Positions 1 to 64,000 of a stretch of DNA of 64,000 bases are shown piece after piece. The DNA is from Spartinivicinus ruber (lineage in GTDB: Bacteria > Pseudomonadota > Gammaproteobacteria > Pseudomonadales > Zooshikellaceae). Numbering within the stretch: the stretch's first letter is position 1; each line of letters opens with the position of its first letter. The position numbers and the translations under genes were made by a program. Location: the NCBI RefSeq assembly GCF_011009015.1, contig NZ_CP048878.1, positions 370,501-434,500 on the forward strand, read 5' to 3'. The notes below the pieces were generated by a model. The model ran no database searches. It worked only from the letters and a program-made list of their open reading frames with translations, and was not told the DNA's origin.

Positions 1-62
1 TTCGTCAGTTAGTGGTTGATCAACCAATCATATATTTTGAAAAGAGTTCTCCTAAAACATAA
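1..62 (+). CDS. C-terminal end of an upstream gene (partial)
   Basis: An open frame enters from the window edge at base 3 and stops at TAA 60-62, giving about 19 residues ending IIYFEKSSPKT. Nothing can be said of its function. It is taken as coding only because the frame is open up to a clean stop 60 bases before the next gene. It could be chance. Confidence 0.35.
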   Translation, partial: RQLVVDQPIIYFEKSSPKT

Positions 63-121
63 TTACTGACAAAGGGTCGGCTACACTCAAAAGAGAACAT
101 ACAGTTGGGTGTAGACCAAAA

Positions 122-991
122 ATGCTACATAAATCATTTCTTCTCATATCAGCTGTTTGCTGTAACTTAGTACTATATCCACTGAGTATTGCTCAAGAAA
201 TAATTAAAGTAAAAATAGCAGCTCCAGAATACGTTTATGAGAATTTTAATCAATGGAATACGGCTGTTCCTTGTAAAAGTTTAAAAGCTTATGATTCAGA
301 GTTTGCTAATCGAGCAACAGTGGATTTAATACTAATTTGCCGGGCGTTATATGAAAGCGGCCTGAAGTTTAATCTTCAGCTAACACTTTACCCAAACTAT
401 ACAAGAATGTTGGCGGAAGTGAAAAAGGGAAGGGAAAATATTCCTGCTGAAACTATTTGGAAAAATGAAATTGATGAGGTTGCACTTTATCAATCAGAAC
501 CAATTATTCCTGTTGGAGGCTTTATTAAAGGAATATATGTAAAAGCAGGTAATACCAAATTGGACAGTGTGAAAACACTAGAAGATTTAAGAAAGTTTAA
601 AGGAGTTATGATAAAAAACTGGGTAATTGATTGGAATACCTTGAAAAGCTTTAATTTGGATACACTTTATGAAACCAATGGGTTGGAGTCTATGTATAAG
701 CTAATCAATAACAACAGAGCTGACTTTACCCTTTTTGAGTTTAGTCAAACTCAGCATAAAGTGCAAAAACTAAAAGATATCAATCTGGTTCCAGTTAAAG
801 GTATTAAGATAAAATTGCTAGGTGAACGTAGCTTTGTTGTATCAAAAAAATCAAAAAATGCAGATAAGATTTATCAGCACTTAACTAAAGGAGTAGCAAT
901 TCTAAGAAAGAATAAGGAAATTGAGCGTGCGTATTTAGAGTCAAAATTCATTAATCCAGATGTAGCTGACTGGGTTTTACTAAATCCCTGA
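122..991 (+). CDS. periplasmic solute-binding-like protein (SBP family 3 type)
   Basis: This 289-residue protein begins with a clear Sec signal peptide (hydrophobic LLISAVCCNLVLYPL, then an SIAQ-like cleavage site near residue 24). The mature part resembles the transporter substrate-binding fold of family 3: an AAPEY start, a middle section with VKTLEDLRKFKGVMI, and a later segment NNRADFTLFEFSQTQ. The phrase 'DLRKFKGV' followed by residues describing a hinge is typical of stand-alone ABC or chemosensory binding proteins. No permease or ATPase gene lies nearby, so it may be an orphan sensor-like protein. The ligand is unknown. Confidence 0.6.
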   Translation: MLHKSFLLISAVCCNLVLYPLSIAQEIIKVKIAAPEYVYENFNQWNTAVPCKSLKAYDSEFANRATVDLILICRALYESGLKFNLQLTLYPNYTRMLAEVKKGRENIPAETIWKNEIDEVALYQSEPIIPVGGFIKGIYVKAGNTKLDSVKTLEDLRKFKGVMIKNWVIDWNTLKSFNLDTLYETNGLESMYKLINNNRADFTLFEFSQTQHKVQKLKDINLVPVKGIKIKLLGERSFVVSKKSKNADKIYQHLTKGVAILRKNKEIERAYLESKFINPDVADWVLLNP

Positions 992-1090
992 TCCATGAAC
1001 GAAGTTACCTAATAGTAGAAGAAAGCTAAGCAAAATTAGTAAACTTGGTCTATTCTTTTGGATATTAATATTACAAACGAAAGGCCGGTT

Positions 1091-1279
1091 ATGCCTCGTA
1101 AGAAAAAACAATCAACTTGTATAGAAACCCACCAGAGTATTGAACAGCAAACTGCGGACTTCCTCAAATCTGGTGGTGAAATAACCAAAATTCCTTATGG
1201 CAAAAGCGGTAGACCCAGTATTGTAGACCGTAAGAAATCAATGTATGGACGTAGTATGGTAAATTTTATGCCAAACTAA
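1091..1279 (+). CDS. small basic protein with FLxxGG motif (SutA-like C-terminal motif)
   Basis: The ATG at 1091 begins a 62-residue basic protein (MPRKKKQ...). An in-frame TTG at 1058 is possible, but the ATG follows GAAAGG at a short distance. The central segment ADFLKSGGEITKIPYG resembles the short FLxxGGxIxxI motif seen at the C-terminal side of SutA-type RNA-polymerase-associated proteins and other small gammaproteobacterial proteins. That likeness is weak and functional transfer is not safe. It sits convergent with the TrmB-type regulator, only 3 bases apart at the stops. Confidence 0.45.
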   Translation: MPRKKKQSTCIETHQSIEQQTADFLKSGGEITKIPYGKSGRPSIVDRKKSMYGRSMVNFMPN

Positions 1280-1282
1280 AAC

Positions 1283-2029
1283 TTACAATAACTGCCATAG
1301 CGTATTAAATGATAACTGCAGTGCTTGGCTAATTGCAGCTGATTCAATAACAACGGCAGTAGGGTAATTTCCTTCCTGTAATGAAATCATAGCGCATTTA
1401 GGTGGGAAAATGGCCACATAACTTGCTTGTCCACCATTATTGCCGTCATCAATCCATTTTCTTTCTGAAAGCGGTGCCTCTTCACCGCCTTCACCAATGG
1501 CAATGGCTCTGACTCGAATATTACGTTTTACCCGTTGTAATGTATAATTGGGAAAAGGCCGATACAGGTATTTTCGAATAGCTTTAGATGAATAAACATC
1601 ATAACTTCTCGATTCAGCTTTTTCTGCAGTATTTAAAATGTCTTTTAATACTTTTTCAATTCCCTCATCTCCCTCATAGTATTTGACTTGAGGAGAGCTG
1701 GTTTCTGGCCTGAGTCGATTTAAGTCAGGAATAATATCGCTTACTAAATGCCGTGTTGCAGAGCGTAGCTTTTCTTGTCGATCGGTTGCCAGTTCCAATA
1801 ACTTAGTGGGTGATTCGGCACAAAAGTGGCGTCGCTTTCCCTTGGGATGAAAACTAACCAATCCTCTCTTTAGTAGATTTTTAAGTATCTCATGGGTTGT
1901 ACCACGATTTACGCCTGATTTTTCAGCAATGTCGCGAATAGAGGCAGTGCCAAGCGCTAATAAAGTACAATAAACGTCAACTTCTCTGGCCTCCAAATCT
2001 AACTCTGCTAATACCTGTTTTATATTCAT
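1283..2029 (-). CDS. TrmB-family transcriptional regulator
   Basis: The protein has 248 residues. The first 80 residues form a winged helix of TrmB type: AREVDVYCTLLALGTASIRDIAEKSGVNRGTTHEILKNL, with a wing at SFHPKGKRRHF. A short coiled segment (TDRQEKLRSATRHL) follows, then a TrmB effector domain beginning KYYEGDEGIEKVLKDIL. In this family the C-terminal domain usually binds sugars or sugar phosphates. The gene is transcribed away from glmS with 359 bases between them, so control of amino-sugar synthesis, possibly plus autoregulation, is an attractive inference. No operator was proven. Confidence 0.8.
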   Translation of the reverse strand: MNIKQVLAELDLEAREVDVYCTLLALGTASIRDIAEKSGVNRGTTHEILKNLLKRGLVSFHPKGKRRHFCAESPTKLLELATDRQEKLRSATRHLVSDIIPDLNRLRPETSSPQVKYYEGDEGIEKVLKDILNTAEKAESRSYDVYSSKAIRKYLYRPFPNYTLQRVKRNIRVRAIAIGEGGEEAPLSERKWIDDGNNGGQASYVAIFPPKCAMISLQEGNYPTAVVIESAAISQALQLSFNTLWQLL

Positions 2030-2157
2030 TTGCTAGTAATAACCCACTTTAAGTTTAAATACCCACAGTGAAGGCGTTTTTGGCAAGGCATCAAGTGATG
2101 AGGTCCTGTAATAAATGACTGGGACGAATTGCGATGACAGCTTACTGCTCCTCGGCA

Positions 2158-2272
2158 ATTGCTCCTGCATTGCTCTAATTAGTGGTATCCATACCACCAT
2201 GCATAAACTGCATTCCCGTCATCCATGACGGTCATAACAAAACCTGAAGTTTATTTACGAAGGGTATATTTG
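2158..2272. repeat. dispersed intergenic repeat R1 (pairs with R4 at 30758)
   Basis: Bases 2158-2215 are identical over 58 positions to 30758-30815, and the following about 57 bases are similar in pattern, ending in CGAAGGGTATAT versus CGAAGAGTATAT. It contains a small palindrome GGTATCCATACC. A further hairpin, CCGTCATCCATGACGG here, is ACACCATCCATGGTGC-like in the other copy; the two arms change together. It lies in the gap between the TrmB-type regulator and glmS. Confidence 0.8.
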
Positions 2273-2388
2273 TCAATTTTCTGCTGACAACTAGTCTATT
2301 CACTCAAGTATGCTTTGTATATGCTGTTATGACAATGGTATATCCATTTATATTGGCTAATAAACTGTCAGCTGGGGAGTGACAAACT

Positions 2389-4221
2389 ATGTGTGGTATA
2401 TTCGGCTATATTGGCAAAGACAATGCTGTTACGACAGTTGTGCAGGGGTTACAACGTCTAGAGTATCGGGGTTATGACTCTTGGGGGCTAGCGATCCCCA
2501 TGCAGGACAGGATAGAAGTCTATAAAACACTTGATCCACTGCAGTCAGCGGAGGTATCTCCTATTGGTTTTGAGGGGACTTTGGCTCTCGGCCACACGCG
2601 CTGGGCTACCCATGGAGCGGTTAATATCACCAATTGTCATCCCCATGTAGCAACAACAAAGCAGTTTGCCTTAGTGCATAATGGTATTGTTGAAAATTAC
2701 CAGATACTAAAAGCCCAACTTATCTCACAAGGAATCAAGCTGATTAGTGAAACTGATACAGAAGTTATTATTCACTTGTTAGAAAGTGAGCTCAGTCTGT
2801 TGAAGGCAAACCGTGTAATAAATAAGGACACTTTATTTTCATCAAATGATTATCAAATCGCACTGAGTAATGTATTTAAACAAATAAAAGGGCGGAATAC
2901 GTTAGTGTTGATTTGTGCAGAAACTGAACTGTTAATTGGAATTCGCAATGGTTCTCCATTAATTGCTGGCGTTAAACCTTGTAATACAACAAATGATAGC
3001 TATGAAGCACTTTTTCTTGCTTCAGATTATTATTCATTTTCTCAGTATACTAATACTTGTTTACTGGTTGATGATTTACAAATGATTAGTTGTGAACAAA
3101 ATAGAGTGAAACTAATCGATTTAAAGACGAGTCAAGAAGTTTCCCCTACCTGGCAGATACTTGAAAATTATCAACAAGAACACGTTCAAGAAGGCTTCTC
3201 CCACTTTATGCTAAAGGAGATAAATCAACAGTGGGAAACAGTTTCAAGAGCTGCAGCAATAAAGCATAACGAATTAGCAGGACTCATCAGCGCTATTGGT
3301 AAAGCTACTAATATTTTTATCACTGGAGCAGGTGCAGCTTTTTTTATTGGCGAGCAAATTGCTGGCATGTTGCGAAAAGTCGCTGGTGTTTTTGTTACGC
3401 CAATACCGGCTTATGAAGCTGAAAGTTATTTAGCATCAATGGAAGCTAATGATGTGTTAATAGCAATCAGCCAAAGTGGAGAAACAGCAGATACACTAAA
3501 TTTTGTCGAGCAGGCAAAACAAAAAGGCGTATTGATTGCTAGTGTGGTTAATATGCCTGGCGCTATGCTCTCTAGGCTTTCTGATTTTGTGTTTTTTAGC
3601 TATGCAGGCCCTGAAGTCTGTGTGCTATCAACCAAAAGCAGTACTGCGCAATTAACCTTTGGTTATTTGCTCGCTAAAACGATTATTAATCAATATGAGC
3701 TTGCTAAAACTGAAATTGAGCAGATATCTCAGCAGTTAAGCCTCTATTTTAATGATGATAATCTACAAGCCATTGCAAATTTGGCCCAGACTATGACTGG
3801 CAATAATATTTATTTATTAGGTAATCGACACTTTATTAGTGCAGGTAAAATTGGTGCACTTAATATTAAAGAAGCTAGCTATATTCATGCTGAAGCCTTT
3901 CCAGCCGGCGAACTTAAACATGGTGTCATTGCTTTAATTGAAAAAGGTACTCCAGTTATTTGTTTTATGGATGAAACCAATGCTAGCTATATGACAGCTA
4001 TCGCCTCAGAAGTCAAAGCCCGTGGTGGTATGATCATCGGTATCAGTCATAAACCCAATGAAATATTTGACTATATGATTAAATTACCTGTAGCGAATAA
4101 TCTAGCTAGTGTGATTAGTCATATTATCCCCTGCCAACTGTTAGCTTATTATCTTGCGATCCAAAGAGGGTATAATCCAGATAAACCAAGAAATTTAGCG
4201 AAAAGTGTAACGGTGATTTAA
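2389..4221 (+). CDS. glmS: glutamine--fructose-6-phosphate aminotransferase (isomerizing)
   Basis: This is the first committed step of UDP-GlcNAc synthesis: fructose-6-phosphate plus glutamine gives glucosamine-6-phosphate. The 610-residue length matches the family (E. coli 609). The N-terminal Ntn amidotransferase begins MCGIFGYIG with the catalytic Cys2 and carries HTRWATHG and HNGIVENY. Two SIS sugar-isomerase domains follow (ITGAGAAFFIGEQIAG, ISQSGETADTLN; second domain near LLGNRHFISAGKIGALNIKE). The end, DKPRNLAKSVTVI, is the conserved C-terminus. A strong GGGGAG ribosome site precedes the ATG. The upstream gap carries a TrmB-type regulator gene in the opposite direction. No Tn7-type insertion is seen just after the gene. 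Confidence 0.97.
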   Translation: MCGIFGYIGKDNAVTTVVQGLQRLEYRGYDSWGLAIPMQDRIEVYKTLDPLQSAEVSPIGFEGTLALGHTRWATHGAVNITNCHPHVATTKQFALVHNGIVENYQILKAQLISQGIKLISETDTEVIIHLLESELSLLKANRVINKDTLFSSNDYQIALSNVFKQIKGRNTLVLICAETELLIGIRNGSPLIAGVKPCNTTNDSYEALFLASDYYSFSQYTNTCLLVDDLQMISCEQNRVKLIDLKTSQEVSPTWQILENYQQEHVQEGFSHFMLKEINQQWETVSRAAAIKHNELAGLISAIGKATNIFITGAGAAFFIGEQIAGMLRKVAGVFVTPIPAYEAESYLASMEANDVLIAISQSGETADTLNFVEQAKQKGVLIASVVNMPGAMLSRLSDFVFFSYAGPEVCVLSTKSSTAQLTFGYLLAKTIINQYELAKTEIEQISQQLSLYFNDDNLQAIANLAQTMTGNNIYLLGNRHFISAGKIGALNIKEASYIHAEAFPAGELKHGVIALIEKGTPVICFMDETNASYMTAIASEVKARGGMIIGISHKPNEIFDYMIKLPVANNLASVISHIIPCQLLAYYLAIQRGYNPDKPRNLAKSVTVI

Positions 4222-4229
4222 AGATAAAA

Positions 4230-4250
4230 AGCCTTGGTGTTACCAAGGCT
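4230..4250. terminator. rho-independent terminator between convergent genes
   Basis: A perfect 9-bp stem AGCCTTGGT/ACCAAGGCT with a 3-base loop lies between glmS and the convergent lipoprotein gene. On the minus strand it is followed by TTTTTATCTT, so it fits best as terminator of the lipoprotein gene. It may also stop glmS transcripts. Confidence 0.8.
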
Positions 4251-4256
4251 TAAAGG

Positions 4257-4712
4257 CTATTTTTCTGTATATCCACTAGGAGGCTTTCTCAGGTTATAAG
4301 AAGTTTTAACTCGATCCTCTTGAATATAATAGGTATGGTCAGTATCTGATGCATCATTATAATCAAACTTGTTACTTGATAGATCAAGAATAATATATTT
4401 AGCTTCTCCACCCTTGTCAGAAACTTCAGTGTAGTATCCTTTATTTACATGCCACTGACCATTTTCTTTATAGTATTCATAAGTTTTTTTCTTTGGGTCT
4501 AAGGTTAATATTTCTAAATCATAGCTCCCATTAGCATATCGAGTGGTTTTCCAGTAGTCTTTAGTGCCTGAATTTTCAGTATCATAGTCACCATCGCCTT
4601 TCCAGGTTCCTATTAAAGCTTCTCGTGCCTTCGTATTGTCCTTTGGGTCAATTGAGTCACATGCAGGTAACAGCAAAATGGCAAAAACTACTGAAATAAT
4701 CTTGGCTTTCAT
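4257..4712 (-). CDS. small lipoprotein, lipocalin-like
   Basis: The protein has 151 residues. It begins MKAKIISVVFAILLLPACDS, a lipoprotein signal with lipobox LPAC and Cys18, followed by Asp-rich residues. The mature part is rich in W, Y and charged residues: GTWKGDGDYDTENSGTKDYW, then alternating strands (SYDLEILTLDP, YEYYKENGQWHVNKGYY). This pattern resembles small lipocalin-like lipoproteins of unknown role. It ends just before a shared hairpin terminator with glmS. No partner gene is evident. Confidence 0.7.
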   Translation of the reverse strand: MKAKIISVVFAILLLPACDSIDPKDNTKAREALIGTWKGDGDYDTENSGTKDYWKTTRYANGSYDLEILTLDPKKKTYEYYKENGQWHVNKGYYTEVSDKGGEAKYIILDLSSNKFDYNDASDTDHTYYIQEDRVKTSYNLRKPPSGYTEK

Positions 4713-5005
4713 AAGTACTTCTAGGTTTTATTGGCTTAAGTGAGCTATTATTCTAGAACAAAATGAGATGTAAATCACTACTTACTGGTGAAAAGATGTA
4801 GGGGTAAGCTAATATCCTAAGCATAACCATGAAAAGATACGACCATAGTCATCATGATCCATAGTTATTGGTCGTGGAGAAATAACTGACCAAGTTATAT
4901 AAGCAGTAGCGCCATTTTCATAATATATTTGTTCAAAAGAAGCTTTTTTTGGTAATTCTTGTTTGAAATTTTATTGTTTTACTTAGTTTGTATTTAAATT
5001 AATTT

Positions 5006-5581
5006 TCACCACTCTACAATAAATTTACTATTTTCTCTATTACAATACTGTGGACAGTTTTTGAATTATAAAACATTGCTCTACAGGCCATGTACCATAG
5101 GAAGGAGGAGTTTATTGCATGTTAAGCCTCATGCTATCTTGCAATAAAGTATATGAGAGTAGAGCACTCCCCCCGTAAACACTAACATACAACACCTATA
5201 AAACTGTCCGCAGTATTGTATTAGGGAGCTTAACTGATGTTTTTAATGAATATTCTTCTTGAGTGAATAAAGCACTAGTTATTAAGCTAGCTAAATTATT
5301 AGTTTTGACGTACTGCTGATGAGGATCTGGTGCCGCCAAATACTTAGAAACCCCGTCATAAAATTTCTTAGCTGCTTTAGCGGCAGCCAGTTTATCCTGA
5401 GCTATTATATTAGCAATTGTATCAGTGGTTCAACTTCCAATCCAACGCTCTCGAATTAAAGTGATGACAGACTCATTGCGAAGGTTTCTTTACCTTCATC
5501 GGTACCACCACCACCCACTTTGATTTTAGTGAGTTTTGCTTTACCGACTTCAGTCAGTAAATTGTAGTATTGCTAAGTCAT
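5006..5581 (-). pseudogene. decayed phage tail-collar/tail-fibre gene, split by a MITE
   Basis: Reading the minus strand from ATG at 5581 gives M-T-stop-QYYNLLTEVGKAKLTKIKVG, the start pattern of phage tail-collar fibre proteins, with an early TAG. After a stop and frame changes, a second stretch reads QDKLAAAKAAKKFYDGVSKY then LAAPDPHQQYV; DPHxQY is a hallmark of tail fibres. The frame then runs into the MITE at 5218. If the MITE and one TA copy are removed it continues VKLPNNRENSKFIVEW and stops at 5006, which looks like a fibre C-terminus. The gene is therefore an old prophage remnant with a nonsense codon, frameshifts and an insertion. Confidence 0.75.
5043..5218. mobile_element. MITE of about 176 bp, Tc1/IS630-like
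   Basis: The ends are inverted repeats CAATACTGTGGACAGTTTT and its complement with one mismatch (CAATACTGCGGACAGTTTT), each flanked by TA. It encodes no protein. TA duplication plus short terminal repeats is the signature of IS630/mariner-type transposition. An inner inverted pair TATTGCA/TGCAATA is also present. Removing it with one TA restores the end of the tail-fibre pseudogene, which confirms the boundaries. Confidence 0.85.
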
Positions 5582-5673
5582 AACTGTCGGAAAGATAATA
5601 GTGTATTAAAGTTTTATGGGCACTATTATCTTCCTTTTAGTGACTGAGCATCAGGTGAAATATTTTACTCGCA

Positions 5674-6363
5674 TTATGTTTTATTCACACCCAACACATA
5701 GTTTGCTTCAAAACCATAAAACTGTTGATGTGGATTTATTGTTAGCATTAAGCCATCTACCATAATCCAATCATCTTCATTGCGCGTGCGCTCTGCAAGG
5801 TTTTCATTATAAGGACTGGTTTGATGGACCTGGTCGGAGATATCATCGGGGAAATATAACTGAGTGGTAATGAGAGATTTGTTATTGAATATTATTTTTA
5901 AATGAAGGTGGGTCGCTCGTCCAGTGTAATGGCCTGGATAAATTGTTTGAAAAATACATTGGCCATGGTTATTGGTTATTTGGGTACCACGCAAAAAAGT
6001 TTCTCCAGAAAAATCTTTGTCTTGATTAGGGCCTTGTTTATCAAACCCTGAATAGTACCCTAGTGCATCTGCCTGCCATAAATCAACGACAGCATCTTTG
6101 ATTGGTTGACAAGTTTCTGCATCTACAACAGAAAACATGAGTATTAATGGTGCACCCACTTTGTTTTCTGTAATGTCATGACGAATCAGGCCCGTGTCAA
6201 TATAAAATGGGCCTTCAATTTGTTCTGGTGTCAGGCTGCAATGAGGAGTAAGCAGTTTTGATGGGGTATTATAGTCCTTATAAAGCGACTGACCTATTGC
6301 GCTGCTTGCTATTAAAGAAAACGAGCCAACACCAACACCTTTAATCATTTCCCTGCGGTTCAT
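5674..6363 (-). CDS. intradiol ring-cleavage dioxygenase-like protein, exported
   Basis: The protein has 229 residues. The N-terminus MNRREMIKGVGVGSFSLIASS looks like a Tat-type leader (RR followed by a hydrophobic stretch), with a cut likely near SAIGQ. The mature part has the intradiol dioxygenase pattern: TPEQIEGPFYIDTGLIRHDI, VVDLWQADALGYYSG, FLRGTQITNNHGQCIFQTIYPGHY and TGRATHLHLKI. The Tyr in PGHY and the two His of HLH match the usual ferric ligands. Related exported proteins are annotated as protocatechuate 3,4-dioxygenase-like, but the true substrate is unknown. No aromatic catabolism genes are nearby. Tat export would carry a folded iron protein to the periplasm. Confidence 0.8.
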   Translation of the reverse strand: MNRREMIKGVGVGSFSLIASSAIGQSLYKDYNTPSKLLTPHCSLTPEQIEGPFYIDTGLIRHDITENKVGAPLILMFSVVDAETCQPIKDAVVDLWQADALGYYSGFDKQGPNQDKDFSGETFLRGTQITNNHGQCIFQTIYPGHYTGRATHLHLKIIFNNKSLITTQLYFPDDISDQVHQTSPYNENLAERTRNEDDWIMVDGLMLTINPHQQFYGFEANYVLGVNKT

Positions 6364-6635
6364 AGACTAATCCTGAGTCATTTTTATCTGGTTTTTTAGT
6401 GCTGCTAATTTAACAGTATATAGCTCATTACTTATTAGTTGACTTCACCAGCTCTATAAACTGTCATAGTGACGATATTTAGAGATAACATTGTTGACAA
6501 TAATATTTACAGATATTTACATTGCTTCATGCTATGCAACTCTGCTTAGCACTCGTCTTTCAATACTTTTCAAGTATTGCGTAGCTTCTTTAATTGAATC
6601 CGGGGTATTTGGTATTGTAGGTGATATATCCAATA

Positions 6636-6690
6636 CGAATGGTTTTTAGTTGGGCTTTGTTATTCGACGTCTGCCCCTAAAAACCATTCG
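6636..6690. repeat. hairpin repeat R2, just after the retron RT gene
   Basis: A perfect 14-bp inverted repeat (CGAATGGTTTTTAG at 6636-6649, complement at 6677-6690) encloses 27 bases. It is followed by CGCGAAGAGTATA. On the minus strand it contains TTTTAGGGG then CGTC, a pattern shared with R3 upstream of the retron operon. No T-run follows on the minus strand, so it is a poor intrinsic terminator. The rest of the gap 6364-6702 shows nothing else I can name. Confidence 0.7.
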
Positions 6691-6702
6691 CGAAGAGTAT
6701 AC

Positions 6703-8001
6703 TTACAAAGTATTAGCAACTGCTTTCAATTGATTCAGCATTTTATGGCCTAACGCTGGCTCAGTCATGCAAATAAATGCAGCCAACCCTTCAAGATGGG
6801 CCAATGTTTCACCTTCTCTTAGCGGTTTGCCATTTTTTAAGTTATGGATAGCAGCCCTTAATTCCCGTTTAGTTTTTTGTGGTACACGGGGTGTTCCTTG
6901 ACCATTCACAACCAGGCCAGTGATTTTTTGTCTGCCGCCTTTACGAGTGATTCGAGTTTTTTCCGGGTGAATAATAAAACCTTCATCTTTGACAATTTGC
7001 TTTATTACATGCATTAGCTTACCTAAATTTGGCTGTTTGTCCTTGCCATCTGGCAGGCTGAAGGTTAAATCATCTGCATAGCGGCTATAACGCCAGCCGT
7101 ATTTTTCAGCTATGCCTGTTAGCCGTCGGTCTAGCTTTAAACATAGCGCATTGGTAATCATTGGGCTGGTAGGAGCACCTTGAGGTAAACAGCGTGGCCC
7201 CATGGAAACAAAGTAGGTTTTGTTTTGATCCTCAACAACTTCCCTCGGGGCTTCAGTGACTAACAAAGCTAATAAAGTGGCTATTTGCTCTCGATAACCT
7301 GCTTTTCTAAATAAGCCTTTCACCCGTTTTAAGGTAATAGTAGGGAAGAAATTCTCCAGGTCCATTTTCAGGATGATTTTGGAGTTGGTATGAACTTCGG
7401 CATTACTTAAAATAGAACGACCTGGAATAAAACCATGGGCAGCACCATGTACAATTAATTTGCGGGTAATATTGTCATTAATCCAATATTGCGCCTGTTT
7501 TAACAGTGTTTTTGGTGCCCAAATAGCTCTGTCACTGCCGTCTTTTTTCGGAATGGTAAAACGCCGATAATGTAACTCAGTTGCTGCATCCCGATGGAAA
7601 GCTAGCCAGCGTAATTGAGGAATAGTAATGCCTAATGCGTGGGCTAACTGTTGTGGTTTATCTAAGGGTGGTAGTTCGTTTTCAGCGGCACGTTCTTCGG
7701 CATTATTTAAATCCCAACGATCAAAATCATCATGGTCATTCCAATAAATGCCGTCACCTAAATGAACAATGTGGTTGGCTTTATAGGCTTGCCAAGCAAC
7801 TTGTTTTAAGCGTTTTTTCTCAGCAGCTTCAGCTTTTAATTCTTTTTTATACCGGTCTAATTCTCGTTTAGACATATTATCGGTATCACGGCGCTTTACT
7901 AAAAACCCGTGTTCGCGTAATTGGCCATCGATATAGGCATTCATACTGCCGGCTTTTTCGATAGCATTCCATAGTTGATTAATTTTACTTTGTTGTTTCA
8001 T
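6703..8001 (-). CDS. retron reverse transcriptase
   Basis: The last gene of the four-gene operon makes the DNA part of an RNA-DNA hybrid (msDNA) from a dedicated ncRNA template. From the ATG at 8001 it is 432 residues; an upstream ATG at 8022 overlaps the previous stop and lacks a better ribosome site. An N-terminal extension of about 110 residues precedes the RT fold. Retron hallmarks are present: SNAEVH (NAxxH motif, about residues 200-204), LPQGAPTSPMITN, catalytic YSRYADDLTFS (YADD about 308-311), and KITGLVVN (VTG-type motif with I for V, about 359). A group II intron RT would lack NAxxH and carry maturase or HNH domains, which are absent. The gene follows the SWIM-WGR gene by 4 bases, indicating co-translation. 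Confidence 0.93.
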   Translation of the reverse strand: MKQQSKINQLWNAIEKAGSMNAYIDGQLREHGFLVKRRDTDNMSKRELDRYKKELKAEAAEKKRLKQVAWQAYKANHIVHLGDGIYWNDHDDFDRWDLNNAEERAAENELPPLDKPQQLAHALGITIPQLRWLAFHRDAATELHYRRFTIPKKDGSDRAIWAPKTLLKQAQYWINDNITRKLIVHGAAHGFIPGRSILSNAEVHTNSKIILKMDLENFFPTITLKRVKGLFRKAGYREQIATLLALLVTEAPREVVEDQNKTYFVSMGPRCLPQGAPTSPMITNALCLKLDRRLTGIAEKYGWRYSRYADDLTFSLPDGKDKQPNLGKLMHVIKQIVKDEGFIIHPEKTRITRKGGRQKITGLVVNGQGTPRVPQKTKRELRAAIHNLKNGKPLREGETLAHLEGLAAFICMTEPALGHKMLNQLKAVANTL

Positions 8002-8005
8002 ATGA

Positions 8006-9886
8006 TTAGTCCGCTGATGCATCTAAATAGCCCTTACTAATTAACTTCTCGACTTTCGCCAAATAGTCGTTTCGGGCCATTTCTACGGAATTAAATTGAA
8101 AGCGTTGTAATCGCAAATTGGTACCTGTTCGCCCCCAGCGGCAATTAACCCGTTTATGGTCAAGGGATATTTGATACAAATGTTCCCCTTGTTTATCTCG
8201 GCGACTATAAGTACGGGTTTCTACAGTAATGGTTGAACGGGATTTGCTGCTGTTTTTACGCTGAATTTCCCGTTTGGCAAAAGCTAATCGTAAGGCAATT
8301 AAATGTTCACAAGGGCCTGCTTTTAAGCCTTGTTTACGAAAAAGGCTACAACTGCATTCGGCTTTTGAGACAAAACCTTCTTCAGAAATTAAAAACAGTG
8401 GTCGATAGTCCCGTTTATCTTCTTTTACTTCTACCTTGCCGGTTACTTCTGTCCCTGTGCCATAAATACGGTTTTCGCTGCTGATTGTAACCGTATTTTT
8501 TCGCGCTAATAAGTCATGGGCAACTCGTTCCCGTTGGTTACGAAACTCCAGTCGTGGTCGATCTAACAGAGTATTGGTCAATGGCCGAAGGCGGTAAACC
8601 TGTTGGGCAATATCATACATCAACTGTCCATGTTGGCAGCCAAGCTGTAATGCAGCAATCAATTCAGGTTTTTTTAATTGGGTTGCTTTAGCTAGATCAT
8701 TCAAACTGGCAAACCAGTGTTGAGTCAGGTATTTAATGACCTGTTCCAGTGCCTGATTGGTCTGATCGCTTTTGTCAGCCTCTGATTTTCTGGGTAATAG
8801 TAAATCAAAGGTACATGCTTGCGACCAATCATTGGCGGTAAATCCGGTTAGACCTAAAGTTAATGTCATTGGCCCACAACGTAATACCCAAAAGCAGGGC
8901 AGGCCACTTCCGGCAATATGTACATCTACTGAATCAATAAATGGTAAGAGCCGCTTTAACAGCATCAAACGACGACGGCCCCAGAGCCTGACCACTTTAG
9001 CCTGTTTGCCTTGGTAAATACCAGCACCCGACTCAATCACTGTTTCCCAGGGTTCTAGCAATAACCGGGGAGCTTCTCCTGGCACTAGTTCAACCCGCAA
9101 GCCACGACGTTTCCCTTTAACATCGGCATTCATTCGTAAGTGGCGCAAGCAGTTGTAAATATCCATTGGTGCTAGGGTAAAGCTATCACTGGGTAACATG
9201 GCGGCGGATTGCACTTGCAGAAAGCCCCGTAGCCAAGAGTCAGGTACCTTGATTTGCTTTTCTAAAGTACTGTCTTTCCCTTCAACATCGACAGCTACGG
9301 TTTCTTGGCCAATCCGTAAGGTGGTGTCGCGGTAGCTACGGAATTGCTGAATGCTTTCATTTAGTGCATCACTAAAGTCAATATTGGTGGTACCACAAGA
9401 GGGTTTACTTTCTAACTCAAATGCAGATAGATCGATAGCCAGGTTAGCGTAAGTCCCTTCATCTTTAGAAAACACTTCCAATATCAGCTGATCCGGCTGC
9501 ACGCTGATTACTGGGTCTAAAATCAAGAACGCTTGCGGATCATTTCTCAGTAGCCAGTTAAAGTAATCTTGTTGGGCTTGCCAGGCATTTTTATTCGCCG
9601 ATTCATTACGCATCCGCCGATAAGCTTGGTAAGCGGTGCGATCTTTCGGTTTATAGCGATAATCACTCCCAACAATGGCATACAAGGTTGAAAGTGCCTC
9701 GCGAAAAGCCATGGGTTGTTTGACCTTGCCTGCCAAACTTACTGGGTCTCGCTTAATATTGCCAAACAGGCTGAGTTCTACCCCAGAATCTTTAGCTGTC
9801 GTTTGGCTTTGCCCTGCATATTCGATAGCGATCTCGGTATGAGAAGGAGAGCTTACCGCTTCCTCTGTTTTGTTTTCATTGCTCAT
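8006..9886 (-). CDS. SWIM zinc-finger and WGR-domain protein (retron accessory)
   Basis: I place the start at ATG 9886 (MSNENKTEE), 2 bases after the preceding stop with AGGAAAC upstream, giving 626 residues; a longer frame to 9931 would overlap the previous gene by 43 bases. The first about 480 residues are mixed helices with no domain I recognise. A SWIM zinc finger follows near residues 510-550: AECSCSLFRKQGLKAGPCEH, i.e. CxC...CxH. The C-terminus is a WGR domain (RTYSRRDKQGEHLYQISL ... VNCRWGRTGTNLRLQRFQF), the fold that binds DNA ends and nucleic acid in PARP proteins. It is tightly coupled to the retron RT gene, so it may bind the msDNA or target DNA. That role is inference. Confidence 0.85.
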   Translation of the reverse strand: MSNENKTEEAVSSPSHTEIAIEYAGQSQTTAKDSGVELSLFGNIKRDPVSLAGKVKQPMAFREALSTLYAIVGSDYRYKPKDRTAYQAYRRMRNESANKNAWQAQQDYFNWLLRNDPQAFLILDPVISVQPDQLILEVFSKDEGTYANLAIDLSAFELESKPSCGTTNIDFSDALNESIQQFRSYRDTTLRIGQETVAVDVEGKDSTLEKQIKVPDSWLRGFLQVQSAAMLPSDSFTLAPMDIYNCLRHLRMNADVKGKRRGLRVELVPGEAPRLLLEPWETVIESGAGIYQGKQAKVVRLWGRRRLMLLKRLLPFIDSVDVHIAGSGLPCFWVLRCGPMTLTLGLTGFTANDWSQACTFDLLLPRKSEADKSDQTNQALEQVIKYLTQHWFASLNDLAKATQLKKPELIAALQLGCQHGQLMYDIAQQVYRLRPLTNTLLDRPRLEFRNQRERVAHDLLARKNTVTISSENRIYGTGTEVTGKVEVKEDKRDYRPLFLISEEGFVSKAECSCSLFRKQGLKAGPCEHLIALRLAFAKREIQRKNSSKSRSTITVETRTYSRRDKQGEHLYQISLDHKRVNCRWGRTGTNLRLQRFQFNSVEMARNDYLAKVEKLISKGYLDASAD

Positions 9887-9888
9887 AG

Positions 9889-12800
9889 TTAGTTTCCTGC
9901 CACCCTTGCCCGCTTGGAACGGCGCACACATCGCCAGGCCATTTTGCGTAAATCTTCATCAATGGTTTCAGTTGTGGCCACATTCACCAATGCCGCTTCA
10001 CCCTCAGTACTGGCTAATTGGGCCAATGCCTCAATAGCCCCTAAACGGGTGTTTTCAGCTAACTCGTCTTTCAAAGCAGTGGCCAGTAAAGCTTCAGTGC
10101 CTTGGTTGCTGATTACCTGTGGTAGCACAACTCCCTGCAAATGTGCATTTGCCACGCTAGCCTCGTTCATTGATTTAGCATCAAACTGCTGGGTGAGTTG
10201 CTGATAAACCGAACGATCACTGGCGGCTTGGGCTGCCAGGCCTACAACTGGGGTGGTTTGGCTGTTAGTAATCACGCTAGCAGCCAGGCTACGGATTCGG
10301 CTATCGGTATGGAAAACGGCTTCAGCTATTAAAGACTGAGTAGCCTCAGTCTGTTTAACGGATGCTAGTGCTTGGAAAGCCGCAAAGCGAGTGTCATTGA
10401 ATGCAGTGTCATCTTGGTGGGCAGTGGCTAAAGCCAACAGCACATCAGAGCTACAGCCTGCTACACCAGCAACCCAGATTAATCGCTGCAAGGTAAGGGT
10501 GAGGTTTTCGCTCTCGTCAGAGTGATAGTGACTTATGCTTTGCTGTTCTAAAACTCGCATTTCCGCCCACTTATCAGCCCAGGTGGCGAGTGACTTATCT
10601 ACTGCTTGAGTAATCGCTTTAGTTGTAGCTTGGCTGTAGCCAACTACAGTAGCGGCGACCTCCACTGCTTCCCTATGTGGGCTAGCTAAGGCTGCAATTG
10701 CTTCTTTCAATGGCAGTGGCTCTCGGTTCAGCAAACTCATCGCAAGCTGGGTACGTACGCCTATGGCGCAGTCAGGCAGAATACGAAACATCTCACTGGC
10801 TTCACCAATGCTACAAACCCGCTTTAGTGCTTGGCTGAAGTCGTCATTATTACCAAACGACTCAGCACCACAACGCAGGAAGGCATAATCAGGGGCCAAA
10901 GCGTCTTCCCCAAATAAATGCCGGGCACTGTTGAGTGCAGCTTCGCCCCAGTCATAATAGTTAGCACTGTTTTCTGCCAATACAGCGAGTAATAAGTCTT
11001 TGCTGGCTGGGTCGTCGTTATAGCCCAACACTTCAAGAGCGGTTTCCCGGCCAAAGAAGTCACTATCTTCGGCTTTTTCACGAACGAGCTGCCAGCCAGC
11101 TCGGGTATCAAAGTAGCGCAAACCATGCAGGCCATTAATCACCAAACCCCAGCGATCACTGCTCACAAAACTTTTTAACAGCTCAAAAATTGTCTCGGCC
11201 TGGTCAGACTGACCTAAGTGCCCGATGGCTTCAGCCGCCACTTCCTGCAAGGCATGCTCATCATCTTTGGCTAGTCGTAATAGGGTATCGAGTGCGCGTT
11301 CATCTCCTAGCTCACCTAATGCTTGCACTGCTAATTGGCGGAGTCTTAAGTCTGTTAGGGTGTCTACACCTGCCAGTAAGATACTGATGCCCTGGTCATT
11401 GCCAGCTAAGGCTAAGCTGTATGCAGACCAAAACTGAGTAATTGGGTCTTGATTGGCTAGTGCACTGACCACGGCTGTGCTTGGACCACTGCGTTTGCGA
11501 ATCCGCCAGCCCAGGCTAAAAACACTTAGCTGACGAATATCATCATTAGCATGACGGGTTAGGGTGGCGAGAGAGTCATTAACCGCATCAGATGGTGACC
11601 AGCGGGCGCCCTCTAACAGCCGTAAAATGAGCTTGGTTTCTCCCAGCGCTAAGCAACGGTCTAACAACTGTTGCAATAGCTGATCATGGCGGGGGTGCTG
11701 TTGTTCAAGCCAGCTTTTATCAACCTTGTCATCTTCCGGGTCTTCAATCGGCTGGTCATAGCCGCTGATGATTAGCAATGCGTTGAATGCGCCTTGGCGT
11801 AATGAAGTGTTATCCATCATGGCTAACAGCCTTGGGGCAACTGCTGGATTACGAAAACCACCCGCTGCATTAAATAAACTATTGAGCTGTTCTGCTGAGG
11901 TTTTGCCTAGCTGTTCCAGTTTATCCACCAAGTCGAGCAGAGCATTGGCTCCTTTGGGCTCTCCCAACTTAACCAGTGCCTGAATTCCTCGGTTCTGCTC
12001 ACGGCTAAACCCTTTGCCAGTGTGGTTCAGCAGCAGGCTATTCAGCAGTGTAACCAGCGCATCAAATGCCTTTGGATCTTTCTTAACGGCTAAGGCGTAA
12101 GTGCTGTTTTCTCGCACTTCCTGATGGCGAGAGTTAAGAGCTTTATGCAGCAGTGCCTGAGCTTTGGGGTTATCGTAATCTTCAACTAACCAATCAATGC
12201 CTCTTAGCCTGACGGTTTTATCAGCTGCATCCAGAGCGGCTTTGGCCACTGTCACTGGCTTAGCTTTTTTTAGTAATAATTTAGCGGCTTCCAGCGCTAG
12301 GTTATCGGTACGACTGACCATCGCTTGTTGCAAAATGACTTGGCCTTGCTTCAGACTTTCGCCTTCAGTCAGCATTTCCAGGGCTTTCACCCCCAGGTCG
12401 TTATGACCGGTTTCCAGACACTCATTCGCTAGTAGGGTGGTATCGGTTCCCAATGTTTGTAGCTGCTCAAGAGCGTAAAGCCGCACAGTTTGGTTGGGGT
12501 CACCCAAGGCCTGCATAAATACAGATTCTGCAGCACCTAATAAATCGTTGTTACGCTTGACCATATTGGCTAGCAAGGCTAAGGCTGACTGACGTACGGT
12601 GATGATCGAACTATCAGCATGGCGCACCTTGCGTCGCCCTGGGGTATTGCCTTGCTCGCGAACTAAGCCGCAGTAGGTGCCAAAGGCCACTTGCTCCAAC
12701 TCAGCTTGATCCACTTTGGTTTTAGCCAGTTTGTGTTTCTTGGTAGCTGCTTTTAGCTCATTGATTTCAGTTTTATAGCGCTGGGTATGGTGCTGCCAGG

Positions 12801-15800
12801 CTTGATCCCAAGCATCCTGCTTATTAGCAAATAAGTATTCCAATAGCTGGAGGGTTTTGCTGCGTAGACGGCTGCTGCCGAATACCACCAGCTCAGCAAA
12901 TAGATCAATGGTTTCAGCACGGATTTGCCATGGCTCACCAGACTGGTTGTTAAACACAGCGTTGAGTAACTCAGCATAGGAGGGCTTATCGTGTAAGCGC
13001 TCAATGGCCTGGGCTGCAATTAACCGTAGTATTGGGGTTTCAGCCGATAGCATGGCCAACAAAGGGGTAGCGAAAGTATCATGGCTTTGTCCTGGTTGCC
13101 CTTTATAACTGGGCAGCAAATGCATCATTAAGGCAGCTATACGGACGAGTTGATCACTGTCATCCAGGTAAAAACTCAGCCTGTCAGCAAATGCCTCACC
13201 AAAAGCCATTAATGCACTCACACAAAGGACTTTTTCTGCCTGGGTTTGGCTTTGCTCTAAAGCTAGTTGCATAGCTAGACTATTATCACCAGGCATACCA
13301 GACTCGCTGCCTAATAAGGCCAGGCCCTGGGCGGCTGCTAGTTTGACCTCGTTATCCTGATGGTGCAGTGCTTTTTCTAGAGTGGCTTGTTGACTGCTAT
13401 CACAACACCAGACCAGGGCTTTAGCTGCAGCCCGGCGAATCGAGCTGATGTCACTTTCCAGCAGCGGTGTAATGGTGCTTACACAGGCAGGTGACTCCAA
13501 CAGGGCTAAACCTGCCAATGCAGATTCAACCGTAGTTTGCCAGCGTTTGGCATCCTCTTTGTTATCCGGTTTTGTTTGGGTTACCAGGGTTAATAATGGC
13601 GCCAGTGCAGCCTCATCACCCAAGCGCGCACAGGCACTAGCAGCTTGTAATACCACATCCTGGTATTCGCTGGCCATTGCCTGTTGAAGTGCTTTGGTGG
13701 CTTGGGCATCGACTAAGGCTTGAATAACCTGTTTGCGAACGTCCCGTTCACTGTCATTGATGGCTTCAACCAGTAGCTGTTGGGCTTGCTCACCAGGCTT
13801 TTTGTTGAGCTCACTAATGGCTGTTAAGCGTGTATCCCGATAAGGGCTTTTTAGTGCTGCGGCCAGTGGGGCGTAGTCGCGGCCTTTGGTTTTCTTCAGG
13901 GCAAAGGCTAAGGTTTCATCACGAATAGTTTTATCTGGGTCATTCAGTAACTCCAGTAGCAAAGACCAAGCCCAGTGGTGGCTGGCTTCGGCTATTAGCT
14001 CGGTTTGCACTTCCCGGCGAATATCCGCATGGGTACTTTGTAAGGCAAATCGTAATGCTGCTTCATGGCTATCACCCACTGGTAGATTGAGTACTGCTTT
14101 GAAAGCCTCACTACGGACACTAGGGTTACCATCATTAATTGCACGTTGGAAGAGTACTTGGTGGGTGTCTGCAATGCCCTCTTTTTTCGCTACCCTTACC
14201 AGGGCTTGTAAAGCCCGGCGGCGAACATCTTCATGATGGCTGATTAAGCCGAGCTGTGCGGCTGTAACAGGTTGTTTTTCGTGAATGACAGACAGTGCAG
14301 AAAAGGCAGCATCTCTGACTTCAATTGCAGAGTCATTCAGAAGCGTTTGTAGCCGCTGGTCAGCCCGTGGGTCATTCAAATTAGCCAATCCATGGCAAAC
14401 CATAACCCGAGCACTTTTATCTTGTTCACGGCTGAGTTGCAGTAATAAGCCAAACGCCCGTGGGTCATTGAGCAAGGCTAAGCAGTGAGCACCGAGTAAG
14501 CAGCTATCCAGTGACAAGCTCGCTGTGGCTTGTAACAAAGGTGCATAATCCGTTGCTTCCAGAGCCAGTTTGGTTTTGCGGACTTTGGGGGGCTCTTTCG
14601 CTGTTTGTTGGCTGGCCGTAGTGTCTTTTGATCCCTTAGGCCCCTCAGTAACATCAGTCTCAAAGGAAAACTGCTCAATATCAAACAGCAGCCGGTGGAG
14701 GTTTTTATCTCGCTCGCGAATGGCTTTGGCCAGCGCTGGGCGACTGAATAAACTAACTAAAAAGGCGGTTTGGCGCACTTCGTTGTCGTCGTCATCCAAG
14801 CGTCGGCGGAGGGTGGATATAACCCGAGGTTGCTCCAGTAAATTCCGTTGAAATAGCCTAACCAGCGATGCCCGACGAATATCCGCCTGACTTGCACCAA
14901 GGGCAACAATATTGGCATCTGGATTAACGACTTCTAGACGAGCGAGAGCCAACATTCGCACTGCATAGGCTTTGACATCTAATGCACTGATTAAGCGCAT
15001 CATTGCTCGGTCATCGTCCGCCGCTACTTCTGCTAGTGCATTTACCGCGAGCTTACCCACATCCACTTGGCCGGTTTTAAGGGCTAAAGCCATTGGGCGA
15101 AGTGTTTCATCAGTGGTGAATCGTTCGCGTAGTTTGGTAAAGGCAAAAGTTCTAACGGCTTCATCCTTGTGATTTAAGTAGGATTCTAATAACCGTTGGG
15201 TATCTGGGTGTTGAATAGTGGCAATGCGCTCGACAATCAGTTGGCGTAATGCAAAGTCCCGGTCTTGGTGGATTTGCTTATCCAACAGTTGCAGTGAGGC
15301 TTTATCACCATAACGGGTTAAGCGCTCAATAGCCGTTTGTCGATGAGTGACTTGATGGCTGGCTAGCTCGCTTTTGGCCAGTATATATGTGTCGTAGAGG
15401 CGGTGGGTAAGTTGGCTGAACTTGCCAGCCGCATCCAGTGCAATAACGGAAAAACGCCCACCACTGGCTGCTACCAAGTGGGGGCGGTTATGAATATGCG
15501 CAATGACTAAGCCTGAAACGGTGCCTATACCTTCACTAAAAGTCGATGGGCGCGTAGCACCGGCGCGTAGCCAGCTTTTGCAGGTTTTATCCTGAGAGCC
15601 TGTAATGAAGCGCTCGCCGGCTGTTTGCACAATGGCAGTGATGGGTGCTGCATGGCCAGCCCCCCGGTCACGGTCTTCTGCTTCCAGCTTGCCCCGTGCA
15701 TGAGTCAGTAGCAGTTTGTTGTCGTTACCAGCTGATAAAAACCGCAGCTCAGTTGGGTCAAAAGCTAACGAGGTAATAGCACCTTCGTGAAGCTTCGCCG

Positions 15801-16398
15801 ACTCGCTCAGCTTAAATGCTGACTGGTCTTCCGCTTCGTTTTCAAAAACGAAAACGTTGCCTTTACTCGTGCCTGCCACTAACCATTGACCACTGGCATC
15901 AGTCGCGATAGCGGTTCCGGTTTCTGATATTTCAGGAGATACTTTAGGAGGCAGTCCAGAAGATAGCCCAGAAGATTTCTCAGAATATAGCTCTAGGGTT
16001 TGTAACTGGGTGCCTTTAGTTTGGTCGACAATAACAATTTGGTTGTCAATTAAAACCCCGAGTCGCTGCTGGTTTAATGTCACCAAGGCTTTAATTGGGT
16101 TTGGTGTTTTTTCAGTATTTTTAGTGACTTGGTTATTTAACTGGGTAATACGTTTACCATTGCAGAAAATATTGCCAGTAATATCACCAAGCCAAACTTT
16201 ATCGTTAAGTACTAAAAGTGCACTGGCATTATTTTCTAGCAGGGTTTCGCTGAGCGCCAGGGTTTCTAAATTGAGTTGATAGCAGGGGGTGAGCTGCTTT
16301 TCGGGGTGCTCAGTTATAAAATAAACGGTATTTTCACTGGCCCCTAACGCTTTAATGACACCACAGTAGGGGAGATATTTTTCTATTAATTCACTCAT
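9889..16398 (-). CDS. giant WD40-HEAT repeat protein (retron accessory)
   Basis: This 2169-residue protein starts at ATG 16398 behind AAGGGGAA. The first about 340 residues show WD40-type blades: LHEGAITSLAFDPTELRFLS, HAAPITAIVQTAGERFITGS and QDKTCKSWLRAG. From about residue 360 to the end it is an almost continuous array of HEAT/PBS-lyase-type helical repeats, for instance NDPRADQRLQTLLNDSAIEV then RDAAFSALSVI; LGDERALDTLLRLAKDDEHA; HLGQSDQAETIFELLKSF. There is no nuclease, protease or transmembrane signature I can identify. Such a protein is expected to act as a scaffold or sensor. It lies 12 bases after the HEAT-BRCT gene and 2 bases before the SWIM-WGR gene, in one operon with the RT. Confidence 0.9.
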   Translation of the reverse strand: MSELIEKYLPYCGVIKALGASENTVYFITEHPEKQLTPCYQLNLETLALSETLLENNASALLVLNDKVWLGDITGNIFCNGKRITQLNNQVTKNTEKTPNPIKALVTLNQQRLGVLIDNQIVIVDQTKGTQLQTLELYSEKSSGLSSGLPPKVSPEISETGTAIATDASGQWLVAGTSKGNVFVFENEAEDQSAFKLSESAKLHEGAITSLAFDPTELRFLSAGNDNKLLLTHARGKLEAEDRDRGAGHAAPITAIVQTAGERFITGSQDKTCKSWLRAGATRPSTFSEGIGTVSGLVIAHIHNRPHLVAASGGRFSVIALDAAGKFSQLTHRLYDTYILAKSELASHQVTHRQTAIERLTRYGDKASLQLLDKQIHQDRDFALRQLIVERIATIQHPDTQRLLESYLNHKDEAVRTFAFTKLRERFTTDETLRPMALALKTGQVDVGKLAVNALAEVAADDDRAMMRLISALDVKAYAVRMLALARLEVVNPDANIVALGASQADIRRASLVRLFQRNLLEQPRVISTLRRRLDDDDNEVRQTAFLVSLFSRPALAKAIRERDKNLHRLLFDIEQFSFETDVTEGPKGSKDTTASQQTAKEPPKVRKTKLALEATDYAPLLQATASLSLDSCLLGAHCLALLNDPRAFGLLLQLSREQDKSARVMVCHGLANLNDPRADQRLQTLLNDSAIEVRDAAFSALSVIHEKQPVTAAQLGLISHHEDVRRRALQALVRVAKKEGIADTHQVLFQRAINDGNPSVRSEAFKAVLNLPVGDSHEAALRFALQSTHADIRREVQTELIAEASHHWAWSLLLELLNDPDKTIRDETLAFALKKTKGRDYAPLAAALKSPYRDTRLTAISELNKKPGEQAQQLLVEAINDSERDVRKQVIQALVDAQATKALQQAMASEYQDVVLQAASACARLGDEAALAPLLTLVTQTKPDNKEDAKRWQTTVESALAGLALLESPACVSTITPLLESDISSIRRAAAKALVWCCDSSQQATLEKALHHQDNEVKLAAAQGLALLGSESGMPGDNSLAMQLALEQSQTQAEKVLCVSALMAFGEAFADRLSFYLDDSDQLVRIAALMMHLLPSYKGQPGQSHDTFATPLLAMLSAETPILRLIAAQAIERLHDKPSYAELLNAVFNNQSGEPWQIRAETIDLFAELVVFGSSRLRSKTLQLLEYLFANKQDAWDQAWQHHTQRYKTEINELKAATKKHKLAKTKVDQAELEQVAFGTYCGLVREQGNTPGRRKVRHADSSIITVRQSALALLANMVKRNNDLLGAAESVFMQALGDPNQTVRLYALEQLQTLGTDTTLLANECLETGHNDLGVKALEMLTEGESLKQGQVILQQAMVSRTDNLALEAAKLLLKKAKPVTVAKAALDAADKTVRLRGIDWLVEDYDNPKAQALLHKALNSRHQEVRENSTYALAVKKDPKAFDALVTLLNSLLLNHTGKGFSREQNRGIQALVKLGEPKGANALLDLVDKLEQLGKTSAEQLNSLFNAAGGFRNPAVAPRLLAMMDNTSLRQGAFNALLIISGYDQPIEDPEDDKVDKSWLEQQHPRHDQLLQQLLDRCLALGETKLILRLLEGARWSPSDAVNDSLATLTRHANDDIRQLSVFSLGWRIRKRSGPSTAVVSALANQDPITQFWSAYSLALAGNDQGISILLAGVDTLTDLRLRQLAVQALGELGDERALDTLLRLAKDDEHALQEVAAEAIGHLGQSDQAETIFELLKSFVSSDRWGLVINGLHGLRYFDTRAGWQLVREKAEDSDFFGRETALEVLGYNDDPASKDLLLAVLAENSANYYDWGEAALNSARHLFGEDALAPDYAFLRCGAESFGNNDDFSQALKRVCSIGEASEMFRILPDCAIGVRTQLAMSLLNREPLPLKEAIAALASPHREAVEVAATVVGYSQATTKAITQAVDKSLATWADKWAEMRVLEQQSISHYHSDESENLTLTLQRLIWVAGVAGCSSDVLLALATAHQDDTAFNDTRFAAFQALASVKQTEATQSLIAEAVFHTDSRIRSLAASVITNSQTTPVVGLAAQAASDRSVYQQLTQQFDAKSMNEASVANAHLQGVVLPQVISNQGTEALLATALKDELAENTRLGAIEALAQLASTEGEAALVNVATTETIDEDLRKMAWRCVRRSKRARVAGN

Positions 16399-16410
16399 TG
16401 GTATTCCCCT

Positions 16411-19400
16411 TTAAGCATTGGCCAATTGGCCGCCCTTTAATAATTCGCGACTCTGACTGGTTTGTGCTGACAGTTCAGGATGTTTGGTAATAATGCGAGT
16501 AACTGCCACTAAGCTGGCAGCATGCTCACTTTTGCCGCGAGAACCTTTAAATTCCTGCAATAAAGGCAGAACGTAGCGAGCAAATTCGACATCAGCCACG
16601 GCAATATCCCGTAGAGTTTCAATTAAGTTCAACTTAGCTTTGCGAGTGGGGAGTGGCTTTAATTTATTAATAACTTCTCCCTTAGCTTTTTGATTTGCTG
16701 TTTTTGATCCTTTGTTTGAAGCACCATTTTTGGCTAATCGGCCTGGGGCAATTTCAAATAAAATTCGGCGCAAGAATTGTTCTAAGCTGTCATGACTGGC
16801 TGGTAATGCAGTTGGTTTAGTAGGTGCACCATCACCTAAATTTTGTTGAGCCGCTTCTGCTTGCTGTTTGGCCTTTGCCCCAAGCGTAGCAACAGACGAC
16901 AGTTGTGGCTTCCAGCCAGGGGTAATGCCTCGGTCACGATACCAATGCCAGAAACGTTGAATCACAAAACCGCGCACAGCTCGATCAGGGCTTTCGGTAA
17001 GCCGGAATAATTCTTGAGGCAGTTGTAAACGGGGATGTTTTCCAATTAACACCATACCCAACTCCCGTGCGGATTTATCTGCCGATTCGCAAAAGCTATA
17101 GACGGCTTCTGGAGTGAGTATATCTGGGTCGATGCGATAACGTTTATGTTCTTGGTTGTTATCAGCAGTTAAGGCTTTGGTTATAAAATTCCGTACTGAT
17201 TTATAATTGGATTCGCTTAACGTCACAATATGCTCAATAGGCGGCTGCCAGCGAGCAAATTCCCAGTGGGCCAGTTCTAATGCAAAAGCACGGATATTGC
17301 CACGGCTGTCATTAAATAGCGGTTTAACACGTTCAAAGCTTAGAAAATCAGCAGGAATTTCTGCGCCTGGGTCTACGGGCCGATCAGTTTCTTGTAAACA
17401 AATATCTGGGTGGTGATGGCGAATATACGACAGTGCAAATAAAGTGAGTGGGGCATCTTCTTTGCTTGGGGTGGTGATCATTTCCCACAAACGATGACAA
17501 CCTGCCTCAATGGCATCGTCAGAAAACTCCCGTTGTTCACCTGACAGCATTTGTAGAAAAGCAGTTTCGGAAATAATTTTTAATTCGGCACCTTCAGTAA
17601 TTAATGATTCTGCTTTAACTTGCTTGGAACCTTTGCGCCCTTCTCCATAAAGCGGGGAGCCTTCATCGCCAATCACCAGCCAGTTCAGATTTTTCGTTAC
17701 ACCTGAAGCATTGCTACCGCCAGCGACAGTCACTTTATTTGTGGCTTCTTTTCGAGTCATTTTGGCGAGTTTGCCAGTAAATAAAAAACTATCGCCGCCA
17801 AAATCCACGTTAATTTCAGTGTCAGTACAGGCGGCTTCTTTTGATGCAGGTTGACCTTCTGTTTCAGGCGCAAAATCAGCTGGTAAAAAGGCCCGGTTCA
17901 TAACATCTACAGCAAAGTCGTGATAAAGCGGTTCGCTACGTTCAACTAATGTCATCAACCAACTAAAACTTAATTGCTCTGGAGTAAAGTGACGTATATC
18001 TGCCAGCCACTCAAAAATGGTTTCGGCCAAATCAGTCGTATAAACTAAATCTTCAGCCCAGGGTTGGTTGTGTTTAATTTCTGCTAGCCAACTGTCTTGT
18101 TCCCAACTGGGGTGATAAACGATGGTTTTTAAAAACTCCAATTCCAGTGATTGAGGAGTTAATAACCCTTGGTCTACCCATCTTTCGATATAACGCTGAG
18201 TGTCGGGGTTGATGAGCAGTTTTTTGAGAAAATCACTGGCAAGGGTATTAAGATCAAAATCCGTTAATGCTTCACAAGCAAAGCGAATGGTTTTTCGCGC
18301 CCGACTTTGTTGATAATCTAATTTTTCTAGTAACTCACAAAAGTAACTCGCCTCCAAGGTTTTATTGGAATGATGTTGAGTAAGGTATTTAACCGCGAAA
18401 TCAAAACCATTAGAGGCGGGTTTAAGCAAGCGTTGGCTATACCAGGCGGGCGTGAGTTCCCGTTTGGAAAAATACTTAAGTAATGCATCGGTAGCAAATT
18501 GACAACCATAATAGGTTTCTAATATCGCTCCCCAGTTTTCCAAACCAATGCCATTGCGTGGTTCGTGGGTCTGAATTAAGTCAAACGCCATCTGCCGAAC
18601 AGTTTCATTACTGTTATCAATTAATCGGATTAATGCAGTAATTGATAGGTCTCTTGCATGGGTACGCGCATAAGTAGCGGCGTAAATACGGGCATTATCT
18701 GAAGGGGAGTTAAACAATGCTAATACGGTGTTGTGTAAGCCTAATTCTTTAAAGGCGGCTTGTTCAAAACGAGGGACATTATCCAATACCCAAATAACAA
18801 ATTCGTCAATGGTTGCACTTTCGTTTCCTACTAAGCGGCTAATCCATTGTGGCTCAACTTCGCGTAAACTGGCACGAAAATCAGTCTTTAAGGCTGTGGT
18901 GGCATAGCGCCGGACTTGTTCTGACTGGGCTTGTTCTAATAAGGCAAATAATGGCCTGGGGGTTAGTCGCCAACTGTCGGCAAAGGCTCGGTATTTAAGT
19001 AAGGTACTGGGGCGACCCCGGAAGGTAAAACGGTTGCGATTATATTGGCCATTTTCGTGATAAAAAATATGATTGGCTATCCAGGTACGTGACCAGTTTG
19101 CATCATCGGTATAATGGGCTAATACATCACATGCGGTATCAGGGTAGCAGGCAGGTAGACTTTCACCCAGACGGCGTAAGTAACGCCAAGCACGACGGGT
19201 TAAGTACACTAGGGTATTACGACTGATTTGAAAATCGCCATCGGCCAATGCTTGATCAAAGCGGGCTGCCAATGCACCGTAAATGAGAGTGTCGTTGTCA
19301 GCTTCAGCTTGTTTAAAAATGGCTTTTAATGCCCGCCAGGGTCCATAAGTTAGCTCGATTTTTGGAATAACTGAAAGTAAACACCACCGACTGAATGCAT

Positions 19401-19710
19401 CATTTTTTTCATAAAGGGCAAATAAAATCTGGTGGAGTTTTAAGCATTCAGTTAATGGCACTTCGGCATCAGCTGCTTCTAACGCTTTAATGCGTTCTAC
19501 CCGTAATGACCATTGTTCTTCTTTTGGTTTTTTGCGAAAAGTACTGGTGGAAATTTCAGCAATAAATGAGTCAAAGCTATCGGCACCTTGGCGGGTAGGC
19601 TTTTGCGGTGTTTCGATTTGCTGGGAAAGTTGAACAATGAGTTGTACAAGCTGAGGGTCGCTTACCTGCAATGCTCGATGTAGTTGATCGAGCGTCAATA
19701 TGAGTGGCAC
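16411..19710 (-). CDS. HEAT-repeat protein with internal BRCT domain (retron accessory)
   Basis: The 1099-residue product starts at GTG 19710 with AGGGGATG upstream. Helical repeats fill residues about 80-600 and 730-1080 (e.g. NSPSDNARIYAATYARTHAR, DNSNETVRQMAFDLIQTHEP, SPDRAVRGFVIQRFWHW). Between them, residues about 638-723, lies a BRCT domain: GDSFLFTGKLAKMTRKEATN, VTVAGGSNASGVTKNLNWLV, then a basic GRKGSKQVKAESL and ISETAFLQML. This pattern resembles the BRCT of bacterial DNA ligase. BRCT domains bind DNA ends or phosphopeptides. A basic, Ala/Lys-rich linker near residues 960-1030 could contact nucleic acid. It is the first gene of the retron operon, about 200 bases downstream of the candidate msr-msd RNA. 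Its role as sensor or effector is unproven. Confidence 0.88.
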   Translation of the reverse strand: MPLILTLDQLHRALQVSDPQLVQLIVQLSQQIETPQKPTRQGADSFDSFIAEISTSTFRKKPKEEQWSLRVERIKALEAADAEVPLTECLKLHQILFALYEKNDAFSRWCLLSVIPKIELTYGPWRALKAIFKQAEADNDTLIYGALAARFDQALADGDFQISRNTLVYLTRRAWRYLRRLGESLPACYPDTACDVLAHYTDDANWSRTWIANHIFYHENGQYNRNRFTFRGRPSTLLKYRAFADSWRLTPRPLFALLEQAQSEQVRRYATTALKTDFRASLREVEPQWISRLVGNESATIDEFVIWVLDNVPRFEQAAFKELGLHNTVLALFNSPSDNARIYAATYARTHARDLSITALIRLIDNSNETVRQMAFDLIQTHEPRNGIGLENWGAILETYYGCQFATDALLKYFSKRELTPAWYSQRLLKPASNGFDFAVKYLTQHHSNKTLEASYFCELLEKLDYQQSRARKTIRFACEALTDFDLNTLASDFLKKLLINPDTQRYIERWVDQGLLTPQSLELEFLKTIVYHPSWEQDSWLAEIKHNQPWAEDLVYTTDLAETIFEWLADIRHFTPEQLSFSWLMTLVERSEPLYHDFAVDVMNRAFLPADFAPETEGQPASKEAACTDTEINVDFGGDSFLFTGKLAKMTRKEATNKVTVAGGSNASGVTKNLNWLVIGDEGSPLYGEGRKGSKQVKAESLITEGAELKIISETAFLQMLSGEQREFSDDAIEAGCHRLWEMITTPSKEDAPLTLFALSYIRHHHPDICLQETDRPVDPGAEIPADFLSFERVKPLFNDSRGNIRAFALELAHWEFARWQPPIEHIVTLSESNYKSVRNFITKALTADNNQEHKRYRIDPDILTPEAVYSFCESADKSARELGMVLIGKHPRLQLPQELFRLTESPDRAVRGFVIQRFWHWYRDRGITPGWKPQLSSVATLGAKAKQQAEAAQQNLGDGAPTKPTALPASHDSLEQFLRRILFEIAPGRLAKNGASNKGSKTANQKAKGEVINKLKPLPTRKAKLNLIETLRDIAVADVEFARYVLPLLQEFKGSRGKSEHAASLVAVTRIITKHPELSAQTSQSRELLKGGQLANA

Positions 19711-19742
19711 AAATCATCCCCTAGTCATTATTTTTACCCTTC

Positions 19743-19841
19743 GCGAGAGACTTTTATGGTTTGTTGTCTTCTCTCTTCATCCCATAGCTCATAAGCTCAT
19801 GGGATTTCATCGTTTGACGGCCTCCCCTAAAAGCCTCTCGC
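19743..19841. repeat. hairpin repeat R3, between retron RNA and operon
   Basis: Outer inverted arms GCGAGAGaCTTTTA (19743-19756) and its near complement (19828-19841) enclose an inner hairpin ATCCCAT...ATGGGAT around AGCT/AGCT on the minus strand. The left arm is preceded by CCTTC, giving CGCGAAGGGTA on the minus strand. It shares TTTTAGGGG plus CGTC and the CGCGAAGRGTA edge with R2 after the RT gene. It lies in the transcribed leader between the candidate ncRNA and the HEAT-BRCT gene. Confidence 0.65.
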
Positions 19842-19910
19842 ATTGGGTATTGGAAATTTTTAGGAAGAGTTGGGAAAGCGCTCCCTTAAAATTAAGAGAG
19901 CCTAACCCCT

Positions 19911-20164
19911 ATTCTGGAAGGGTTTACTACTAAACCTGGAACATTGACGACTCACTGATCCCACCGACGGTAGTACCCCTATTTGTCGTGCGGAACCCCG
20001 ATCGGCGTGGTTGTTCCAGACCGCAACGACAAATAGGGGTACTACCGTCGAAGTGGGGCTGAAACAGTCGTCATTGTGCTTGAAAGTTGGAGGACTATTC
20101 CCCTCGGTTAGCGCAACGCTAACCACAGTGCAGAGCACTCAGCTAAACCTGTACTTCCAGCAAT
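19911..20164 (-). ncRNA. candidate retron msr-msd RNA
   Basis: Read on the minus strand, the region has retron ncRNA layout. The a1 strand (20164-20144) holds CTGGAAG and GGTTTA; these pair with TAAACCCTTCCAG of a2 (19926-19914), with a flanking ATT/AAT pair. Directly after a1 comes TTTAGCTGAG, like the conserved TTAGC context of the branching guanosine; the candidate G is base 20143. The msr part has two tight stem-loops: 5-bp AGTGC/GCACT (20139-20127) and 8-bp GGTTAGCG/CGCTAACC with a 3-base loop (20124-20106). The msd part is a very long hairpin: outer 8-bp stem 20073-20066 with 19952-19945, then a perfect 25-bp stem 20050-20026 with 19989-19965. A promoter lies just upstream and the RT operon just downstream. 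Exact ends are inferred. Confidence 0.78.
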
Positions 20165-20190
20165 CGCTGACTTACATCATCGATGTGCTT

Positions 20191-20219
20191 TTTATAACAA
20201 AGCGACATTTATGTCGCAA
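20191..20219 (-). promoter_or_regulatory. sigma70-type promoter with internal palindrome, retron
   Basis: On the minus strand TTGCGA (20219-20214) and TATAAA (20196-20191) are separated by exactly 17 bases, a near-consensus promoter. Transcription would start near 20184, just ahead of the a1 strand of the candidate msr-msd. A perfect inverted repeat GCGACAT-TT-ATGTCGC (20202-20217) lies over the spacer and part of the -35 box, and could be a repressor operator or a DNA hairpin. Confidence 0.65.
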
Positions 20220-20490
20220 CTAAAAAATGAATTATTGATATCAGAAAAATAAACAAGTGATAAACCGTCGTATTTCAAGACCGACAATGGTCGTATTTAC
20301 AAGTGGTGTATTACTTATTCAGAACAAAATTTATACTGATTGATTTGATGTGAGTGATATAACAGTTTAGATTTGTTGCAAGTAAACTGAACGACATCAA
20401 ATGTATAGGGATAGAAAGGATGAGAGATATAGATAGGGGCATAGTATAAAAGGTATTCACGGAATAACAGGGTATTCTTCCACTACCTTT

Positions 20491-20622
20491 GGAGGAGGTC
20501 ACAAAAAGTCAGGAGCGCAGTAAAGACAAGGCAAAAATCGGCGAAAAAGAGCTAATAAATGAGCATTTTGAGCCGGTTTTTAACGCGGTATTTGCAAGCG
20601 CAGTAGTTTTGCGACAGCCTCC
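20491..20622. repeat. MITE-like intergenic element with 16-bp inverted ends
   Basis: The ends GGAGGaggTCaCAAAA (20491-20506) and the complement of 20607-20622 match at 13 of 16 positions. A longer inverted pair around TAACAGGGT lies outside it (about 20464-20474 and 20685-20696). The inside contains AT-rich and GCGCAG/GCGCAG-bearing sequence but no open frame. It looks like a non-coding dispersed element. The remaining gap 20640-21019 is AT-rich with no gene I can support. Confidence 0.5.
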
Positions 20623-21019
20623 TTGAAGGCCTATCCTTGTACCATCAAAGGTTAAAAAGGCATCCATGGTTAGCTTCAGAACACCCTGTTACTTCATATA
20701 TCTGGCTTATGGTGTTGTTTGTTGGTATTGAATGTGAAGAAATAAAGAGTAAGTGAAAAATAGATGAGGAATAGGAGTATGTGGAGGTATTAGATTGGAG
20801 TAGTCCAAGGGCGGTAGCGTGAAGATATGAAACTAAGGCTATTTGTGAAGTAAAAAATGGTAAGGTTTTTTTAAGAATACTAATAGAAGTATGTTTTAAA
20901 ACTCAAGATTTTTAGGTTTTATGCTTCTTTTTAGAAAAATTATTCAGTTTAGTTAAGTGGTTAAAAATTATTTTTATGTCAAATTAATGTAGAGATAGAC
21001 TGAGTAAACGATATAAATA

Positions 21020-21397
21020 ATGGGACACTTCATAATCTGGGATGTAATCTCATATGCTTGGACCGAAATTGGCCTTGAAGCAGATGATTACCCTAACTAT
21101 GCAAGGAAAATTAAAGAACAATATCCTGACTGGGATAGTGTTAATAAAATAATTATTCGGGATGTCTGTGGTTCTTTTGCAGTTGATTCCTTTCTGATCA
21201 TTCCATGTATGTTTTGGATGATTATGCCTGATTGGGGGTATAATGAGGAATATCTAAGAAAACGTATGGAAAAATGGTATGCGAAACCTGTTTGGAAGCA
21301 TTACCTTAACCCTATTAGAATACTTGGGTATCCGATAGCACGGTCATTATCTTCGGATGTTAGAAAACAGTTGAAAAAGGCATATGACACTATCTAA
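21020..21397 (+). CDS. hypothetical protein, DUF7079-like
   Basis: The protein has 125 residues and starts MGHFIIWDVISYAWTEIGLE. It is acidic to neutral with many aromatic residues: DYPNYARKIKEQYPDWDSVN, then IIIRDVCGSFAVDSF and WGYNEEYLRKRMEKWYAKP. The order 'IWDxxS...EI...ARKI...V..I...V.......FL...W....W....' reminds me of the small DUF7079 family, but I hold this loosely. No signal peptide. It leads a short co-directional cluster with the ATP-grasp gene 14 bases downstream. Function unknown; such solitary small proteins sometimes act as immunity factors. Confidence 0.6.
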   Translation: MGHFIIWDVISYAWTEIGLEADDYPNYARKIKEQYPDWDSVNKIIIRDVCGSFAVDSFLIIPCMFWMIMPDWGYNEEYLRKRMEKWYAKPVWKHYLNPIRILGYPIARSLSSDVRKQLKKAYDTI

Positions 21398-21411
21398 TCA
21401 AGGTAATCTAA

Positions 21412-22188
21412 GTGTATATTCTATTCCCCAGTGACTACTTCAGTCCTTCTAAGCCCGATGAAATGTATCAAGCTCAGGCTGAAGCTTTTGATAATGAAGG
21501 TATTCAGTGTTCAACGATTAATTTAGACCAATTAAGCCCATCCTCAAGAATAACGCCAGCAGTATCTAATGATGTTATCTATCGTGGCTGGATGTTAAAT
21601 GAACAAGAGTATCAAAACTTGTGGGCATCAGTTATAAATAGTGGAGGAAAGCTAGTTACAGATACTGACTCTTATTTAGCTTTACACTATCTACCTAATT
21701 GGTATGAACTAATTTCTGACTTAACGCCAGAGACTATTATTTTGCCTAAAGATTGTAATCTTGAGCTAGAATTGAAGAATATTGGTTGGGAAAGTTACTT
21801 TATTAAAGATTATGTGAAGTCACTTAAAACATCTATTGGTTCAATAATCACTGAGCCAGCACAGGCTGTAACAGTTATTCATGAAATGCAAAAATACCGT
21901 GGCAAGATTGAAGGTGGCTTTTGTATTCGAAAAATTGAAAACTTTTTACCAGATACCGAAGTAAGGTATTTTGTTCTTGATAGTAAAGCCTTTGCACCAG
22001 AAGCTAATAAGCCTATACCTGAAATAGTGATAGAATGTGCAAGCCGAATAACATCACGATTCTTTTCTATTGACCTAATTAAAACTAAAGAGGGTAAAGA
22101 AAGAATCGTTGAAGTAGGTGATGGTCAGGTTTCTGATATAGTTGGATGGGAGCCAGGTCGTTTTGCTCAAATTTTCATTGATGATTAA
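21412..22188 (+). CDS. ATP-grasp domain protein
   Basis: The protein has 258 residues from a GTG start at 21412 behind AAGGTAA. The N-terminal part MYILFPSDYFSPSKPDEMYQ with 'AQAEAFDNEGIQCSTINLDQ' and 'VIYRGWMLNEQEYQNL' is the preATP-grasp-like region. The C-terminal half has ATP-grasp features: YFIKDYVKSLKTSIGSIITE (ATP-contacting Lys), GGFCIRKIENFLPDTEVRYF and RFFSIDLIKTKEGKERIVEV, then GDGQVSD, the metal and nucleotide end of the site. Related proteins (DUF4343 type) are of unknown substrate; they ligate a carboxylate to an amine or similar. It follows the DUF7079-like gene closely. Confidence 0.75.
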   Translation: MYILFPSDYFSPSKPDEMYQAQAEAFDNEGIQCSTINLDQLSPSSRITPAVSNDVIYRGWMLNEQEYQNLWASVINSGGKLVTDTDSYLALHYLPNWYELISDLTPETIILPKDCNLELELKNIGWESYFIKDYVKSLKTSIGSIITEPAQAVTVIHEMQKYRGKIEGGFCIRKIENFLPDTEVRYFVLDSKAFAPEANKPIPEIVIECASRITSRFFSIDLIKTKEGKERIVEVGDGQVSDIVGWEPGRFAQIFIDD

Positions 22189-22222
22189 ATAATCATCTAG
22201 ACAATATAAATAGATAAGTATT

Positions 22223-22537
22223 ATGAGTTTTGATATTGAGCCAACTGGATATGAAAAAACTGCCATTTCTGATCTTCAAGGTGCTTGGATTAATTTAAGA
22301 GAAGCAGTAGTAGAAAACTTTGGTTTTCTTAACTCAGACAAATTATTATTTCATATTGATGAAGGGATGAGCTGGGAGTCTGTTAGAAACCTTGAAAAGA
22401 TGAAGTCAACATTGTTATTGATCCACAACATTACAATGCAATCAGAAACTCCAGAAGAAGTTATTGAATGGATTGAAGATGTTAGATTAAATCTGGAAGA
22501 AGCTTTCAAAGCAATTATAGAGGGTAAAGCTGAATAA
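22223..22537 (+). CDS. hypothetical acidic protein
   Basis: The protein has 104 residues (MSFDIEPTGYEKTAIS...). It is mostly helical and acidic, with no signal peptide and no family I recognise. Its stop TAA shares bases with the ATG of the YCII gene (TAATG), so the two are translationally coupled. A role tied to the YCII or ATP-grasp products is only contextual. Confidence 0.6.
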   Translation: MSFDIEPTGYEKTAISDLQGAWINLREAVVENFGFLNSDKLLFHIDEGMSWESVRNLEKMKSTLLLIHNITMQSETPEEVIEWIEDVRLNLEEAFKAIIEGKAE

Positions 22538-22827
22538 TGTTCATTGTATCTTTAACCTACAAAGTTGATTTAGCAGAAGTTGATAAACACCTTGATGCTC
22601 ATATTGAATATATTAAAAAGTATTACGAAAATGGTTATTTTATTGCATCTGGAAGAAAGAAACCTCGTAGCGGCGGTGTTATTCTTATAAAGAGTGTTGA
22701 GCGTGAGATTGTTGATGCCATTGTTAAAGAAGATCCTTTTTATCAGGCTGATGTTGCAAACTTTGAGGTTATCGAGTTTGAGCCATCAATGACAGCTAAA
22801 GGATTTGAAGCTTTGCTTTCATTATAA
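22537..22827 (+). CDS. YCII-domain protein (YciI family)
   Basis: The 96-residue product has the YCII ferredoxin-like fold pattern: MFIVSLTYKVDLAEVDKHLD, AHIEYIKKYYENGYFIASGR, then SGGVILIKSVEREIVDAIVK, EDPFYQADVANFEVIEFEP. The His in DAHIEY and the Asp in KEDPF fit the conserved His/Asp pair of the family. Most members have unknown function; some cleave chlorinated aromatics or act as small dimeric enzymes. It overlaps the previous gene by one base. Confidence 0.85.
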   Translation: MFIVSLTYKVDLAEVDKHLDAHIEYIKKYYENGYFIASGRKKPRSGGVILIKSVEREIVDAIVKEDPFYQADVANFEVIEFEPSMTAKGFEALLSL

Positions 22828-22937
22828 ATTTTATACAGCTTGCCTGTAAACTTCCTGTGATTTAAATTGTTCTAACCTTTTAAGCTCATAAAAGGTTAAA
22901 TGTTAAACAATTTATCAGTCAGGGAGACATAGTAGAT

Positions 22938-23333
22938 ATGTTAATAAATAAATTTAGCGCTGTATTAAATAGAACCGTATTAAAAGCAACTACTTGCTTA
23001 TTTGCTTTGTTTCTTGCTTCTGCAACGACAGCAATGGAAGAGGTTGATAATGAGCTTACTAACCAATATAAACCAGCCATTGAAACTTTACATGGGCTAC
23101 AAGTGACTGAGAAGGCTGTTACTATTGTTGTAACTAGTACGGGCTGCACCCAAAAGGATGACTTTATTGTGGTGTTAGATAAATCAATGCCACCAGAAGC
23201 AACGTTTATACGGTTAATGCCTGATTACTGTCGTGCAGCCTCACGAAATATACCTATTCAATTCTCATTGAAAGAAGTGGGTGCTGCAGAGTTTACAGTG
23301 GGTAATAGAGTTAAACCTGGAAATGCATTCTAA
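22938..23333 (+). CDS. exported hypothetical protein
   Basis: The protein has 131 residues with a Sec signal peptide: TVLKATTCLFALFLASATTAMEE, cut likely after ATTA. The mature part of about 95 residues has two Cys (GCTQKDD and PDYCRAAS) that could form a disulfide, and a strand-rich pattern ending ELKEVGAAEFTVGNRV-like. I do not recognise a family. A ribosome site AGGGAG stands 14-20 bases upstream; an ATG-start choice at 22938 is the only reasonable one. Confidence 0.65.
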   Translation: MLINKFSAVLNRTVLKATTCLFALFLASATTAMEEVDNELTNQYKPAIETLHGLQVTEKAVTIVVTSTGCTQKDDFIVVLDKSMPPEATFIRLMPDYCRAASRNIPIQFSLKEVGAAEFTVGNRVKPGNAF

Positions 23334-23479
23334 GGCTACTTAGTATTTATCAAGTCATAGTATATATTTTGTTTAAAGGATGCATTGAACTAAAGAACTC
23401 AAATATACCTATCAGTTGCTTTTTAAGGGCTGATAGATACTTGACTATTAATATTGATATATAAAAGGAATTTTCTGTT

Positions 23480-24835
23480 ATGAATAATAAGTTTATTCAT
23501 ACATACTTTGGGTTAACGGCTAGAGATATTCCTGGACTGCAGTTAGCTAAGTTAAAAAATATAGTAGAATTTCACTATAGCAATAACATTACTTATCGTA
23601 AGCTATTAGATGATAGTGGCATACACCCCTCTCAACTCACATCACTTGAGCAGCTTAGTTTACTTCCTATTATTGATTCTAAACAATTAAGTCAAGATAA
23701 ATTTCCTGGCTTTTGTTCGTTATCTTTAAATGATGTTGCAACTTATTTAGAAACCTCTGGATCCACTGGTAAGCCAAAATTAATTCCGGTAGCTGAAAAG
23801 GAGATTCCTCATATTTATGGCCATGTTGCTCAGATGTTAAGTATTGCTGGTATAGGTTCTCCTTATACTAATAATGGTAGAGGTAATCGACCAATATATT
23901 GTTTATTCCCTACAGGGCCGTGGCCATCTAGCTTTTTTATCCAAAATGGTAGTGAACAGCTGGCACCAACGGTGAGGGCTGATGTGCGGATGCCAATGCA
24001 CTGGCATAAAGAAAAGTTACAGATTTTAAAACCAGCTGATATAATTACTTATCCCTCTTTTCTATCTTATTTCTATGATCAATTAAAAGAAGAACTGGAT
24101 TTTGCTGACTTAGATCTTAAGCGAATAGTTATTGGTGGTGAACCTTTTACAGAAGCTTTCCGCACAAAAATGGAGGCAGCATTTCATACCAAAATTTACG
24201 ATATTTATGGTTGTGGAGAGATTGCAATAGGCTCAATTGAGTGTTCATATAGTCGAACGACAGGGTATACCCATTGGTGTGCTCCTGAACTGTTGTTAGA
24301 AGTAGTTGATCCTGAGACCATGCAGCCAGTGGATGATGGTGAAGTTGGTATAATGGTAGTGACAAATCTATGGCGTAAGAGCACTCCAATTATACGGTAT
24401 GTGATGGGGGATATTATACAAAAAACAAGCAAGCAATGTGAATGTGGAAGTAGTTTACCCCTGGTGAGTAGAATTAAAGGTCGTCAAGATGATGCTTTTT
24501 GTTATGGAGCTGCCAATCTTTATCCTGACCAAATAAACAAAGCGGTGACTAGTGCTGGCTATAGCGATAAGTTTGTACTAGAAATTATGGATACCGCTGA
24601 TGAAATGGCATCTGAGCTAGTTATGAATTTGGAATATGACGGCCCAGAGCAACAAGATAGTATTGCCAACAAAATTAATGACCAGCTTGCATCGCTGTCA
24701 ATGGAATATAAAACAATAGTCAGGTTAGAAAAATTTCGCCCCCCTATGCGTATTCAATGTGTCAAGCCAGGAACACTCTTTTCTCAAAGTATGACTAAAC
24801 TAAAGCGGTTTAAACGAATAACTGTTGATAGATAA
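23480..24835 (+). CDS. PaaK-like adenylate-forming enzyme (phenylacetate-CoA ligase family)
   Basis: The protein has 451 residues. The P-loop-like ATP signature is ETSGSTGKPKLIPV near residue 90. Further AMP-binding enzyme motifs are IVIGGEPFTEAFRTK, IYDIYGCGEIAIGSIEC and IIRYVMGDII, followed by a Cys-containing CECGSSLPLVSRIKGRQDD. The layout (N-terminal FHYSNNITYRKLLDDSGIHP) fits the PaaK/CapK branch rather than acyl-CoA synthetases. These enzymes activate a carboxylic acid as an acyl-adenylate, then transfer it to CoA or another acceptor. No phenylacetate degradation genes are nearby, so the substrate is unknown. The IS1595 element lies directly downstream. Confidence 0.8.
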   Translation: MNNKFIHTYFGLTARDIPGLQLAKLKNIVEFHYSNNITYRKLLDDSGIHPSQLTSLEQLSLLPIIDSKQLSQDKFPGFCSLSLNDVATYLETSGSTGKPKLIPVAEKEIPHIYGHVAQMLSIAGIGSPYTNNGRGNRPIYCLFPTGPWPSSFFIQNGSEQLAPTVRADVRMPMHWHKEKLQILKPADIITYPSFLSYFYDQLKEELDFADLDLKRIVIGGEPFTEAFRTKMEAAFHTKIYDIYGCGEIAIGSIECSYSRTTGYTHWCAPELLLEVVDPETMQPVDDGEVGIMVVTNLWRKSTPIIRYVMGDIIQKTSKQCECGSSLPLVSRIKGRQDDAFCYGAANLYPDQINKAVTSAGYSDKFVLEIMDTADEMASELVMNLEYDGPEQQDSIANKINDQLASLSMEYKTIVRLEKFRPPMRIQCVKPGTLFSQSMTKLKRFKRITVDR

Positions 24836-24867
24836 TACAAAGCAAGTTGAATAATGTGTTAAAATTA

Positions 24868-25898
24868 CCTAATTATCATCATACCTAAGCTATATTTAGT
24901 AGCTTACCTGGTAGTGGAGGTGTTCTCAGTGCTACAAATGCTAGCCTAGGAATAAATTCTACTAAGCTAAATCTTCGATTAAATCGATACTGAAATTCAG
25001 CAAGATAACGTTGTGCATATTTAGCGCGAATAGCATGATAAGTGCTACGTAAAGCACTTTTTAAGTTTCCAAGGATGGTGTTAACCCAATAAAATTCAGG
25101 TTCCTCTACTGATGCACGACCACCACCGCATACAATTTTATCATGAAGACAACCTGCTTCTATGACACCATTAAAACAGGCCAGTCCATCGGAGATTACG
25201 GTACTGCCCTTGGCCAAATTCTGCCTACTCCAAGCCGTTATCTCTTCTTTATTAAACCCTTTTAAAATGCTCAGTTTAATTCGTGTCGGTTGACCTTGTT
25301 TTGTTGTTTCTACGGCTGCTACAAAAGGTATTTTCCCATCTGCTCCCCTACCTCTTTTGCAACCTGTACGCTCGCCACCAAGATAGGCATCATCAATTTC
25401 AATAAAACCCGACAATTGCTTGGTGCCTTCTCTTTCTTGCATCACTTTCATGAGCTTATGTTTCATTCTCCAGGCAGCTTGATAGGAAATACCTAAATGG
25501 CGATGTAATTCTATGGCTGATATACCTTTTTTGTCTTGGGAGATCAAATACATCCCTTGGAACCAAGTCTTTAATGGTAATTTGGTTGATTCAAAGATAG
25601 TACCTGCAGTTACAGATGTTTGCTGGTGACATTTATAGCACTGCTGAAGCTTTCTAGTAGTGAGTTGACAGCATTTGTCGTATCCACAATTGGGGCACTG
25701 AAAACCTTCTGGCCATCGCAATTTGTATAAGGTATTAAAGCATTGTTCTTCTGTACCATATTGTTTGAGAAACTCGTTTAAACTCAGGCCTTTTTGAAAT
25801 TGAACTTTGTTGATAGCCATTATTTATACCTTCTCAATTAAGTTTCCATGCTGTTCAAATATACAGCAGTTAATGGCTTAGGTATAGTGATAATTAGG
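24868..25898 (-). mobile_element. IS1595-family insertion sequence
   Basis: The element is 1031 bp with terminal inverted repeats starting CCTAATTATCA and reaching ATACCTAAGC, differing at about two positions. It is flanked by a perfect 8-bp target duplication TAAAATTA (24860-24867 and 25899-25906), as expected for this family. It carries one transposase gene whose stop codon falls in the left repeat. The intact duplication points to a fairly recent insertion. Confidence 0.92.
24885..25820 (-). CDS. IS1595-family transposase (ISXO2-like)
   Basis: The protein has 311 residues. The N-terminus carries a zinc ribbon: FQCPNCGYDKCCQL and LQQCYKCHQQTSVTAGTIFE. The DDE-type core follows with GFIEIDDAYLGGERTG (first Asp), TVISDGLACFNGV (second Asp) and the final EFQYRFNRRF region (Asn/Glu-type third residue of ISXO2-like enzymes). 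WVNTILGNLKSALRSTYHAI is also typical. The frame is intact, so it may be active. Confidence 0.93.
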   Translation of the reverse strand: MAINKVQFQKGLSLNEFLKQYGTEEQCFNTLYKLRWPEGFQCPNCGYDKCCQLTTRKLQQCYKCHQQTSVTAGTIFESTKLPLKTWFQGMYLISQDKKGISAIELHRHLGISYQAAWRMKHKLMKVMQEREGTKQLSGFIEIDDAYLGGERTGCKRGRGADGKIPFVAAVETTKQGQPTRIKLSILKGFNKEEITAWSRQNLAKGSTVISDGLACFNGVIEAGCLHDKIVCGGGRASVEEPEFYWVNTILGNLKSALRSTYHAIRAKYAQRYLAEFQYRFNRRFSLVEFIPRLAFVALRTPPLPGKLLNIA

Positions 25899-25928
25899 TA
25901 AAATTATTACATTTTGAGTAATATTAAT

Positions 25929-26177
25929 ATGTATACCTTTGCCCCTGAAGGCATGCAATATATTATTAGAACTATCGGTATTAGTGGTAGAGTAAAAGAT
26001 GTTCTTAATTTTGTACAAGATGAATTTGTGGATTCTCTTCAAACTGCTAAACAGAGAATTAAGCGTGGTGGTATTTTAGTAGCAGTATATTCTGAAGAAG
26101 AAGCTATAAATCATGTAGCATTTTATGCTAAGCATGGAATAAAATCGACATATAATCTGGAAGCAGAACTCTGGTAA
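25929..26177 (+). CDS. hypothetical small protein beside IS1595
   Basis: I start at ATG 25929 (MYTFAPEGMQYIIRT...), 82 residues; a TTG at 25914 is less likely. The sequence is SGRVKDVLNFVQDEFVDSLQ, TAKQRIKRGGILVAVYSEEE, AINHVAFYAKHGIKSTYN. The shape resembles small stress-type domains that control GGxLVxV strands, but I cannot name the family. The start lies only 31 bases from the IS end, so the original upstream region was replaced and the gene may be 5' truncated. Confidence 0.45.
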   Translation: MYTFAPEGMQYIIRTIGISGRVKDVLNFVQDEFVDSLQTAKQRIKRGGILVAVYSEEEAINHVAFYAKHGIKSTYNLEAELW

Positions 26178-26295
26178 AATATCGAGTGATGTAAATGTAC
26201 CAGAACCTGGTAATGGGCGTGGTACCTCAACAATCGTTTATCATAATGGATCTAGGCAACTAATCGCTGAGCATTTAGGACCGAATGCACAATAA
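26143..26295 (+). pseudogene. orphan C-terminal coding fragment
   Basis: A frame without start, different from the frame of the preceding ORF, reads NSGKISSDVNVPEPGNGRGT, STIVYHNGSRQLIAEHLGPNAQ and stops at 26295. The composition (VPEPGNGRGT, YHNGSRQLIAEH) looks like real protein, perhaps the tail of a polymorphic-toxin or Rhs-type protein. I do not recognise it. It overlaps the end of the small protein before it, suggesting a frameshift between the two. Confidence 0.35.
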
Positions 26296-26332
26296 CTTTG
26301 AGTACTGAAAAATAATTTTTGCTGAGGAAAAA

Positions 26333-26896
26333 ATGAAGTCTGCATTGTTAGTCATTGATGTACAACGTGTTTTATTTGAAAGTAATCCACCACCATTTGC
26401 TGTGGACAGTGTTATTAGTAATATTAACTTATTGGCTGAGCAGGCGAGAAGTTTAGGTGTTCCGGTTATTTTTATTCAGCATGAGCAAGAGGATAGCATC
26501 ATTACTTATGGTTCTGAGGGATGGCAACTCCAGTCAGATTTAGTTGTGCATGATACAGACGTACTTGTCAGAAAGACAACACCTGATTCGTTTTTAAGAA
26601 CTGAGCTTGATAGTATTTTGAAAAGTTATTCTATTACTGATTTAGTCATTTGTGGTTATGCGACGGAATTCTGTGTGGATACCACTGTTAGGAGAGCTGC
26701 CGCATTAGGCTACTCTATACAATTAGTGGCGGATGCTCATACCACCCATGATAAAGAACATGCAACAGCTGAAAAAATTCGTCTACATCATAATAAAACA
26801 CTTTCAAATATTAAGAGTTTTGGTGTATCTATTGCTTCTATAAAAACTGATAACATCAAGTACAATATTATCAAATGTTGTACTTTAAAATCTTAA
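26333..26896 (+). CDS. isochorismatase-like cysteine hydrolase
   Basis: The protein has 187 residues. It begins MKSALLVIDVQRVLF, where D9 is the first member of the catalytic triad. VRKTTPDSFLRTELDSIL supplies the Lys near residue 84, and VICGYATEFCVDTTVRRAAA supplies the nucleophilic Cys near 116-120 with the usual flanking pattern. The end QLVADAHTTHD also fits. The family hydrolyses small amides or enol ethers; the substrate here is unknown. The C-terminal 25 residues (SIASIKTDNIKYNIIKCCTL) look non-conserved. It leads into the HEAT-like gene 15 bases downstream. Confidence 0.85.
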   Translation: MKSALLVIDVQRVLFESNPPPFAVDSVISNINLLAEQARSLGVPVIFIQHEQEDSIITYGSEGWQLQSDLVVHDTDVLVRKTTPDSFLRTELDSILKSYSITDLVICGYATEFCVDTTVRRAAALGYSIQLVADAHTTHDKEHATAEKIRLHHNKTLSNIKSFGVSIASIKTDNIKYNIIKCCTLKS

Positions 26897-27317
26897 AAAC
26901 TGATCGATATTATGGATATTAGAAAAGAATTAGCTGCCTGGGATGGAAAGTCTAAAGCTATTATTTCAATAATTTATGACACGCACTACATTGAGATAGA
27001 CTTTGCTGACTCTATTATTGAATTAATTAACTACCCTGACTTCCAAAAGGGCGCTACTTGGTTACTGAAAGCCTATTTAGAAGAGGGACATTGCTTGCAG
27101 AAAAAGCAAATAAAGTGTATTTATGGTTACTTAAAAAAATTAGCCAACTGGGAGTCCAAACTGCATATACTCCAATCACTTCCTTTTATGCCTATTGCTA
27201 AAGTAGAGTGTAAGAAAGTAGAACAGTTTTTAAGAGAAACACTTACTGATAAGAATAAATTTATACGTGCATGGGGATATAATGGCTTTTATATCTTAGC
27301 TAAACAGTATCCAGTAT

Positions 27318-28579
27318 CACTGCTGTCCCATAAGATTGAAACAAAAAAGGCTTAAGTCCCCATAAGTTGTTACAATGAGAGTGCAACCAAACACTGCAAA
27401 ACCAGAGGATTTAAGCCTTGGCTCATCGTAACACAATCTTGCACCAAATACTTCAGTTGCTTTCTAGACATGAGTTTGAATCACTAGCCAATCAGCATCA
27501 TACGGGTCAACGGCTACGTAAAATGACTCGGTGGGGGCAGTTTGTTGCGCTATTATTTGGTCAACTCTCAGGTCGCAATAGTTTGCGTGACATCATTGAT
27601 CACCTATCGATTCAGCAGCATAAACGCTATCACCATGGTATTGGAAATATCACCAGAAGTAGTTTGGCCCGTGTCAATGAACAGCAACCCGCTACGCTTT
27701 ATGAAGCCTTGTTTTATAAGCTATTAAATAAATGTCATCATCATCGGCCAGGGCATAAGTTTCGTTTTAAAAATCCATTGTATTCTCTTGATGCATCAGT
27801 GATCGACTTGTGTTTATCCATGTTTCCTTGGGCAGATTTTCGAAAAAGTAAAGGTGCTATCAAGTTACATGTTGGGTTTGATCATAATGGCTACTTGCCT
27901 GCATTTATGAGTATTACTGAAGGGAAATGTCATGAAATACAGATAGCACGCAGCCTTGATCTCCCCAAGGGGAGTATTCTTGCTGTAGACCGTGGCTACA
28001 CTGATTATCGCTGGTTTAATACTTTAAATGAGCAAGGAATCTTCTTTGTAACCCGACTAAAAAAGCAAGCCAAATACCGTGTACTAAAGCGCCAGCCTAC
28101 CGACAATAGCAGTACAGTCACTTCTGATCAGCACATTCAGTTGACTAGCCAACAAGGGGCTGTTTATAAAGGTCATTTACGTCGTATCGGTTTTAAATGC
28201 CCAGAGACTGGCAACCAATATTACTTTTTAACTAATAATAGTAAGCTCGCAGCCAGCACCATTGCAGCTATTTACAAAGAACGCTGGAAAATAGAGCTAT
28301 TTTTTAAGTGGATAAAGCAAAACCTAAAGATAAAATCGTTTGTCGGTACCTCTAAAAATGCCGTGTTAACCCAGATATGGGTAGCCATGTGTGCTTATTT
28401 GCTCGTCGCTTATCTAAAATTTTCTCATGGAATAACACTATCGATCACTCAAATAGCTCGACTCATGCAACTCACTTTGTTTGAGCGTAGAGAGCTTAAA
28501 GCATTATTTACACCCTCACCACCGAATAATACAGATGATCATAAGCAAATGAGGATGCTGTAAATGTGGGACAGCAGTG
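27318..28579 (+). mobile_element. IS4-family insertion sequence
   Basis: The element is 1262 bp with inverted ends CACTGCTGTCCCA (27318-27330) and TGGGACAGCAGTG (28567-28579). It is flanked by a perfect 9-bp target duplication ATCCAGTAT (27309-27317 and 28580-28588). One intact transposase gene fills it. The perfect flanks and intact gene suggest a recent event. Confidence 0.93.
27418..28563 (+). CDS. IS4-family transposase
   Basis: The protein has 381 residues from TTG at 27418 (AGAGGA upstream). It begins MAHRNTILHQILQLLSRHEF (DUF4372-type head found in these transposases). DDE motifs: SLDASVIDLCLSMFPWA (first Asp), ILAVDRGYTDYRWFN (second Asp), and the YREK signature in YKERWKIELFFKWIKQNLKI (Glu and Lys). 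The end FERRELKALFTPSPP is typical. It looks full length. Confidence 0.93.
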   Translation: MAHRNTILHQILQLLSRHEFESLANQHHTGQRLRKMTRWGQFVALLFGQLSGRNSLRDIIDHLSIQQHKRYHHGIGNITRSSLARVNEQQPATLYEALFYKLLNKCHHHRPGHKFRFKNPLYSLDASVIDLCLSMFPWADFRKSKGAIKLHVGFDHNGYLPAFMSITEGKCHEIQIARSLDLPKGSILAVDRGYTDYRWFNTLNEQGIFFVTRLKKQAKYRVLKRQPTDNSSTVTSDQHIQLTSQQGAVYKGHLRRIGFKCPETGNQYYFLTNNSKLAASTIAAIYKERWKIELFFKWIKQNLKIKSFVGTSKNAVLTQIWVAMCAYLLVAYLKFSHGITLSITQIARLMQLTLFERRELKALFTPSPPNNTDDHKQMRML

Positions 28580-28822
28580 ATCCAGTATATATGGCTGAAG
28601 TTAAGCAGCTTTTTGAAATGGCAATGAAGGATGAGGCTGCATCAGTCAAAGCTAGAGTTAGAAGTATTATGAAAAAAGAGGTTTAAAAAATTCTGATTTA
28701 GTAAAGGGTCCGCTTCCAGTGGAACGTTAATTGGCTATTAGTTTATATGCTAATCTAACTAGCTGTAGATAATGCATGGTATATTGTTGATAGTCTAAAG
28801 TATATGTATATATTTCAAAATT

Positions 28823-29623
28823 ATGAAAAACTTATGTAGATTACAACATATTTCTTATAAGGTTATAGTTACTATTACCATCGTTTTATTAGCCAGTTGT
28901 AGCTTACAATCTTTTTTCATTCGTAACTTACCTTCACTGTTTGCTGACCGCATTGCTGATACTTTATCGTTGAATGCTTCGCAGGAAGAAGCTTTATCGC
29001 AAGATATTGAGAAAATGTTAACACGTGAGAAACATCGTGTTGTGAAACTGAAAACTTATTTAAATGAAATTAAGGTTAAGGAGTTTGAGGCTGGTCAGGT
29101 ACATCAGTTTATAGCGGAGAATTACCTTGAGCTAGCTAAGCAAGTCAATGTGTTGCTAGCTAAGTATATGCTTTTACTTGATGAAAGTCAGAAATTAGAG
29201 ATGTATGCTAATTTTGCTGAAGAAAATAATGAAATTAAAGAAAGAATCGAAGACTACGATATTGATAATGTGTATGATAAGTTTACTTTTTTTGTTGGCT
29301 CATTGACTGATGAGCAAAAGTTGATGATCAATAATAAGGTGACTACTTTCAAGGGACTGCTTGAAGAGCGTTTAACTAGACGCATACAAACCCAGAGTGC
29401 ATTAATGAAGATTCTCAATAATACTGAAACAGATAAGCAAACCAGCATCATCGAATTGCTTAATCAGAAAATTAGTTTCTATCCACCCAATAAAAGTAGG
29501 ACTCTGGTCATTTTATTAATTAATAATTTTATGGAGACTATAAATAATAAACAAATGAATTCTATAGAAAAGCGGCGTAAGAAAATAACGGATTGGCTTA
29601 ATGCTTATTTAGCGTACTACTAA
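28823..29623 (+). CDS. DUF6279-like lipoprotein
   Basis: The protein has 266 residues with a lipoprotein signal: KVIVTITIVLLASCSLQS, lipobox LASC. The mature part is helical: LFADRIADTLSLNASQEEAL, SQDIEKMLTREKHRVVKLK, then two further helical blocks ending LNAYLAYY. This is the pattern of DUF6279 lipoproteins, which occur across gammaproteobacteria and have no assigned role. It is monocistronic. A hairpin follows at 29645-29670. Confidence 0.75.
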   Translation: MKNLCRLQHISYKVIVTITIVLLASCSLQSFFIRNLPSLFADRIADTLSLNASQEEALSQDIEKMLTREKHRVVKLKTYLNEIKVKEFEAGQVHQFIAENYLELAKQVNVLLAKYMLLLDESQKLEMYANFAEENNEIKERIEDYDIDNVYDKFTFFVGSLTDEQKLMINNKVTTFKGLLEERLTRRIQTQSALMKILNNTETDKQTSIIELLNQKISFYPPNKSRTLVILLINNFMETINNKQMNSIEKRRKKITDWLNAYLAYY

Positions 29624-29644
29624 AATTATATTTCCTTGCTTTAG

Positions 29645-29670
29645 CAGGAACTTTCTTGAGAAAGCTCCTG
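29645..29670 (+). terminator. possible terminator hairpin
   Basis: CAGGAaCTTTC pairs with GAAAGcTCCTG around a TTGA loop, with one internal mismatch. It lies 20 bases after the lipoprotein stop. The following T-run is poor (GAGTATTTG), so termination is uncertain. Confidence 0.4.
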
Positions 29671-29702
29671 GAGTATTTGACTGAAATAATTAAAAGGGTA
29701 AG

Positions 29703-30314
29703 TTAATTGTTTATGTATTTCTCAAAAATATCACTGAAATCTTTTCTACAGTAGGCATCTCGTGCAAGGTGTAGCCAGTCGAAGGCATGTTGATTGATTT
29801 CCTTAAACTGGGTCTCAAGTGTGGTGGAGCTGGTAGAGCGATGCACAGTATTTGAAGCAAGCTCTACACTTCGTTCAGCAAACCGGTAGTAATGGCTGTT
29901 ATCTCGTTGTATAGAACTAATGGTATACAGTGCTTTATATAAATCTTTTAGATGCTCGATTTGATTTTTTTTAACATCAATTGAGTAAGCAGTTTTACCC
30001 ATCTGAAATTTGATTTCGGCATCTAAATCAACGGTACCTGCTGTTTCCAACATAACATCACTGATCATATGTTCATGGTAACTATAACGCTTCAGTAATC
30101 GCTTTTTACTAATTGCAGTGGTGCCATCTAAGTGAATAAGTGCTACATTGGTAAAGCAATATTCATCTGTTTTTGATTTGATTAAAAAGAATATCTTTTC
30201 ATTGTCCTCATGCATGACATAATCGTCAGCGTCAACTTTATCGTAATCCTTAGGGTCAATAATTTCACCGATATCACTGAACCCTAATGCATCAGAAGCA
30301 ATACGTTTAAACAT
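29703..30314 (-). CDS. bacterial PH-domain protein (YvbH-like)
   Basis: I start at ATG 30314 (MFKRIASDALGF), preceded by AATAGG, rather than at the TTG 9 bases upstream; 203 residues. The first 120 residues are a bacterial PH domain: SDIGEIIDPKDYDKVDADDY, VMHEDNEKIFFLIKSKTDEY, CFTNVALIHLDGTTAISKKR, LLKRYSYHEH. The remainder (DVKKNQIEHLKDLYKALYTI...) is helical, like the oligomerisation part of YvbH-type proteins. The role is unknown. It is convergent with the DUF6279-like lipoprotein gene. Confidence 0.75.
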   Translation of the reverse strand: MFKRIASDALGFSDIGEIIDPKDYDKVDADDYVMHEDNEKIFFLIKSKTDEYCFTNVALIHLDGTTAISKKRLLKRYSYHEHMISDVMLETAGTVDLDAEIKFQMGKTAYSIDVKKNQIEHLKDLYKALYTISSIQRDNSHYYRFAERSVELASNTVHRSTSSTTLETQFKEINQHAFDWLHLARDAYCRKDFSDIFEKYINN

Positions 30315-30757
30315 AAATAGCAACCTATTGAAATTTTAACTTACAGATACCCACTTACTTTAATTCAAATATTTGGTTGTCGGTATCAATAATGAATCTT
30401 TTTTACATTATATTGATCAATATAACAAAAGCTAACACTACAGCAACGACTTCCTTTGTAATATAAAAGGGCGCCTCCAGTCATAGTCTGATGAATTTGT
30501 GTATTTAATAATCATTTGTTCTTTTTTTGATCGGCAAATAATTTATGATGAATATAGTGTAGGGAGTAGTTGGTCTTAGGGGTTAAAGAATTGATGTAAA
30601 TTCAGTCGTTTTAATCTAATAATTAAACACTATACCTATTATGATTCATTTTTAGATGTAAAAAATATACTCACAGTGTAGGGACTTTAGGTGAGGCCCC
30701 CGAGCGAGGAAGCCTCAGGAGTTTAGATAGGCTAAATGACTGAGGTAGAGGCAGTTT

Positions 30758-30877
30758 ATTGCTCCTGCATTGCTCTAATTAGTGGTATCCATACCACCAT
30801 GCATAAACTGCATTCACACCATCCATGGTGCTTAGCGATGGTAACGAAGCCTAATAATCATTCGCGAAGAGTATATT
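30758..30877. repeat. dispersed intergenic repeat R4 (pairs with R1)
   Basis: The first 58 bases are identical to 2158-2215. The next part forms a CACCATGGATGGTG hairpin that replaces the CCGTCA...TGACGG hairpin of R1, and it ends ATTCGCGAAGAGTATATT, the same edge as R2. It fills the gap before the small helical protein gene. The rest of 30324-30757 is AT-rich with no gene I can support. Confidence 0.8.
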
Positions 30878-31130
30878 ACCATTTTTCCATTACGGCGGTT
30901 AAATCCTGTTCATGACATTGCTCTGGGGAGCGGTGATGTGCGCCTGCTTTTTTAAGGGTGGTTTCTGCTTTTTCAATTAATAACCCAGCAAATACTTGTA
31001 TATCTTCTAGCAAGCTAATGGCTTCTTGATTATCAGGATTTTCAAGTAGTTGTTGTTCTAATAAGCTAAACAGATGGTTAACTTGCCGAGTTGCAGTAGT
31101 GATTTGATATTTGAGAGGAGTGATAGGCAT
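30876..31130 (-). CDS. small helical hypothetical protein
   Basis: ATG at 31130 with AAGGAG 7 bases upstream gives 84 residues (MPITPLKYQITTATRQ...). It is almost fully helical: VNHLFSLLEQQLLENPDNQE, AISLLEDIQVFAGLLIEKAE. The His-rich end AHHRSPEQCHEQDL could bind metal but this is speculative. I do not recognise the family. The stop lies inside the edge of repeat R4. Confidence 0.55.
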   Translation of the reverse strand: MPITPLKYQITTATRQVNHLFSLLEQQLLENPDNQEAISLLEDIQVFAGLLIEKAETTLKKAGAHHRSPEQCHEQDLTAVMEKW

Positions 31131-31295
31131 GTCCAAACTCCTTGGTTTGCACTTTCATATTAAGTTTAGTTGTTTTCATTTAACAGGACCATTGTTAATG
31201 GGACGACTGGGTCTGTTAATAAACATCAGTTGTATTGTTATAGCAAAAATGTTACTTAAATAACGATATTTTGTATATGTAAGAGAGTAAGTAGT

Positions 31296-31850
31296 ATGGA
31301 TGCGATACCAACAATGAATATATCCCGTGGTGTTATCACCGTCTTAACACCTGATCATGCTGAGCTCATTTATCAATATTATCTATCTAACCAAGATCAT
31401 TTTGCCCCATGGGAGCCCAAGCGGGATAAGGATTTTTATTCATTAGCCGGTTGGCGGGAAAGAATAACTAATTCGTTTAATTTATTTCAACAAGAGATGA
31501 TGCTTCCTTTGGTTGTATTAGATCAACAGGAGCATGAAATGATTGCTAGCTGTAATTTTTCTAATATTGTGCTCGGTGCCTTTCAAGCTTGTCATCTTGG
31601 GTACTCTGTTGATCTTCGTTATCAAGGTACGGGGTTGATGCTGGAAACATTGCAACATGCTATTCATTATGTATTTGAGCACCTCGATATGCATCGGATA
31701 ATGGCCAACTATTTACCTCATAATGTGCGTAGTGAGGCATTATTGAAAAAGTTGGGATTTCAGCAAGAGGGTTATGCAAAGTCTTACTTGAAAATCAATG
31801 GACAATGGCAGGATCATATTTTAACGGCATTGGTTAACCCAAACCATTAA
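31296..31850 (+). CDS. rimJ: ribosomal protein S5 N-acetyltransferase RimJ-like
   Basis: The protein has 184 residues in the GNAT fold. It closely follows RimJ: FNxxxLGAFQACHLGYSVDL, RYQGTGLMLETLQHAIHYVF, EHLDMHRIMANYLPHNVRSE, ALLKKLGFQQEGYAKSYLKI and NGQWQDHILTAL. These are the acetyl-CoA pyrophosphate loop (QGTGLM) and the C-terminal GNAT strand. In E. coli RimJ acetylates the N-terminal Ala of ribosomal protein S5 in the cytoplasm. It is monocistronic here. Confidence 0.88.
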   Translation: MDAIPTMNISRGVITVLTPDHAELIYQYYLSNQDHFAPWEPKRDKDFYSLAGWRERITNSFNLFQQEMMLPLVVLDQQEHEMIASCNFSNIVLGAFQACHLGYSVDLRYQGTGLMLETLQHAIHYVFEHLDMHRIMANYLPHNVRSEALLKKLGFQQEGYAKSYLKINGQWQDHILTALVNPNH

Positions 31851-31909
31851 CGCTATATTTTACTGTGAATTAAGATAAGCTGCACACTCTAGCGTTATAG
31901 GGGTTTATT

Positions 31910-32476
31910 ATGAAGTACTGTTATAACTTTACCCTTTTTATTCTGTTACTTATGTCTATGGGTAGTGTCAGTGCAGCAGTTTACCAATGCAAAGTGAACG
32001 GAAAGCTATTTTTTCAGGATAAACCTTGTATAAAAGGAGAAGGAAAGCGGTTACATCTAAAATCTGAGGAAAAAGTGAAGTCACACCATGTGGGCAGTTT
32101 TTTGGAAAAAATAACAGAACTAACCCAGCAGAAAGCATTAGATAAACTTATGCAGTTGTATAAATCTGATGCAGATATTTTAATTTATTCTGATCCAACT
32201 TGTACTGTTTTACAACGAAAACTTAGGCCTCAACTTACTGATGAACTGAGAGTGGCCTCAGCATTAACAGAGACATTAGAAGTGATCCGAACTGATGTAA
32301 CAGAAACCCAGGAGGGGGATATGATTCGGGTTAATTTTAAAGAAACTATTATCGCTAAAAGGCTCGGGGCCAAAGTGCAAATTGAAAGCTTTAAACGACT
32401 GCTGCTAGATGCTTCCACACCTTCCCTTCTTATTGCAAAAGATGAGACCTGTATTGTTGGTGAAAAACCATTGTAA
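31910..32476 (+). CDS. exported DUF4124-like protein
   Basis: The protein has 188 residues with a Sec signal (YNFTLFILLLMSMGSVSAA, cut after VSA). The mature start AVYQCKVNGKLFFQDKPC is the DUF4124 pattern: a short cell-envelope module with a Cys pair near YQC and KPC. The rest is helical and Lys/Glu-rich, with SDPTCTVLQRKL and DETCIVGEKPL adding two Cys. Role unknown. It is followed by the SPFH gene, 86 bases away. Confidence 0.75.
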   Translation: MKYCYNFTLFILLLMSMGSVSAAVYQCKVNGKLFFQDKPCIKGEGKRLHLKSEEKVKSHHVGSFLEKITELTQQKALDKLMQLYKSDADILIYSDPTCTVLQRKLRPQLTDELRVASALTETLEVIRTDVTETQEGDMIRVNFKETIIAKRLGAKVQIESFKRLLLDASTPSLLIAKDETCIVGEKPL

Positions 32477-32565
32477 TAAGGCTGCTTTTAACTCTTTAAC
32501 TTCAAATCATCGGCTACTCTACTTTTAAATGAAAGGAGTTTGTCCCTGTAATCAAGGATAGGTTG

Positions 32566-33507
32566 ATGAGCAAAAAATCGGTAATCACTTTTTTTGGGTT
32601 TTATGTTATTAATCAAGATGAGGTAGGTGTTAAGCTTACTCTTGGTAGATATTCAGGTTTAGTCGAGCCGGGTCTTGGATTCTGTATTCCAATATTACAA
32701 CAAGTGATCACGACAAAGAGTAGTATTCAAACGGTGGACTTACCGAATCAGCAAGTGGTGTTGAATGGAAATATTGCTGTGACCATCTCGGGTACTTTAC
32801 ATTACCGAGTGGTTGATTGTCAGCAAGCATTATTACAAGTTTCAGATTATAACCATAGTATTCGACAATTGGCATTGACGACGATATCTGATGTATTGGG
32901 AACTAAAACCATTGAAGAAGTAAGGGGAAATAAATCAGCTATTGCGGAAGAAATTGAACGAGTGATTCGGAAGACTTCCACAAAGTGGGGAATTGCCGAT
33001 GTCGATATTCGTTTAACTGATGCCAGCATGGACAATAACTTATTACGTGCAATGATGCGTGAGACTGAAGCAAGCAAAGAGGCCAGTGCACAAAAAATTA
33101 GAGCAGAGGCTGATCAAGTGACTGCACAGATATTTTCTGATGCAGCTAAAACGCTAGCGTCTTCACCGGGTGCGATGACATTGAGGGTTTTACAGACATT
33201 AAGTGATATTAGTAGTGATAAATCAACGGTTGTTGTGCCTATTCCTTATGAACTAACACAGGGAATTATTCCAGTAAATGGGGAAAACAAAGGTGTTACA
33301 CAACAACCTCCCCCACCTGTGTTAGCAGAGATAGCACTTTCTGGCGATCAACTATTTTGTTTTTGTCCTTCTTGTGATCATAAGTATAAGGTGACAGATG
33401 TAGCTAAGGATAGCCGCTACGATAAAGAGCCAAGCATGCCAGGGCAACAGCTGTCTTGCGGTCGTTGTCACTCGATGTTTAGCATCCCAAAGTTAAGAGC
33501 TTCTTAA
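32566..33507 (+). CDS. SPFH/Band 7 protein with C-terminal zinc ribbon
   Basis: ATG 32566 (MSKKSVITFFGFYVINQDEV) with AAGGAT upstream gives 313 residues. Residues about 15-200 form an SPFH/Band 7 domain: GVKLTLGRYSGLVEPGLGFC, IPILQQVITTKSSIQTVDL, LTTISDVLGTKTIEEVRGNK, and a coiled segment ASKEASAQKIRAEADQVTAQ. Unusually, the C-terminus carries a zinc-ribbon of MJ0042 type: FCFCPSCDHKYKV ... LSCGRCHSMFSI, i.e. CxxC...CxxC. SPFH proteins form membrane-associated rings; the N-terminal hydrophobic stretch is short. The fused zinc ribbon is not standard for stomatin-type members. Confidence 0.8.
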   Translation: MSKKSVITFFGFYVINQDEVGVKLTLGRYSGLVEPGLGFCIPILQQVITTKSSIQTVDLPNQQVVLNGNIAVTISGTLHYRVVDCQQALLQVSDYNHSIRQLALTTISDVLGTKTIEEVRGNKSAIAEEIERVIRKTSTKWGIADVDIRLTDASMDNNLLRAMMRETEASKEASAQKIRAEADQVTAQIFSDAAKTLASSPGAMTLRVLQTLSDISSDKSTVVVPIPYELTQGIIPVNGENKGVTQQPPPPVLAEIALSGDQLFCFCPSCDHKYKVTDVAKDSRYDKEPSMPGQQLSCGRCHSMFSIPKLRAS

Positions 33508-33665
33508 AGAGTACTAGCCCGCTTATTTTTTTAGTAAGCCTTACTTGAGTCGTGTATTTAGATAACAAGTCTGTTAATAAAAATGCAGTAAAAATTCAAT
33601 TAATAGCTACACTAAAAATACCTCATTAGAAGTTTATACAGAATAAACCTTTAGGTATAAAACAA

Positions 33666-34307
33666 ATGCAATTACGGGCTAAACGGTGGGCAGCAGTTGG
33701 TAGCGGGTTAGTGATATGCTGTCTTTCTGGGTGTCAATGGCTACCGTGGAATAATAAAAACCAAGATGAAACAATGTTATATGCAGTTGAGCAGCCTGAG
33801 CAGGAACAGACGAAAGGGATGGCGGTTGCTTCCCCTTGGCAATGTAAGTCGGGTGAGTTAGTGGAAAACCAATGGCAGTGCGATGATCTTAATGTGCCGG
33901 GCAAGCGAGAAAGTTTAGAAGAAACGGCTAAGAAAGACCGGCTTCGGTTGATGGCATTAAATTTAGCAAATAAAACGGATCATTTAGCAACGGTTGCTCG
34001 TTTGAAACAAGTACCACGACATTATGTGACTATTCAGTTGATCGCTGCTCATGAAGTTCAAACTATTAGTAACTTGCAACTGAAATACCCTTTCTTGTAC
34101 TCCAGTACCCATGTGGTTGTAAAACCGCATGGCCAGCCTTTACACATACTCCTGTATGGTGTGTATGAGAATAGGGAGCAGGCAAAAAAAGAACTAAGCC
34201 GTTTGCCGCTGAAGCAAATTCAGTTTCTGAAGCCGTGGGTGAGATCTATGGCCAATCTACAACCATTACTCAGTACTGCACAGGCCAGTTCTTTGGTTGA
34301 ACAGTAA
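33666..34307 (+). CDS. SPOR-domain lipoprotein
   Basis: The protein has 213 residues. The signal RWAAVGSGLVICCLSGCQWL has lipobox LSGC. The C-terminal half is a SPOR domain: HYVTIQLIAAHEVQTISNLQ, LKYPFLYSSTHVVVKPHGQP, LHILLYGVYENREQAKKEL, and PWVRSMANLQPLL. SPOR domains bind denuded septal peptidoglycan, so a role in division or envelope remodelling is likely. The middle region is charged. It stands alone, between the SPFH gene and an oxidoreductase gene. Confidence 0.8.
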   Translation: MQLRAKRWAAVGSGLVICCLSGCQWLPWNNKNQDETMLYAVEQPEQEQTKGMAVASPWQCKSGELVENQWQCDDLNVPGKRESLEETAKKDRLRLMALNLANKTDHLATVARLKQVPRHYVTIQLIAAHEVQTISNLQLKYPFLYSSTHVVVKPHGQPLHILLYGVYENREQAKKELSRLPLKQIQFLKPWVRSMANLQPLLSTAQASSLVEQ

Positions 34308-34402
34308 CCGCCAGTAATTGTACTGCTAACCTTTTGGTCTCTGTTTGCGTTACCCTATTCTTCACTGGTTGATTTCTATAGTGGATTGAGTAGTGGGGTA
34401 TT

Positions 34403-35530
34403 ATGGAGCAAGTGGATTTCACCATTATTGGTGCAGGTGTAGTGGGATTGGCAATTGCTGCGGAAGTAGCACAAACCAATAACACGACAGTCATTGTGGA
34501 GCAACATCCTCACTTTGGAGAGGAAATTAGCAGTCGAAATAGTGAAGTGATTCATGCGGGCATTTATTATCCTACCCAGTCATTAAAAGCCCAGCTGTGT
34601 GTTCGGGGAAAAAGCTTATTATACGACTATTGCCAGCGTTATCAGATTCCTTTTCAGCAATGTGGCAAATTGATTTTGGCTTGTCAGCCGGAAGAAGAGC
34701 AGCAGTTGCAGTGTATTTATATACAAGCAACAGCTAATGGAGTCAATGATTTACAATGGCTGGATCAGTCGGCAGTAGCTACTTTAGAACCGGCGGTTAG
34801 TTGTTCTGTCGCTTTATTGTCACCTTCAAGCGGGATTGTCGATAGTCATCAGTTGATGTTAAGGCTACTAACAGAGGCTGAGCAACAACAGGCTATTTCA
34901 CTCTTCGGCACACGAGTAAACGGGGTTGAACAGGTAGCAGATGGCTTTATTGTACATGTCGCAACAGGCCAAGCAGCGGCAGGGCAAGAAGATTATTCAT
35001 TTAAAACCCGTTGGCTGGTTAATGCAGCTGGGCTTGGAGCACAACGGGTAGCGAAAGCTATAACGACACTAGTACCCGAAAATATACCACCGCTGCATTA
35101 CTGCAAAGGGCATTACTTTAGTTTAAAGGGGAAAGCACCATTCAAGCATCTGATCTATCCAACACCTGAAACCAATACGACAGGTTTAGGAATTCATGCG
35201 ACACTTGATTTATCTGGGCGGGTGAGATTTGGGCCTGATGTTGAGTATGTAGGTGATGTGGATTACGGTGTGCCAGAGACCAGGGCTAAGCTGTTTTATG
35301 AAGCAATTAAGCGCTATTACCCAGCGATTAATCAGCAAGACTTAATGCCAGCCTACGCAGGGATTCGTCCAAAACTGCAGGGCCCAGGTGAGCCTGCCAA
35401 TGATTTTATCATCCAAACTGAGGCAGACCATCAATTACCCGGTCTGGTTAATTTATTTGGTATCGAAAGCCCCGGCCTTACGGCTGCTTTAGCCATTGCA
35501 GAAAAAGTGGCTGAGTGGGTAAAACAATAA
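34403..35530 (+). CDS. FAD-dependent oxidoreductase (L-2-hydroxyglutarate oxidase-like, DAO family)
   Basis: The protein has 375 residues. The N-terminal FTIIGAGVVGLAIAAEVAQ is the dinucleotide-binding GxGxxG motif. EEISSRNSEVIHAGIYYPTQ and SLKAQLCVRGKSLLYDYC match LhgO-type and related enzymes, as do GIVDSHQLMLRLLTEAEQ, WLVNAAGLGAQRVAKAI, YCKGHYFSLKGKAPFKHLIY and FGPDVEYVGDVDYGVPE. The end, LFGIESPGLTAALAIAEKVA, is the last FAD contact. These oxidise 2-hydroxy acids and pass electrons to quinone or oxygen. The exact substrate is not certain. Confidence 0.85.
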   Translation: MEQVDFTIIGAGVVGLAIAAEVAQTNNTTVIVEQHPHFGEEISSRNSEVIHAGIYYPTQSLKAQLCVRGKSLLYDYCQRYQIPFQQCGKLILACQPEEEQQLQCIYIQATANGVNDLQWLDQSAVATLEPAVSCSVALLSPSSGIVDSHQLMLRLLTEAEQQQAISLFGTRVNGVEQVADGFIVHVATGQAAAGQEDYSFKTRWLVNAAGLGAQRVAKAITTLVPENIPPLHYCKGHYFSLKGKAPFKHLIYPTPETNTTGLGIHATLDLSGRVRFGPDVEYVGDVDYGVPETRAKLFYEAIKRYYPAINQQDLMPAYAGIRPKLQGPGEPANDFIIQTEADHQLPGLVNLFGIESPGLTAALAIAEKVAEWVKQ

Positions 35531-35653
35531 CACGCCTATCCTGTCGTTTATATCAAGACATCCCAGAATAGAGTAAAATAAGCGGATAATGAAGCGCTGA
35601 TAGTTTTACCCGTTTATATCGCAGCGTGAAAGTAAACGTATAAGGGCAACTGA

Positions 35654-37882
35654 ATGAAAACGCTACTGAAAATTACCTTAGGTACAATTGCGGTATTATT
35701 GCTGCTGGTTGTACTGGCATTGGTATTTATTAACTCAATTATTAATCCAAATGATTACAAGCCTGAGTTGGAAAAAGTCGTCCAGGATAAAACTGGGTTT
35801 CAAATGCGTATTAACGGTGATATTGAACTGGCACTGTTTCCACAATTGAGTTTTGCTGTTAATGATGTTGCGATGTTGGACCGTCAACAGCAACCACTAC
35901 TGGCCTTAGAGGAAGCAAAACTGGGCTTGGAATTATGGCCTTTACTCAGTAGTCGGGTAGAAATGAATGATGTTGTGTTAACGGGCTTAAATCTTAATTT
36001 AGTTAAAGATAAAAATGGTAAAGGTAATTGGGAAATACCCAATCAGCCACAAACGGCTGGTAAGCAAAAACCTGGTAGCCAGCCTTCCGATCAACAGACA
36101 CCATCTACTGATGAGCCAAAGGTGCAGAAAGCTAAGCCAGTCGTGTTGGCAGTAGAAAGTGTGCAAGTTAAAAATATGATTTTGGATTATAAAGACGAGC
36201 AGGCCGGTACTAACCAACAAATTAGAAATATCAACTTTACAACTGGGGCGATTGCTAGCGCTAAGCCATTCCCAGTTAAATTGTCGTTTAGTTATAGCAG
36301 CAGCAAGCCACGCCTGTCGTTAGATAGCCGACTTGATACAACATTAGTATTGGACTTTATTGGCCAGCATTATCAAATGAAAGACTTAAACTGGGAGCTA
36401 GCTGCGGTAGGAGAACCAACCAATAATAAAAGTCTTAAAGGGACAATTAATGGTCATTTAGACATTGATTTAAAACAACAAGTAATGGCGCTAAATGACT
36501 GGCAGATACAGTTTGGTGAGCTGGGTTTAACCTTGACCAGTGAAACTAAGCAATTTGCGACAGCACCACAAATGAGCGGGCAATTAAGCTTAAAGCCATT
36601 AAATATCAAGCGGTGGTTGTCTAGTGTTGGAGTTGAATTGCCTGCCATGGCTTCTGATAAAGCATTGAGCCAATTGGCGTTAAACACCCAATTTAAAGGC
36701 ACTGATAAACAGCTGACTTTAAATGCTGTGAATATGACCTTAGATGAAAGCAAATTAACAGGCCAGATAGCCATTAAGGACTTTGCTACCCAGGCATTGC
36801 AGTTTGATTTACAAATTGATCAGTTTAATGTTGACCATTATTTGCCACCAGAACCGGCTAAAACCACAAAGCCTGCTAAAGCACCTGCCACTCAGCCAGA
36901 ATCAAGTAATGCGCCGGCAACAGCTCCAGCTACACAATCAGCAACAGTAGAGCAACCGGTTATTCCTGTTGAGACATTAAAAGGGTTGAATTTGGCCGGT
37001 AAAATGACTTTGAAAAAACTCATTGCTAAAAAAGCGGAGCTGACTGATGTGGCGCTTATGGTAGAAGCAAGCGGCGGGCTGGTTAATGTGAAAAATCTAT
37101 CCGCCAAGTTGTATGAAGGTGGTTTTAAGCAACAGTTGACAGTTGATGTACGTGGTAAGCAACCTACGATTAAAGCCAATAATCAACTGGAAGGTGTACA
37201 ATTAAAGCCGTTGTTAACGAATTTAATGGATGTTAACCAAGTGTCAGGCATTGGCCATATCAATAGTGAAATTACCACGAAAGGACTAACAGCCAGTGAA
37301 TTAACTAAGCAATTAAATGGCTTAGTAAAATTTAAAGTGAGTGACGGACAGTTTGCTGGGACGAATGTTAACCAGATGGTTTGTACTGCGGTTGCTAAAA
37401 TCCGTAAAGAAAAAATGGGTGGAAAGACTTGGGATAGCAATACCCAATTTAAGTCATTACATGGGCAATTCAATATCCGTCAAGGCGTGGCTAAAAATAA
37501 TGACTTAATTGCCTCACTTGATCAGATGAAACTAGAGGGCGACGGAGAAGTAGACCTGGTAAGGCAAATGCTGGATTATCATTTAGGGCTGACGATTTTA
37601 GGTCAAACCGGTGATTTAGGTGATCAAGCTTGTCGAATCAATGAGCGCTATGCCAATATTCGCTGGCCGGTTCGCTGTAAAGGCAAATTTGGCCAAAAAG
37701 AAGGACTATGCGGTGTTGATAGCGAGCGAATGAAAGAAGTTGCCGAAGCACTTGTAAAAGATGAGCTTAAACGCAAATTGGATAAAAAGCTTGATGATAA
37801 GCTGGGTGACAAATTGAAAGAGAAGCTCGGTGAAAAAGGCAGTGAGCGAGCAAAAGAGTTACTGAAAGGTTTGTTTAATTAA
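35654..37882 (+). CDS. AsmA-family protein
   Basis: The protein has 742 residues. One N-terminal membrane helix ([20 protein letters not shown]) is followed by [19 protein letters not shown] and [20 protein letters not shown], the classic AsmA start. A long strand-rich body has repeated ISNDGQF-type units, with low-complexity linkers ([35 protein letters not shown]). The C-terminus (AsmA_2 region) reads [20 protein letters not shown], then a Lys/Asp-rich tail ([18 protein letters not shown]). AsmA-type proteins bridge the envelope and move lipids to the outer membrane. Its stop overlaps the mutY start by one base (TAATG). Confidence 0.87.
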
Positions 37883-38943
37883 TGATTTCAGCAAGGCAGT
37901 TCAATCAGCCAGTATTGACTTGGTTTGATAAGCATGGGCGTAAGCAACTGCCCTGGCAGCAAAATAAAACCCCTTATCGGGTTTGGGTGTCTGAAATAAT
38001 GCTGCAGCAAACCCAGGTTGCCACCGTTATTCCTTATTTTGAGCGCTTTATGAAGCGCTTCCCAACCGTAAAAAAACTGGCAAAAGCAGATATTGATGAA
38101 GTGTTGCATTTGTGGACGGGCTTGGGGTATTACGCCCGTGCTAGAAACTTACATAAGGCCGCTAAAAGAGTGGTGGAGGAGTACAACGGTCAATTTCCTG
38201 AAACCGTTGAGGCGTTAGCTGAGCTGCCTGGCATCGGCCGCTCTACAGCGGGGGCTATTTTATCCATTGCCATTAATAAACGAGCAGCCATATTAGATGG
38301 TAATGTTAAGCGGGTATTGGCCCGATTTCATCGTGTTGTTGGCTGGACCGGTCAAGCAAAAACACAGCAAGTGTTGTGGGAAATAGCCGAGCATTATACT
38401 CCTAAACAGCGATTTGGTGATTATACTCAAGCGATGATGGATTTGGGCGCTACAGTTTGTACGCGCAGTAAACCGGCTTGCAGTTTGTGTCCAGTGGCTA
38501 AAAAGTGTGAGTCCCATTTACATGGCGAAGCCCATTTATACCCTGAGCCAAAACCAAAAAAACAATTACCCGTTAAGCAAACCAGTTTAGTTATGATTGT
38601 TAATCAGCACGGTGAGGTGTTGTTGAATAAACGACCGGCAGTGGGGATATGGGGTGGACTGTGGAGTTTTCCTGAAGCAGATACAGAGCAAGCCAAGTGG
38701 GTTCAGTCGTTAGAAAGTACCCTGCAATTGAAATTAACGAAGCCAGAAATTTGGAATCCGTTGCGGCACACATTTAGCCATTATCATTTAGATATAACTC
38801 CTGTTAAGCTGTTTTTACGGCAATCCACACAGCAATTGCTAGAGCCAGAACAGTGGCTTTGGTACAACCTGAATCAACCCGCTACAGTAGGGTTAGCAGC
38901 GCCTGTTAAAAAGCTTATTCACAAGCTAGCCGCCAGTTTATAA
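37882..38943 (+). CDS. mutY: adenine DNA glycosylase
   Basis: The protein has 353 residues and removes adenine mispaired with 8-oxoguanine. The catalytic Glu lies in [19 protein letters not shown]. The HhH motif is [16 protein letters not shown], with the catalytic Asp in [18 protein letters not shown]. The 4Fe-4S cluster ligands are in [17 protein letters not shown] (C-x6-C-x2-C-x5-C). The C-terminal NUDIX-like MutT domain ([20 protein letters not shown]) recognises 8-oxoG. It is translationally coupled to the AsmA-family gene and followed by yggX, the usual gammaproteobacterial order. Confidence 0.96.
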
Positions 38944-38983
38944 ATAAATAGTTTGTACAATATTTATTCAGTAGGTGTAATCA

Positions 38984-39262
38984 ATGACAAGAACTGTATA
39001 TTGCGTCAAATTAAAGAAAGAAGCAGAAGGATTAGCTGTGCCACCATACCCTGGTGAAAAGGGTAAATGGCTTTATGAGAACGTCTCAAAAGAGGCCTGG
39101 GCTGCCTGGCAACAACATCAAACTATGTTGATCAACGAAAAAAGACTGAATCTGATGGACCCAGAAACCCGCAAATATTTAACTGAGCAAATGGATAAAT
39201 ACTTTGCAGGAGAAGACTACGAACAAGCGGAAGGTTTTGTCCCTCCGTCAGAAACCGAGTGA
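38984..39262 (+). CDS. yggX: probable Fe(2+)-trafficking protein YggX
   Basis: The protein has 92 residues with the family pattern: [59 protein letters not shown] and [20 protein letters not shown]. The conserved Cys7 is present. The protein protects Fe-S enzymes against oxidative damage. It follows mutY by 40 bases in the same direction, as in E. coli. Confidence 0.95.
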
Positions 39263-39397
39263 GTTATTCGCAGGAAAACCTAGCGAATTGGGCTGCCATT
39301 AAGGTTGAATAAAAATTACACAGCATCTTTTTTGCTTTTTTTTCTGGAAGGTCTTGACTCAAAAGCAAACTAACGGTTTAATAGCGGCCCTGTCAGC

Positions 39398-39473
39398 GCC
39401 CAGATAGCTCAGTCGGTAGAGCAGGGGATTGAAAATCCCCGTGTCGGTGGTTCGATTCCGCCTCTGGGCACCA
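39398..39473 (+). tRNA. tRNA-Phe (GAA)
   Basis: A 76-base cloverleaf starts GCCCAGATAGCTC and ends CTCTGGGCACCA, with CCA encoded. The anticodon loop is TTGAAAA with anticodon GAA, and the T loop reads GGTTCGATTCC. It is intact. Confidence 0.97.
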
Positions 39474-39502
39474 TATATGCCTTTTCATCAAAAAATACTC
39501 AA

Positions 39503-39587
39503 GCCGAAGTGGTGGAATTGGTAGACACGCTGTCTTCAGGTGGCAGTGCCTTCGGGCGTGGGAGTTCGAGTCTCCCCTTCGGCACCA
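39503..39587 (+). tRNA. tRNA-Leu (CAG), integration site of the island
   Basis: An 85-base class II tRNA starts GCCGAAGTGGTGGAATTGG and ends CCTTCGGCACCA. The anticodon stem CTGTC/GGCAG holds loop TTCAGGT, giving CAG. A variable arm TGCCTTCGGGCG is present. The last 68 bases before the CCA end are repeated at the far right of the island (58163-58230), so the 3' part is the attachment site. Confidence 0.97.
39518..39585 (+). repeat. left attachment repeat (attL) of the island
   Basis: 68 bases, TTGGTAGACACGCTGTC to TTCGGCAC, are identical to 58163-58230. It overlaps the 3' part of the intact tRNA-Leu gene. Integration at the 3' end of tRNA-Leu is a common choice of tyrosine integrases and keeps the tRNA functional. 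Confidence 0.93.
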
Positions 39588-39649
39588 GTTTCTCTAAGTC
39601 TTTGTAAGTACTCAAGTTTTCCCCAGATTCAAACGTTTGTTTAGCTCCA

Positions 39650-39682
39650 TTTTGTACCACCCATTCCGCTGATTTTGTACCA
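39650..39682 (+). promoter_or_regulatory. integrase arm-type sites, left end
   Basis: Two copies of TTTTGTACCA (39650-39659 and 39673-39682), 23 bases apart, lie about 65 bases inside attL. The same decamer occurs near the right end. Spacing near two helical turns and presence at both ends fit integrase arm binding sites. The rest of 39588-40042 has no gene; a GCGGT/ACCGC hairpin lies at 39944-39958. Confidence 0.6.
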
Positions 39683-41047
39683 TGCTGCTGGCTAAAAAGT
39701 CAACACTGTTTGGTGTACTTCTGTTGTCTTTCTTGTCTGTATTTTAATCAATAAATCTATTTGTTATCTAGCTTAATTGCCAGTGGTTTTCTGTGACTAA
39801 TCGCTTGGAAGTGTAAGGAGAGCTAAAGGCGTAAAAACAGGTATACACACACGGACAAACAAACAAAGAGTAAGGGGCTTGAGACATGTTTAAGTAGGCC
39901 CTGGATTAAGGCCTTACGCTACAAACCCTATAATTAAAGGTAGGCGGTGTTTTACCGCTCCATACACCTTGGAGGGATGAAACGCCCCCTAACAATACAA
40001 GCCTGTAGTTAATAAGAGTCCCTATTTCTTCAGGGCCCCCCTTTACTCCTTGCTAATAACAGGCTCAAACTGAGCAAGCTCTCTGTAACTTTTGGTCATC
40101 ACCATGCTAAGCCTGTCTTCTTCTTTTTCTGGGACCACAAAGGAGTCATGCACCCCAATGATAGGTATATTTTCCTCCTGAAAAGCTCGCATCACATTAA
40201 AGGCAATTGTGCTGTCCCAGTAGTGTAATTGTGCCCAAGTCTCTCGGAAAAAGTACTGCGAAAGTGGGCTATGTGCCTTCAGGAAGATATCTACAGCCTG
40301 CTTAATGTCCTTGTAGCTCAGCTGCTTTCTAAGCTTCCTGTGGAGTGCCTGGAGAGCTCTTGTCTTGTTATTTGTGTTTAGGCAGATAAGAGCAATAAGC
40401 TTGGCTACTTCCCTTGGCATCTCTCCAAATTCGTAGCAGTCTTTAGGGCTCTTTAGACCACTCTTGTTGTATAGCAGCCGTAAATGCAACGATTTAAAAT
40501 CAAGCTCAACCGTGGGCTGTCCATTTAACTTTATTGTCCTCCTTTCTTCCTTCTTTAAATTTTGAATTGGGGAATAGAGCCTGCCACCAAGGGAAAAATC
40601 TTTGTGAAACTTTCGGTGATACTTCAGGAATAAGCTGTGTGGCTGCATTTCTTCCTGGTCATCCGCTGAGATGTAGCTTAGTGAGTGCTGAGCAATGAAG
40701 TTATTAAAAGACTTCAACTGATGTCTAAATTGATTGGTCTTTTCTGTGTCCTCGTACTCAGCATTTTTCTTGTTCTCATTGACTAAATAAATAAGCTCCT
40801 TCTCAGTATTTAATTCGTGTGGTCTACATTCGTTTATAAAGCCCTCCAGCCACTGCTGACCGTCTTTTGTAAGCTCAGTAGTACTAGGTACACCAGAAGT
40901 TCTATCTCGACTCTTAAAGCCCTTGTGTGTCCGTATGTAGGCTTTATCTTCCAAGCTATTTAATAGGCGAATAAATGGCTGATAAGCTAGGCTTGTTTTG
41001 TCGTATCTTGACTTGTTGTGGTAATAGGTTCTGTTCCTGCTAAATAA

Positions 41048-42192
41048 TACCAATCGTGGTAAATAATCTGTAAAATACCTGGTCACAGTATTTCACTTAA
41101 TTTGACTAGGAATTTAATAATGGCAAGGATTGCTTCTATTCCAGATGAATTGTATGACTACGACTTTGATGCCTTACTGAACAGAGAGCCACATCCAAGA
41201 ACACGGCTTCGCTTATTAGCGATGGCTCATTTACAAGCAGGTTGGTCTCAAACTGAAATAGCACGAGCATTAAGGAAATCAAACAATACCATTCAGGACT
41301 GGCTCAACCGTTTTAGACGAGATGGCCTTGAAGGACTTTATGAACAACCCGGTAGAGGAAAAAAACCATTTCTTTGTCCTTCACAATATAATGAATTTAA
41401 AGCAGCCGTTATTACCTTACAAAACCATCGTCAAGGCGGTAGAGTTCAGGGTAAAGACATACAACAGTTGCTGCTGGAACAATTTAATATAGACTACAGC
41501 TTAAGTAGTATTTATGAAGTATTGCATAAAGCAGGACTTTCTTGGATTACATCAAGATCTAAACATCCTAATCATAGCCCAGATAAACAGCAAGCATTTA
41601 AAAAAACTTTGAAAAAGAGGCCTTAAAAGTACTTCCCTCATGCGTTTCTCCAGATAAAGTTGATATTTGGTTTCAAGATGAAGCCAGAGTGGGTCAGCAA
41701 AATACCTGTACGCGTATTTGGGCAGAGAAAGGTACGCGTCCACGAGTGGTAAAGCAACAACAGTTTGAGTCAGCTTATCTCTTTGGCGCTGTTTGTCCTG
41801 CTAAAGATAGAGGAGTGGCTCTTGTATTACCTATTGCTAACACAGAAGCAATGAGGTTGCACTTAACAGAAATTTCAAAAGCCATTTCTAAGGGAAGACA
41901 CGGACTGGTTATCGTTGATCAAGCGGCATGGCATACGACTCATCGCCTAGAAATACCTGCGAATATCACGCTATTAAATTTACCACCCGTTTCCCCAGAG
42001 CTTAACCCGGTAGAGCGGATATGGGAAAAACTGAGAGAGGATTCACTGGCAAACCGTTGTTTTAAAAATTTCAATGATATTGTTGAGTCTTGTTGTGAGG
42101 CATGGAATGTATTTGTGAATAAGAAAAATAACATTAAAAGCTTGTGCTCCAGATGTTGGGCTGTTTTAACAAGCTAATAAACAGGATTGGTA
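41048..42192 (+). mobile_element. IS630-family insertion sequence
   Basis: The element is about 1145 bp with ends TACCAATC.../...GATTGGTA and 3-bp (TA-containing) TAA duplications at 41045-41047 and 42193-42195. It carries a transposase gene with a frame change. It sits inside the replication-like gene, whose frame is restored by exact excision. The TA-centred target is characteristic of the family. Confidence 0.88.
41120..42177 (+). CDS. IS630-family transposase (two frames, likely -1 frameshift)
   Basis: The first frame from ATG 41120 (AGGAA upstream) has the helix-turn-helix part: RLRLLAMAHLQAGWSQTEIA, RALRKSNNTIQDWLNRFRRD, then a linker to AFKKTLKKRP and a stop at 41626. The second frame, in -1 phase, continues VDIWFQDEARVGQQNTCTRI (first Asp), HGLVIVDQAAWHTTHRLEIP (second Asp) and LPPVSPELNPVERIWEKLRE (Glu), ending at 42177. 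The switch falls between A7-C at 41590-41600 and the AAAAAG at 41610. Programmed frameshifting is common in this family; a mutation is the alternative. Confidence 0.85.
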
Positions 42193-42469
42193 TAAGACGC
42201 CTACACGCTCTTCTAAGCCTAGTTTTTCCCTAGCTATAGAACATGTATATAAATTAAAAATGATAGCTTGTAGGGCTTCTCGGTACTTCTCTCGGTGTCT
42301 AATTATGGGCTTATCGATAGCAGCATTTAGAACGTCATCTAGCTGCTCTGTATGTACCCCCACATTGTTCGCGGGGAACCGTGTGTAATAGTCAGATTTG
42401 AACAAGGTACTTAACAACTTATTGAATTGCAGGTTAGGGGGAATAATTAAATTCTTCACAGGAGTAATT

Positions 42470-43020
42470 ATCTCAGGGTTAATAAAATGAGTGATAAATG
42501 ATTGAAATAGAAGGGTTGATTTCTAAGTGTCTAGTATGTGCAGGAGAGGCTCTAAGATGAGCTAAGATACCTAAAGATATCTTTAAGTTACCTCTAGATA
42601 GCTATAGATATCCTTAGCTACTTAAGCTTATTTACTTCTTAGTTACTTATTCCTTATTAGTTATTCTCTTCTTAATAAGACACAACAGACACAGAAGCTA
42701 TAGGTAACTAGAGGATATCTTAAAGCTACCTTTAGGCTGTCTTAGTTATTTATTCCTTTGTTGATTATTCTTCCTACTCAATTAATTAGTGATAGGTGAA
42801 TAGCTAGGTAGTGATGAGATAACTTAAGGCTATCTATTTGCATAGGCTGACCTTAAGCTAACTCATCGTGACTAGCTGATACCTTTGGCTTAGTTGTCTT
42901 TGTTGTTAATTGACCAAGAAAAAAGGATTAAAGGAGTGAGGCTTATTAATGAGGCTGTTCTTGTAGGTGACTTAAAGCTCAGCTCTAGTCAGCTTTAAGT
43001 TGACCGAGGGCTAAGCCATC
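42470..43020. other. palindrome-rich AT-rich region next to replication gene
   Basis: No gene is present. The region holds many short palindromes and near-repeats built from AGATATC, CTTAAG, TAGGTA and AGCTA, including the perfect 14-bp palindrome TAAAGATATCTTTA at 42572-42585 and related ATATCTTAAAG and CTTTAGG units. A similar short stretch lies at 47640-47700. It could be an iteron-like origin or regulator-binding region of the island. The link to replication rests on location only. Confidence 0.45.
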
Positions 43021-43022
43021 CC

Positions 43023-43037
43023 TTTGTTGTGGTCCAT
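43023..43037 (+). promoter_or_regulatory. recurrent TTGTGGTCCAT motif, copy 1
   Basis: TTTGTTGTGGTCCAT lies just beyond the end of the KilA-N-like gene 43076-43450. Four related copies occur in the island, all between genes. Confidence 0.4.
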
Positions 43038-43048
43038 AAAAAAGAGAA

Positions 43049-43062
43049 CAGGCTTGTGCCTG
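43049..43062 (-). terminator. terminator of KilA-N-like gene
   Basis: On the minus strand CAGGC-ACAA-GCCTG forms a perfect 5-bp stem, extended by flanking G-U/A-U pairs, followed by CTCTTTTTTAT. It lies 14 bases after the stop of the KilA-N-like gene. Confidence 0.75.
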
Positions 43063-43075
43063 CCTCTAGGCCTGT

Positions 43076-43450
43076 TTAATGTAGAGTGGTATAAGGATTA
43101 TTACCGCAGCTCTTCATCCAGTTAAATAGGCTCTTGTGGAGTTCTGGAGATACCCAAAAGGCGTAGCTAAGTGCTATTTCAGGTGCTGCATAATATTCAC
43201 GTTGAACCAGTCCATGACTGCCTTGTGCTACATCCTCATAGTGGATTATGGATTTTAAGGGCAAGTATTCTGCTGAAACTGCAATTAGCTCTCCTCCAGG
43301 TCCATCCAGCCAGATTTCAGGTTCTAAACTGCTCTTATTGGGAGTCTTTAATGAGTTAAGAAGAGACCACAAGCCAAAGTTGCCATGCTCATCTATAGCA
43401 GGATTGAGCTTTATATCTGTTGTACTTGTCTTGCTTGTATCTGTCGTCAT
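43076..43450 (-). CDS. KilA-N C-terminal-like small protein (paralogue 1)
   Basis: The protein has 124 residues behind GGAGTAAT. The N-terminal half has GNFGLWSLLNSLKTPNKSSL and EPEIWLDGPGGELIAVSAEY; the second half AAPEIALSYAFWVSPELHKS, LFNWMKSCG matches the end pattern of KilA-N domains (xxxxALSYAxWVSPxFxxxxxxxF). The KilA-N start is missing, so it may be a degenerate or specialised member. A close paralogue lies at 59631-60008 outside the island with similar upstream DNA, and a weaker one at 43684-44025. Regulation of lysogeny or DNA binding is inferred only from the family. Confidence 0.7.
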   Translation of the reverse strand: MTTDTSKTSTTDIKLNPAIDEHGNFGLWSLLNSLKTPNKSSLEPEIWLDGPGGELIAVSAEYLPLKSIIHYEDVAQGSHGLVQREYYAAPEIALSYAFWVSPELHKSLFNWMKSCGNNPYTTLH

Positions 43451-43683
43451 TGAAATATTACTCCTTTATATTGCAAGTCAGGTATGTATTAACGGATACA
43501 GCAGTTGTTGTCCAGATAAATAAAGAGAATGTCTGATTAATATTCAGGTGTTAGTTTGCCTTTCTCACCAATTTGCTTTTATCCTTTTTTTTCTTGGTCC
43601 CAAATAACATGCCTTCTTTAAGGCACCTATAAGCCTCTCCAAGCAACACTACAGAAGCCGTATAGGTTCAGCTTACTTTGTTC

Positions 43684-44025
43684 TTAAATGAACTGAGACA
43701 AGCCCGTATAGAGCACAGGAGACACCCAAAGGGCGTAGCTCAAGGCCACAGCTTTATCAGCATAGAATGTGTCAAGGATTACGGGGTCGAAGCCTGGGTA
43801 CATCGCTAGGCGCTTGTTGTAATCTACGAGCTTATCTAAAGGCATATCCTCGGCTAGCTCCCTGATTATCCCCTGGCCTTCCTCAGCGAACCAAGCGTCG
43901 GGGCTGTAGTCATCTTCATCAGTGGCAGAGTACATAACTGACCAGAGACACACACGGCCTTGCTTATCGAAGTCCAGGCACCAGCTTAAGTCATCTTTGG
44001 TTATTTTTAATTTATTTTTCATCAT
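43684..44025 (-). CDS. KilA-N C-terminal-like small protein (paralogue 2)
   Basis: The protein has 113 residues from ATG 44025 (AAGGA upstream). The shared pattern is GRVCLWSVMYSATDEDDYSP, DAWFAEEGQGIIRELAEDMP and VALSYALWVSPVLYTGLS, matching the WSLLNS...EIWLDG...LSYAFWVSPEL layout of paralogue 1. It starts 13 bases after the BRO-N gene stop, so the two are probably one transcript. Function unknown. Confidence 0.65.
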   Translation of the reverse strand: MMKNKLKITKDDLSWCLDFDKQGRVCLWSVMYSATDEDDYSPDAWFAEEGQGIIRELAEDMPLDKLVDYNKRLAMYPGFDPVILDTFYADKAVALSYALWVSPVLYTGLSQFI

Positions 44026-44038
44026 TGATTATTTTTCC

Positions 44039-44335
44039 TTATAGCAGAGATATTGTGTTTAAAATGGATTTACCCAAGCGCTTAGCCTTGGATAACCGTG
44101 AGTGGTAAATAAGGCGGTAAAAGTCTTGCTCTGAAATAACTACTAACTCTCTAATGCCTGAGCTAGTAGATAGGTCCCGTTTTAGGACCCACTTGCAGTG
44201 ATACTCAACAGCAGCTAAAGGACGCTGATAGCCTAAACGCTCAGCGACATCCTTAGCGTCAAACCAAAGCTTATCTGCTTCCTTTATCACTTTGAGCGAG
44301 CCAATTACTGGATATTTAATTGTGATAATTTCCAT
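44039..44335 (-). CDS. BRO-N domain protein, short
   Basis: The protein has 98 residues. It has the BRO-N pattern: VIGSLKVIKEADKLWFDAKD, VAERLGYQRPLAAVEYHCKW and VVISEQDFYRLIYHSRLSKA. Full antirepressors continue with EFEDWVxxEVLPSIRK and a C-terminal ANT domain; here it ends early with KRLGKSILNTISLL, so it is truncated or a stand-alone domain. BRO-N is a DNA-binding module of phages and large DNA viruses. Confidence 0.75.
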   Translation of the reverse strand: MEIITIKYPVIGSLKVIKEADKLWFDAKDVAERLGYQRPLAAVEYHCKWVLKRDLSTSSGIRELVVISEQDFYRLIYHSRLSKAKRLGKSILNTISLL

Positions 44336-44463
44336 TTTTATTTGCTTTTATTCCGGTATTAATTTCACCTATTTTCAGCTCAATTAATTTGCTATTTTTC
44401 AGGGATGAACCAGGGAGATAGGACCTAAGCAAGACCTGTCTTCATTTGAAAGCTGGTTTTAGC

Positions 44464-44475
44464 TTTGTGGTCCAT
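44464..44475 (+). promoter_or_regulatory. recurrent TTGTGGTCCAT motif, copy 2
   Basis: TTTGTGGTCCAT lies about 130 bases upstream of the BRO-N gene start. Confidence 0.4.
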
Positions 44476-45217
44476 TATCTTTTTGCTCTATAATAAATAG
44501 CCATCAGAAGGTGTCTAAGAGCTTGCTAGAGTGCTATTAAATACCTTCTTAATGCACTTCCATAGGTAAGAATAAAAGTGCCTTATATATATCTTGAGAC
44601 TGTCTTGTAGCTACTGTGATTTATGGCTAAAAAGTAAGCAAGAATGAAAGGTGAATTTATTCTTAAGGGGGGGGGTTATTTTTGCCCAGAGATGACGCGG
44701 GCTGTAGCGATTTGGATATATACATTTCCGCGCATAAGAAAGGAGTTTTTAATAACTTATAGCTATTGAGGTAATGGCTAATTAATAGGCTAAAAAGAGC
44801 AAAGTTAATGGGTAAAATGACCACGAAAAATGATAGGTAAATTAGCCTTTATTCTCCTATTAATTGCTATTTATTTTATTGAAACACTGTGAATCACAGT
44901 ATTTTAATTTTGTTTATTATTTAGGCGAAGGGGGAATTCCCTCATCGGTCAGGCTTTAATCTGATAAATAATTACTAGCTATGTAACTTCCTAATACAGA
45001 GAAAGGGGCTAATTCCCCCTCTTGGATTAATTACACTCCAATGTCTCAGATTTGAGCTTTTGAATGAGTAATAAGCAGAGCCCAAATTTGGGCTGTGAGA
45101 ATTCCAACATTTGAAATTTAAGTGACCAATAACCTGCTATCTCTTTCTATATCTGGAACCCGACGTTTTACCGGGTGCAGGATTTAAATAATCCAATCAA
45201 CCAAAAGACAACAAGGT

Positions 45218-45394
45218 AAACTTATCTAAGTTGCGTGGTAGACTGAGGCCGCAGAGTACAAGGCTTACAGCGGGACACCTTTTTGAATTTCCGCAGGGCA
45301 AATAATGGCCAGTTAAAACTTATCTAAGTTCCGGGGTAAAAATGGCCAGGGATGGTAAGGCCTAGCGGGGAGTGGCTTTTTGATTTCCGCAGGC
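45218..45394 (+). repeat. two degenerate tandem units of about 85-98 bp
   Basis: Both units begin AAACTTATCTAAGTT (45218 and 45316) with CGxGGTA following, and both end TTTTTGA(A)TTTCCGCAGG. A third, weaker end (CTTTGAGATTCCGCAGTGG) occurs near 45526-45544. The ends are better conserved than the middles, as in binding sites or structured RNA units. No protein frame is shared. Confidence 0.55.
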
Positions 45395-45668
45395 AAGTGA
45401 TAGATACCAGTAGGACCATCAGACCACACATTATAAGGGCGTCTAATTGACGCATTGGGGAAACAGTCTTCTTCTAGGTTGGTCCGTTGGTTAGCGCTAG
45501 GCAGGTAGGGGCCTGTAGCTTGGCTGGCTTTGAGATTCCGCAGTGGCTTAAGGAGCGCTCCGGGAATCCTCGGAACGCTTAAAAAATAGACACAGGTTAG
45601 TAGAGGTTCTGGTTGTACTTATTGCTACTACTGGCACCTAGCATTTTGCTATGTTCGGCCTTAGCCCT

Positions 45669-45683
45669 TTTGTTGTGGTCCAC
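45669..45683 (+). promoter_or_regulatory. recurrent TTGTGGTCCAC motif, copy 3
   Basis: TTTGTTGTGGTCCAC lies in the gene-free stretch; it differs from the others only at the last base. Confidence 0.35.
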
Positions 45684-45895
45684 TTATACCTAGGAATTTA
45701 CGCAGGGCTATGTCAAATAAGTAATGATTCGCCTCTATTCCAGTAATGGATATAGGCTCGTATTTAATTGAGAAAGAAGTAAAAAGCAATTAATAATTGA
45801 TTAATAAATACTTAAAGCTTCTACCGCACATAGCAATTGAGCTTTTAAATAAAATGCAAGCTATACTTTTATGCTAAGCTTTAAGGTTTTTAGTG

Positions 45896-46216
45896 ATGAA
45901 AAGAGTGTTGTTCTGTTTTGCTCAACTAATATTACTAATCAGTACTTCTTATTGTTTGTTTTTTTCAATAAGCTTATTCCTGTTTAAAGTAATTGTTTAT
46001 GCAGAGTCTAACCTTTGGATAGTTTATCATATTGACTTTTTTGAAAGCGTTATTCCAGTTAAAATACGTAAAGCATTTCATTTTTATGACCAACCGACGT
46101 TTTGGTTTCTCCTGGGCTCTTTGCAGTTACTGATTTTTGCTAAAACTGTGTCAGTAAAGAAAAAAGATAATTTCACTGAGCAACAAAAGAACTTAAGCAG
46201 CGAAACGATAAGCTAG
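45896..46216 (+). CDS. small membrane protein
   Basis: The ATG at 45896 gives 106 residues. Two hydrophobic helices are clear: VLFCFAQLILLISTSYCLFF-SISLFLFKV near the start and FWFLLGSLQLLIFAKTV near residues 67-85, followed by a charged Lys/Gln/Glu tail. I do not recognise a family. It is the only plus-strand gene in the left half of the island besides the IS630 transposase. Confidence 0.55.
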   Translation: MKRVLFCFAQLILLISTSYCLFFSISLFLFKVIVYAESNLWIVYHIDFFESVIPVKIRKAFHFYDQPTFWFLLGSLQLLIFAKTVSVKKKDNFTEQQKNLSSETIS

Positions 46217-46304
46217 CCACTCCATGCTACTGGTGCTCTGGTAGACCACTTCAGTAGCACACCCTAGTTACATAATGGCTATGGTAGTAAAGACTCTAAC
46301 TTAT

Positions 46305-46712
46305 TTAGCGGTACTGGCAAAAGGCATAGACAACCTGTGCTTTATCAGGGTAGTTTTCTTCATATATTTTTAGAGCATCACTACGATATATATTTTTGCT
46401 CTTGTTTATCAGGCAGGGGCCACGAGCAAACCAACCGAACCTTACAGGTATTTTTTGTTTCAATTGTTTTTTTAATAAACTTATTGCTGCAGTATATTTA
46501 TCGTGAGTAAGTTTAGGGTTAACAATATACCTTCCCTTGTCGTAGGATAGGTAAATTTTATAAATCTCATCAGACTCAATATTCCTGTATTTTAAAATGT
46601 ACTTGTCTTCTCTTGTTTCAGTTAACGATAGTAGCTCAACTTCAACACTAGCCCCTCCGGCAAATACTTGACTTGAGAGTAACAATAAGAATGCGGCGAA
46701 TACTGTTTTCAT
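46305..46712 (-). CDS. exported hypothetical protein
   Basis: From ATG 46712 it is 135 residues (TTAGG upstream). The signal peptide MKTVFAAFLLLLSSQVFAGG is cut after VFA. The mature part is strand-rich: ASVEVELLSLTETREDKYIL, KYRNIESDEIYKIYLSYDKG; two Cys (RGPCLINKS and YAFCQYR) may pair. No family recognised. It is an isolated minus-strand gene in the island. Confidence 0.55.
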   Translation of the reverse strand: MKTVFAAFLLLLSSQVFAGGASVEVELLSLTETREDKYILKYRNIESDEIYKIYLSYDKGRYIVNPKLTHDKYTAAISLLKKQLKQKIPVRFGWFARGPCLINKSKNIYRSDALKIYEENYPDKAQVVYAFCQYR

Positions 46713-46911
46713 CACATACAATACCTAATTTGTTGTGTGTTAGTACATCAGCACCATTGAGTTGACTAATGTATCAGTCACCTCTAAATTACAATGAGCT
46801 TTTGGTCTAGCATACGAAGCTCTTTAATCATCATAACAATAAACTTTGTTAACTAAATCTAGGTCGTTAGCATTTTTTCAATGTCAGCAGGCAACTGGTC
46901 GCCCTCTATTA

Positions 46912-47619
46912 TTACGCGCGCTCAGCGCTGTTTAACGCTGTCTTAACGACGAAGTAACCACGGTCTAGGTAGGTCTGGTAGGGAACATTGTTGCCTTTCA
47001 CGTTGTAGAAGAGGACACGGTCTTCACGCAGCTGCCTAGTGAAAGTACGTGGTTTTATTTTTAGTATTTTTGCGGTTTCTTCCAGATTGCTTGTGCCTCG
47101 TGCTTCGACGTAATGAGATACGAAGTCAGCTTTAGGCTGCATCTCAGCGATTTGTTTTTGGCTTTCTAGAAGAAGGGTTTCTTGCTTTTTAATGGTGTCT
47201 TGTGCAATAAGGCAAGCTTTCGCCATTATAAGATTTTCGTCTTCTAGTGGCTGGAGTTGGCCTTTAGTTACTGCCTTAAATGTGCGGATAACTTTAAGGT
47301 TAAACTTAGGACTGACCCACATTGCATACTGATAAACTAAGTCTTCATCAACATAAGTTCCTTGATTTAATCCACCTCGGATAACTTCAATTGGTTGATA
47401 ATTAGGCGTTACCGGAATTCCGGTATCGGTCATTTCAGCTATTAATTCCTGAGTCTGAGCATTATTAACCCAATAATTAGGTTGATGCCTTTTCAACCCA
47501 CCAGCAGCCTTATGCAAGTCATTAAGACAAAATCTGCCTTGCTCATCTTGTCTTATGTTTACGTTCTCAATGATGATAGGAGCTGTAGTTGTTAGGGCTG
47601 ATGTATTTAAATTATTCAT
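46912..47619 (-). CDS. KilA-N / ANT-domain antirepressor-like protein
   Basis: The protein has 235 residues. N-terminal KilA-N: IENVNIRQDEQGRFCLNDLH, KAAGGLKRHQPNYWVNNAQT, then GTYVDEDLVYQYAMWVSPKF, NLKVIRTFKAV. A coiled linker follows (IAQDTIKKQETLLLESQKQI). The C-terminal ANT/KilAC domain is PKADFVSHYVEARGTSNLEE, TAKILKIKPRTFTRQLREDR, VLFYNVKGNNVPYQTYLDRG. Such proteins act as phage antirepressors or regulators. It has the same C-terminal layout as the BRO-N gene next to it. Confidence 0.87.
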   Translation of the reverse strand: MNNLNTSALTTTAPIIIENVNIRQDEQGRFCLNDLHKAAGGLKRHQPNYWVNNAQTQELIAEMTDTGIPVTPNYQPIEVIRGGLNQGTYVDEDLVYQYAMWVSPKFNLKVIRTFKAVTKGQLQPLEDENLIMAKACLIAQDTIKKQETLLLESQKQIAEMQPKADFVSHYVEARGTSNLEETAKILKIKPRTFTRQLREDRVLFYNVKGNNVPYQTYLDRGYFVVKTALNSAERA

Positions 47620-47826
47620 TGATTGAGGTCCTTTCAGTTAAGGGATAATGAGAGTTATCTTTAGGTTGGCTTTAGGTATCTTAAAGTTAATCTATAGGTT
47701 TACATGGCTGATTGTTTTTTAAGCTGAAAAGTGAATTTTAAAATTGTCTAAGGGGGTCCGTTACTCAAAGTACCGAATGACGTGGCCTGTATTAGTGCTG
47801 GAGTTTTAATTTCCTACATATAAAAA

Positions 47827-47849
47827 AGCCCCAGGGATTAGCTGAGGCT
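47827..47849 (-). terminator. terminator of BRO-N/ANT gene
   Basis: On the minus strand AGCCtCAG...CTGgGGCT forms a stem with an 7-base loop, followed by TTTTTTA. It lies 33 bases after the stop of the BRO-N/ANT gene. Confidence 0.75.
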
Positions 47850-47881
47850 CTATTAATAAGTGGACACAACAGCAGTATTAT

Positions 47882-48667
47882 TTATAGCTGGCCTTTCATG
47901 TGCTCGTAGTTCTTTGTAAGCCACGATAAGCCTTTATTAGTCACCCTGGTTCCCTGGTAGGCTCTCCCGGCTTCCTCATCTACGCCAAGCTTTAAACAGA
48001 AGTATCCCCTAGCCAAGTAATACTGATACGGTACATTCCGTTGTCCTCGCTTGTTATACAGCACCTTATCTTGCCTCAGCTTCTGATTAAATTTATTCGG
48101 CCTAATGCCTAACTGATTAGCTACGTCTCTCAGTGCATAGGTGCCTTTTGCCATCACATATTTATCTACAAAGAGAGCTTTAGGCTCCATAGAAATAACG
48201 GTCTGCTGTAGCTCCTTCTTTTCCTTCTCCTGACGTTTAATTGTGTCTTGGGCTAGATGATAGGCTCTTGCTTCTATTTGTTCTGGGGTGTCTTCAGGGT
48301 GGGCTAGGAGGTAGCCTCCTGTTTTCCTAATGCTTGGTAGGACCTCCTCAACAACCCAATCTTCAAACTGTTCAGCCTCTGGCAATTTAGACCGAAAAAT
48401 TAAACGGTAAACATCACGCTCAGAGATAATTGTCAGTCCCCTTGATGGAATTTCCAAAGGTAACGATTCGTTACTTTTAAGCAATGACGGGGCTTTGCAG
48501 TGGTCTTTAATTGCTTTTCGCGTGTTTGAGTAGCCCAGGAGGTAGGCAACGTCGCTAGCGATAAACCACGGCTCACCATTTTTAACTAGTGTCCTTAGCT
48601 TACCAAAGGCATTGTGACTAAATGTATTTATTTCTTTATTCGTGATAGTTGTATTCATTGCAGACAT
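47882..48667 (-). CDS. BRO-N / ANT-domain antirepressor-like protein
   Basis: The start is ATG 48667 (MSAMNTTITNKEI) behind AAAGGAA; the longer frame has no such site. It has 261 residues. BRO-N: TLVKNGEPWFIASDVAYLLG, YSNTRKAIKDHCKAPSLLKS, RGLTIISERDVYRLIFRSKL, PEAEQFEDWVVEEVLPSIRK. A coiled linker is followed by ANT: PKALFVDKYVMAKGTYALRD, VANQLGIRPNKFNQKLRQDK, VLYNKRGQRNVPYQYYLARG. This is the standard phage antirepressor fusion. It pairs with the KilA-N/ANT gene downstream. Confidence 0.9.
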   Translation of the reverse strand: MSAMNTTITNKEINTFSHNAFGKLRTLVKNGEPWFIASDVAYLLGYSNTRKAIKDHCKAPSLLKSNESLPLEIPSRGLTIISERDVYRLIFRSKLPEAEQFEDWVVEEVLPSIRKTGGYLLAHPEDTPEQIEARAYHLAQDTIKRQEKEKKELQQTVISMEPKALFVDKYVMAKGTYALRDVANQLGIRPNKFNQKLRQDKVLYNKRGQRNVPYQYYLARGYFCLKLGVDEEAGRAYQGTRVTNKGLSWLTKNYEHMKGQL

Positions 48668-48754
48668 GCTTATTCCTTTAAAGCACTGGTAAATAAAATT
48701 AATTAGAGAAAAAATGCTATAGCAGTGGACCAAGCAAAAGAGCTAATTAAATCC

Positions 48755-48769
48755 TCTGTTGTGGTCCAT
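48755..48769 (+). promoter_or_regulatory. recurrent TTGTGGTCCAT motif, copy 4
   Basis: CTCTGTTGTGGTCCAT lies upstream of the BRO-N/ANT gene, about 90 bases from its start. Confidence 0.4.
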
Positions 48770-48867
48770 ATAATTTAGGTGTCCCCTTAGGTGTATGCTA
48801 GAAACTTCATGTTGTACTAATGCATTTCTTGGGGACACGACTATTAAAAAATTTAATTCAAAGTGAT

Positions 48868-49488
48868 TTAATTTAAACCCTTCCTTCTATATCCCATTCC
48901 TAATAGGCCTAACCCCATCAACGCAAGGCTAGCTGGCTCAGGCACATGCAAAACTAAATTGTCCATAGCATGGTTAGGAAAAACTAAATGCCCAGTACCA
49001 AATATAAAGTTTACTTGAGATACTCCAATAAAGTTTATATTTTCAGTAGTCCAAGTTTCAGTCTGTGTAATAGAGACAGTCATTGTCGGCTGACTTGGAA
49101 ACAAGCCAACAACATCAATAAAATTTGGTCCAATACCTGTCTCAAGTACAGCGCTATCAAATGATAAAAAGTCAAATAAACCGCCACCATCTTTTGTTAA
49201 ACTAATAACTAAAGGGCCACAACCAGAACACCATCCAAATATGTCGGTACCATTTGTATTATCACCAGATGTAGCACTAAAAATACCATCCGAACCTGAC
49301 ATAGCCCCAAGAGAATTTGTCAGTGTAAAGCCATTCTCTGTATAAGGAGTCACAGCGTATGTAGTACTTCCCGCTGGAGCTACCCCCTCAAATGTCATAG
49401 TTGCTGATAAAGTAGCATTAGCTGTAGCTGCTACCCCACACAGAACAGTGCCTGCAAGAAAGCCAAGTAACTTATTTTTTACATCCAT
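48868..49488 (-). CDS. PEP-CTERM sorting-signal protein
   Basis: From ATG 49488 (MDVKNKLLGFLAGTVLCGVA) it has 206 residues: a Sec signal cut near ANA, a strand-rich Gly/Thr/Ser body, and the C-terminal tail VPEPASLALMGLGLLGMGYR, a PEP motif, hydrophobic helix and basic end. PEP-CTERM proteins are cut and anchored by an exosortase, usually in matrix-forming bacteria. No exosortase gene is in this window. It is unusual cargo for a phage-like island. Confidence 0.85.
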   Translation of the reverse strand: MDVKNKLLGFLAGTVLCGVAATANATLSATMTFEGVAPAGSTTYAVTPYTENGFTLTNSLGAMSGSDGIFSATSGDNTNGTDIFGWCSGCGPLVISLTKDGGGLFDFLSFDSAVLETGIGPNFIDVVGLFPSQPTMTVSITQTETWTTENINFIGVSQVNFIFGTGHLVFPNHAMDNLVLHVPEPASLALMGLGLLGMGYRRKGLN

Positions 49489-49717
49489 ATTACTGCCTAT
49501 AAATAAGTGAATTAATTTCACTTTTAAATAGCAAGAATAATTCCACTCTTATAAGCACTTGATTTGCCGTACTTTAAATTCAAGCCAGGGTGTACCTGTA
49601 AAGAAAGCAATAAGGGACTAACTGCCTCTCATGGTTTACGAAGGACACAAAAATGTAATTAAGGTTTAGCCTAGGGATAAATTAAAGCTGTCCCTAAGCT
49701 ATCTCAGGGCCGTGCTC

Positions 49718-49912
49718 TTAGTAAATATAGCGGCCTGTTGAGTCCAATACATCAGGCTTTAACTGCTGAAGAAAGGAGCGGCCTAGAACATCATCAGAGG
49801 GCTTACAGATATACCAAGCTAGACGGCCTAGTTTAATGTAGTAGGTAGTTAATGAATCTACTTCGAAGGAAAAAGAAAAGAGTTTAAACGCAAAGATAGC
49901 GTGAGGGTTCAT
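49718..49912 (-). CDS. small hypothetical protein
   Basis: ATG 49912 (MNPHAIFAFKLFSFSFEVDS) has TTGGAG 9 bases upstream; 64 residues. The rest reads LTTYYIKLGRLAWYICKPSD, DVLGRSFLQQLKPDVLDSTG. An upstream ATG at 49930 is less well served. No family is recognised. It lies upstream of the PEP-CTERM gene, same strand. Confidence 0.4.
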   Translation of the reverse strand: MNPHAIFAFKLFSFSFEVDSLTTYYIKLGRLAWYICKPSDDVLGRSFLQQLKPDVLDSTGRYIY

Positions 49913-50037
49913 AATGATATTCTCCAACATATAAACGGAACCGCCTTTCGGCTTATTCCTATTTTTTGAGTGGGATTTTTATTTGCCTTCATCCAAAGGC
50001 AGGAATAATAATACACCTAACGTTTTATATATCAATA

Positions 50038-50274
50038 TTATTCTTCAATTTTTTTATAAAAAGGATGTTTGCCAATTTTAATCAATAATAGTTCAAATGC
50101 TGCTAAAGGCATTTCTCTGAGGTTTTGACTGTCAGTAGGCGCTAGCCATTTACTTAATTGCCGTCTTGAAACATGAATCATTTCAGCTGCTTCAGCTCTT
50201 GTAAAACCAGCTTCTTTGATTAATTCTCTAATTTCTTCTGGCTCAGGTAGAATTAATTTAAACATCTCACTCAT
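50038..50274 (-). CDS. small helix-turn-helix protein
   Basis: The protein has 78 residues with a helix-turn-helix: EIRELIKEAGFTRAEAAEMI, HVSRRQLSKWLAPTDSQNLR. GAGGAG precedes the ATG. It resembles small XRE-like or phage regulator proteins. It lies downstream of the serine recombinase gene on the same strand, about 100 bases away, with the GGTCCAT-type motif between them. Confidence 0.65.
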   Translation of the reverse strand: MSEMFKLILPEPEEIRELIKEAGFTRAEAAEMIHVSRRQLSKWLAPTDSQNLREMPLAAFELLLIKIGKHPFYKKIEE

Positions 50275-50347
50275 GTTATTGACTCCTCACAGTAGCTATA
50301 TTTTCAAAGCGCCACATTATGAAGTCAATGATAGGTAATGAGTAGGG

Positions 50348-50359
50348 ATGGACCACAAA
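50348..50359 (-). promoter_or_regulatory. recurrent TTGTGGTCCAT motif, copy 5
   Basis: TTTGTGGTCCAT on the minus strand lies between the serine recombinase and the small HTH gene, about 74 bases upstream of the HTH start. Confidence 0.4.
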
Positions 50360-50372
50360 TTAGGTATATGCC

Positions 50373-50933
50373 CTAAGCCTCAGCTCTTAAATATTGATAA
50401 AGTGTTTCGCGGCTAATCCCAAGGTCACGCGCTATTTTTGCCTTAGCTTCTCCAGCAGCAACACGGGCTTTCAGCTGCTCAACATCTTCAGTGCTTAGTG
50501 CTTTCTTCCTGCCCTTATAGACACCTTTCTGCTTCGCTAGGGCTATTCCTTCTCTCTGCCTTTCCTTAATCAGTGACCTTTCAAATTCAGCAAAGGCACC
50601 CATAACAGAGAGCATCAAGGTAGCCATAGGCGAGTCTTCCCCGGTAAAGGTTAAATTCTCCTTGATAAAGCTGACACTGACATTCTTATCGGTTAGCCCC
50701 CGGACAACACGGCGTAAGTCGTCAAGATTCCTTGCTAGCCTGTCCATACTGTGGACCACAACAGTATCACCAGCCCGAACAAAGCTAAGTAATTCTTCCA
50801 ACTGCTCGCGCTTGGTGTCTCTGCCTGAAGCTTTATCAGTGAAGGTGTGGTCCAGCTCTATGCCTTCTAGCTGACGCTCTGTGCTTTGGTCTAACGTGCT
50901 GACTCTTATGTATCCTACTCGTTTAGCTGTCAT
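50373..50933 (-). CDS. serine recombinase (resolvase/invertase family)
   Basis: The start is ATG 50933 (MTAKRVGYIRVSTLDQSTER), with AAGGAT 8 bases upstream, giving 186 residues. The catalytic Ser lies in YIRVSTLDQ, then RLARNLDDLRRVVRGL, SVMGAFAEFERSLIKERQRE. The C-terminal HTH is AKAKIARDLGISRETLYQYL. The length is right for a small Tn3-type resolvase or invertase. A res-like set of inverted repeats lies just upstream. It may resolve co-integrates or flip DNA within the island. Confidence 0.93.
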   Translation of the reverse strand: MTAKRVGYIRVSTLDQSTERQLEGIELDHTFTDKASGRDTKREQLEELLSFVRAGDTVVVHSMDRLARNLDDLRRVVRGLTDKNVSVSFIKENLTFTGEDSPMATLMLSVMGAFAEFERSLIKERQREGIALAKQKGVYKGRKKALSTEDVEQLKARVAAGEAKAKIARDLGISRETLYQYLRAEA

Positions 50934-50949
50934 GTTCATTTATCCTTAA

Positions 50950-51056
50950 AGTGTCAGGATAGAGTCTAAGAGCCTCTGAGAGATGTGTCAACAAATAAAG
51001 AAAATGACCCTATTCTGACGCACTTTCACCCTCTAACCTGACGTCCAGTTAGGGTG
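50950..51056. promoter_or_regulatory. res-like inverted repeats upstream of recombinase
   Basis: AGTGTCAGGATAGAGTC (50950-50966) faces GACCCTATTCTGACGCACT (51006-51024), which match as inverted copies with a few changes. A further imperfect palindrome, CACCCTCTAAC...GTTAGGGTG, lies at 51027-51056. Several CTGAC units recur. This is the position and style of a resolvase res site and its own promoter control. Confidence 0.5.
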
Positions 51057-51301
51057 TACCTTAATCTGACAGGTGTCTTGTGTTGCTTTGGGAGAGCATT
51101 AGGTCACGGTCCATTAGACACTCAAACAAATGAGCTGCTTATATTTGCGTGCCAAGCTGATGCATGAGCAATGATGGACAAAGAAGAGAGGAGACAAAAA
51201 GATAAACGCAAGGCAAACTGTGAAACACTAGCCCCCCATGGGGGGATTTTGGTTTGGCCTATATTCAAAAAGAGCTGACAAATTTTTGAGTGAAAACTAA
51301 A

Positions 51302-51493
51302 TTAGTCAACTTTAATAATTTTCGATTCAAAATAATAGCTACCGTTAACAACAATTTGATTATTCGCAACTATGGAAGATAGCGAGTCACATTTGGCTGA
51401 AGTGCTCAAGTCACTGCTAAAGCTAGATGTGCTAGTTTTACCCACATAATGTTGTATTGGATTCAATAAGTTTTTATTGCTTTGCTTCTTCAT
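51302..51493 (-). CDS. small Ser-rich hypothetical protein
   Basis: ATG 51493 (MKKQSNKNLLNPIQHYVGKT) with AAGGTTGGA upstream gives 63 residues: Ser/Thr-rich middle (STSSFSSDLSTSAKCDSLSS) and a strand tail NGSYYFESKIIKV. It overlaps the end of the Clp-fold protease gene by 20 bases on the same strand, which suggests coupling. No family recognised. Confidence 0.4.
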   Translation of the reverse strand: MKKQSNKNLLNPIQHYVGKTSTSSFSSDLSTSAKCDSLSSIVANNQIVVNGSYYFESKIIKVD

Positions 51494-52481
51494 ATTTCCA
51501 ACCTTCAAATGTTCTACGGTCATCAATAATACGCTGGGTTATGCCATTGCTGCTAATTTCATGCCGGGTAAGAGAACCTTTTGAAACGAAATAATATGAG
51601 TGACCATCAATGCTTTCAATAATACTACGCTTCAACTCATATTCTTTTGCTTCATCAGTCCCCAGCAAGCTACTAGGGTCATACGTTTCAGTTAGCTTCA
51701 GTTCTTCGTGAATATCATCATACAACTTTTTAATTAATGTATACAGTTCTTCACTCGGATTCTCAATAGCTAACCCTAAGTCATTTTTAGCTTCTCGCCT
51801 ATTGATAGTGTAGTCATGACTTCCTGATTCGCTACACAGAAAGTTAATAATTTTTTCTTTTTTTTCCTGCTCTTGGAGTTGGTGAGAGATTAGTCTGTCT
51901 GCAAGCATTTTTATTTGGCTTCTTGTTCGGTACGCTTCACCTAACACTAAAGGGTGAACTTTCTCTGACAGTTTTAGTAAAACATTTCCAAGAGTTTCAT
52001 CAGAACTGATACCATACTCTTCTCTGGCTAGTTCAGTGAATCCTTGGATTGCTTCTACACTGACAGGAAATTTTGAAGTTACAGGAGCGCCTTCAATTTG
52101 TGGATTCAATGCCGTGTGAATTGATGGGTCAATAGGCCCTAATGTAGCCTGTTTAGTCATAATAATTATATTGGCCCCTAACGCCATTAAAGTTCCTGCA
52201 CTATGGCACTTAGCAGGTATAATAACTTCTAATTCATCACAAAATAAGCGAATTAAATTAACAATACTCCATGCAGCTAAAGTATTACCTCCTCGGGTAT
52301 AGAGATAAAGGCTTATCTTGGCTGTTACACCTATTTTATCGAGATGATTTACAAAATAGTCATATACTTCGCTGTGAATTTGAGTTTCTAATCCTGGTCT
52401 ATCTCCAGTTATAAATACAATAATTTTAGAGTTCCGTTGTTTTTCAATGTCTTTATATATATCTAAACGTTGTTGAAACAT
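51474..52481 (-). CDS. SDH-family Clp-fold serine protease
   Basis: The protein has 335 residues. The Clp/SppA-like crotonase core is visible: KIIVFITGDRPGLETQIHSE, KISLYLYTRGGNTLAAWSIV, CDELEVIIPAKCHSAGTLMA (the nucleophilic Ser lies in HSAGT), then TKQATLGPIDPSIHTALNPQ. These match the SDH (serine dehydrogenase proteinase-like) family, which is often found near mobile-element and defence genes. A proteolytic role is likely. The N-terminus has no signal peptide, so it acts in the cytoplasm or at the membrane face. Confidence 0.82.
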   Translation of the reverse strand: MFQQRLDIYKDIEKQRNSKIIVFITGDRPGLETQIHSEVYDYFVNHLDKIGVTAKISLYLYTRGGNTLAAWSIVNLIRLFCDELEVIIPAKCHSAGTLMALGANIIIMTKQATLGPIDPSIHTALNPQIEGAPVTSKFPVSVEAIQGFTELAREEYGISSDETLGNVLLKLSEKVHPLVLGEAYRTRSQIKMLADRLISHQLQEQEKKEKIINFLCSESGSHDYTINRREAKNDLGLAIENPSEELYTLIKKLYDDIHEELKLTETYDPSSLLGTDEAKEYELKRSIIESIDGHSYYFVSKGSLTRHEISSNGITQRIIDDRRTFEGWKYEEAKQ

Positions 52482-52840
52482 GAGATTCCCTTATGAAATA
52501 ACAATTCTTATATTTATTAAGATATGTAATTTCCTTACAAAACCTTAAATATTGTATCTATTAGTTAATTTTAGAACTCAATCTCCACATATTTAATTAA
52601 ATGTAAATTGCACTTTTAGCACTATAAAAAACTACTCTGCTACTTTCAAAACCTTAATCTTTACCCCTTATTCGGTGCATATACTAAAACTGTGTTGCAA
52701 CTTTATAGTCCTTTTAAAAACAGCTGCAGATAGCCTGAATTTCAAAGCACCTCACAAAGTCACCATCCAAAAACAAAGCCCACCTAAAACCCTGATAGAC
52801 TCACTGCTCCTGTTGTTCATTGAGCTGTAAGGAAGTAGCA

Positions 52841-54748
52841 GTGGCAGATTTGGCAAAGGTTGGGGATAAACATAGTTGTCCTCTCTGTGGTGATAATACA
52901 GTTGTAGAGGGTTCCACAAGCACGCTTGTAGACGGCCTCCCAGTTGCCCGAGTTGGCGATAAGACAGCTTGCGGTGCAACCATCGTGACAGGCCTCGGTT
53001 GGCTGAACGTTGATAATAAGCCAGTTGCAGTACTTGGCAGCGTTACGAGTCATGGCGGCGTCATTGAGGCCAGCTCTACGGCTCGTGCGGGTGCTCCTGG
53101 CGGTAGCGGAATATCTCCAACAGACTTTAACCGTGTTGCTTTCCAGGGCATGAAGTACGGCTTTCAGCGGGACCCAGAAAGACCAGAGTTAGACGGCAAT
53201 AAGGGTATGCATTACTTCGGTAACATGGACTCTTCAGGTCTTGGGTTTAACGCTGCGGTTAACAATGGGACTATTCAAGGCGAAGTAAAGAAGGAGCAGG
53301 AGAAGCCCAAGAACTGGGTAAAAATACAACTCGTAGACCAGAACGAAAAGGGAATGGCTGGTGAGGTCTACGTTGTCAAAGACGCTGCTAGTGGCCAGCC
53401 CCTTGATACTGGCTACTTAGGTAAACATGGCAGCAAACACATTCCCCTCCCTGAGCACGTCAAGCAAGTTACCGTTGAATACCCTGAAATAGAACCATAC
53501 GACCAGTACGATATGCACTTAGCCCGTCGCCCTGGTGAAAGTGATGTGTCCTATGCCAAAAGGATACAGGAGCAGGGTAATAAAGCCTTACAAATTAAAG
53601 ACCCAAAAGCCCGGATATTGCGCTTAGAGCAGATTCATAGCGCCCTACTAACTGACCAAGGTATTAGCAGCCCCATTGATACCGCTAGCCCAACAAAAGG
53701 TGACATAAGATGGCTGACGTATATTCAAGGGCTTAAACCTGAAGCCTGGGGTTATCCTGGCATTCCCATATTAAGACGAAGTGAGACACAGCCTCAAAAG
53801 GATATGGCTGGGGAAGACTGGGCCATTATGCATGGTGGTGGAGCTTCGGGTTTATATGTTGGTCCTGATAGCCACATGTACGACAGGGGCGAAGCTGTCA
53901 GGCAAGGGCTAAGAAGAGATGCCAGTGACAATAATCCCCAGCTAAACCAGTTAGTCTACATTAAAAAACTCATAGCTCAGTATGGTCCTGATGCAGCTAT
54001 GCAGGAAGCCCGAGAGACTGGGAATGTGGTAGGCATGGCTGCTGAAATGGGAGCTTTAGGTGGAGCTATTGGGTCTACCCGAGGCAGGGGGAAAGGCGAT
54101 AAAAAAGGGAGAAATAGCTATACTCGGGATGGGCTAAGCATTGAGGGGGACACTAAAAAGCTTATCCGGGAGCAGGTTTTCACCTATAAAAATAATCCTG
54201 GCTATGAACTTAGACCGTCCAAAAATCCCTCTAAAAGACGGTATCACAAGCGTGTGACACCACAACCTAGAAAGTATAAATTTGACTTTGAAAACATGGT
54301 GTTTAGGGATGTTAAAGGCAACCCAGTACCTTTGAGCAAAGTTAAAGAGCAAGTGTTTAGCTCTATGTCGAAAGCCAGGAGGCGTCTAAAATTCCCGACA
54401 GAAGGCGAACACACATTAGCTAGGCTAGAGACCAGTGAGATGGTTTTGCTGGGAAGAAGTAGCAAAGCATCACGCAACAGGCAACCTGTCACTATTAAGG
54501 TTAACGCTCAAACAAGGACACATGCTGAAGGCGAAGTATTTCAGCGTCTAGCGAATAAAGGAGTAAGGCAAGATGAAGCTGTGTTGTTTGTTGATAGAGG
54601 GTTGTGTAAAGCTTGTGGTAAAAAAGGTGGTGTAGGTTCCCTTATGAGAGCTGCGGGCTTGAAAAGAGTTATAGCAATAACACCAGAAGGTACTTTTATT
54701 ATTACTGCTAAGCAGCCCTCTAAACCGGTTCCAGTTGAAATTAAGTGA
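52841..54748 (+). CDS. PAAR-domain polymorphic toxin with deaminase-like C-terminus
   Basis: GTG 52841 follows AAGGAAG ideally (VADLAKVGDKHSCPLCG); a TTG 21 bases upstream is possible. It has 635 residues. N-terminal PAAR repeats (GDKHSCP, VEGSTSTLVDGLPVARVGDK, GVIEASSTARAGAPGG) cap a type VI secretion spike. The middle is a linker; residues about 340-410 hold EDWAIMHGGGASGLYVGPDS. The last about 100 residues look like a cytidine-deaminase-fold toxin: zinc motif H561-A-E563 and C589-KA-C592, with VLFVDRGLCKACGKKGG. The order resembles DddA/SCP1.201-like deaminases, which edit DNA or nucleotides. An Imm1-like gene follows within about 10 bases. Confidence 0.82.
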   Translation: MADLAKVGDKHSCPLCGDNTVVEGSTSTLVDGLPVARVGDKTACGATIVTGLGWLNVDNKPVAVLGSVTSHGGVIEASSTARAGAPGGSGISPTDFNRVAFQGMKYGFQRDPERPELDGNKGMHYFGNMDSSGLGFNAAVNNGTIQGEVKKEQEKPKNWVKIQLVDQNEKGMAGEVYVVKDAASGQPLDTGYLGKHGSKHIPLPEHVKQVTVEYPEIEPYDQYDMHLARRPGESDVSYAKRIQEQGNKALQIKDPKARILRLEQIHSALLTDQGISSPIDTASPTKGDIRWLTYIQGLKPEAWGYPGIPILRRSETQPQKDMAGEDWAIMHGGGASGLYVGPDSHMYDRGEAVRQGLRRDASDNNPQLNQLVYIKKLIAQYGPDAAMQEARETGNVVGMAAEMGALGGAIGSTRGRGKGDKKGRNSYTRDGLSIEGDTKKLIREQVFTYKNNPGYELRPSKNPSKRRYHKRVTPQPRKYKFDFENMVFRDVKGNPVPLSKVKEQVFSSMSKARRRLKFPTEGEHTLARLETSEMVLLGRSSKASRNRQPVTIKVNAQTRTHAEGEVFQRLANKGVRQDEAVLFVDRGLCKACGKKGGVGSLMRAAGLKRVIAITPEGTFIITAKQPSKPVPVEIK

Positions 54749-54756
54749 GAGTGAAC

Positions 54757-55143
54757 ATGATGGAATTATCTACAGATAATCGACAAGGTGTTAATGCAAA
54801 TTTAAATGAGCTACAGAACCCTTCTTGGATAGATGTAGAACAGGCGATTAAGGCTTTGAATGGACAGAACCATACTGAGGTCTTGCTTGATATTGGACCC
54901 AGCTATATATCAGTATGTGGTGGTAGCAAAGGTTATTTTGTTTACATTTATACAGAAGATGAAAGAAATTTAATATTAGAAGAAGGACAGAAATTTTCAG
55001 GTCTTATTGAGTTAGTAACTGCGGGTAATTCTTGCGACTATCCAGCAAAACAAGTTGTTGCTTTAGACCACGCTTTAGCTGCTGCCAAGACATTCTATGC
55101 GAAAGGCATAGCTGACCCTAAATTCTCTTGGTTGGAAGACTAG
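54757..55143 (+). CDS. Imm1-like immunity protein
   Basis: The frame opens at GTG 54745, overlapping the toxin stop; the ATG at 54757 (MMELSTDNRQGVNANL) is a fair start, giving 128 residues. The pattern SWIDVEQAIKALNGQNHTEV, LLDIGPSYISVCGGSKGYFV, YIYTEDERNLILEEGQK resembles Imm1, a family that often neutralises deaminase toxins. It sits directly after the toxin gene, the usual place. Specific pairing is inferred. Confidence 0.7.
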   Translation: MMELSTDNRQGVNANLNELQNPSWIDVEQAIKALNGQNHTEVLLDIGPSYISVCGGSKGYFVYIYTEDERNLILEEGQKFSGLIELVTAGNSCDYPAKQVVALDHALAAAKTFYAKGIADPKFSWLED

Positions 55144-55149
55144 TTTTGT

Positions 55150-55698
55150 ATGTCTTTAATACTTGAATGCTATGAAACATCAGGCTTGTTAATTGCTGAC
55201 ATGCAGTTCTTTGCTGGTTGGGAAATAGGGGATTATTTCACATATGATTTAAATGTAGCCTTAGATATAGAGGGTGATAGTGAAATCATTTTTGATTTTA
55301 GTGAAGCAGACCAGGCGAAACCATGGTCTGTTGTTTGGCAAAGAGAAACTAAAAGGTTAGTTGATAGCGTAAATAAAGGAGAATATTCATTCTTTCTTTT
55401 ACCTACAGGTGATTATAACTTAGATATTACCTCACAAATATCCAGACAAGGTGATGCACAGATAACCCATAATTTAAGGGTTGTTTCTGGTGAAATAGGC
55501 TTTATTGAAGCTGCTGGAGCGCTAGAAACCTTTTATTCAAGAGAACCAATCCCATTTATTTACAAAAAACCACTTCCTAATGGTATTTACTCAGTTACCT
55601 ATAATATTTTTCGGGACACAAAAAATATTGAAGTAACAATTCAACCAGTAGCAGGACAAGCAAAGTTAATTGACTCATTGCAGAATCCTTTCCAATAG
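55150..55698 (+). CDS. hypothetical protein next to toxin-immunity pair
   Basis: The protein has 182 residues without a signal peptide (MSLILECYETSGLLIADMQF). It is strand-rich: AGWEIGDYFTYDLNVALDIE, SEIIFDFSEADQAKPWSVVW, and GEIGFIEAAGALETFYSREP. I do not recognise a family. It starts 6 bases after the Imm1-like stop, so it is in the same transcript; a second immunity factor or accessory is possible. Confidence 0.6.
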   Translation: MSLILECYETSGLLIADMQFFAGWEIGDYFTYDLNVALDIEGDSEIIFDFSEADQAKPWSVVWQRETKRLVDSVNKGEYSFFLLPTGDYNLDITSQISRQGDAQITHNLRVVSGEIGFIEAAGALETFYSREPIPFIYKKPLPNGIYSVTYNIFRDTKNIEVTIQPVAGQAKLIDSLQNPFQ

Positions 55699-55985
55699 CT
55701 GTTAGCTCCACTTTAGGCCCCTCAAGATTAAATGAGGGAGCCTAAATTATTTATCTCATAAACATAATATTTGACCTTATTTCTAAGCTTACATTCTTTA
55801 CATTATTTACATTTGTCTTCTTTTTGTTTGCATTTACACACCCTTTATCATACCAATTTCAAAGATGGAAGTACGGGAATTACTCTTTTTTGTAAATGCC
55901 TTTTCGTATAACAATATCGATGACGTTTTAACCTACTCAAACAATTAAGAATAATTTTCAACAAGAAGTACTCCTAGGGGGAGTT

Positions 55986-56645
55986 ATGAAAAAAGCTGTA
56001 TTAGCTGTTGCTGTAGTGTCAGCCTTTGCTGTACCTGCCTTTGCGGAAACTAATTTAAATCCTTTTGAAGATAGTAAAAGCGGTTTTTACCTAGGTCTCG
56101 GTCTAGGTGCTGCTGATTATGATGACTCTTTCAGTACGGCCAAAGACAGAGCTAGCAACGTTGGTGGTACTTTAAAATATACGGAACGCGATGGCATATG
56201 GAAAGTATTTACCGGATATCGTGTTAATAAATATTTCGGTGTAGAAGCTAGTTATAACAGTTTAGGAAATCCTGAAGCAGACTTTTATCCTAATGGCAGT
56301 AACGCTGTTGTAGAAACTGAAGCAGAAATTAAAGGTTATGGTGTTAAAGCTATAGGCTATTATCCAATTAATAACAGCTTTGAATTACAAGCAAGTGTGG
56401 GTGCTTTAAAGTGGAAAGCTGAGGAAGAAACTAAAGTAGCAGTCGGAGCTAGCTCTAATAAAATTGACTCCAAGTCAGAGAAAGGCACGAGCTTAACGGT
56501 TGGTCTAGGAGCTAATTATAACCTAACTAAAAATATCGCTTTTGGTCTTCAGTGGGAGCGCATCAATGATGTAGGTGATAAAGAGCTATTGTTCGGTGAA
56601 ACTGACATCGACACCTACACTTTATCAGCTCAATACAAGTTCTAA
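55986..56645 (+). CDS. outer membrane beta-barrel protein (porin-like)
   Basis: The protein has 219 residues with signal peptide KKAVLAVAVVSAFAVPAFAE, cut after AFA. The mature part has alternating amphipathic strands: SGFYLGLGLGAADYDDSF, IWKVFTGYRVNKYFGVEASY, GYYPINNSFELQASVGALKW, LTVGLGANYNLTKNIAFGLQ and the final TLSAQYKF, with the terminal Phe typical of outer membrane barrels. It resembles OmpW/OmpA-type 8-strand barrels. Its own strong ribosome site AGGGGGAG and terminator show an independent unit. Confidence 0.85.
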   Translation: MKKAVLAVAVVSAFAVPAFAETNLNPFEDSKSGFYLGLGLGAADYDDSFSTAKDRASNVGGTLKYTERDGIWKVFTGYRVNKYFGVEASYNSLGNPEADFYPNGSNAVVETEAEIKGYGVKAIGYYPINNSFELQASVGALKWKAEEETKVAVGASSNKIDSKSEKGTSLTVGLGANYNLTKNIAFGLQWERINDVGDKELLFGETDIDTYTLSAQYKF

Positions 56646-56671
56646 TTCAAGTCTTGTATGAATTACATTAA

Positions 56672-56696
56672 GGGCGCTAAACAAAGCGCTCTTTTT
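56672..56696 (+). terminator. terminator of outer membrane barrel gene
   Basis: GGGCGCT/AGCGCTC form a 7-bp stem (one G-U) with loop AAACAA, followed by TTTTT. It lies 25 bases after the stop and faces the convergent integrase gene. Confidence 0.85.
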
Positions 56697-56719
56697 GTAT
56701 ATATCAATCAATACTTATC

Positions 56720-58051
56720 TCACAAATTCATACAAAAGTTTCTTACCTCTATTTTCTGTAAGCTTGCATTAAGCACCCTTAAACTAAACCCAGAACCGTA
56801 AATGCCATGTGTCACATCACCTTGCGTGTGTCCTAATAGAGCCTTGATATGCTCGCTAGGCACGCCTGATTCAACCGCTAAGTCACGGAAGGTATGCCGG
56901 AAGCTGTGGAACACTTTAGAGGGACCAAAGCCAAGACGCTGTTTAAATCGGGTAAACCATTTAGTGACATTCTTGCCGTATTTCCCACTCACTTTATTTA
57001 ATTGGAAGAGCTGCTGTCCTTGTCTTGTAGCTAAATAGTCGAGAAAGCCAAGGCTTAGGACCTCACAGTGAAGGGGTATTTTTCTAGCTGAGTTTTCATT
57101 TTTTAATTGATTATTTTCCTCGCCGTGAATGTGCAAATAATAAATGCCTTCTTCCTGCTTAACATCACTCGCGCTAAGCTGTGCCAGCTCTTCAAGACGT
57201 GCTCCCGTGTAAAGGGCTAAAATAGGTAACCAATATTGCCACTCACAATTATATTTTTTCTCCTTAAACAGTGGCTGACTGAAGATGAGCTTTAAATCAT
57301 CCTGATTAAATGACAGCTTTTTCGTTGTGGTCTTCTTGCCCTTGGGTGATAGGCCAGATAGTGGATTAGCCTTGATATATTTACGCTGGGCAAGCCAATT
57401 AAAAAAGACATTCATTCGTGTAAAATGATTCTTAGCGGTTCTAGCAGAGATAGTAGGGGAGTTGCGCTTAGCTAACTCTTTCAAGCTGAGCTTAGCGTTA
57501 GGGCCTACAGCTCTCCGCTGGGGATATGTAAGCAGCCCTTGGCTGTATTTATTGGCTAAGGCGTTATTCACCTTTGCAGGGACCACATCACCAACCAAGT
57601 CAATTAAGGCCTTAAATGCCGTGTAATAATCTTCCTTGGCTTTGTGTCCCCATTCAGTAGCTACTTTTTCAGTTTCAAATTGGATATACAACACTGACAG
57701 GGTAGTTATTTTCGGTTTAGTTTTTTCCTGATTTAATTCTCCTTGCCTAGGCTTAAATTGCCTTGTTCCCAAGCTTTCATAGGCTTTGTGTTTCTTATTT
57801 ATGAAGGATTTAAGAAAGATATCAAGCTGCTCTAAGATGGCTAATTTTCGTTCTAGTTTCTTTTCTGACTTTATCTCATCTATGGCTGCATTGATTGCCC
57901 CACGCAACGTAGCCGCTCTAGTACGGGCTTCAGTCTTTGTCTTGGTCCCTAGCGATAGCTGTAATTCTCCCTTGCAAAATAAGTATCTTAGTTCCATTGG
58001 TATGACCTTTCGGAAGTAAAATGTACCATTTCGAGTGCGTAGGTAGTCCAC
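56720..58051 (-). CDS. tyrosine integrase of the island
   Basis: The GTG at 58051 (AGGTGAG upstream) gives 443 residues. The N-terminus is a DUF6538-type arm-binding domain (YLRTRNGTFYFRKVIPMELR, LSLGTKTKTEARTRAATLRG), followed by a SAM-like core-binding domain. The catalytic domain has YTGARLEELAQLSASDV (Arg), FHSFRHTFRDLAVESGVPSE (HxxR), ALLGHTQGDVTHGIYG (His and Tyr). It lies about 110 bases from attR, transcribed inwards, next to arm-type repeats. It should catalyse integration at tRNA-Leu(CAG). Confidence 0.95.
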   Translation of the reverse strand: MDYLRTRNGTFYFRKVIPMELRYLFCKGELQLSLGTKTKTEARTRAATLRGAINAAIDEIKSEKKLERKLAILEQLDIFLKSFINKKHKAYESLGTRQFKPRQGELNQEKTKPKITTLSVLYIQFETEKVATEWGHKAKEDYYTAFKALIDLVGDVVPAKVNNALANKYSQGLLTYPQRRAVGPNAKLSLKELAKRNSPTISARTAKNHFTRMNVFFNWLAQRKYIKANPLSGLSPKGKKTTTKKLSFNQDDLKLIFSQPLFKEKKYNCEWQYWLPILALYTGARLEELAQLSASDVKQEEGIYYLHIHGEENNQLKNENSARKIPLHCEVLSLGFLDYLATRQGQQLFQLNKVSGKYGKNVTKWFTRFKQRLGFGPSKVFHSFRHTFRDLAVESGVPSEHIKALLGHTQGDVTHGIYGSGFSLRVLNASLQKIEVRNFCMNL

Positions 58052-58063
58052 ATCTCACCTCGG

Positions 58064-58099
58064 TTTTGTACCATCTCGACTCTCAGTTTTGGTACAAAA
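58064..58099 (+). promoter_or_regulatory. integrase arm-type sites, right end
   Basis: TTTTGTACCA at 58064-58073 and its inverted copy TGGTACAAAA at 58090-58099, with a half site TGTACCA near 58021, lie between the integrase start and attR. The same decamer occurs twice near attL. Confidence 0.6.
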
Positions 58100-58162
58100 G
58101 GGGTAAACAGTTTCATATCTGGGAATAACGCATAGTATTTACTAACCGTGAACAAGCCGCCC

Positions 58163-58230
58163 TTGGTAGACACGCTGTCTTCAGGTGGCAGTGCCTTCGG
58201 GCGTGGGAGTTCGAGTCTCCCCTTCGGCAC
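58163..58230 (+). repeat. right attachment repeat (attR) of the island
   Basis: 68 bases identical to the 3' part of tRNA-Leu at 39518-39585. The first about 15 bases of the tRNA and the CCA end are missing here, so it is not a second functional tRNA. It marks the right boundary. Confidence 0.93.
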
Positions 58231-58359
58231 ATGCTATGGATAATTTATTTTGCATGTGCCTGAGTCAGTTAGTCTGGCATTGAAGGGGATAGGGTTATTT
58301 GGAATGGGATATAGGATAAAAAGTTTAAATTATTTCATATTCAATAAACAAATTAAAAA

Positions 58360-58701
58360 TTACCAGGCAAGGCTCCTGACAGCTTGGCTCATATCAAAGT
58401 AATTTTCAATTGCCCCTAAATTAATCTGTCCTTTTTGCTGGTGAAGCTCATTGATTCCGAAGTGTTCAATAATAGCCTTCACCACGCGGCTTGTGATTAC
58501 GGCTTGGTATGTACAGATGTATTTCCCGCTACACTCATCGTTAAAATCATATGTATAATGTGTACGTCCCGTTAATCTTAAATTGTCATTCGCACTGGGC
58601 CAAATAGTCAAATTAATAAAGCCTGAACGCTGCTTAGCTCTCCAGCGAAACTCATGTCCATCAACCACTATTTTTCTACTACCTTTTGCATTAAGCGCCA
58701 T
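58360..58701 (-). CDS. hypothetical protein, nucleic-acid-type fold unclear
   Basis: The protein has 113 residues (MALNAKGSRKIVVDGHEFRW ... VRSLAW). It is basic at the start, strand-rich (RSGFINLTIWPSANDNLRLT, GKYICTYQAVITSRVVKAII) with a helical end. No family is recognised. It is co-directional with the small gene 21 bases upstream. It lies just outside attR, so it belongs to the host or an older element. Confidence 0.55.
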   Translation of the reverse strand: MALNAKGSRKIVVDGHEFRWRAKQRSGFINLTIWPSANDNLRLTGRTHYTYDFNDECSGKYICTYQAVITSRVVKAIIEHFGINELHQQKGQINLGAIENYFDMSQAVRSLAW

Positions 58702-58721
58702 TTGTTTTTCTCCTTTTCCAA

Positions 58722-58979
58722 TTAAATAAAAGTATCTGAATAAGGCTCAGCAGCTACTTGATAATCGTCTTCATAAACAATGTAGCCAGGCCTTTCGGTC
58801 CGTGTCTGTGTTACTGCAATATCTCTTGACTCAAGAATTGCAGCTATTTTTCTCATTTGCTTGATGTGCTTAATGGCTGTGTCCTTGAACCAGGATAAAG
58901 CGACGAAGCGTGCATTAGGCTTTTTGGATTTAGCTAGCCATGTTGGCGCATCTAAATTATCGTTAAACCAACTAAGCAC
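58722..58979 (-). CDS. hypothetical protein, possibly 5' incomplete
   Basis: From GTG 58979 there are 85 residues (LSWFNDNLDAPTWLAKSKKP ... AAEPYSDTFI). The frame upstream stays open for about 20 more codons (IYQLINDKELFEYEEQEAKA) that look like protein but have no start codon before a stop near 59042. The gene may therefore be truncated at its 5' end. No family recognised. Confidence 0.5.
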   Translation of the reverse strand: MLSWFNDNLDAPTWLAKSKKPNARFVALSWFKDTAIKHIKQMRKIAAILESRDIAVTQTRTERPGYIVYEDDYQVAAEPYSDTFI

Positions 58980-59630
58980 AGCTTTAGCTTCTTGCTCTTC
59001 ATATTCGAATAATTCCTTGTCGTTAATAAGTTGATAAATAGCTTAAAAAAGACCACTACTATGGCATGAGCAGTCATCTTTCAGGTGTATGCTAAAACGG
59101 ATATACATAGCAAAGCACAGCTACAGTAGTCCCTCATGGGGCTCAGTAGCTTCCTCTAAATATAATTTTTAAGACGCACAGGCACAGCAGCTCAACAGAT
59201 AAAGCTCTGCAAACCTATGAAGAAAGAAATAGGAACTAGTGCTGAGGTAATCAGCTAGTTACCCAGAGGAACTGGGGTCAGATAAAAAATGTTTTGTAGG
59301 CGTGTAACAACATTGTTCTGTCCAGGTATAGAGCTATTTACTTACTATGAGGTGCGCATTGTACAACGTTATTTTATTGAGCGCTATAGCTAGTCTTTGT
59401 CTTGGATTTGAGATTGATAAATGATACCTGTGTAGAAACTTGGACCTCCTACCTTCAACCATTCAGTCATCTCTCTCATTTAAGCATTTAGGGAACTATA
59501 TTGGTAGTGAGTGTTAACTAGTATTAAATTTAGCTGAACATTAATTAGACTCTCTGCTTATATTTCTGGACAAGATCTGTCGTATCCGTTAATACATACC
59601 CTGCTTGAAATAAAAAGGAGTAATAATTCA
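58980..59630. other. gene-free stretch right of the island
   Basis: No supported gene. The last about 90 bases (59541-59630) match, with changes, the upstream region of the island gene at 43450 read in reverse, including TCTGGACAA and TATCCGTTAATACATACC. Earlier parts hold a fragment reading ACTGGGGTCAGATAAAAAAT that resembles edges of REP-transposase elements, but nothing more can be supported. Confidence 0.45.
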
Positions 59631-60008
59631 ATGACGACAGATACAGGCAAGATAAGTACAGCTGATATAAAGCTGAATCCTGATATGGATGAGGTTGGCA
59701 ATCTTGGCATGTGGTCCCTCCTTAATTCAATCAAGTCACACGACAAGAGTAGTTTAGAGCCTGAAGTCTGGCTAGACGGACCTGGAGGGGAGCTTATAGC
59801 CGCTTCAGCAGAGTACTTACCCTTGGATTACCTAATTCACTATGAGGATGAAGAACTAGGAGGACCTGAGCTAGTAAGGAGAGAGTATTATGTAACACCA
59901 GACATTGCTCTTAGCTATGCCTTTTGGTTGTCCCCTGAACTCCATGAGAGCTTATTTAAATGGATGAAGGAATTGTTTGGTAGCACCACTTATACCACCC
60001 ATCATTAA
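59631..60008 (+). CDS. KilA-N C-terminal-like small protein (paralogue 3)
   Basis: The protein has 125 residues from ATG 59631 behind AAGGAG. It closely resembles paralogue 1: MTTDTGKISTADIKLNPDMD, MWSLLNSIKSHDKSSLEPEV, WLDGPGGELIAASAEYLPLD and PDIALSYAFWLSPELHESLF. The upstream 90 bases are also related to those of paralogue 1. It lies outside the island repeat, in the opposite orientation. A GGGGGCAGG...CCCTGTTCCC hairpin follows about 10 bases after the stop. Confidence 0.7.
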   Translation: MTTDTGKISTADIKLNPDMDEVGNLGMWSLLNSIKSHDKSSLEPEVWLDGPGGELIAASAEYLPLDYLIHYEDEELGGPELVRREYYVTPDIALSYAFWLSPELHESLFKWMKELFGSTTYTTHH

Positions 60009-60171
60009 AGAAGGACTAGGGGGCAGGTTTAACCCTGTTCCCTATTGAGTCGACTACAACAAGATGACTCATTGATTGCAAACCAAACAATATTTGTGTG
60101 AGTTATACATTTCTTGATTTTTAAAACACGCTCTAAGGAGATATTAAAAAATATACGCCTTTTGAGGTAAA

Positions 60172-60728
60172 TCATTCCGATATTAAGTAGTCGTTGTATG
60201 GGTAGAGATCGTTTGCTTCACGCTCGGAATTAACAATTGAATAACCCTTTTTTTCCTTGGTTTCATCTATTTGGTTCAGGTCACTTTCATTCAGGTCAGG
60301 ATTAATCTCTTCGCGCAGAATATGTCGGCCATTAACAAAGCGAATGAAAAAATTCTATCTGATAACTTTATTGTTCCTGAAATGCTAACTGGTGAAATAG
60401 CAAGAATAACGGATCTGTTTCTGTCGTTGGGAACAGAACCAACCCATAGATCGCTTAGCAATACATCATGGATAACCTTCTCTTGGTTAGTCACTATAGT
60501 TAAACCATCAAAAAGCATTATTTTTATCTGCTTTAAGTCTTCCACTATTGTGAATAAAAAATCAGTATTTATTGTAATTAACTTTTCTTGAGCAATAGCT
60601 GGATTTTCGCTTTGAAATATCTGGTTATAGTTGTCACCTTGTTCTTGAATAAGATTGACAGCTTGAGCTTGGGTGGGCTGATAAATCATGACTATAAATG
60701 GAAATAAAGAAGCGCGTAATATTTTCAT
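60172..60728 (-). pseudogene. exported protein gene with a frameshift near its end
   Basis: The 5' part from ATG 60728 begins MKILRASLFPFIVMIYQPTQA, a signal peptide, then NLIQEQGDNYNQIFQSENPA and later SGTIKLSDRIFSFALLMADI. In that frame it ends quickly with FCAKRLILT at 60291. One base shift near 60320 opens a longer, protein-like tail LREEINPDLNESDLNQIDET, KEKKGYSIVNSEREANDLYP ending ISE at 60172. The tail's composition and the clean stop suggest that the real gene reached 60172. No family recognised. Confidence 0.5.
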
Positions 60729-60975
60729 ATATCCTCCTTGATAAAAATATTAATGGCTAATTTTTATTGAAAATGATGATGTATATTTTTTAGTTTTAAA
60801 ATATCTAAATAGACATATACCGCCTTGTATTAATCTATCAGTTGTAAGTATAGGAAGAATTGGTTTTCTAAAATTGAAAATAGGTGATGGGTATCACAAG
60901 GTTGATGTATCGATCAGCGATATGCCCAATACATATGGAATATATAAACAGGATTTTTGCTCTATTTTTTCTTGA

Positions 60976-61620
60976 TCACCTTTCGCCTAATGTCATAGAA
61001 GACATGACTTGATTAAAATATTGTTTTGCTTGAGGGTTAAGCTTTACGATAAACAGTCTATCAGTAAACTGTTTGTGAGCAGCCATTATTTTTACCCCTT
61101 CAGATTCACTAAAGGCTACTACTACAGTCCATGGGGCTTTTTTGTATTTTTTTAGCTCAGTATCTTTAGCGGGCATATCTTTTAACCCATACATCACTAC
61201 AGCCGCTTCATAATCGACGGGTAGTTGCTTTGGTAATGCGCTAATAGAAGTATCAAATACATACTCAAAGGCTCTGGTGGTATCCTCCATGGGGTCTGTT
61301 ACATAAAAAGAGAATGCAGAGCCATTTTCAAGCAAGGCAGCAAGACCAGAGTCTGAATCAAAAGAGCGAACGGCTTTATCTGGTGGTGGCAAAATGAATG
61401 TAAATAACAAGTTTCCGTATACCAAACCTTTTGCTTCAACTGATGCAGGCCACTCTGTTGGTTTTGCTATTTTTTGACACTTTGAGATGTCACGACAAAG
61501 CAGGTCTGGAATTTCTTGATTTTGCATTATATCATCAGCCCCACTAGGGCTAGTCAGAAAAGGTAAAAATAAACCTGTTAATAGTTTAGTTATATTAATT
61601 CTTTTATTATTTCTGAGCAT
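60976..61620 (-). CDS. exported hypothetical protein
   Basis: The protein has 214 residues with a signal region NITKLLTGLFLPFLTSPSGA, cut near SGA-DD. The mature part has a Cys pair (LLCRDISKCQKIA), then a strand-rich body: VYGNLLFTFILPPPDKAVRS, SAFSFYVTDPMEDTTRAFEY. It ends LNPQAKQYFNQVMSSMTLGE. I recognise no family. It lies upstream of the frameshifted exported gene on the same strand, 250 bases apart. Confidence 0.6.
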   Translation of the reverse strand: MLRNNKRINITKLLTGLFLPFLTSPSGADDIMQNQEIPDLLCRDISKCQKIAKPTEWPASVEAKGLVYGNLLFTFILPPPDKAVRSFDSDSGLAALLENGSAFSFYVTDPMEDTTRAFEYVFDTSISALPKQLPVDYEAAVVMYGLKDMPAKDTELKKYKKAPWTVVVAFSESEGVKIMAAHKQFTDRLFIVKLNPQAKQYFNQVMSSMTLGER

Positions 61621-61915
61621 TTTTTTAGCTTTCTCGTTCGTTTTCTTAAAGGTGCCCTAGGCTCGGTTAACACTATTAGCAAATTCTGCTGGCGATAATA
61701 CCAAATGTGTATAAAGGGTATAAGTCTAGCTTTTTGGTAAAGCGTAACGGATAGTAAAATATGTGATCCAGCCCTGCTACTTTAGCTATAGTAAACAGGT
61801 GATAGGGAAAGTATGAAGTTAGTTGTCACTTTTATAGCGATATATAGCCAAAGCGAAGAGTATGCTTGGTTATTTAAAGCCACTTATAAAATGGTTGCAG
61901 AAAAAGGACCTTTCT

Positions 61916-62242
61916 ATGGCATTTAATATAAAACACAAGGTAAGTGGCAAAACCACTTATATTTATTTATCTGGTTCGTTGGTTACTGGTGGGCGAATGA
62001 GTTTAAGCAAGGTGATTAAAGGAATTGTTGCAAACAACCCAAACAATGTTGAGTTAGATATATCTGAAGTTCAATTCATTGACTCAATGGGGATTGGAGA
62101 TTTGTTAGTGACAAAAACATTGCTGATGAAAAACGGTGGCAAACTTGTATTAGTTAATCCAAGTCAAGGATGTGATGAAATACTGAAAAGAATTGCACTA
62201 GATAATATGATTGAAATAAGACGAGTTGAGTCAATTAATTAA
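61916..62242 (+). CDS. STAS-domain protein (anti-sigma antagonist type)
   Basis: ATG 61916 (MAFNIKHKVSGKTTYIYLSG) with AAAGGA 8 bases upstream gives 108 residues; an earlier ATG at 61862 has no good site. The STAS fold shows LVTGGRMSLSKVIKGIVAN, VELDISEVQFIDSMGIGDLL, with the phosphorylatable Ser in IDSMG, and GGKLVLVNPSQGCDEILKRI. STAS proteins of this type switch partners on Ser phosphorylation. No kinase or phosphatase gene is nearby. Its stop overlaps the stop of recG by 4 bases (convergent). Confidence 0.85.
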   Translation: MAFNIKHKVSGKTTYIYLSGSLVTGGRMSLSKVIKGIVANNPNNVELDISEVQFIDSMGIGDLLVTKTLLMKNGGKLVLVNPSQGCDEILKRIALDNMIEIRRVESIN

Positions 62243-64000
62243 ACATTTGCGTATTGTTCATTTTGCCCTAACCAGCGCGTAACTAAAGGTTCTACTGTTT
62301 CTGGGTGAGTGGTAATCAGTTGCTCAGCCGTGTTTTTTACGAGTGGTAACAGATGAGCATCTTGCTCTAAACTGGCAATTTTAAATTGCATTAAACCTGT
62401 CTGACGGGTACCTAACACTTCTCCAGGGCCACGTAATTCCAAGTCTTTTTCAGCAATAGCAAAACCATCATTTGTTTCACGCATAGTTTCCAGGCGGGCG
62501 CGACCATGCTTGGATAAAGGACGATGGTAGAGTAATACACAATAACTGTCAGTTGATCCGCGACCTACTCGGCCTCTCAATTGATGAAGCTGGGCAAGAC
62601 CAAGTCGTTCTGGGTTTTCAATGATCATTAGGCTGGCATTGGGAACATCAACACCCACTTCAATAACAGTGGTAGCGACCAGTAAGTTTAAATTATTGGC
62701 TTTGAATTCAGCCATAATGGCGGCTTTCTCACTGGCTTTCATACGGCCATGGATAAGACCAATCTGAAGATCTGGCAACTCTTCGCGTAATTGTTCAGCA
62801 GTGGCTTCTGCTGCTTGGCACTGCAATGCTTCTGACTCTTCAATTAGTGTGCACACCCAATAGGCCTGACGGCCATCTTGGCAAGCATGTTGAACCCGCT
62901 GAATAACATGGGGGCGGCGTGAATCTTCAATTGCCACTGTGGTGACGGGTGTCCGTCCTGGTGGCAACTCGTCAATCACAGAACAGTCTAAATCAGCATA
63001 GGCGCACATGGCTAAAGTACGGGGTATAGGAGTAGCAGTCATTATTAGCTGGTGGGGTTTAGCTTGGCCGTTTTCTCCTTTGCTCATTAAAGATAACCGT
63101 TGGTGAACACCAAAACGGTGTTGTTCATCCACAATGACTACAGCTAACTGTTTAAATTTTACGTCGTCCTGAAAAATGGCATGGGTACCCACCACAATAT
63201 GTGCTTCACCTGAGGCAATACTGGCCAGCTGTTCAGTGCGCTTTTTTCCTTTCAACTTGCCTGCTAACCAGGAAACTTTCAGTCCTAGTGGAGTTAACCA
63301 AGCGGTGAAGTTATTGAGGTGTTGCTCGGCCAAAATTTCTGTTGGTGCCATAACCGCTGCCTGATAGCCATTCGCTACTGCTCTTAAGGCTGCCATTACT
63401 GCTACCATGGTTTTGCCTGAGCCAACATCACCTTGCACTAGTCGTAACATGGGCTCAGGTTTGGCTAAATCAGCATTAATTTCATTAATGACTCGTTGTT
63501 GTGCTCTGGTTAATGTAAAGGGAAGGTTATTGCACAACGCTTGTTGTAGTTCCTCTCCTGTAGCAAGTGGGTAGCCAGGCATTTTTTGGGCTTTTTGTCG
63601 CAACCGTAGCAAGCTAAGTTGATGAGCTAATAGTTCTTCATATTTTAACCGTTGTTGAGCAGGGTGCTTTCCCTCAGCAATCAATTGTTGTGCTGTTTCA
63701 GGTGGTGGTAAGTGGAGTAGCTTAACCGCATCCGAGAGAGAGGCCATTTTAAACCGGCTTTGAATAGTGCTGGGTAGCCATTCTTTAAGACCATGCTGAT
63801 TATTCAGCATGTCGAGTGCTAATGCACAAAGGCTGCGTAGACGCTTTTGGCTTAAGCCTTCAGTAGTTGGATATACCGGCGTTAAGTGTTCTTCAACCGG
63901 CAAGGGCTGATGACTGGTAAGCAGTTGATATTCTGGGTGGTAAAGCTCATAACCGCTACTGCCATGGCGAACTTCACCAAAGCAACGAATTTCGGCGCCA
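62239..64000 (-). CDS. recG: ATP-dependent DNA helicase RecG (partial)
   Basis: The frame runs off the window: upstream of the annotated-looking TTG, residues GAEIRCFGEVRHGSSGYELY continue, part of the wedge/OB domain. The visible 587 residues hold: Walker A VQGDVGSGKTMVAVMAALR, MAPTEILAEQH, IVVGTHAIFQDDV, VIVDEQHRFGVHQR (DEQH), LIMTATPIPRTLA, and the C-terminal helicase part ATTVIEVGVDVPNASLMIIE, QLHQLRGRVGRGSTDSYCVL, LRGPGEVLGTRQTGLMQFKI. RecG reverses stalled forks. The N-terminal about 100 residues lie beyond base 64000. Confidence 0.96.
   Translation of the reverse strand, partial: GAEIRCFGEVRHGSSGYELYHPEYQLLTSHQPLPVEEHLTPVYPTTEGLSQKRLRSLCALALDMLNNQHGLKEWLPSTIQSRFKMASLSDAVKLLHLPPPETAQQLIAEGKHPAQQRLKYEELLAHQLSLLRLRQKAQKMPGYPLATGEELQQALCNNLPFTLTRAQQRVINEINADLAKPEPMLRLVQGDVGSGKTMVAVMAALRAVANGYQAAVMAPTEILAEQHLNNFTAWLTPLGLKVSWLAGKLKGKKRTEQLASIASGEAHIVVGTHAIFQDDVKFKQLAVVIVDEQHRFGVHQRLSLMSKGENGQAKPHQLIMTATPIPRTLAMCAYADLDCSVIDELPPGRTPVTTVAIEDSRRPHVIQRVQHACQDGRQAYWVCTLIEESEALQCQAAEATAEQLREELPDLQIGLIHGRMKASEKAAIMAEFKANNLNLLVATTVIEVGVDVPNASLMIIENPERLGLAQLHQLRGRVGRGSTDSYCVLLYHRPLSKHGRARLETMRETNDGFAIAEKDLELRGPGEVLGTRQTGLMQFKIASLEQDAHLLPLVKNTAEQLITTHPETVEPLVTRWLGQNEQYANV

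What the first reader, a model, noticed from the sequence alone, without database searches (positions are those of the whole stretch)
19911..20164. Candidate msr-msd RNA with a1/a2 pairing and a branching-G context
On the minus strand the a1 strand CTGGAAG..GGTTTA pairs with TAAACCCTTCCAG after the msd hairpin. Right after a1 is TTTAGCTGAG, like the conserved TTAGC branching site of known retrons. Two small msr stem-loops and a very long msd hairpin with a 25-bp perfect stem follow. Size (254 nt) and order match known retron RNAs, and a promoter lies 20 bases upstream. CAGGTTTAG is repeated exactly at the branch site and just before a2.
Basis: seen in the sequence. Interest (0 to 1): 0.9.

Follow-up and report, generated by a model that had tools for sequence, protein, structure and literature searches.

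The report
Type XIII retron RNA, clamp-like partner
Just upstream of a four-gene operon that ends in a retron-type reverse-transcriptase gene lies a 250-base RNA gene, kept with matching base-pair changes in relatives as far away as another phylum; it is likely copied into a hairpin DNA for phage defence and is predicted to work with an operon protein whose modelled shape is that of the sliding clamp of DNA replication.

The parts
20191..20219 (-). Promoter-like TTGCGA-17-TATAAA before the RNA
   Evidence: Read by eye; not reported by the consensus scan. Untested.
20154..20160 (-). a1 outer half CTGGAAG
   Evidence: Pairs with 19920-19914.
20144..20149 (-). a1 inner half GGTTTA
   Evidence: Pairs with 19926-19921; helix 97.8% paired over 15 copies, 2 pairs with changes on both sides.
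20143..20143 (-). Predicted branching (priming) G of TAGC
   Evidence: TAG invariant in 15 of 15 rows, TAGC in 14 of 14 rows; the role is inferred from known retrons (PMC8989520 passages).
20127..20139 (-). msr hairpin 1
   Evidence: 4 of 4 pairs with both-side changes, 100% of cells paired over 14 rows.
20106..20124 (-). msr hairpin 2 (GGTTAGCG-TTG-CGCTAACC)
   Evidence: 96.4% of cells paired, 4 of 8 pairs with both-side changes over 14 rows.
20090..20105 (-). Extra msr hairpin 3, complete only in the three same-genus rows
20059..20078 (-). Box 1, 5' side of the msd base stem (CACAATGACGACTGTTTCAG)
   Evidence: 11 pairs with box 2, 100% of cells paired, 3 with both-side changes.
20026..20050 (-). 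5' arm of the msd rod, 25-bp perfect stem
   Evidence: sequence free, pairing kept.
19990..20025 (-). Conserved msd tip with a short apical hairpin
   Evidence: Mean pair identity 0.69 against 0.33 for the stem; helix 6 98.7% paired.
19965..19989 (-). 3' arm of the msd rod
19941..19957 (-). Box 2, 3' side of the msd base stem (CAGTGAGTCGTCAATGT)
19928..19940 (-). Predicted start of reverse transcription (template just before a2)
   Evidence: Inferred by analogy with Ec86 (recalled); linker is 13 nt in 15 of 15 rows.
19914..19926 (-). a2 TAAACCCTTCCAG
16411..19710 (-). HEAT/ARM protein with a BRCT-like segment (about residues 620-722), 1099 aa
   Evidence: PADLOC HEAT-ARM_XIII 1199.5 bits; many listed relatives carry precomputed PF00533 BRCT; own Pfam BRCT match E 0.14, below cut-off.
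9889..16398 (-). WD40-HEAT protein, 2169 aa
   Evidence: PADLOC HEAT-ARM_XIII 2011 bits; Pfam HEAT_2 and WD40.
8006..9931 (-). SWIM_XIII protein, 641 aa: PCNA-like clamp (about 65-363), helical part, SWIM finger (about 522-547), WGR (585-638)
   Evidence: SWIM_XIII 654.9 bits; AlphaFold2 models; PCNA matches; own SWIM and WGR matches just under the Pfam cut-offs.
6703..8022 (-). Retron reverse transcriptase, 439 aa
   Evidence: RT_XIII 560.8 bits; PF00078 85.6 bits, cut-off 29.6; invariant residues over 18 sequences.

Best explanation
The element is most likely the msr-msd RNA gene of a type XIII retron, predicted to be copied by the operon's own reverse transcriptase, from a predicted branching G at 20143, into an msDNA of about 150 nt. 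Shown: the RNA's architecture, its conservation by compensatory change, its fixed place before the first gene, the type XIII gene set, and a computed PCNA-like fold for the SWIM/WGR protein. Inferred: transcription reads RNA and genes on one strand; the RT primes on the 2'-OH of G20143 beside the a1/a2 helix and copies the template from about 19928 up to box 1; the cDNA refolds into a rod of fixed length (longest perfect stem 24-31 bp in 16 of 17 copies, free sequence) with a conserved tip; the clamp-like, SWIM and WGR domains hold that duplex by shape and length and not by sequence, with the HEAT, BRCT-like and WD40 proteins as scaffold; damage, modification or unwinding of the msDNA by a phage would release or reload the complex and stop phage or host DNA replication. 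Which protein is the killing effector is not settled; the least unlikely is the SWIM/WGR clamp protein acting on replicating DNA.
Against: No msDNA or expression data. No sequence-level support for the clamp: 0 PDB hits at E up to 1 with the profile and no PCNA match in 41 members. Foldseek's own superpositions are loose (rmsd about 7-10 A, TM by target about 0.6-0.7, by query about 0.5). No ring formation or DNA binding tested. Whole-arm a1/a2 pairing is no better with the own partner than the mean of others in 4 of 15 copies. One weak RNA match (G1034, 38.9 bits) has no operon gene in the 1.5 kb held downstream. No recognised toxic domain, so the effector step is a guess.
Confidence: 0.85

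Rival explanations
1. The RNA is a cis-acting leader (attenuator or riboswitch) of the operon and not an RT template.
For: It lies directly upstream of the first gene, and a hairpin with a T-containing tail begins within 26 nt of the start of a2 in 10 of 15 copies by a loose scan without a control.
Against: The operon encodes a retron RT; the helix beside TAGC, msr hairpins and a long msd stem are all conserved; in the sister WGR-type systems a comparable hairpin sequence lies between SWIM and RT, not in a leader.
Confidence: 0.05
2. The template is used by the RT in another way (protein-primed or unprimed, no 2'-5' branch), as in some defence-associated RTs.
For: Such RTs exist (DRT2 and DRT9 papers; titles and starts of abstracts seen in the listings); the branch itself was not tested.
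Against: The RT scores highest with RT_XIII, then RT_other, RT_outgroup (a retron profile) and RT_III-A, and keeps retron-type motifs (recalled as such; residues); the TAGC site beside a1 is invariant.
Confidence: 0.06
3. The palindrome is a mobile-element end, a MITE or a protein-binding DNA palindrome.
For: Long perfect inverted repeats are typical of these; transposase-like genes lie in the window (by eye).
Against: The 25-mer occurs only as its own two arms in the 6.7-Mb genome at up to 3 mismatches; the msr model finds one copy there; conserved boxes, tip and msr surround a stem whose sequence is free.
Confidence: 0.02
4. The clamp-like domain is a structural look-alike with no ring and no contact with the msDNA; the WGR and SWIM domains alone bind nucleic acid.
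For: The fold match is by structure only, about 10% identity, with loose Foldseek superpositions; a shared fold shows no function.
Confidence: 0.4

Closest known systems
Retron type XIII (PADLOC profiles RT_XIII, SWIM_XIII, HEAT-ARM_XIII, WGR_XIII)
   Same: All four operon genes match these profiles.
   Different: The RNA, which these protein profiles do not cover, is placed here at the far 5' end of the operon, 11.9 kb from the RT gene; the clamp fold is added here.
WGR-SWIM-RT systems of the same PADLOC type (for example L038 in the same genome)
   Same: Homologous SWIM (35.6% identity) and RT (38.4%); a hairpin sequence whose msr-like part gives weak matches to the model in 3 loci (E 0.3-0.9 in L046-L048).
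   Different: The hairpin lies between SWIM and RT, the first gene is a WGR-type protein of about 1050 aa (by its first residues), and neither HEAT protein of the window matches there.
Retron-Eco1 (Ec86)
   Same: a1/a2 repeats, priming G just after a1, msr hairpins, one long msd stem (PMC11754653 and PMC8989520, passages).
   Different: No Rfam retron family matches; another partner gene set; here the msd has the same length (101-102 nt) in all 17 complete copies.
PCNA and 9-1-1 sliding clamps
   Same: Modelled fold of SWIM residues about 65-363.
   Different: No detectable sequence similarity; fused to SWIM and WGR; ring not shown.

Membership tests
Retron | Retron-clade reverse transcriptase in the locus | tested here: met
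   RT_XIII 560.8 bits, next RT_other, RT_outgroup and RT_III-A; motifs.
Retron | Structured RNA with a1/a2 inverted repeats next to a conserved G | tested here: met
   Helix 1 97.8% paired, 2 pairs changed on both sides; TAG invariant in 15 of 15. Whole arms: 168 of 10,000 permutations as good; 4 of 15 copies no better than the mean of others.
Retron | msr hairpins and a long msd hairpin | tested here: met
Retron | msDNA joined 2'-5' to the RNA | not testable with these tools
   Needs RNA/DNA from cells.
Retron | RNA gene next to the RT gene (usual, not defining) | tested here: not met
   RNA at 20160-19914, RT starts at 8022; three genes lie between.
Retron type XIII | HEAT/ARM, SWIM and RT components of the type | tested here: met
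Retron type XIII | Anti-phage activity | not testable with these tools
   No experiment.
Known Rfam retron RNA family | Match above gathering score | tested here: not met
   No retron family in the window or at E up to 1 in 19800-20300; only microRNA hairpin models far below their cut-offs.
PCNA-like sliding clamp | Two-domain clamp fold | tested here: met
PCNA-like sliding clamp | Detectable sequence relationship | tested here: not met
   0 PDB hits with the A3 profile; no PCNA Pfam match in 41 members.
PCNA-like sliding clamp | Ring assembly around DNA | not testable with these tools
   No complex prediction available.

The most novel reading that the evidence does not exclude
A retron that guards DNA replication with its own sliding clamp: the msDNA is a sequence-free DNA rod of fixed length, a decoy primer-template that a PCNA-like ring (SWIM/WGR protein) encircles and measures; when a phage touches the rod, the ring is freed and loads on replicating DNA to stop it. 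Free sequence with fixed length, and tandem copies with unrelated stems, would let the stem change to escape phage nucleases or methylases without losing the clamp.
Probability: 0.2. Interest if true: 0.88.

Novelty: new variant of a known kind. Interest (0 to 1): 0.63.

Why it matters
It gives type XIII retrons of the HEAT kind a defined, searchable RNA with predicted ends, so that msDNA can be sought in one experiment, and shows that a search beside the RT gene would miss it. A sliding-clamp fold in a retron would tie msDNA sensing to the replication machinery, which makes the open question of what the large type XIII proteins do directly testable.

Tried and rejected
Guide-like stem: the W stem matched nothing in viral contigs (24-mer, exact) and only its own two arms in its genome; no support. 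Viral carriers: two RNA motifs gave 0 hits in viral contigs (the same motif over the held loci, hit 5 of 55); the RT alignment found 28 loci there, the best 39% identical, none followed up. Plasmids: 1 record with an RT match at E up to 1e-60 (Methylobacterium bullatum, 41.6% over 83%) and 48 at E up to 1e-25, of which 1 covers 80%; not followed up. Phages: the HEAT protein matched 7-10% of its length in 19 records, where annotated mostly exonuclease, DinG helicase or DNA polymerase III epsilon/PolC. Regulatory-leader and mobile-element readings: see rivals. Functional CAGGTTTAG repeat: rejected, not conserved.

Literature. 'retron' with 'type XIII' gave one paper, PMC11953036, seen as a listing only; 'retron XIII', 'retron + XIII + WGR' and 'retrons + XIII + ncRNA' gave none. 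Broader searches were seen as listings; (any two of WGR, SWIM, retron) listed 20 of 229 papers and 20 of 56. 'retron' with 'sliding clamp' gave 7, none on this by title and start of abstract. Passages only were seen of PMC12548924, PMC8934634, PMC13405049, PMC11754653 and PMC8989520; the word XIII occurs in none of the first three. The 2020 classification paper and the 2024 retron census with its preprint (identities recalled) are not held, so an earlier report of the type XIII RNA there cannot be excluded.

Structure. Only the SWIM protein was folded, whole and its clamp part; no sister-type SWIM protein and no HEAT protein. The clamp fills the match lists, so other parts of the SWIM protein are barely tested. 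The weak RNA match in G1034 (L107) was left unresolved.

Full report
What is there. On the minus strand a 247-nt core (20160-19914) precedes four genes read the same way: a 1099-aa HEAT/ARM protein, a 2169-aa WD40-HEAT protein, a 641-aa SWIM/WGR protein and a 439-aa RT. The gene ends nearly touch: 12 bases between the first two, then overlaps of 43 and 17 bases. The window lies in a 6.7-Mb genome; the closest named relatives of two of its proteins come from Spartinivicinus poritis. PADLOC profiles call all four type XIII retron components.

Is the RNA real? The single sequence folds at -127.9 kcal/mol, z -7.8, none of 200 shuffles as good. Rfam has no retron match. I looked upstream of the first gene in 16 distinct loci, the window included, that match the HEAT/ARM protein over the gene or a large piece of it (two WGR-type loci, L047 and L055, with matches of about 46 bits were not counted). 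A homologous RNA is present in 15, from the same genus to a Verrucomicrobia MAG; in the sixteenth (L064) the contig ends inside the gene. In one of the 15 (G1022) the assembly is split inside the hairpin, its two ends lying on contigs C20 and C21. Two loci carry two RNAs in tandem (L059, L060).

Covariation. Fifteen RNAs from 14 loci were aligned by MAFFT without structure (left out: the second L060 copy and the copies in L102/L062, L103 and L104, found later). RNAalifold gives 63 pairs, 42 with a sequence changed on both sides. Counted: 93.5% of 941 cells pair, against 71.8% (sd 0.9) after shuffling; 222 doubly changed cells against 72.9; slides of 1-3 columns give 35-44%. The structure was derived from these sequences, which favours it over the slides, and the copies are related, which weakens the shuffle control. 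In helix 5 the three same-genus rows are out of register in the MAFFT alignment, which lowers the count. The two msr hairpins, on a separate alignment of 14 rows with a structure that I named, pair in 97.6% of cells, 8 of 12 pairs with changes on both sides. For a1/a2 the inner helix pairs in 97.8% of cells. Whole arms are weaker: for 12 representative copies 168 of 10,000 permuted pairings are at least as good as the true one; in 4 of 15 copies (L003, L058, L060, L063) the own partner is no better than the mean of the others; the best duplex starts at the branch site in 14 of 15, not in L003.

A rod of free sequence and fixed length. Between the boxes the msd measures 101 or 102 nt in 17 of 17 complete copies, and the longest perfect stem is 24-31 bp in 16 and 20 in one. 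Stem columns are on average 33% identical over 105 pairs (a little low, as the same-genus rows are out of register), boxes 84%, tip 69%, msr 58%. W and L039 differ at 8 of 47 stem columns (4 double changes) and at 1 of 149 others counted (msr, boxes, tip); W and L040 have identical stems, and so have L042 and L043. The tandem copies of L059 agree at 16 of 48 stem columns but at 50 of 50 box columns. The W stem occurs nowhere else in its genome at up to 3 mismatches.

Specificity. A covariance model of the msr part (R1, 14 rows) finds one copy in each of the 5 genomes of the window's family, each beside the one HEAT-ARM_XIII gene. In 63 genomes of another order, 12 carry the RNA and 10 the gene, 9 both. 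The sequences of 4 of the 5 and of 8 of the 9 were in the model, so those match by construction; the information is in what was absent elsewhere and in the new matches (G399, G1022, G1038, G1052, G1034 and a second copy in G1055). Of the three genomes with RNA only, G1038 and G1052 have it at a contig edge with the downstream side cut off; G1034 is a weak match (38.9 bits) without an operon gene in the DNA held. The gene-only genome is the truncated L064. Thirteen of the fourteen model matches lie above 74 bits.

Sister systems. The same genome holds a second RT_XIII operon (L038) with a WGR-type protein, SWIM and a 600-aa RT. There a hairpin sequence lies between SWIM and RT: all 10 such intergenic stretches that I read hold a perfect stem of 12-19 bp (L049 and L052 had no SWIM match and were not read; no covariation test was done). 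R1 touches three of them weakly (E 0.3-0.9). One (L054) has two tandem copies with different stems. So the HEAT-type system has its RNA far from the RT, and its sister apparently next to it.

How it likely works. Known retrons prime on a conserved guanosine 2'-OH next to a1/a2 (PMC8989520, passages), and in Retron-Eco1 the long msd stem tolerates change while the surroundings of the priming G do not; a phage cytosine methyltransferase that methylates its msDNA triggers abortive infection (PMC11754653, passages). By analogy G20143 would prime and the cDNA would run from about 19928 to box 1, about 150 nt. Fixed length with free sequence fits a partner that grips duplex DNA by shape; the clamp-like, SWIM and WGR parts are candidates. 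The clamp contact, the trigger and the effector are inference. No nuclease, NADase or membrane toxin family appeared in the Pfam scan of the four proteins at E up to 0.001.

Novelty. Type XIII itself is known; the RNA matches no Rfam family, and no paper in the held library was found that joins retron type XIII with its RNA, or a retron with a sliding clamp. The papers most likely to treat it are not held. I therefore call it a new variant of a known kind.

Noticed in passing
L059 4794-5060 and 5147-5413; L060 778-1044 and about 1124-1390: Two tandem retron RNAs before one operon, alike in boxes and msr but with different, still paired, stems.
   Followed up: partly
L038 about 8322-15400 (same genome, G000:C1): A second, WGR-type RT_XIII system with a hairpin sequence between SWIM and RT.
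   Followed up: partly
L054 4400-5420: Two tandem WGR-type hairpin sequences with different stems between SWIM and RT.
   Followed up: no
G1022 C20 end and C21 start (L102, L062); L103; L104: The G1022 assembly breaks inside the retron hairpin; G1038 and G1052 contigs end in or close to theirs. Perfect msd stems may make short-read assemblies lose such systems.
   Followed up: partly
window 20202-20217: Short inverted repeat GCGACATAAATGTCGC between the promoter-like hexamers; reported as terminator-like, could be an operator.
   Followed up: no
L107 (G1034:C455:6372-6450): Weak msr-like match (38.9 bits) without operon genes in the DNA held.
   Followed up: no
window 24885-25820, 27418-28563, 41102-42177: Genes that look by eye like transposases (not tested); frames with the same first residues as the first and third lie near the second RT system (L038 2549-4350).
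   Followed up: no
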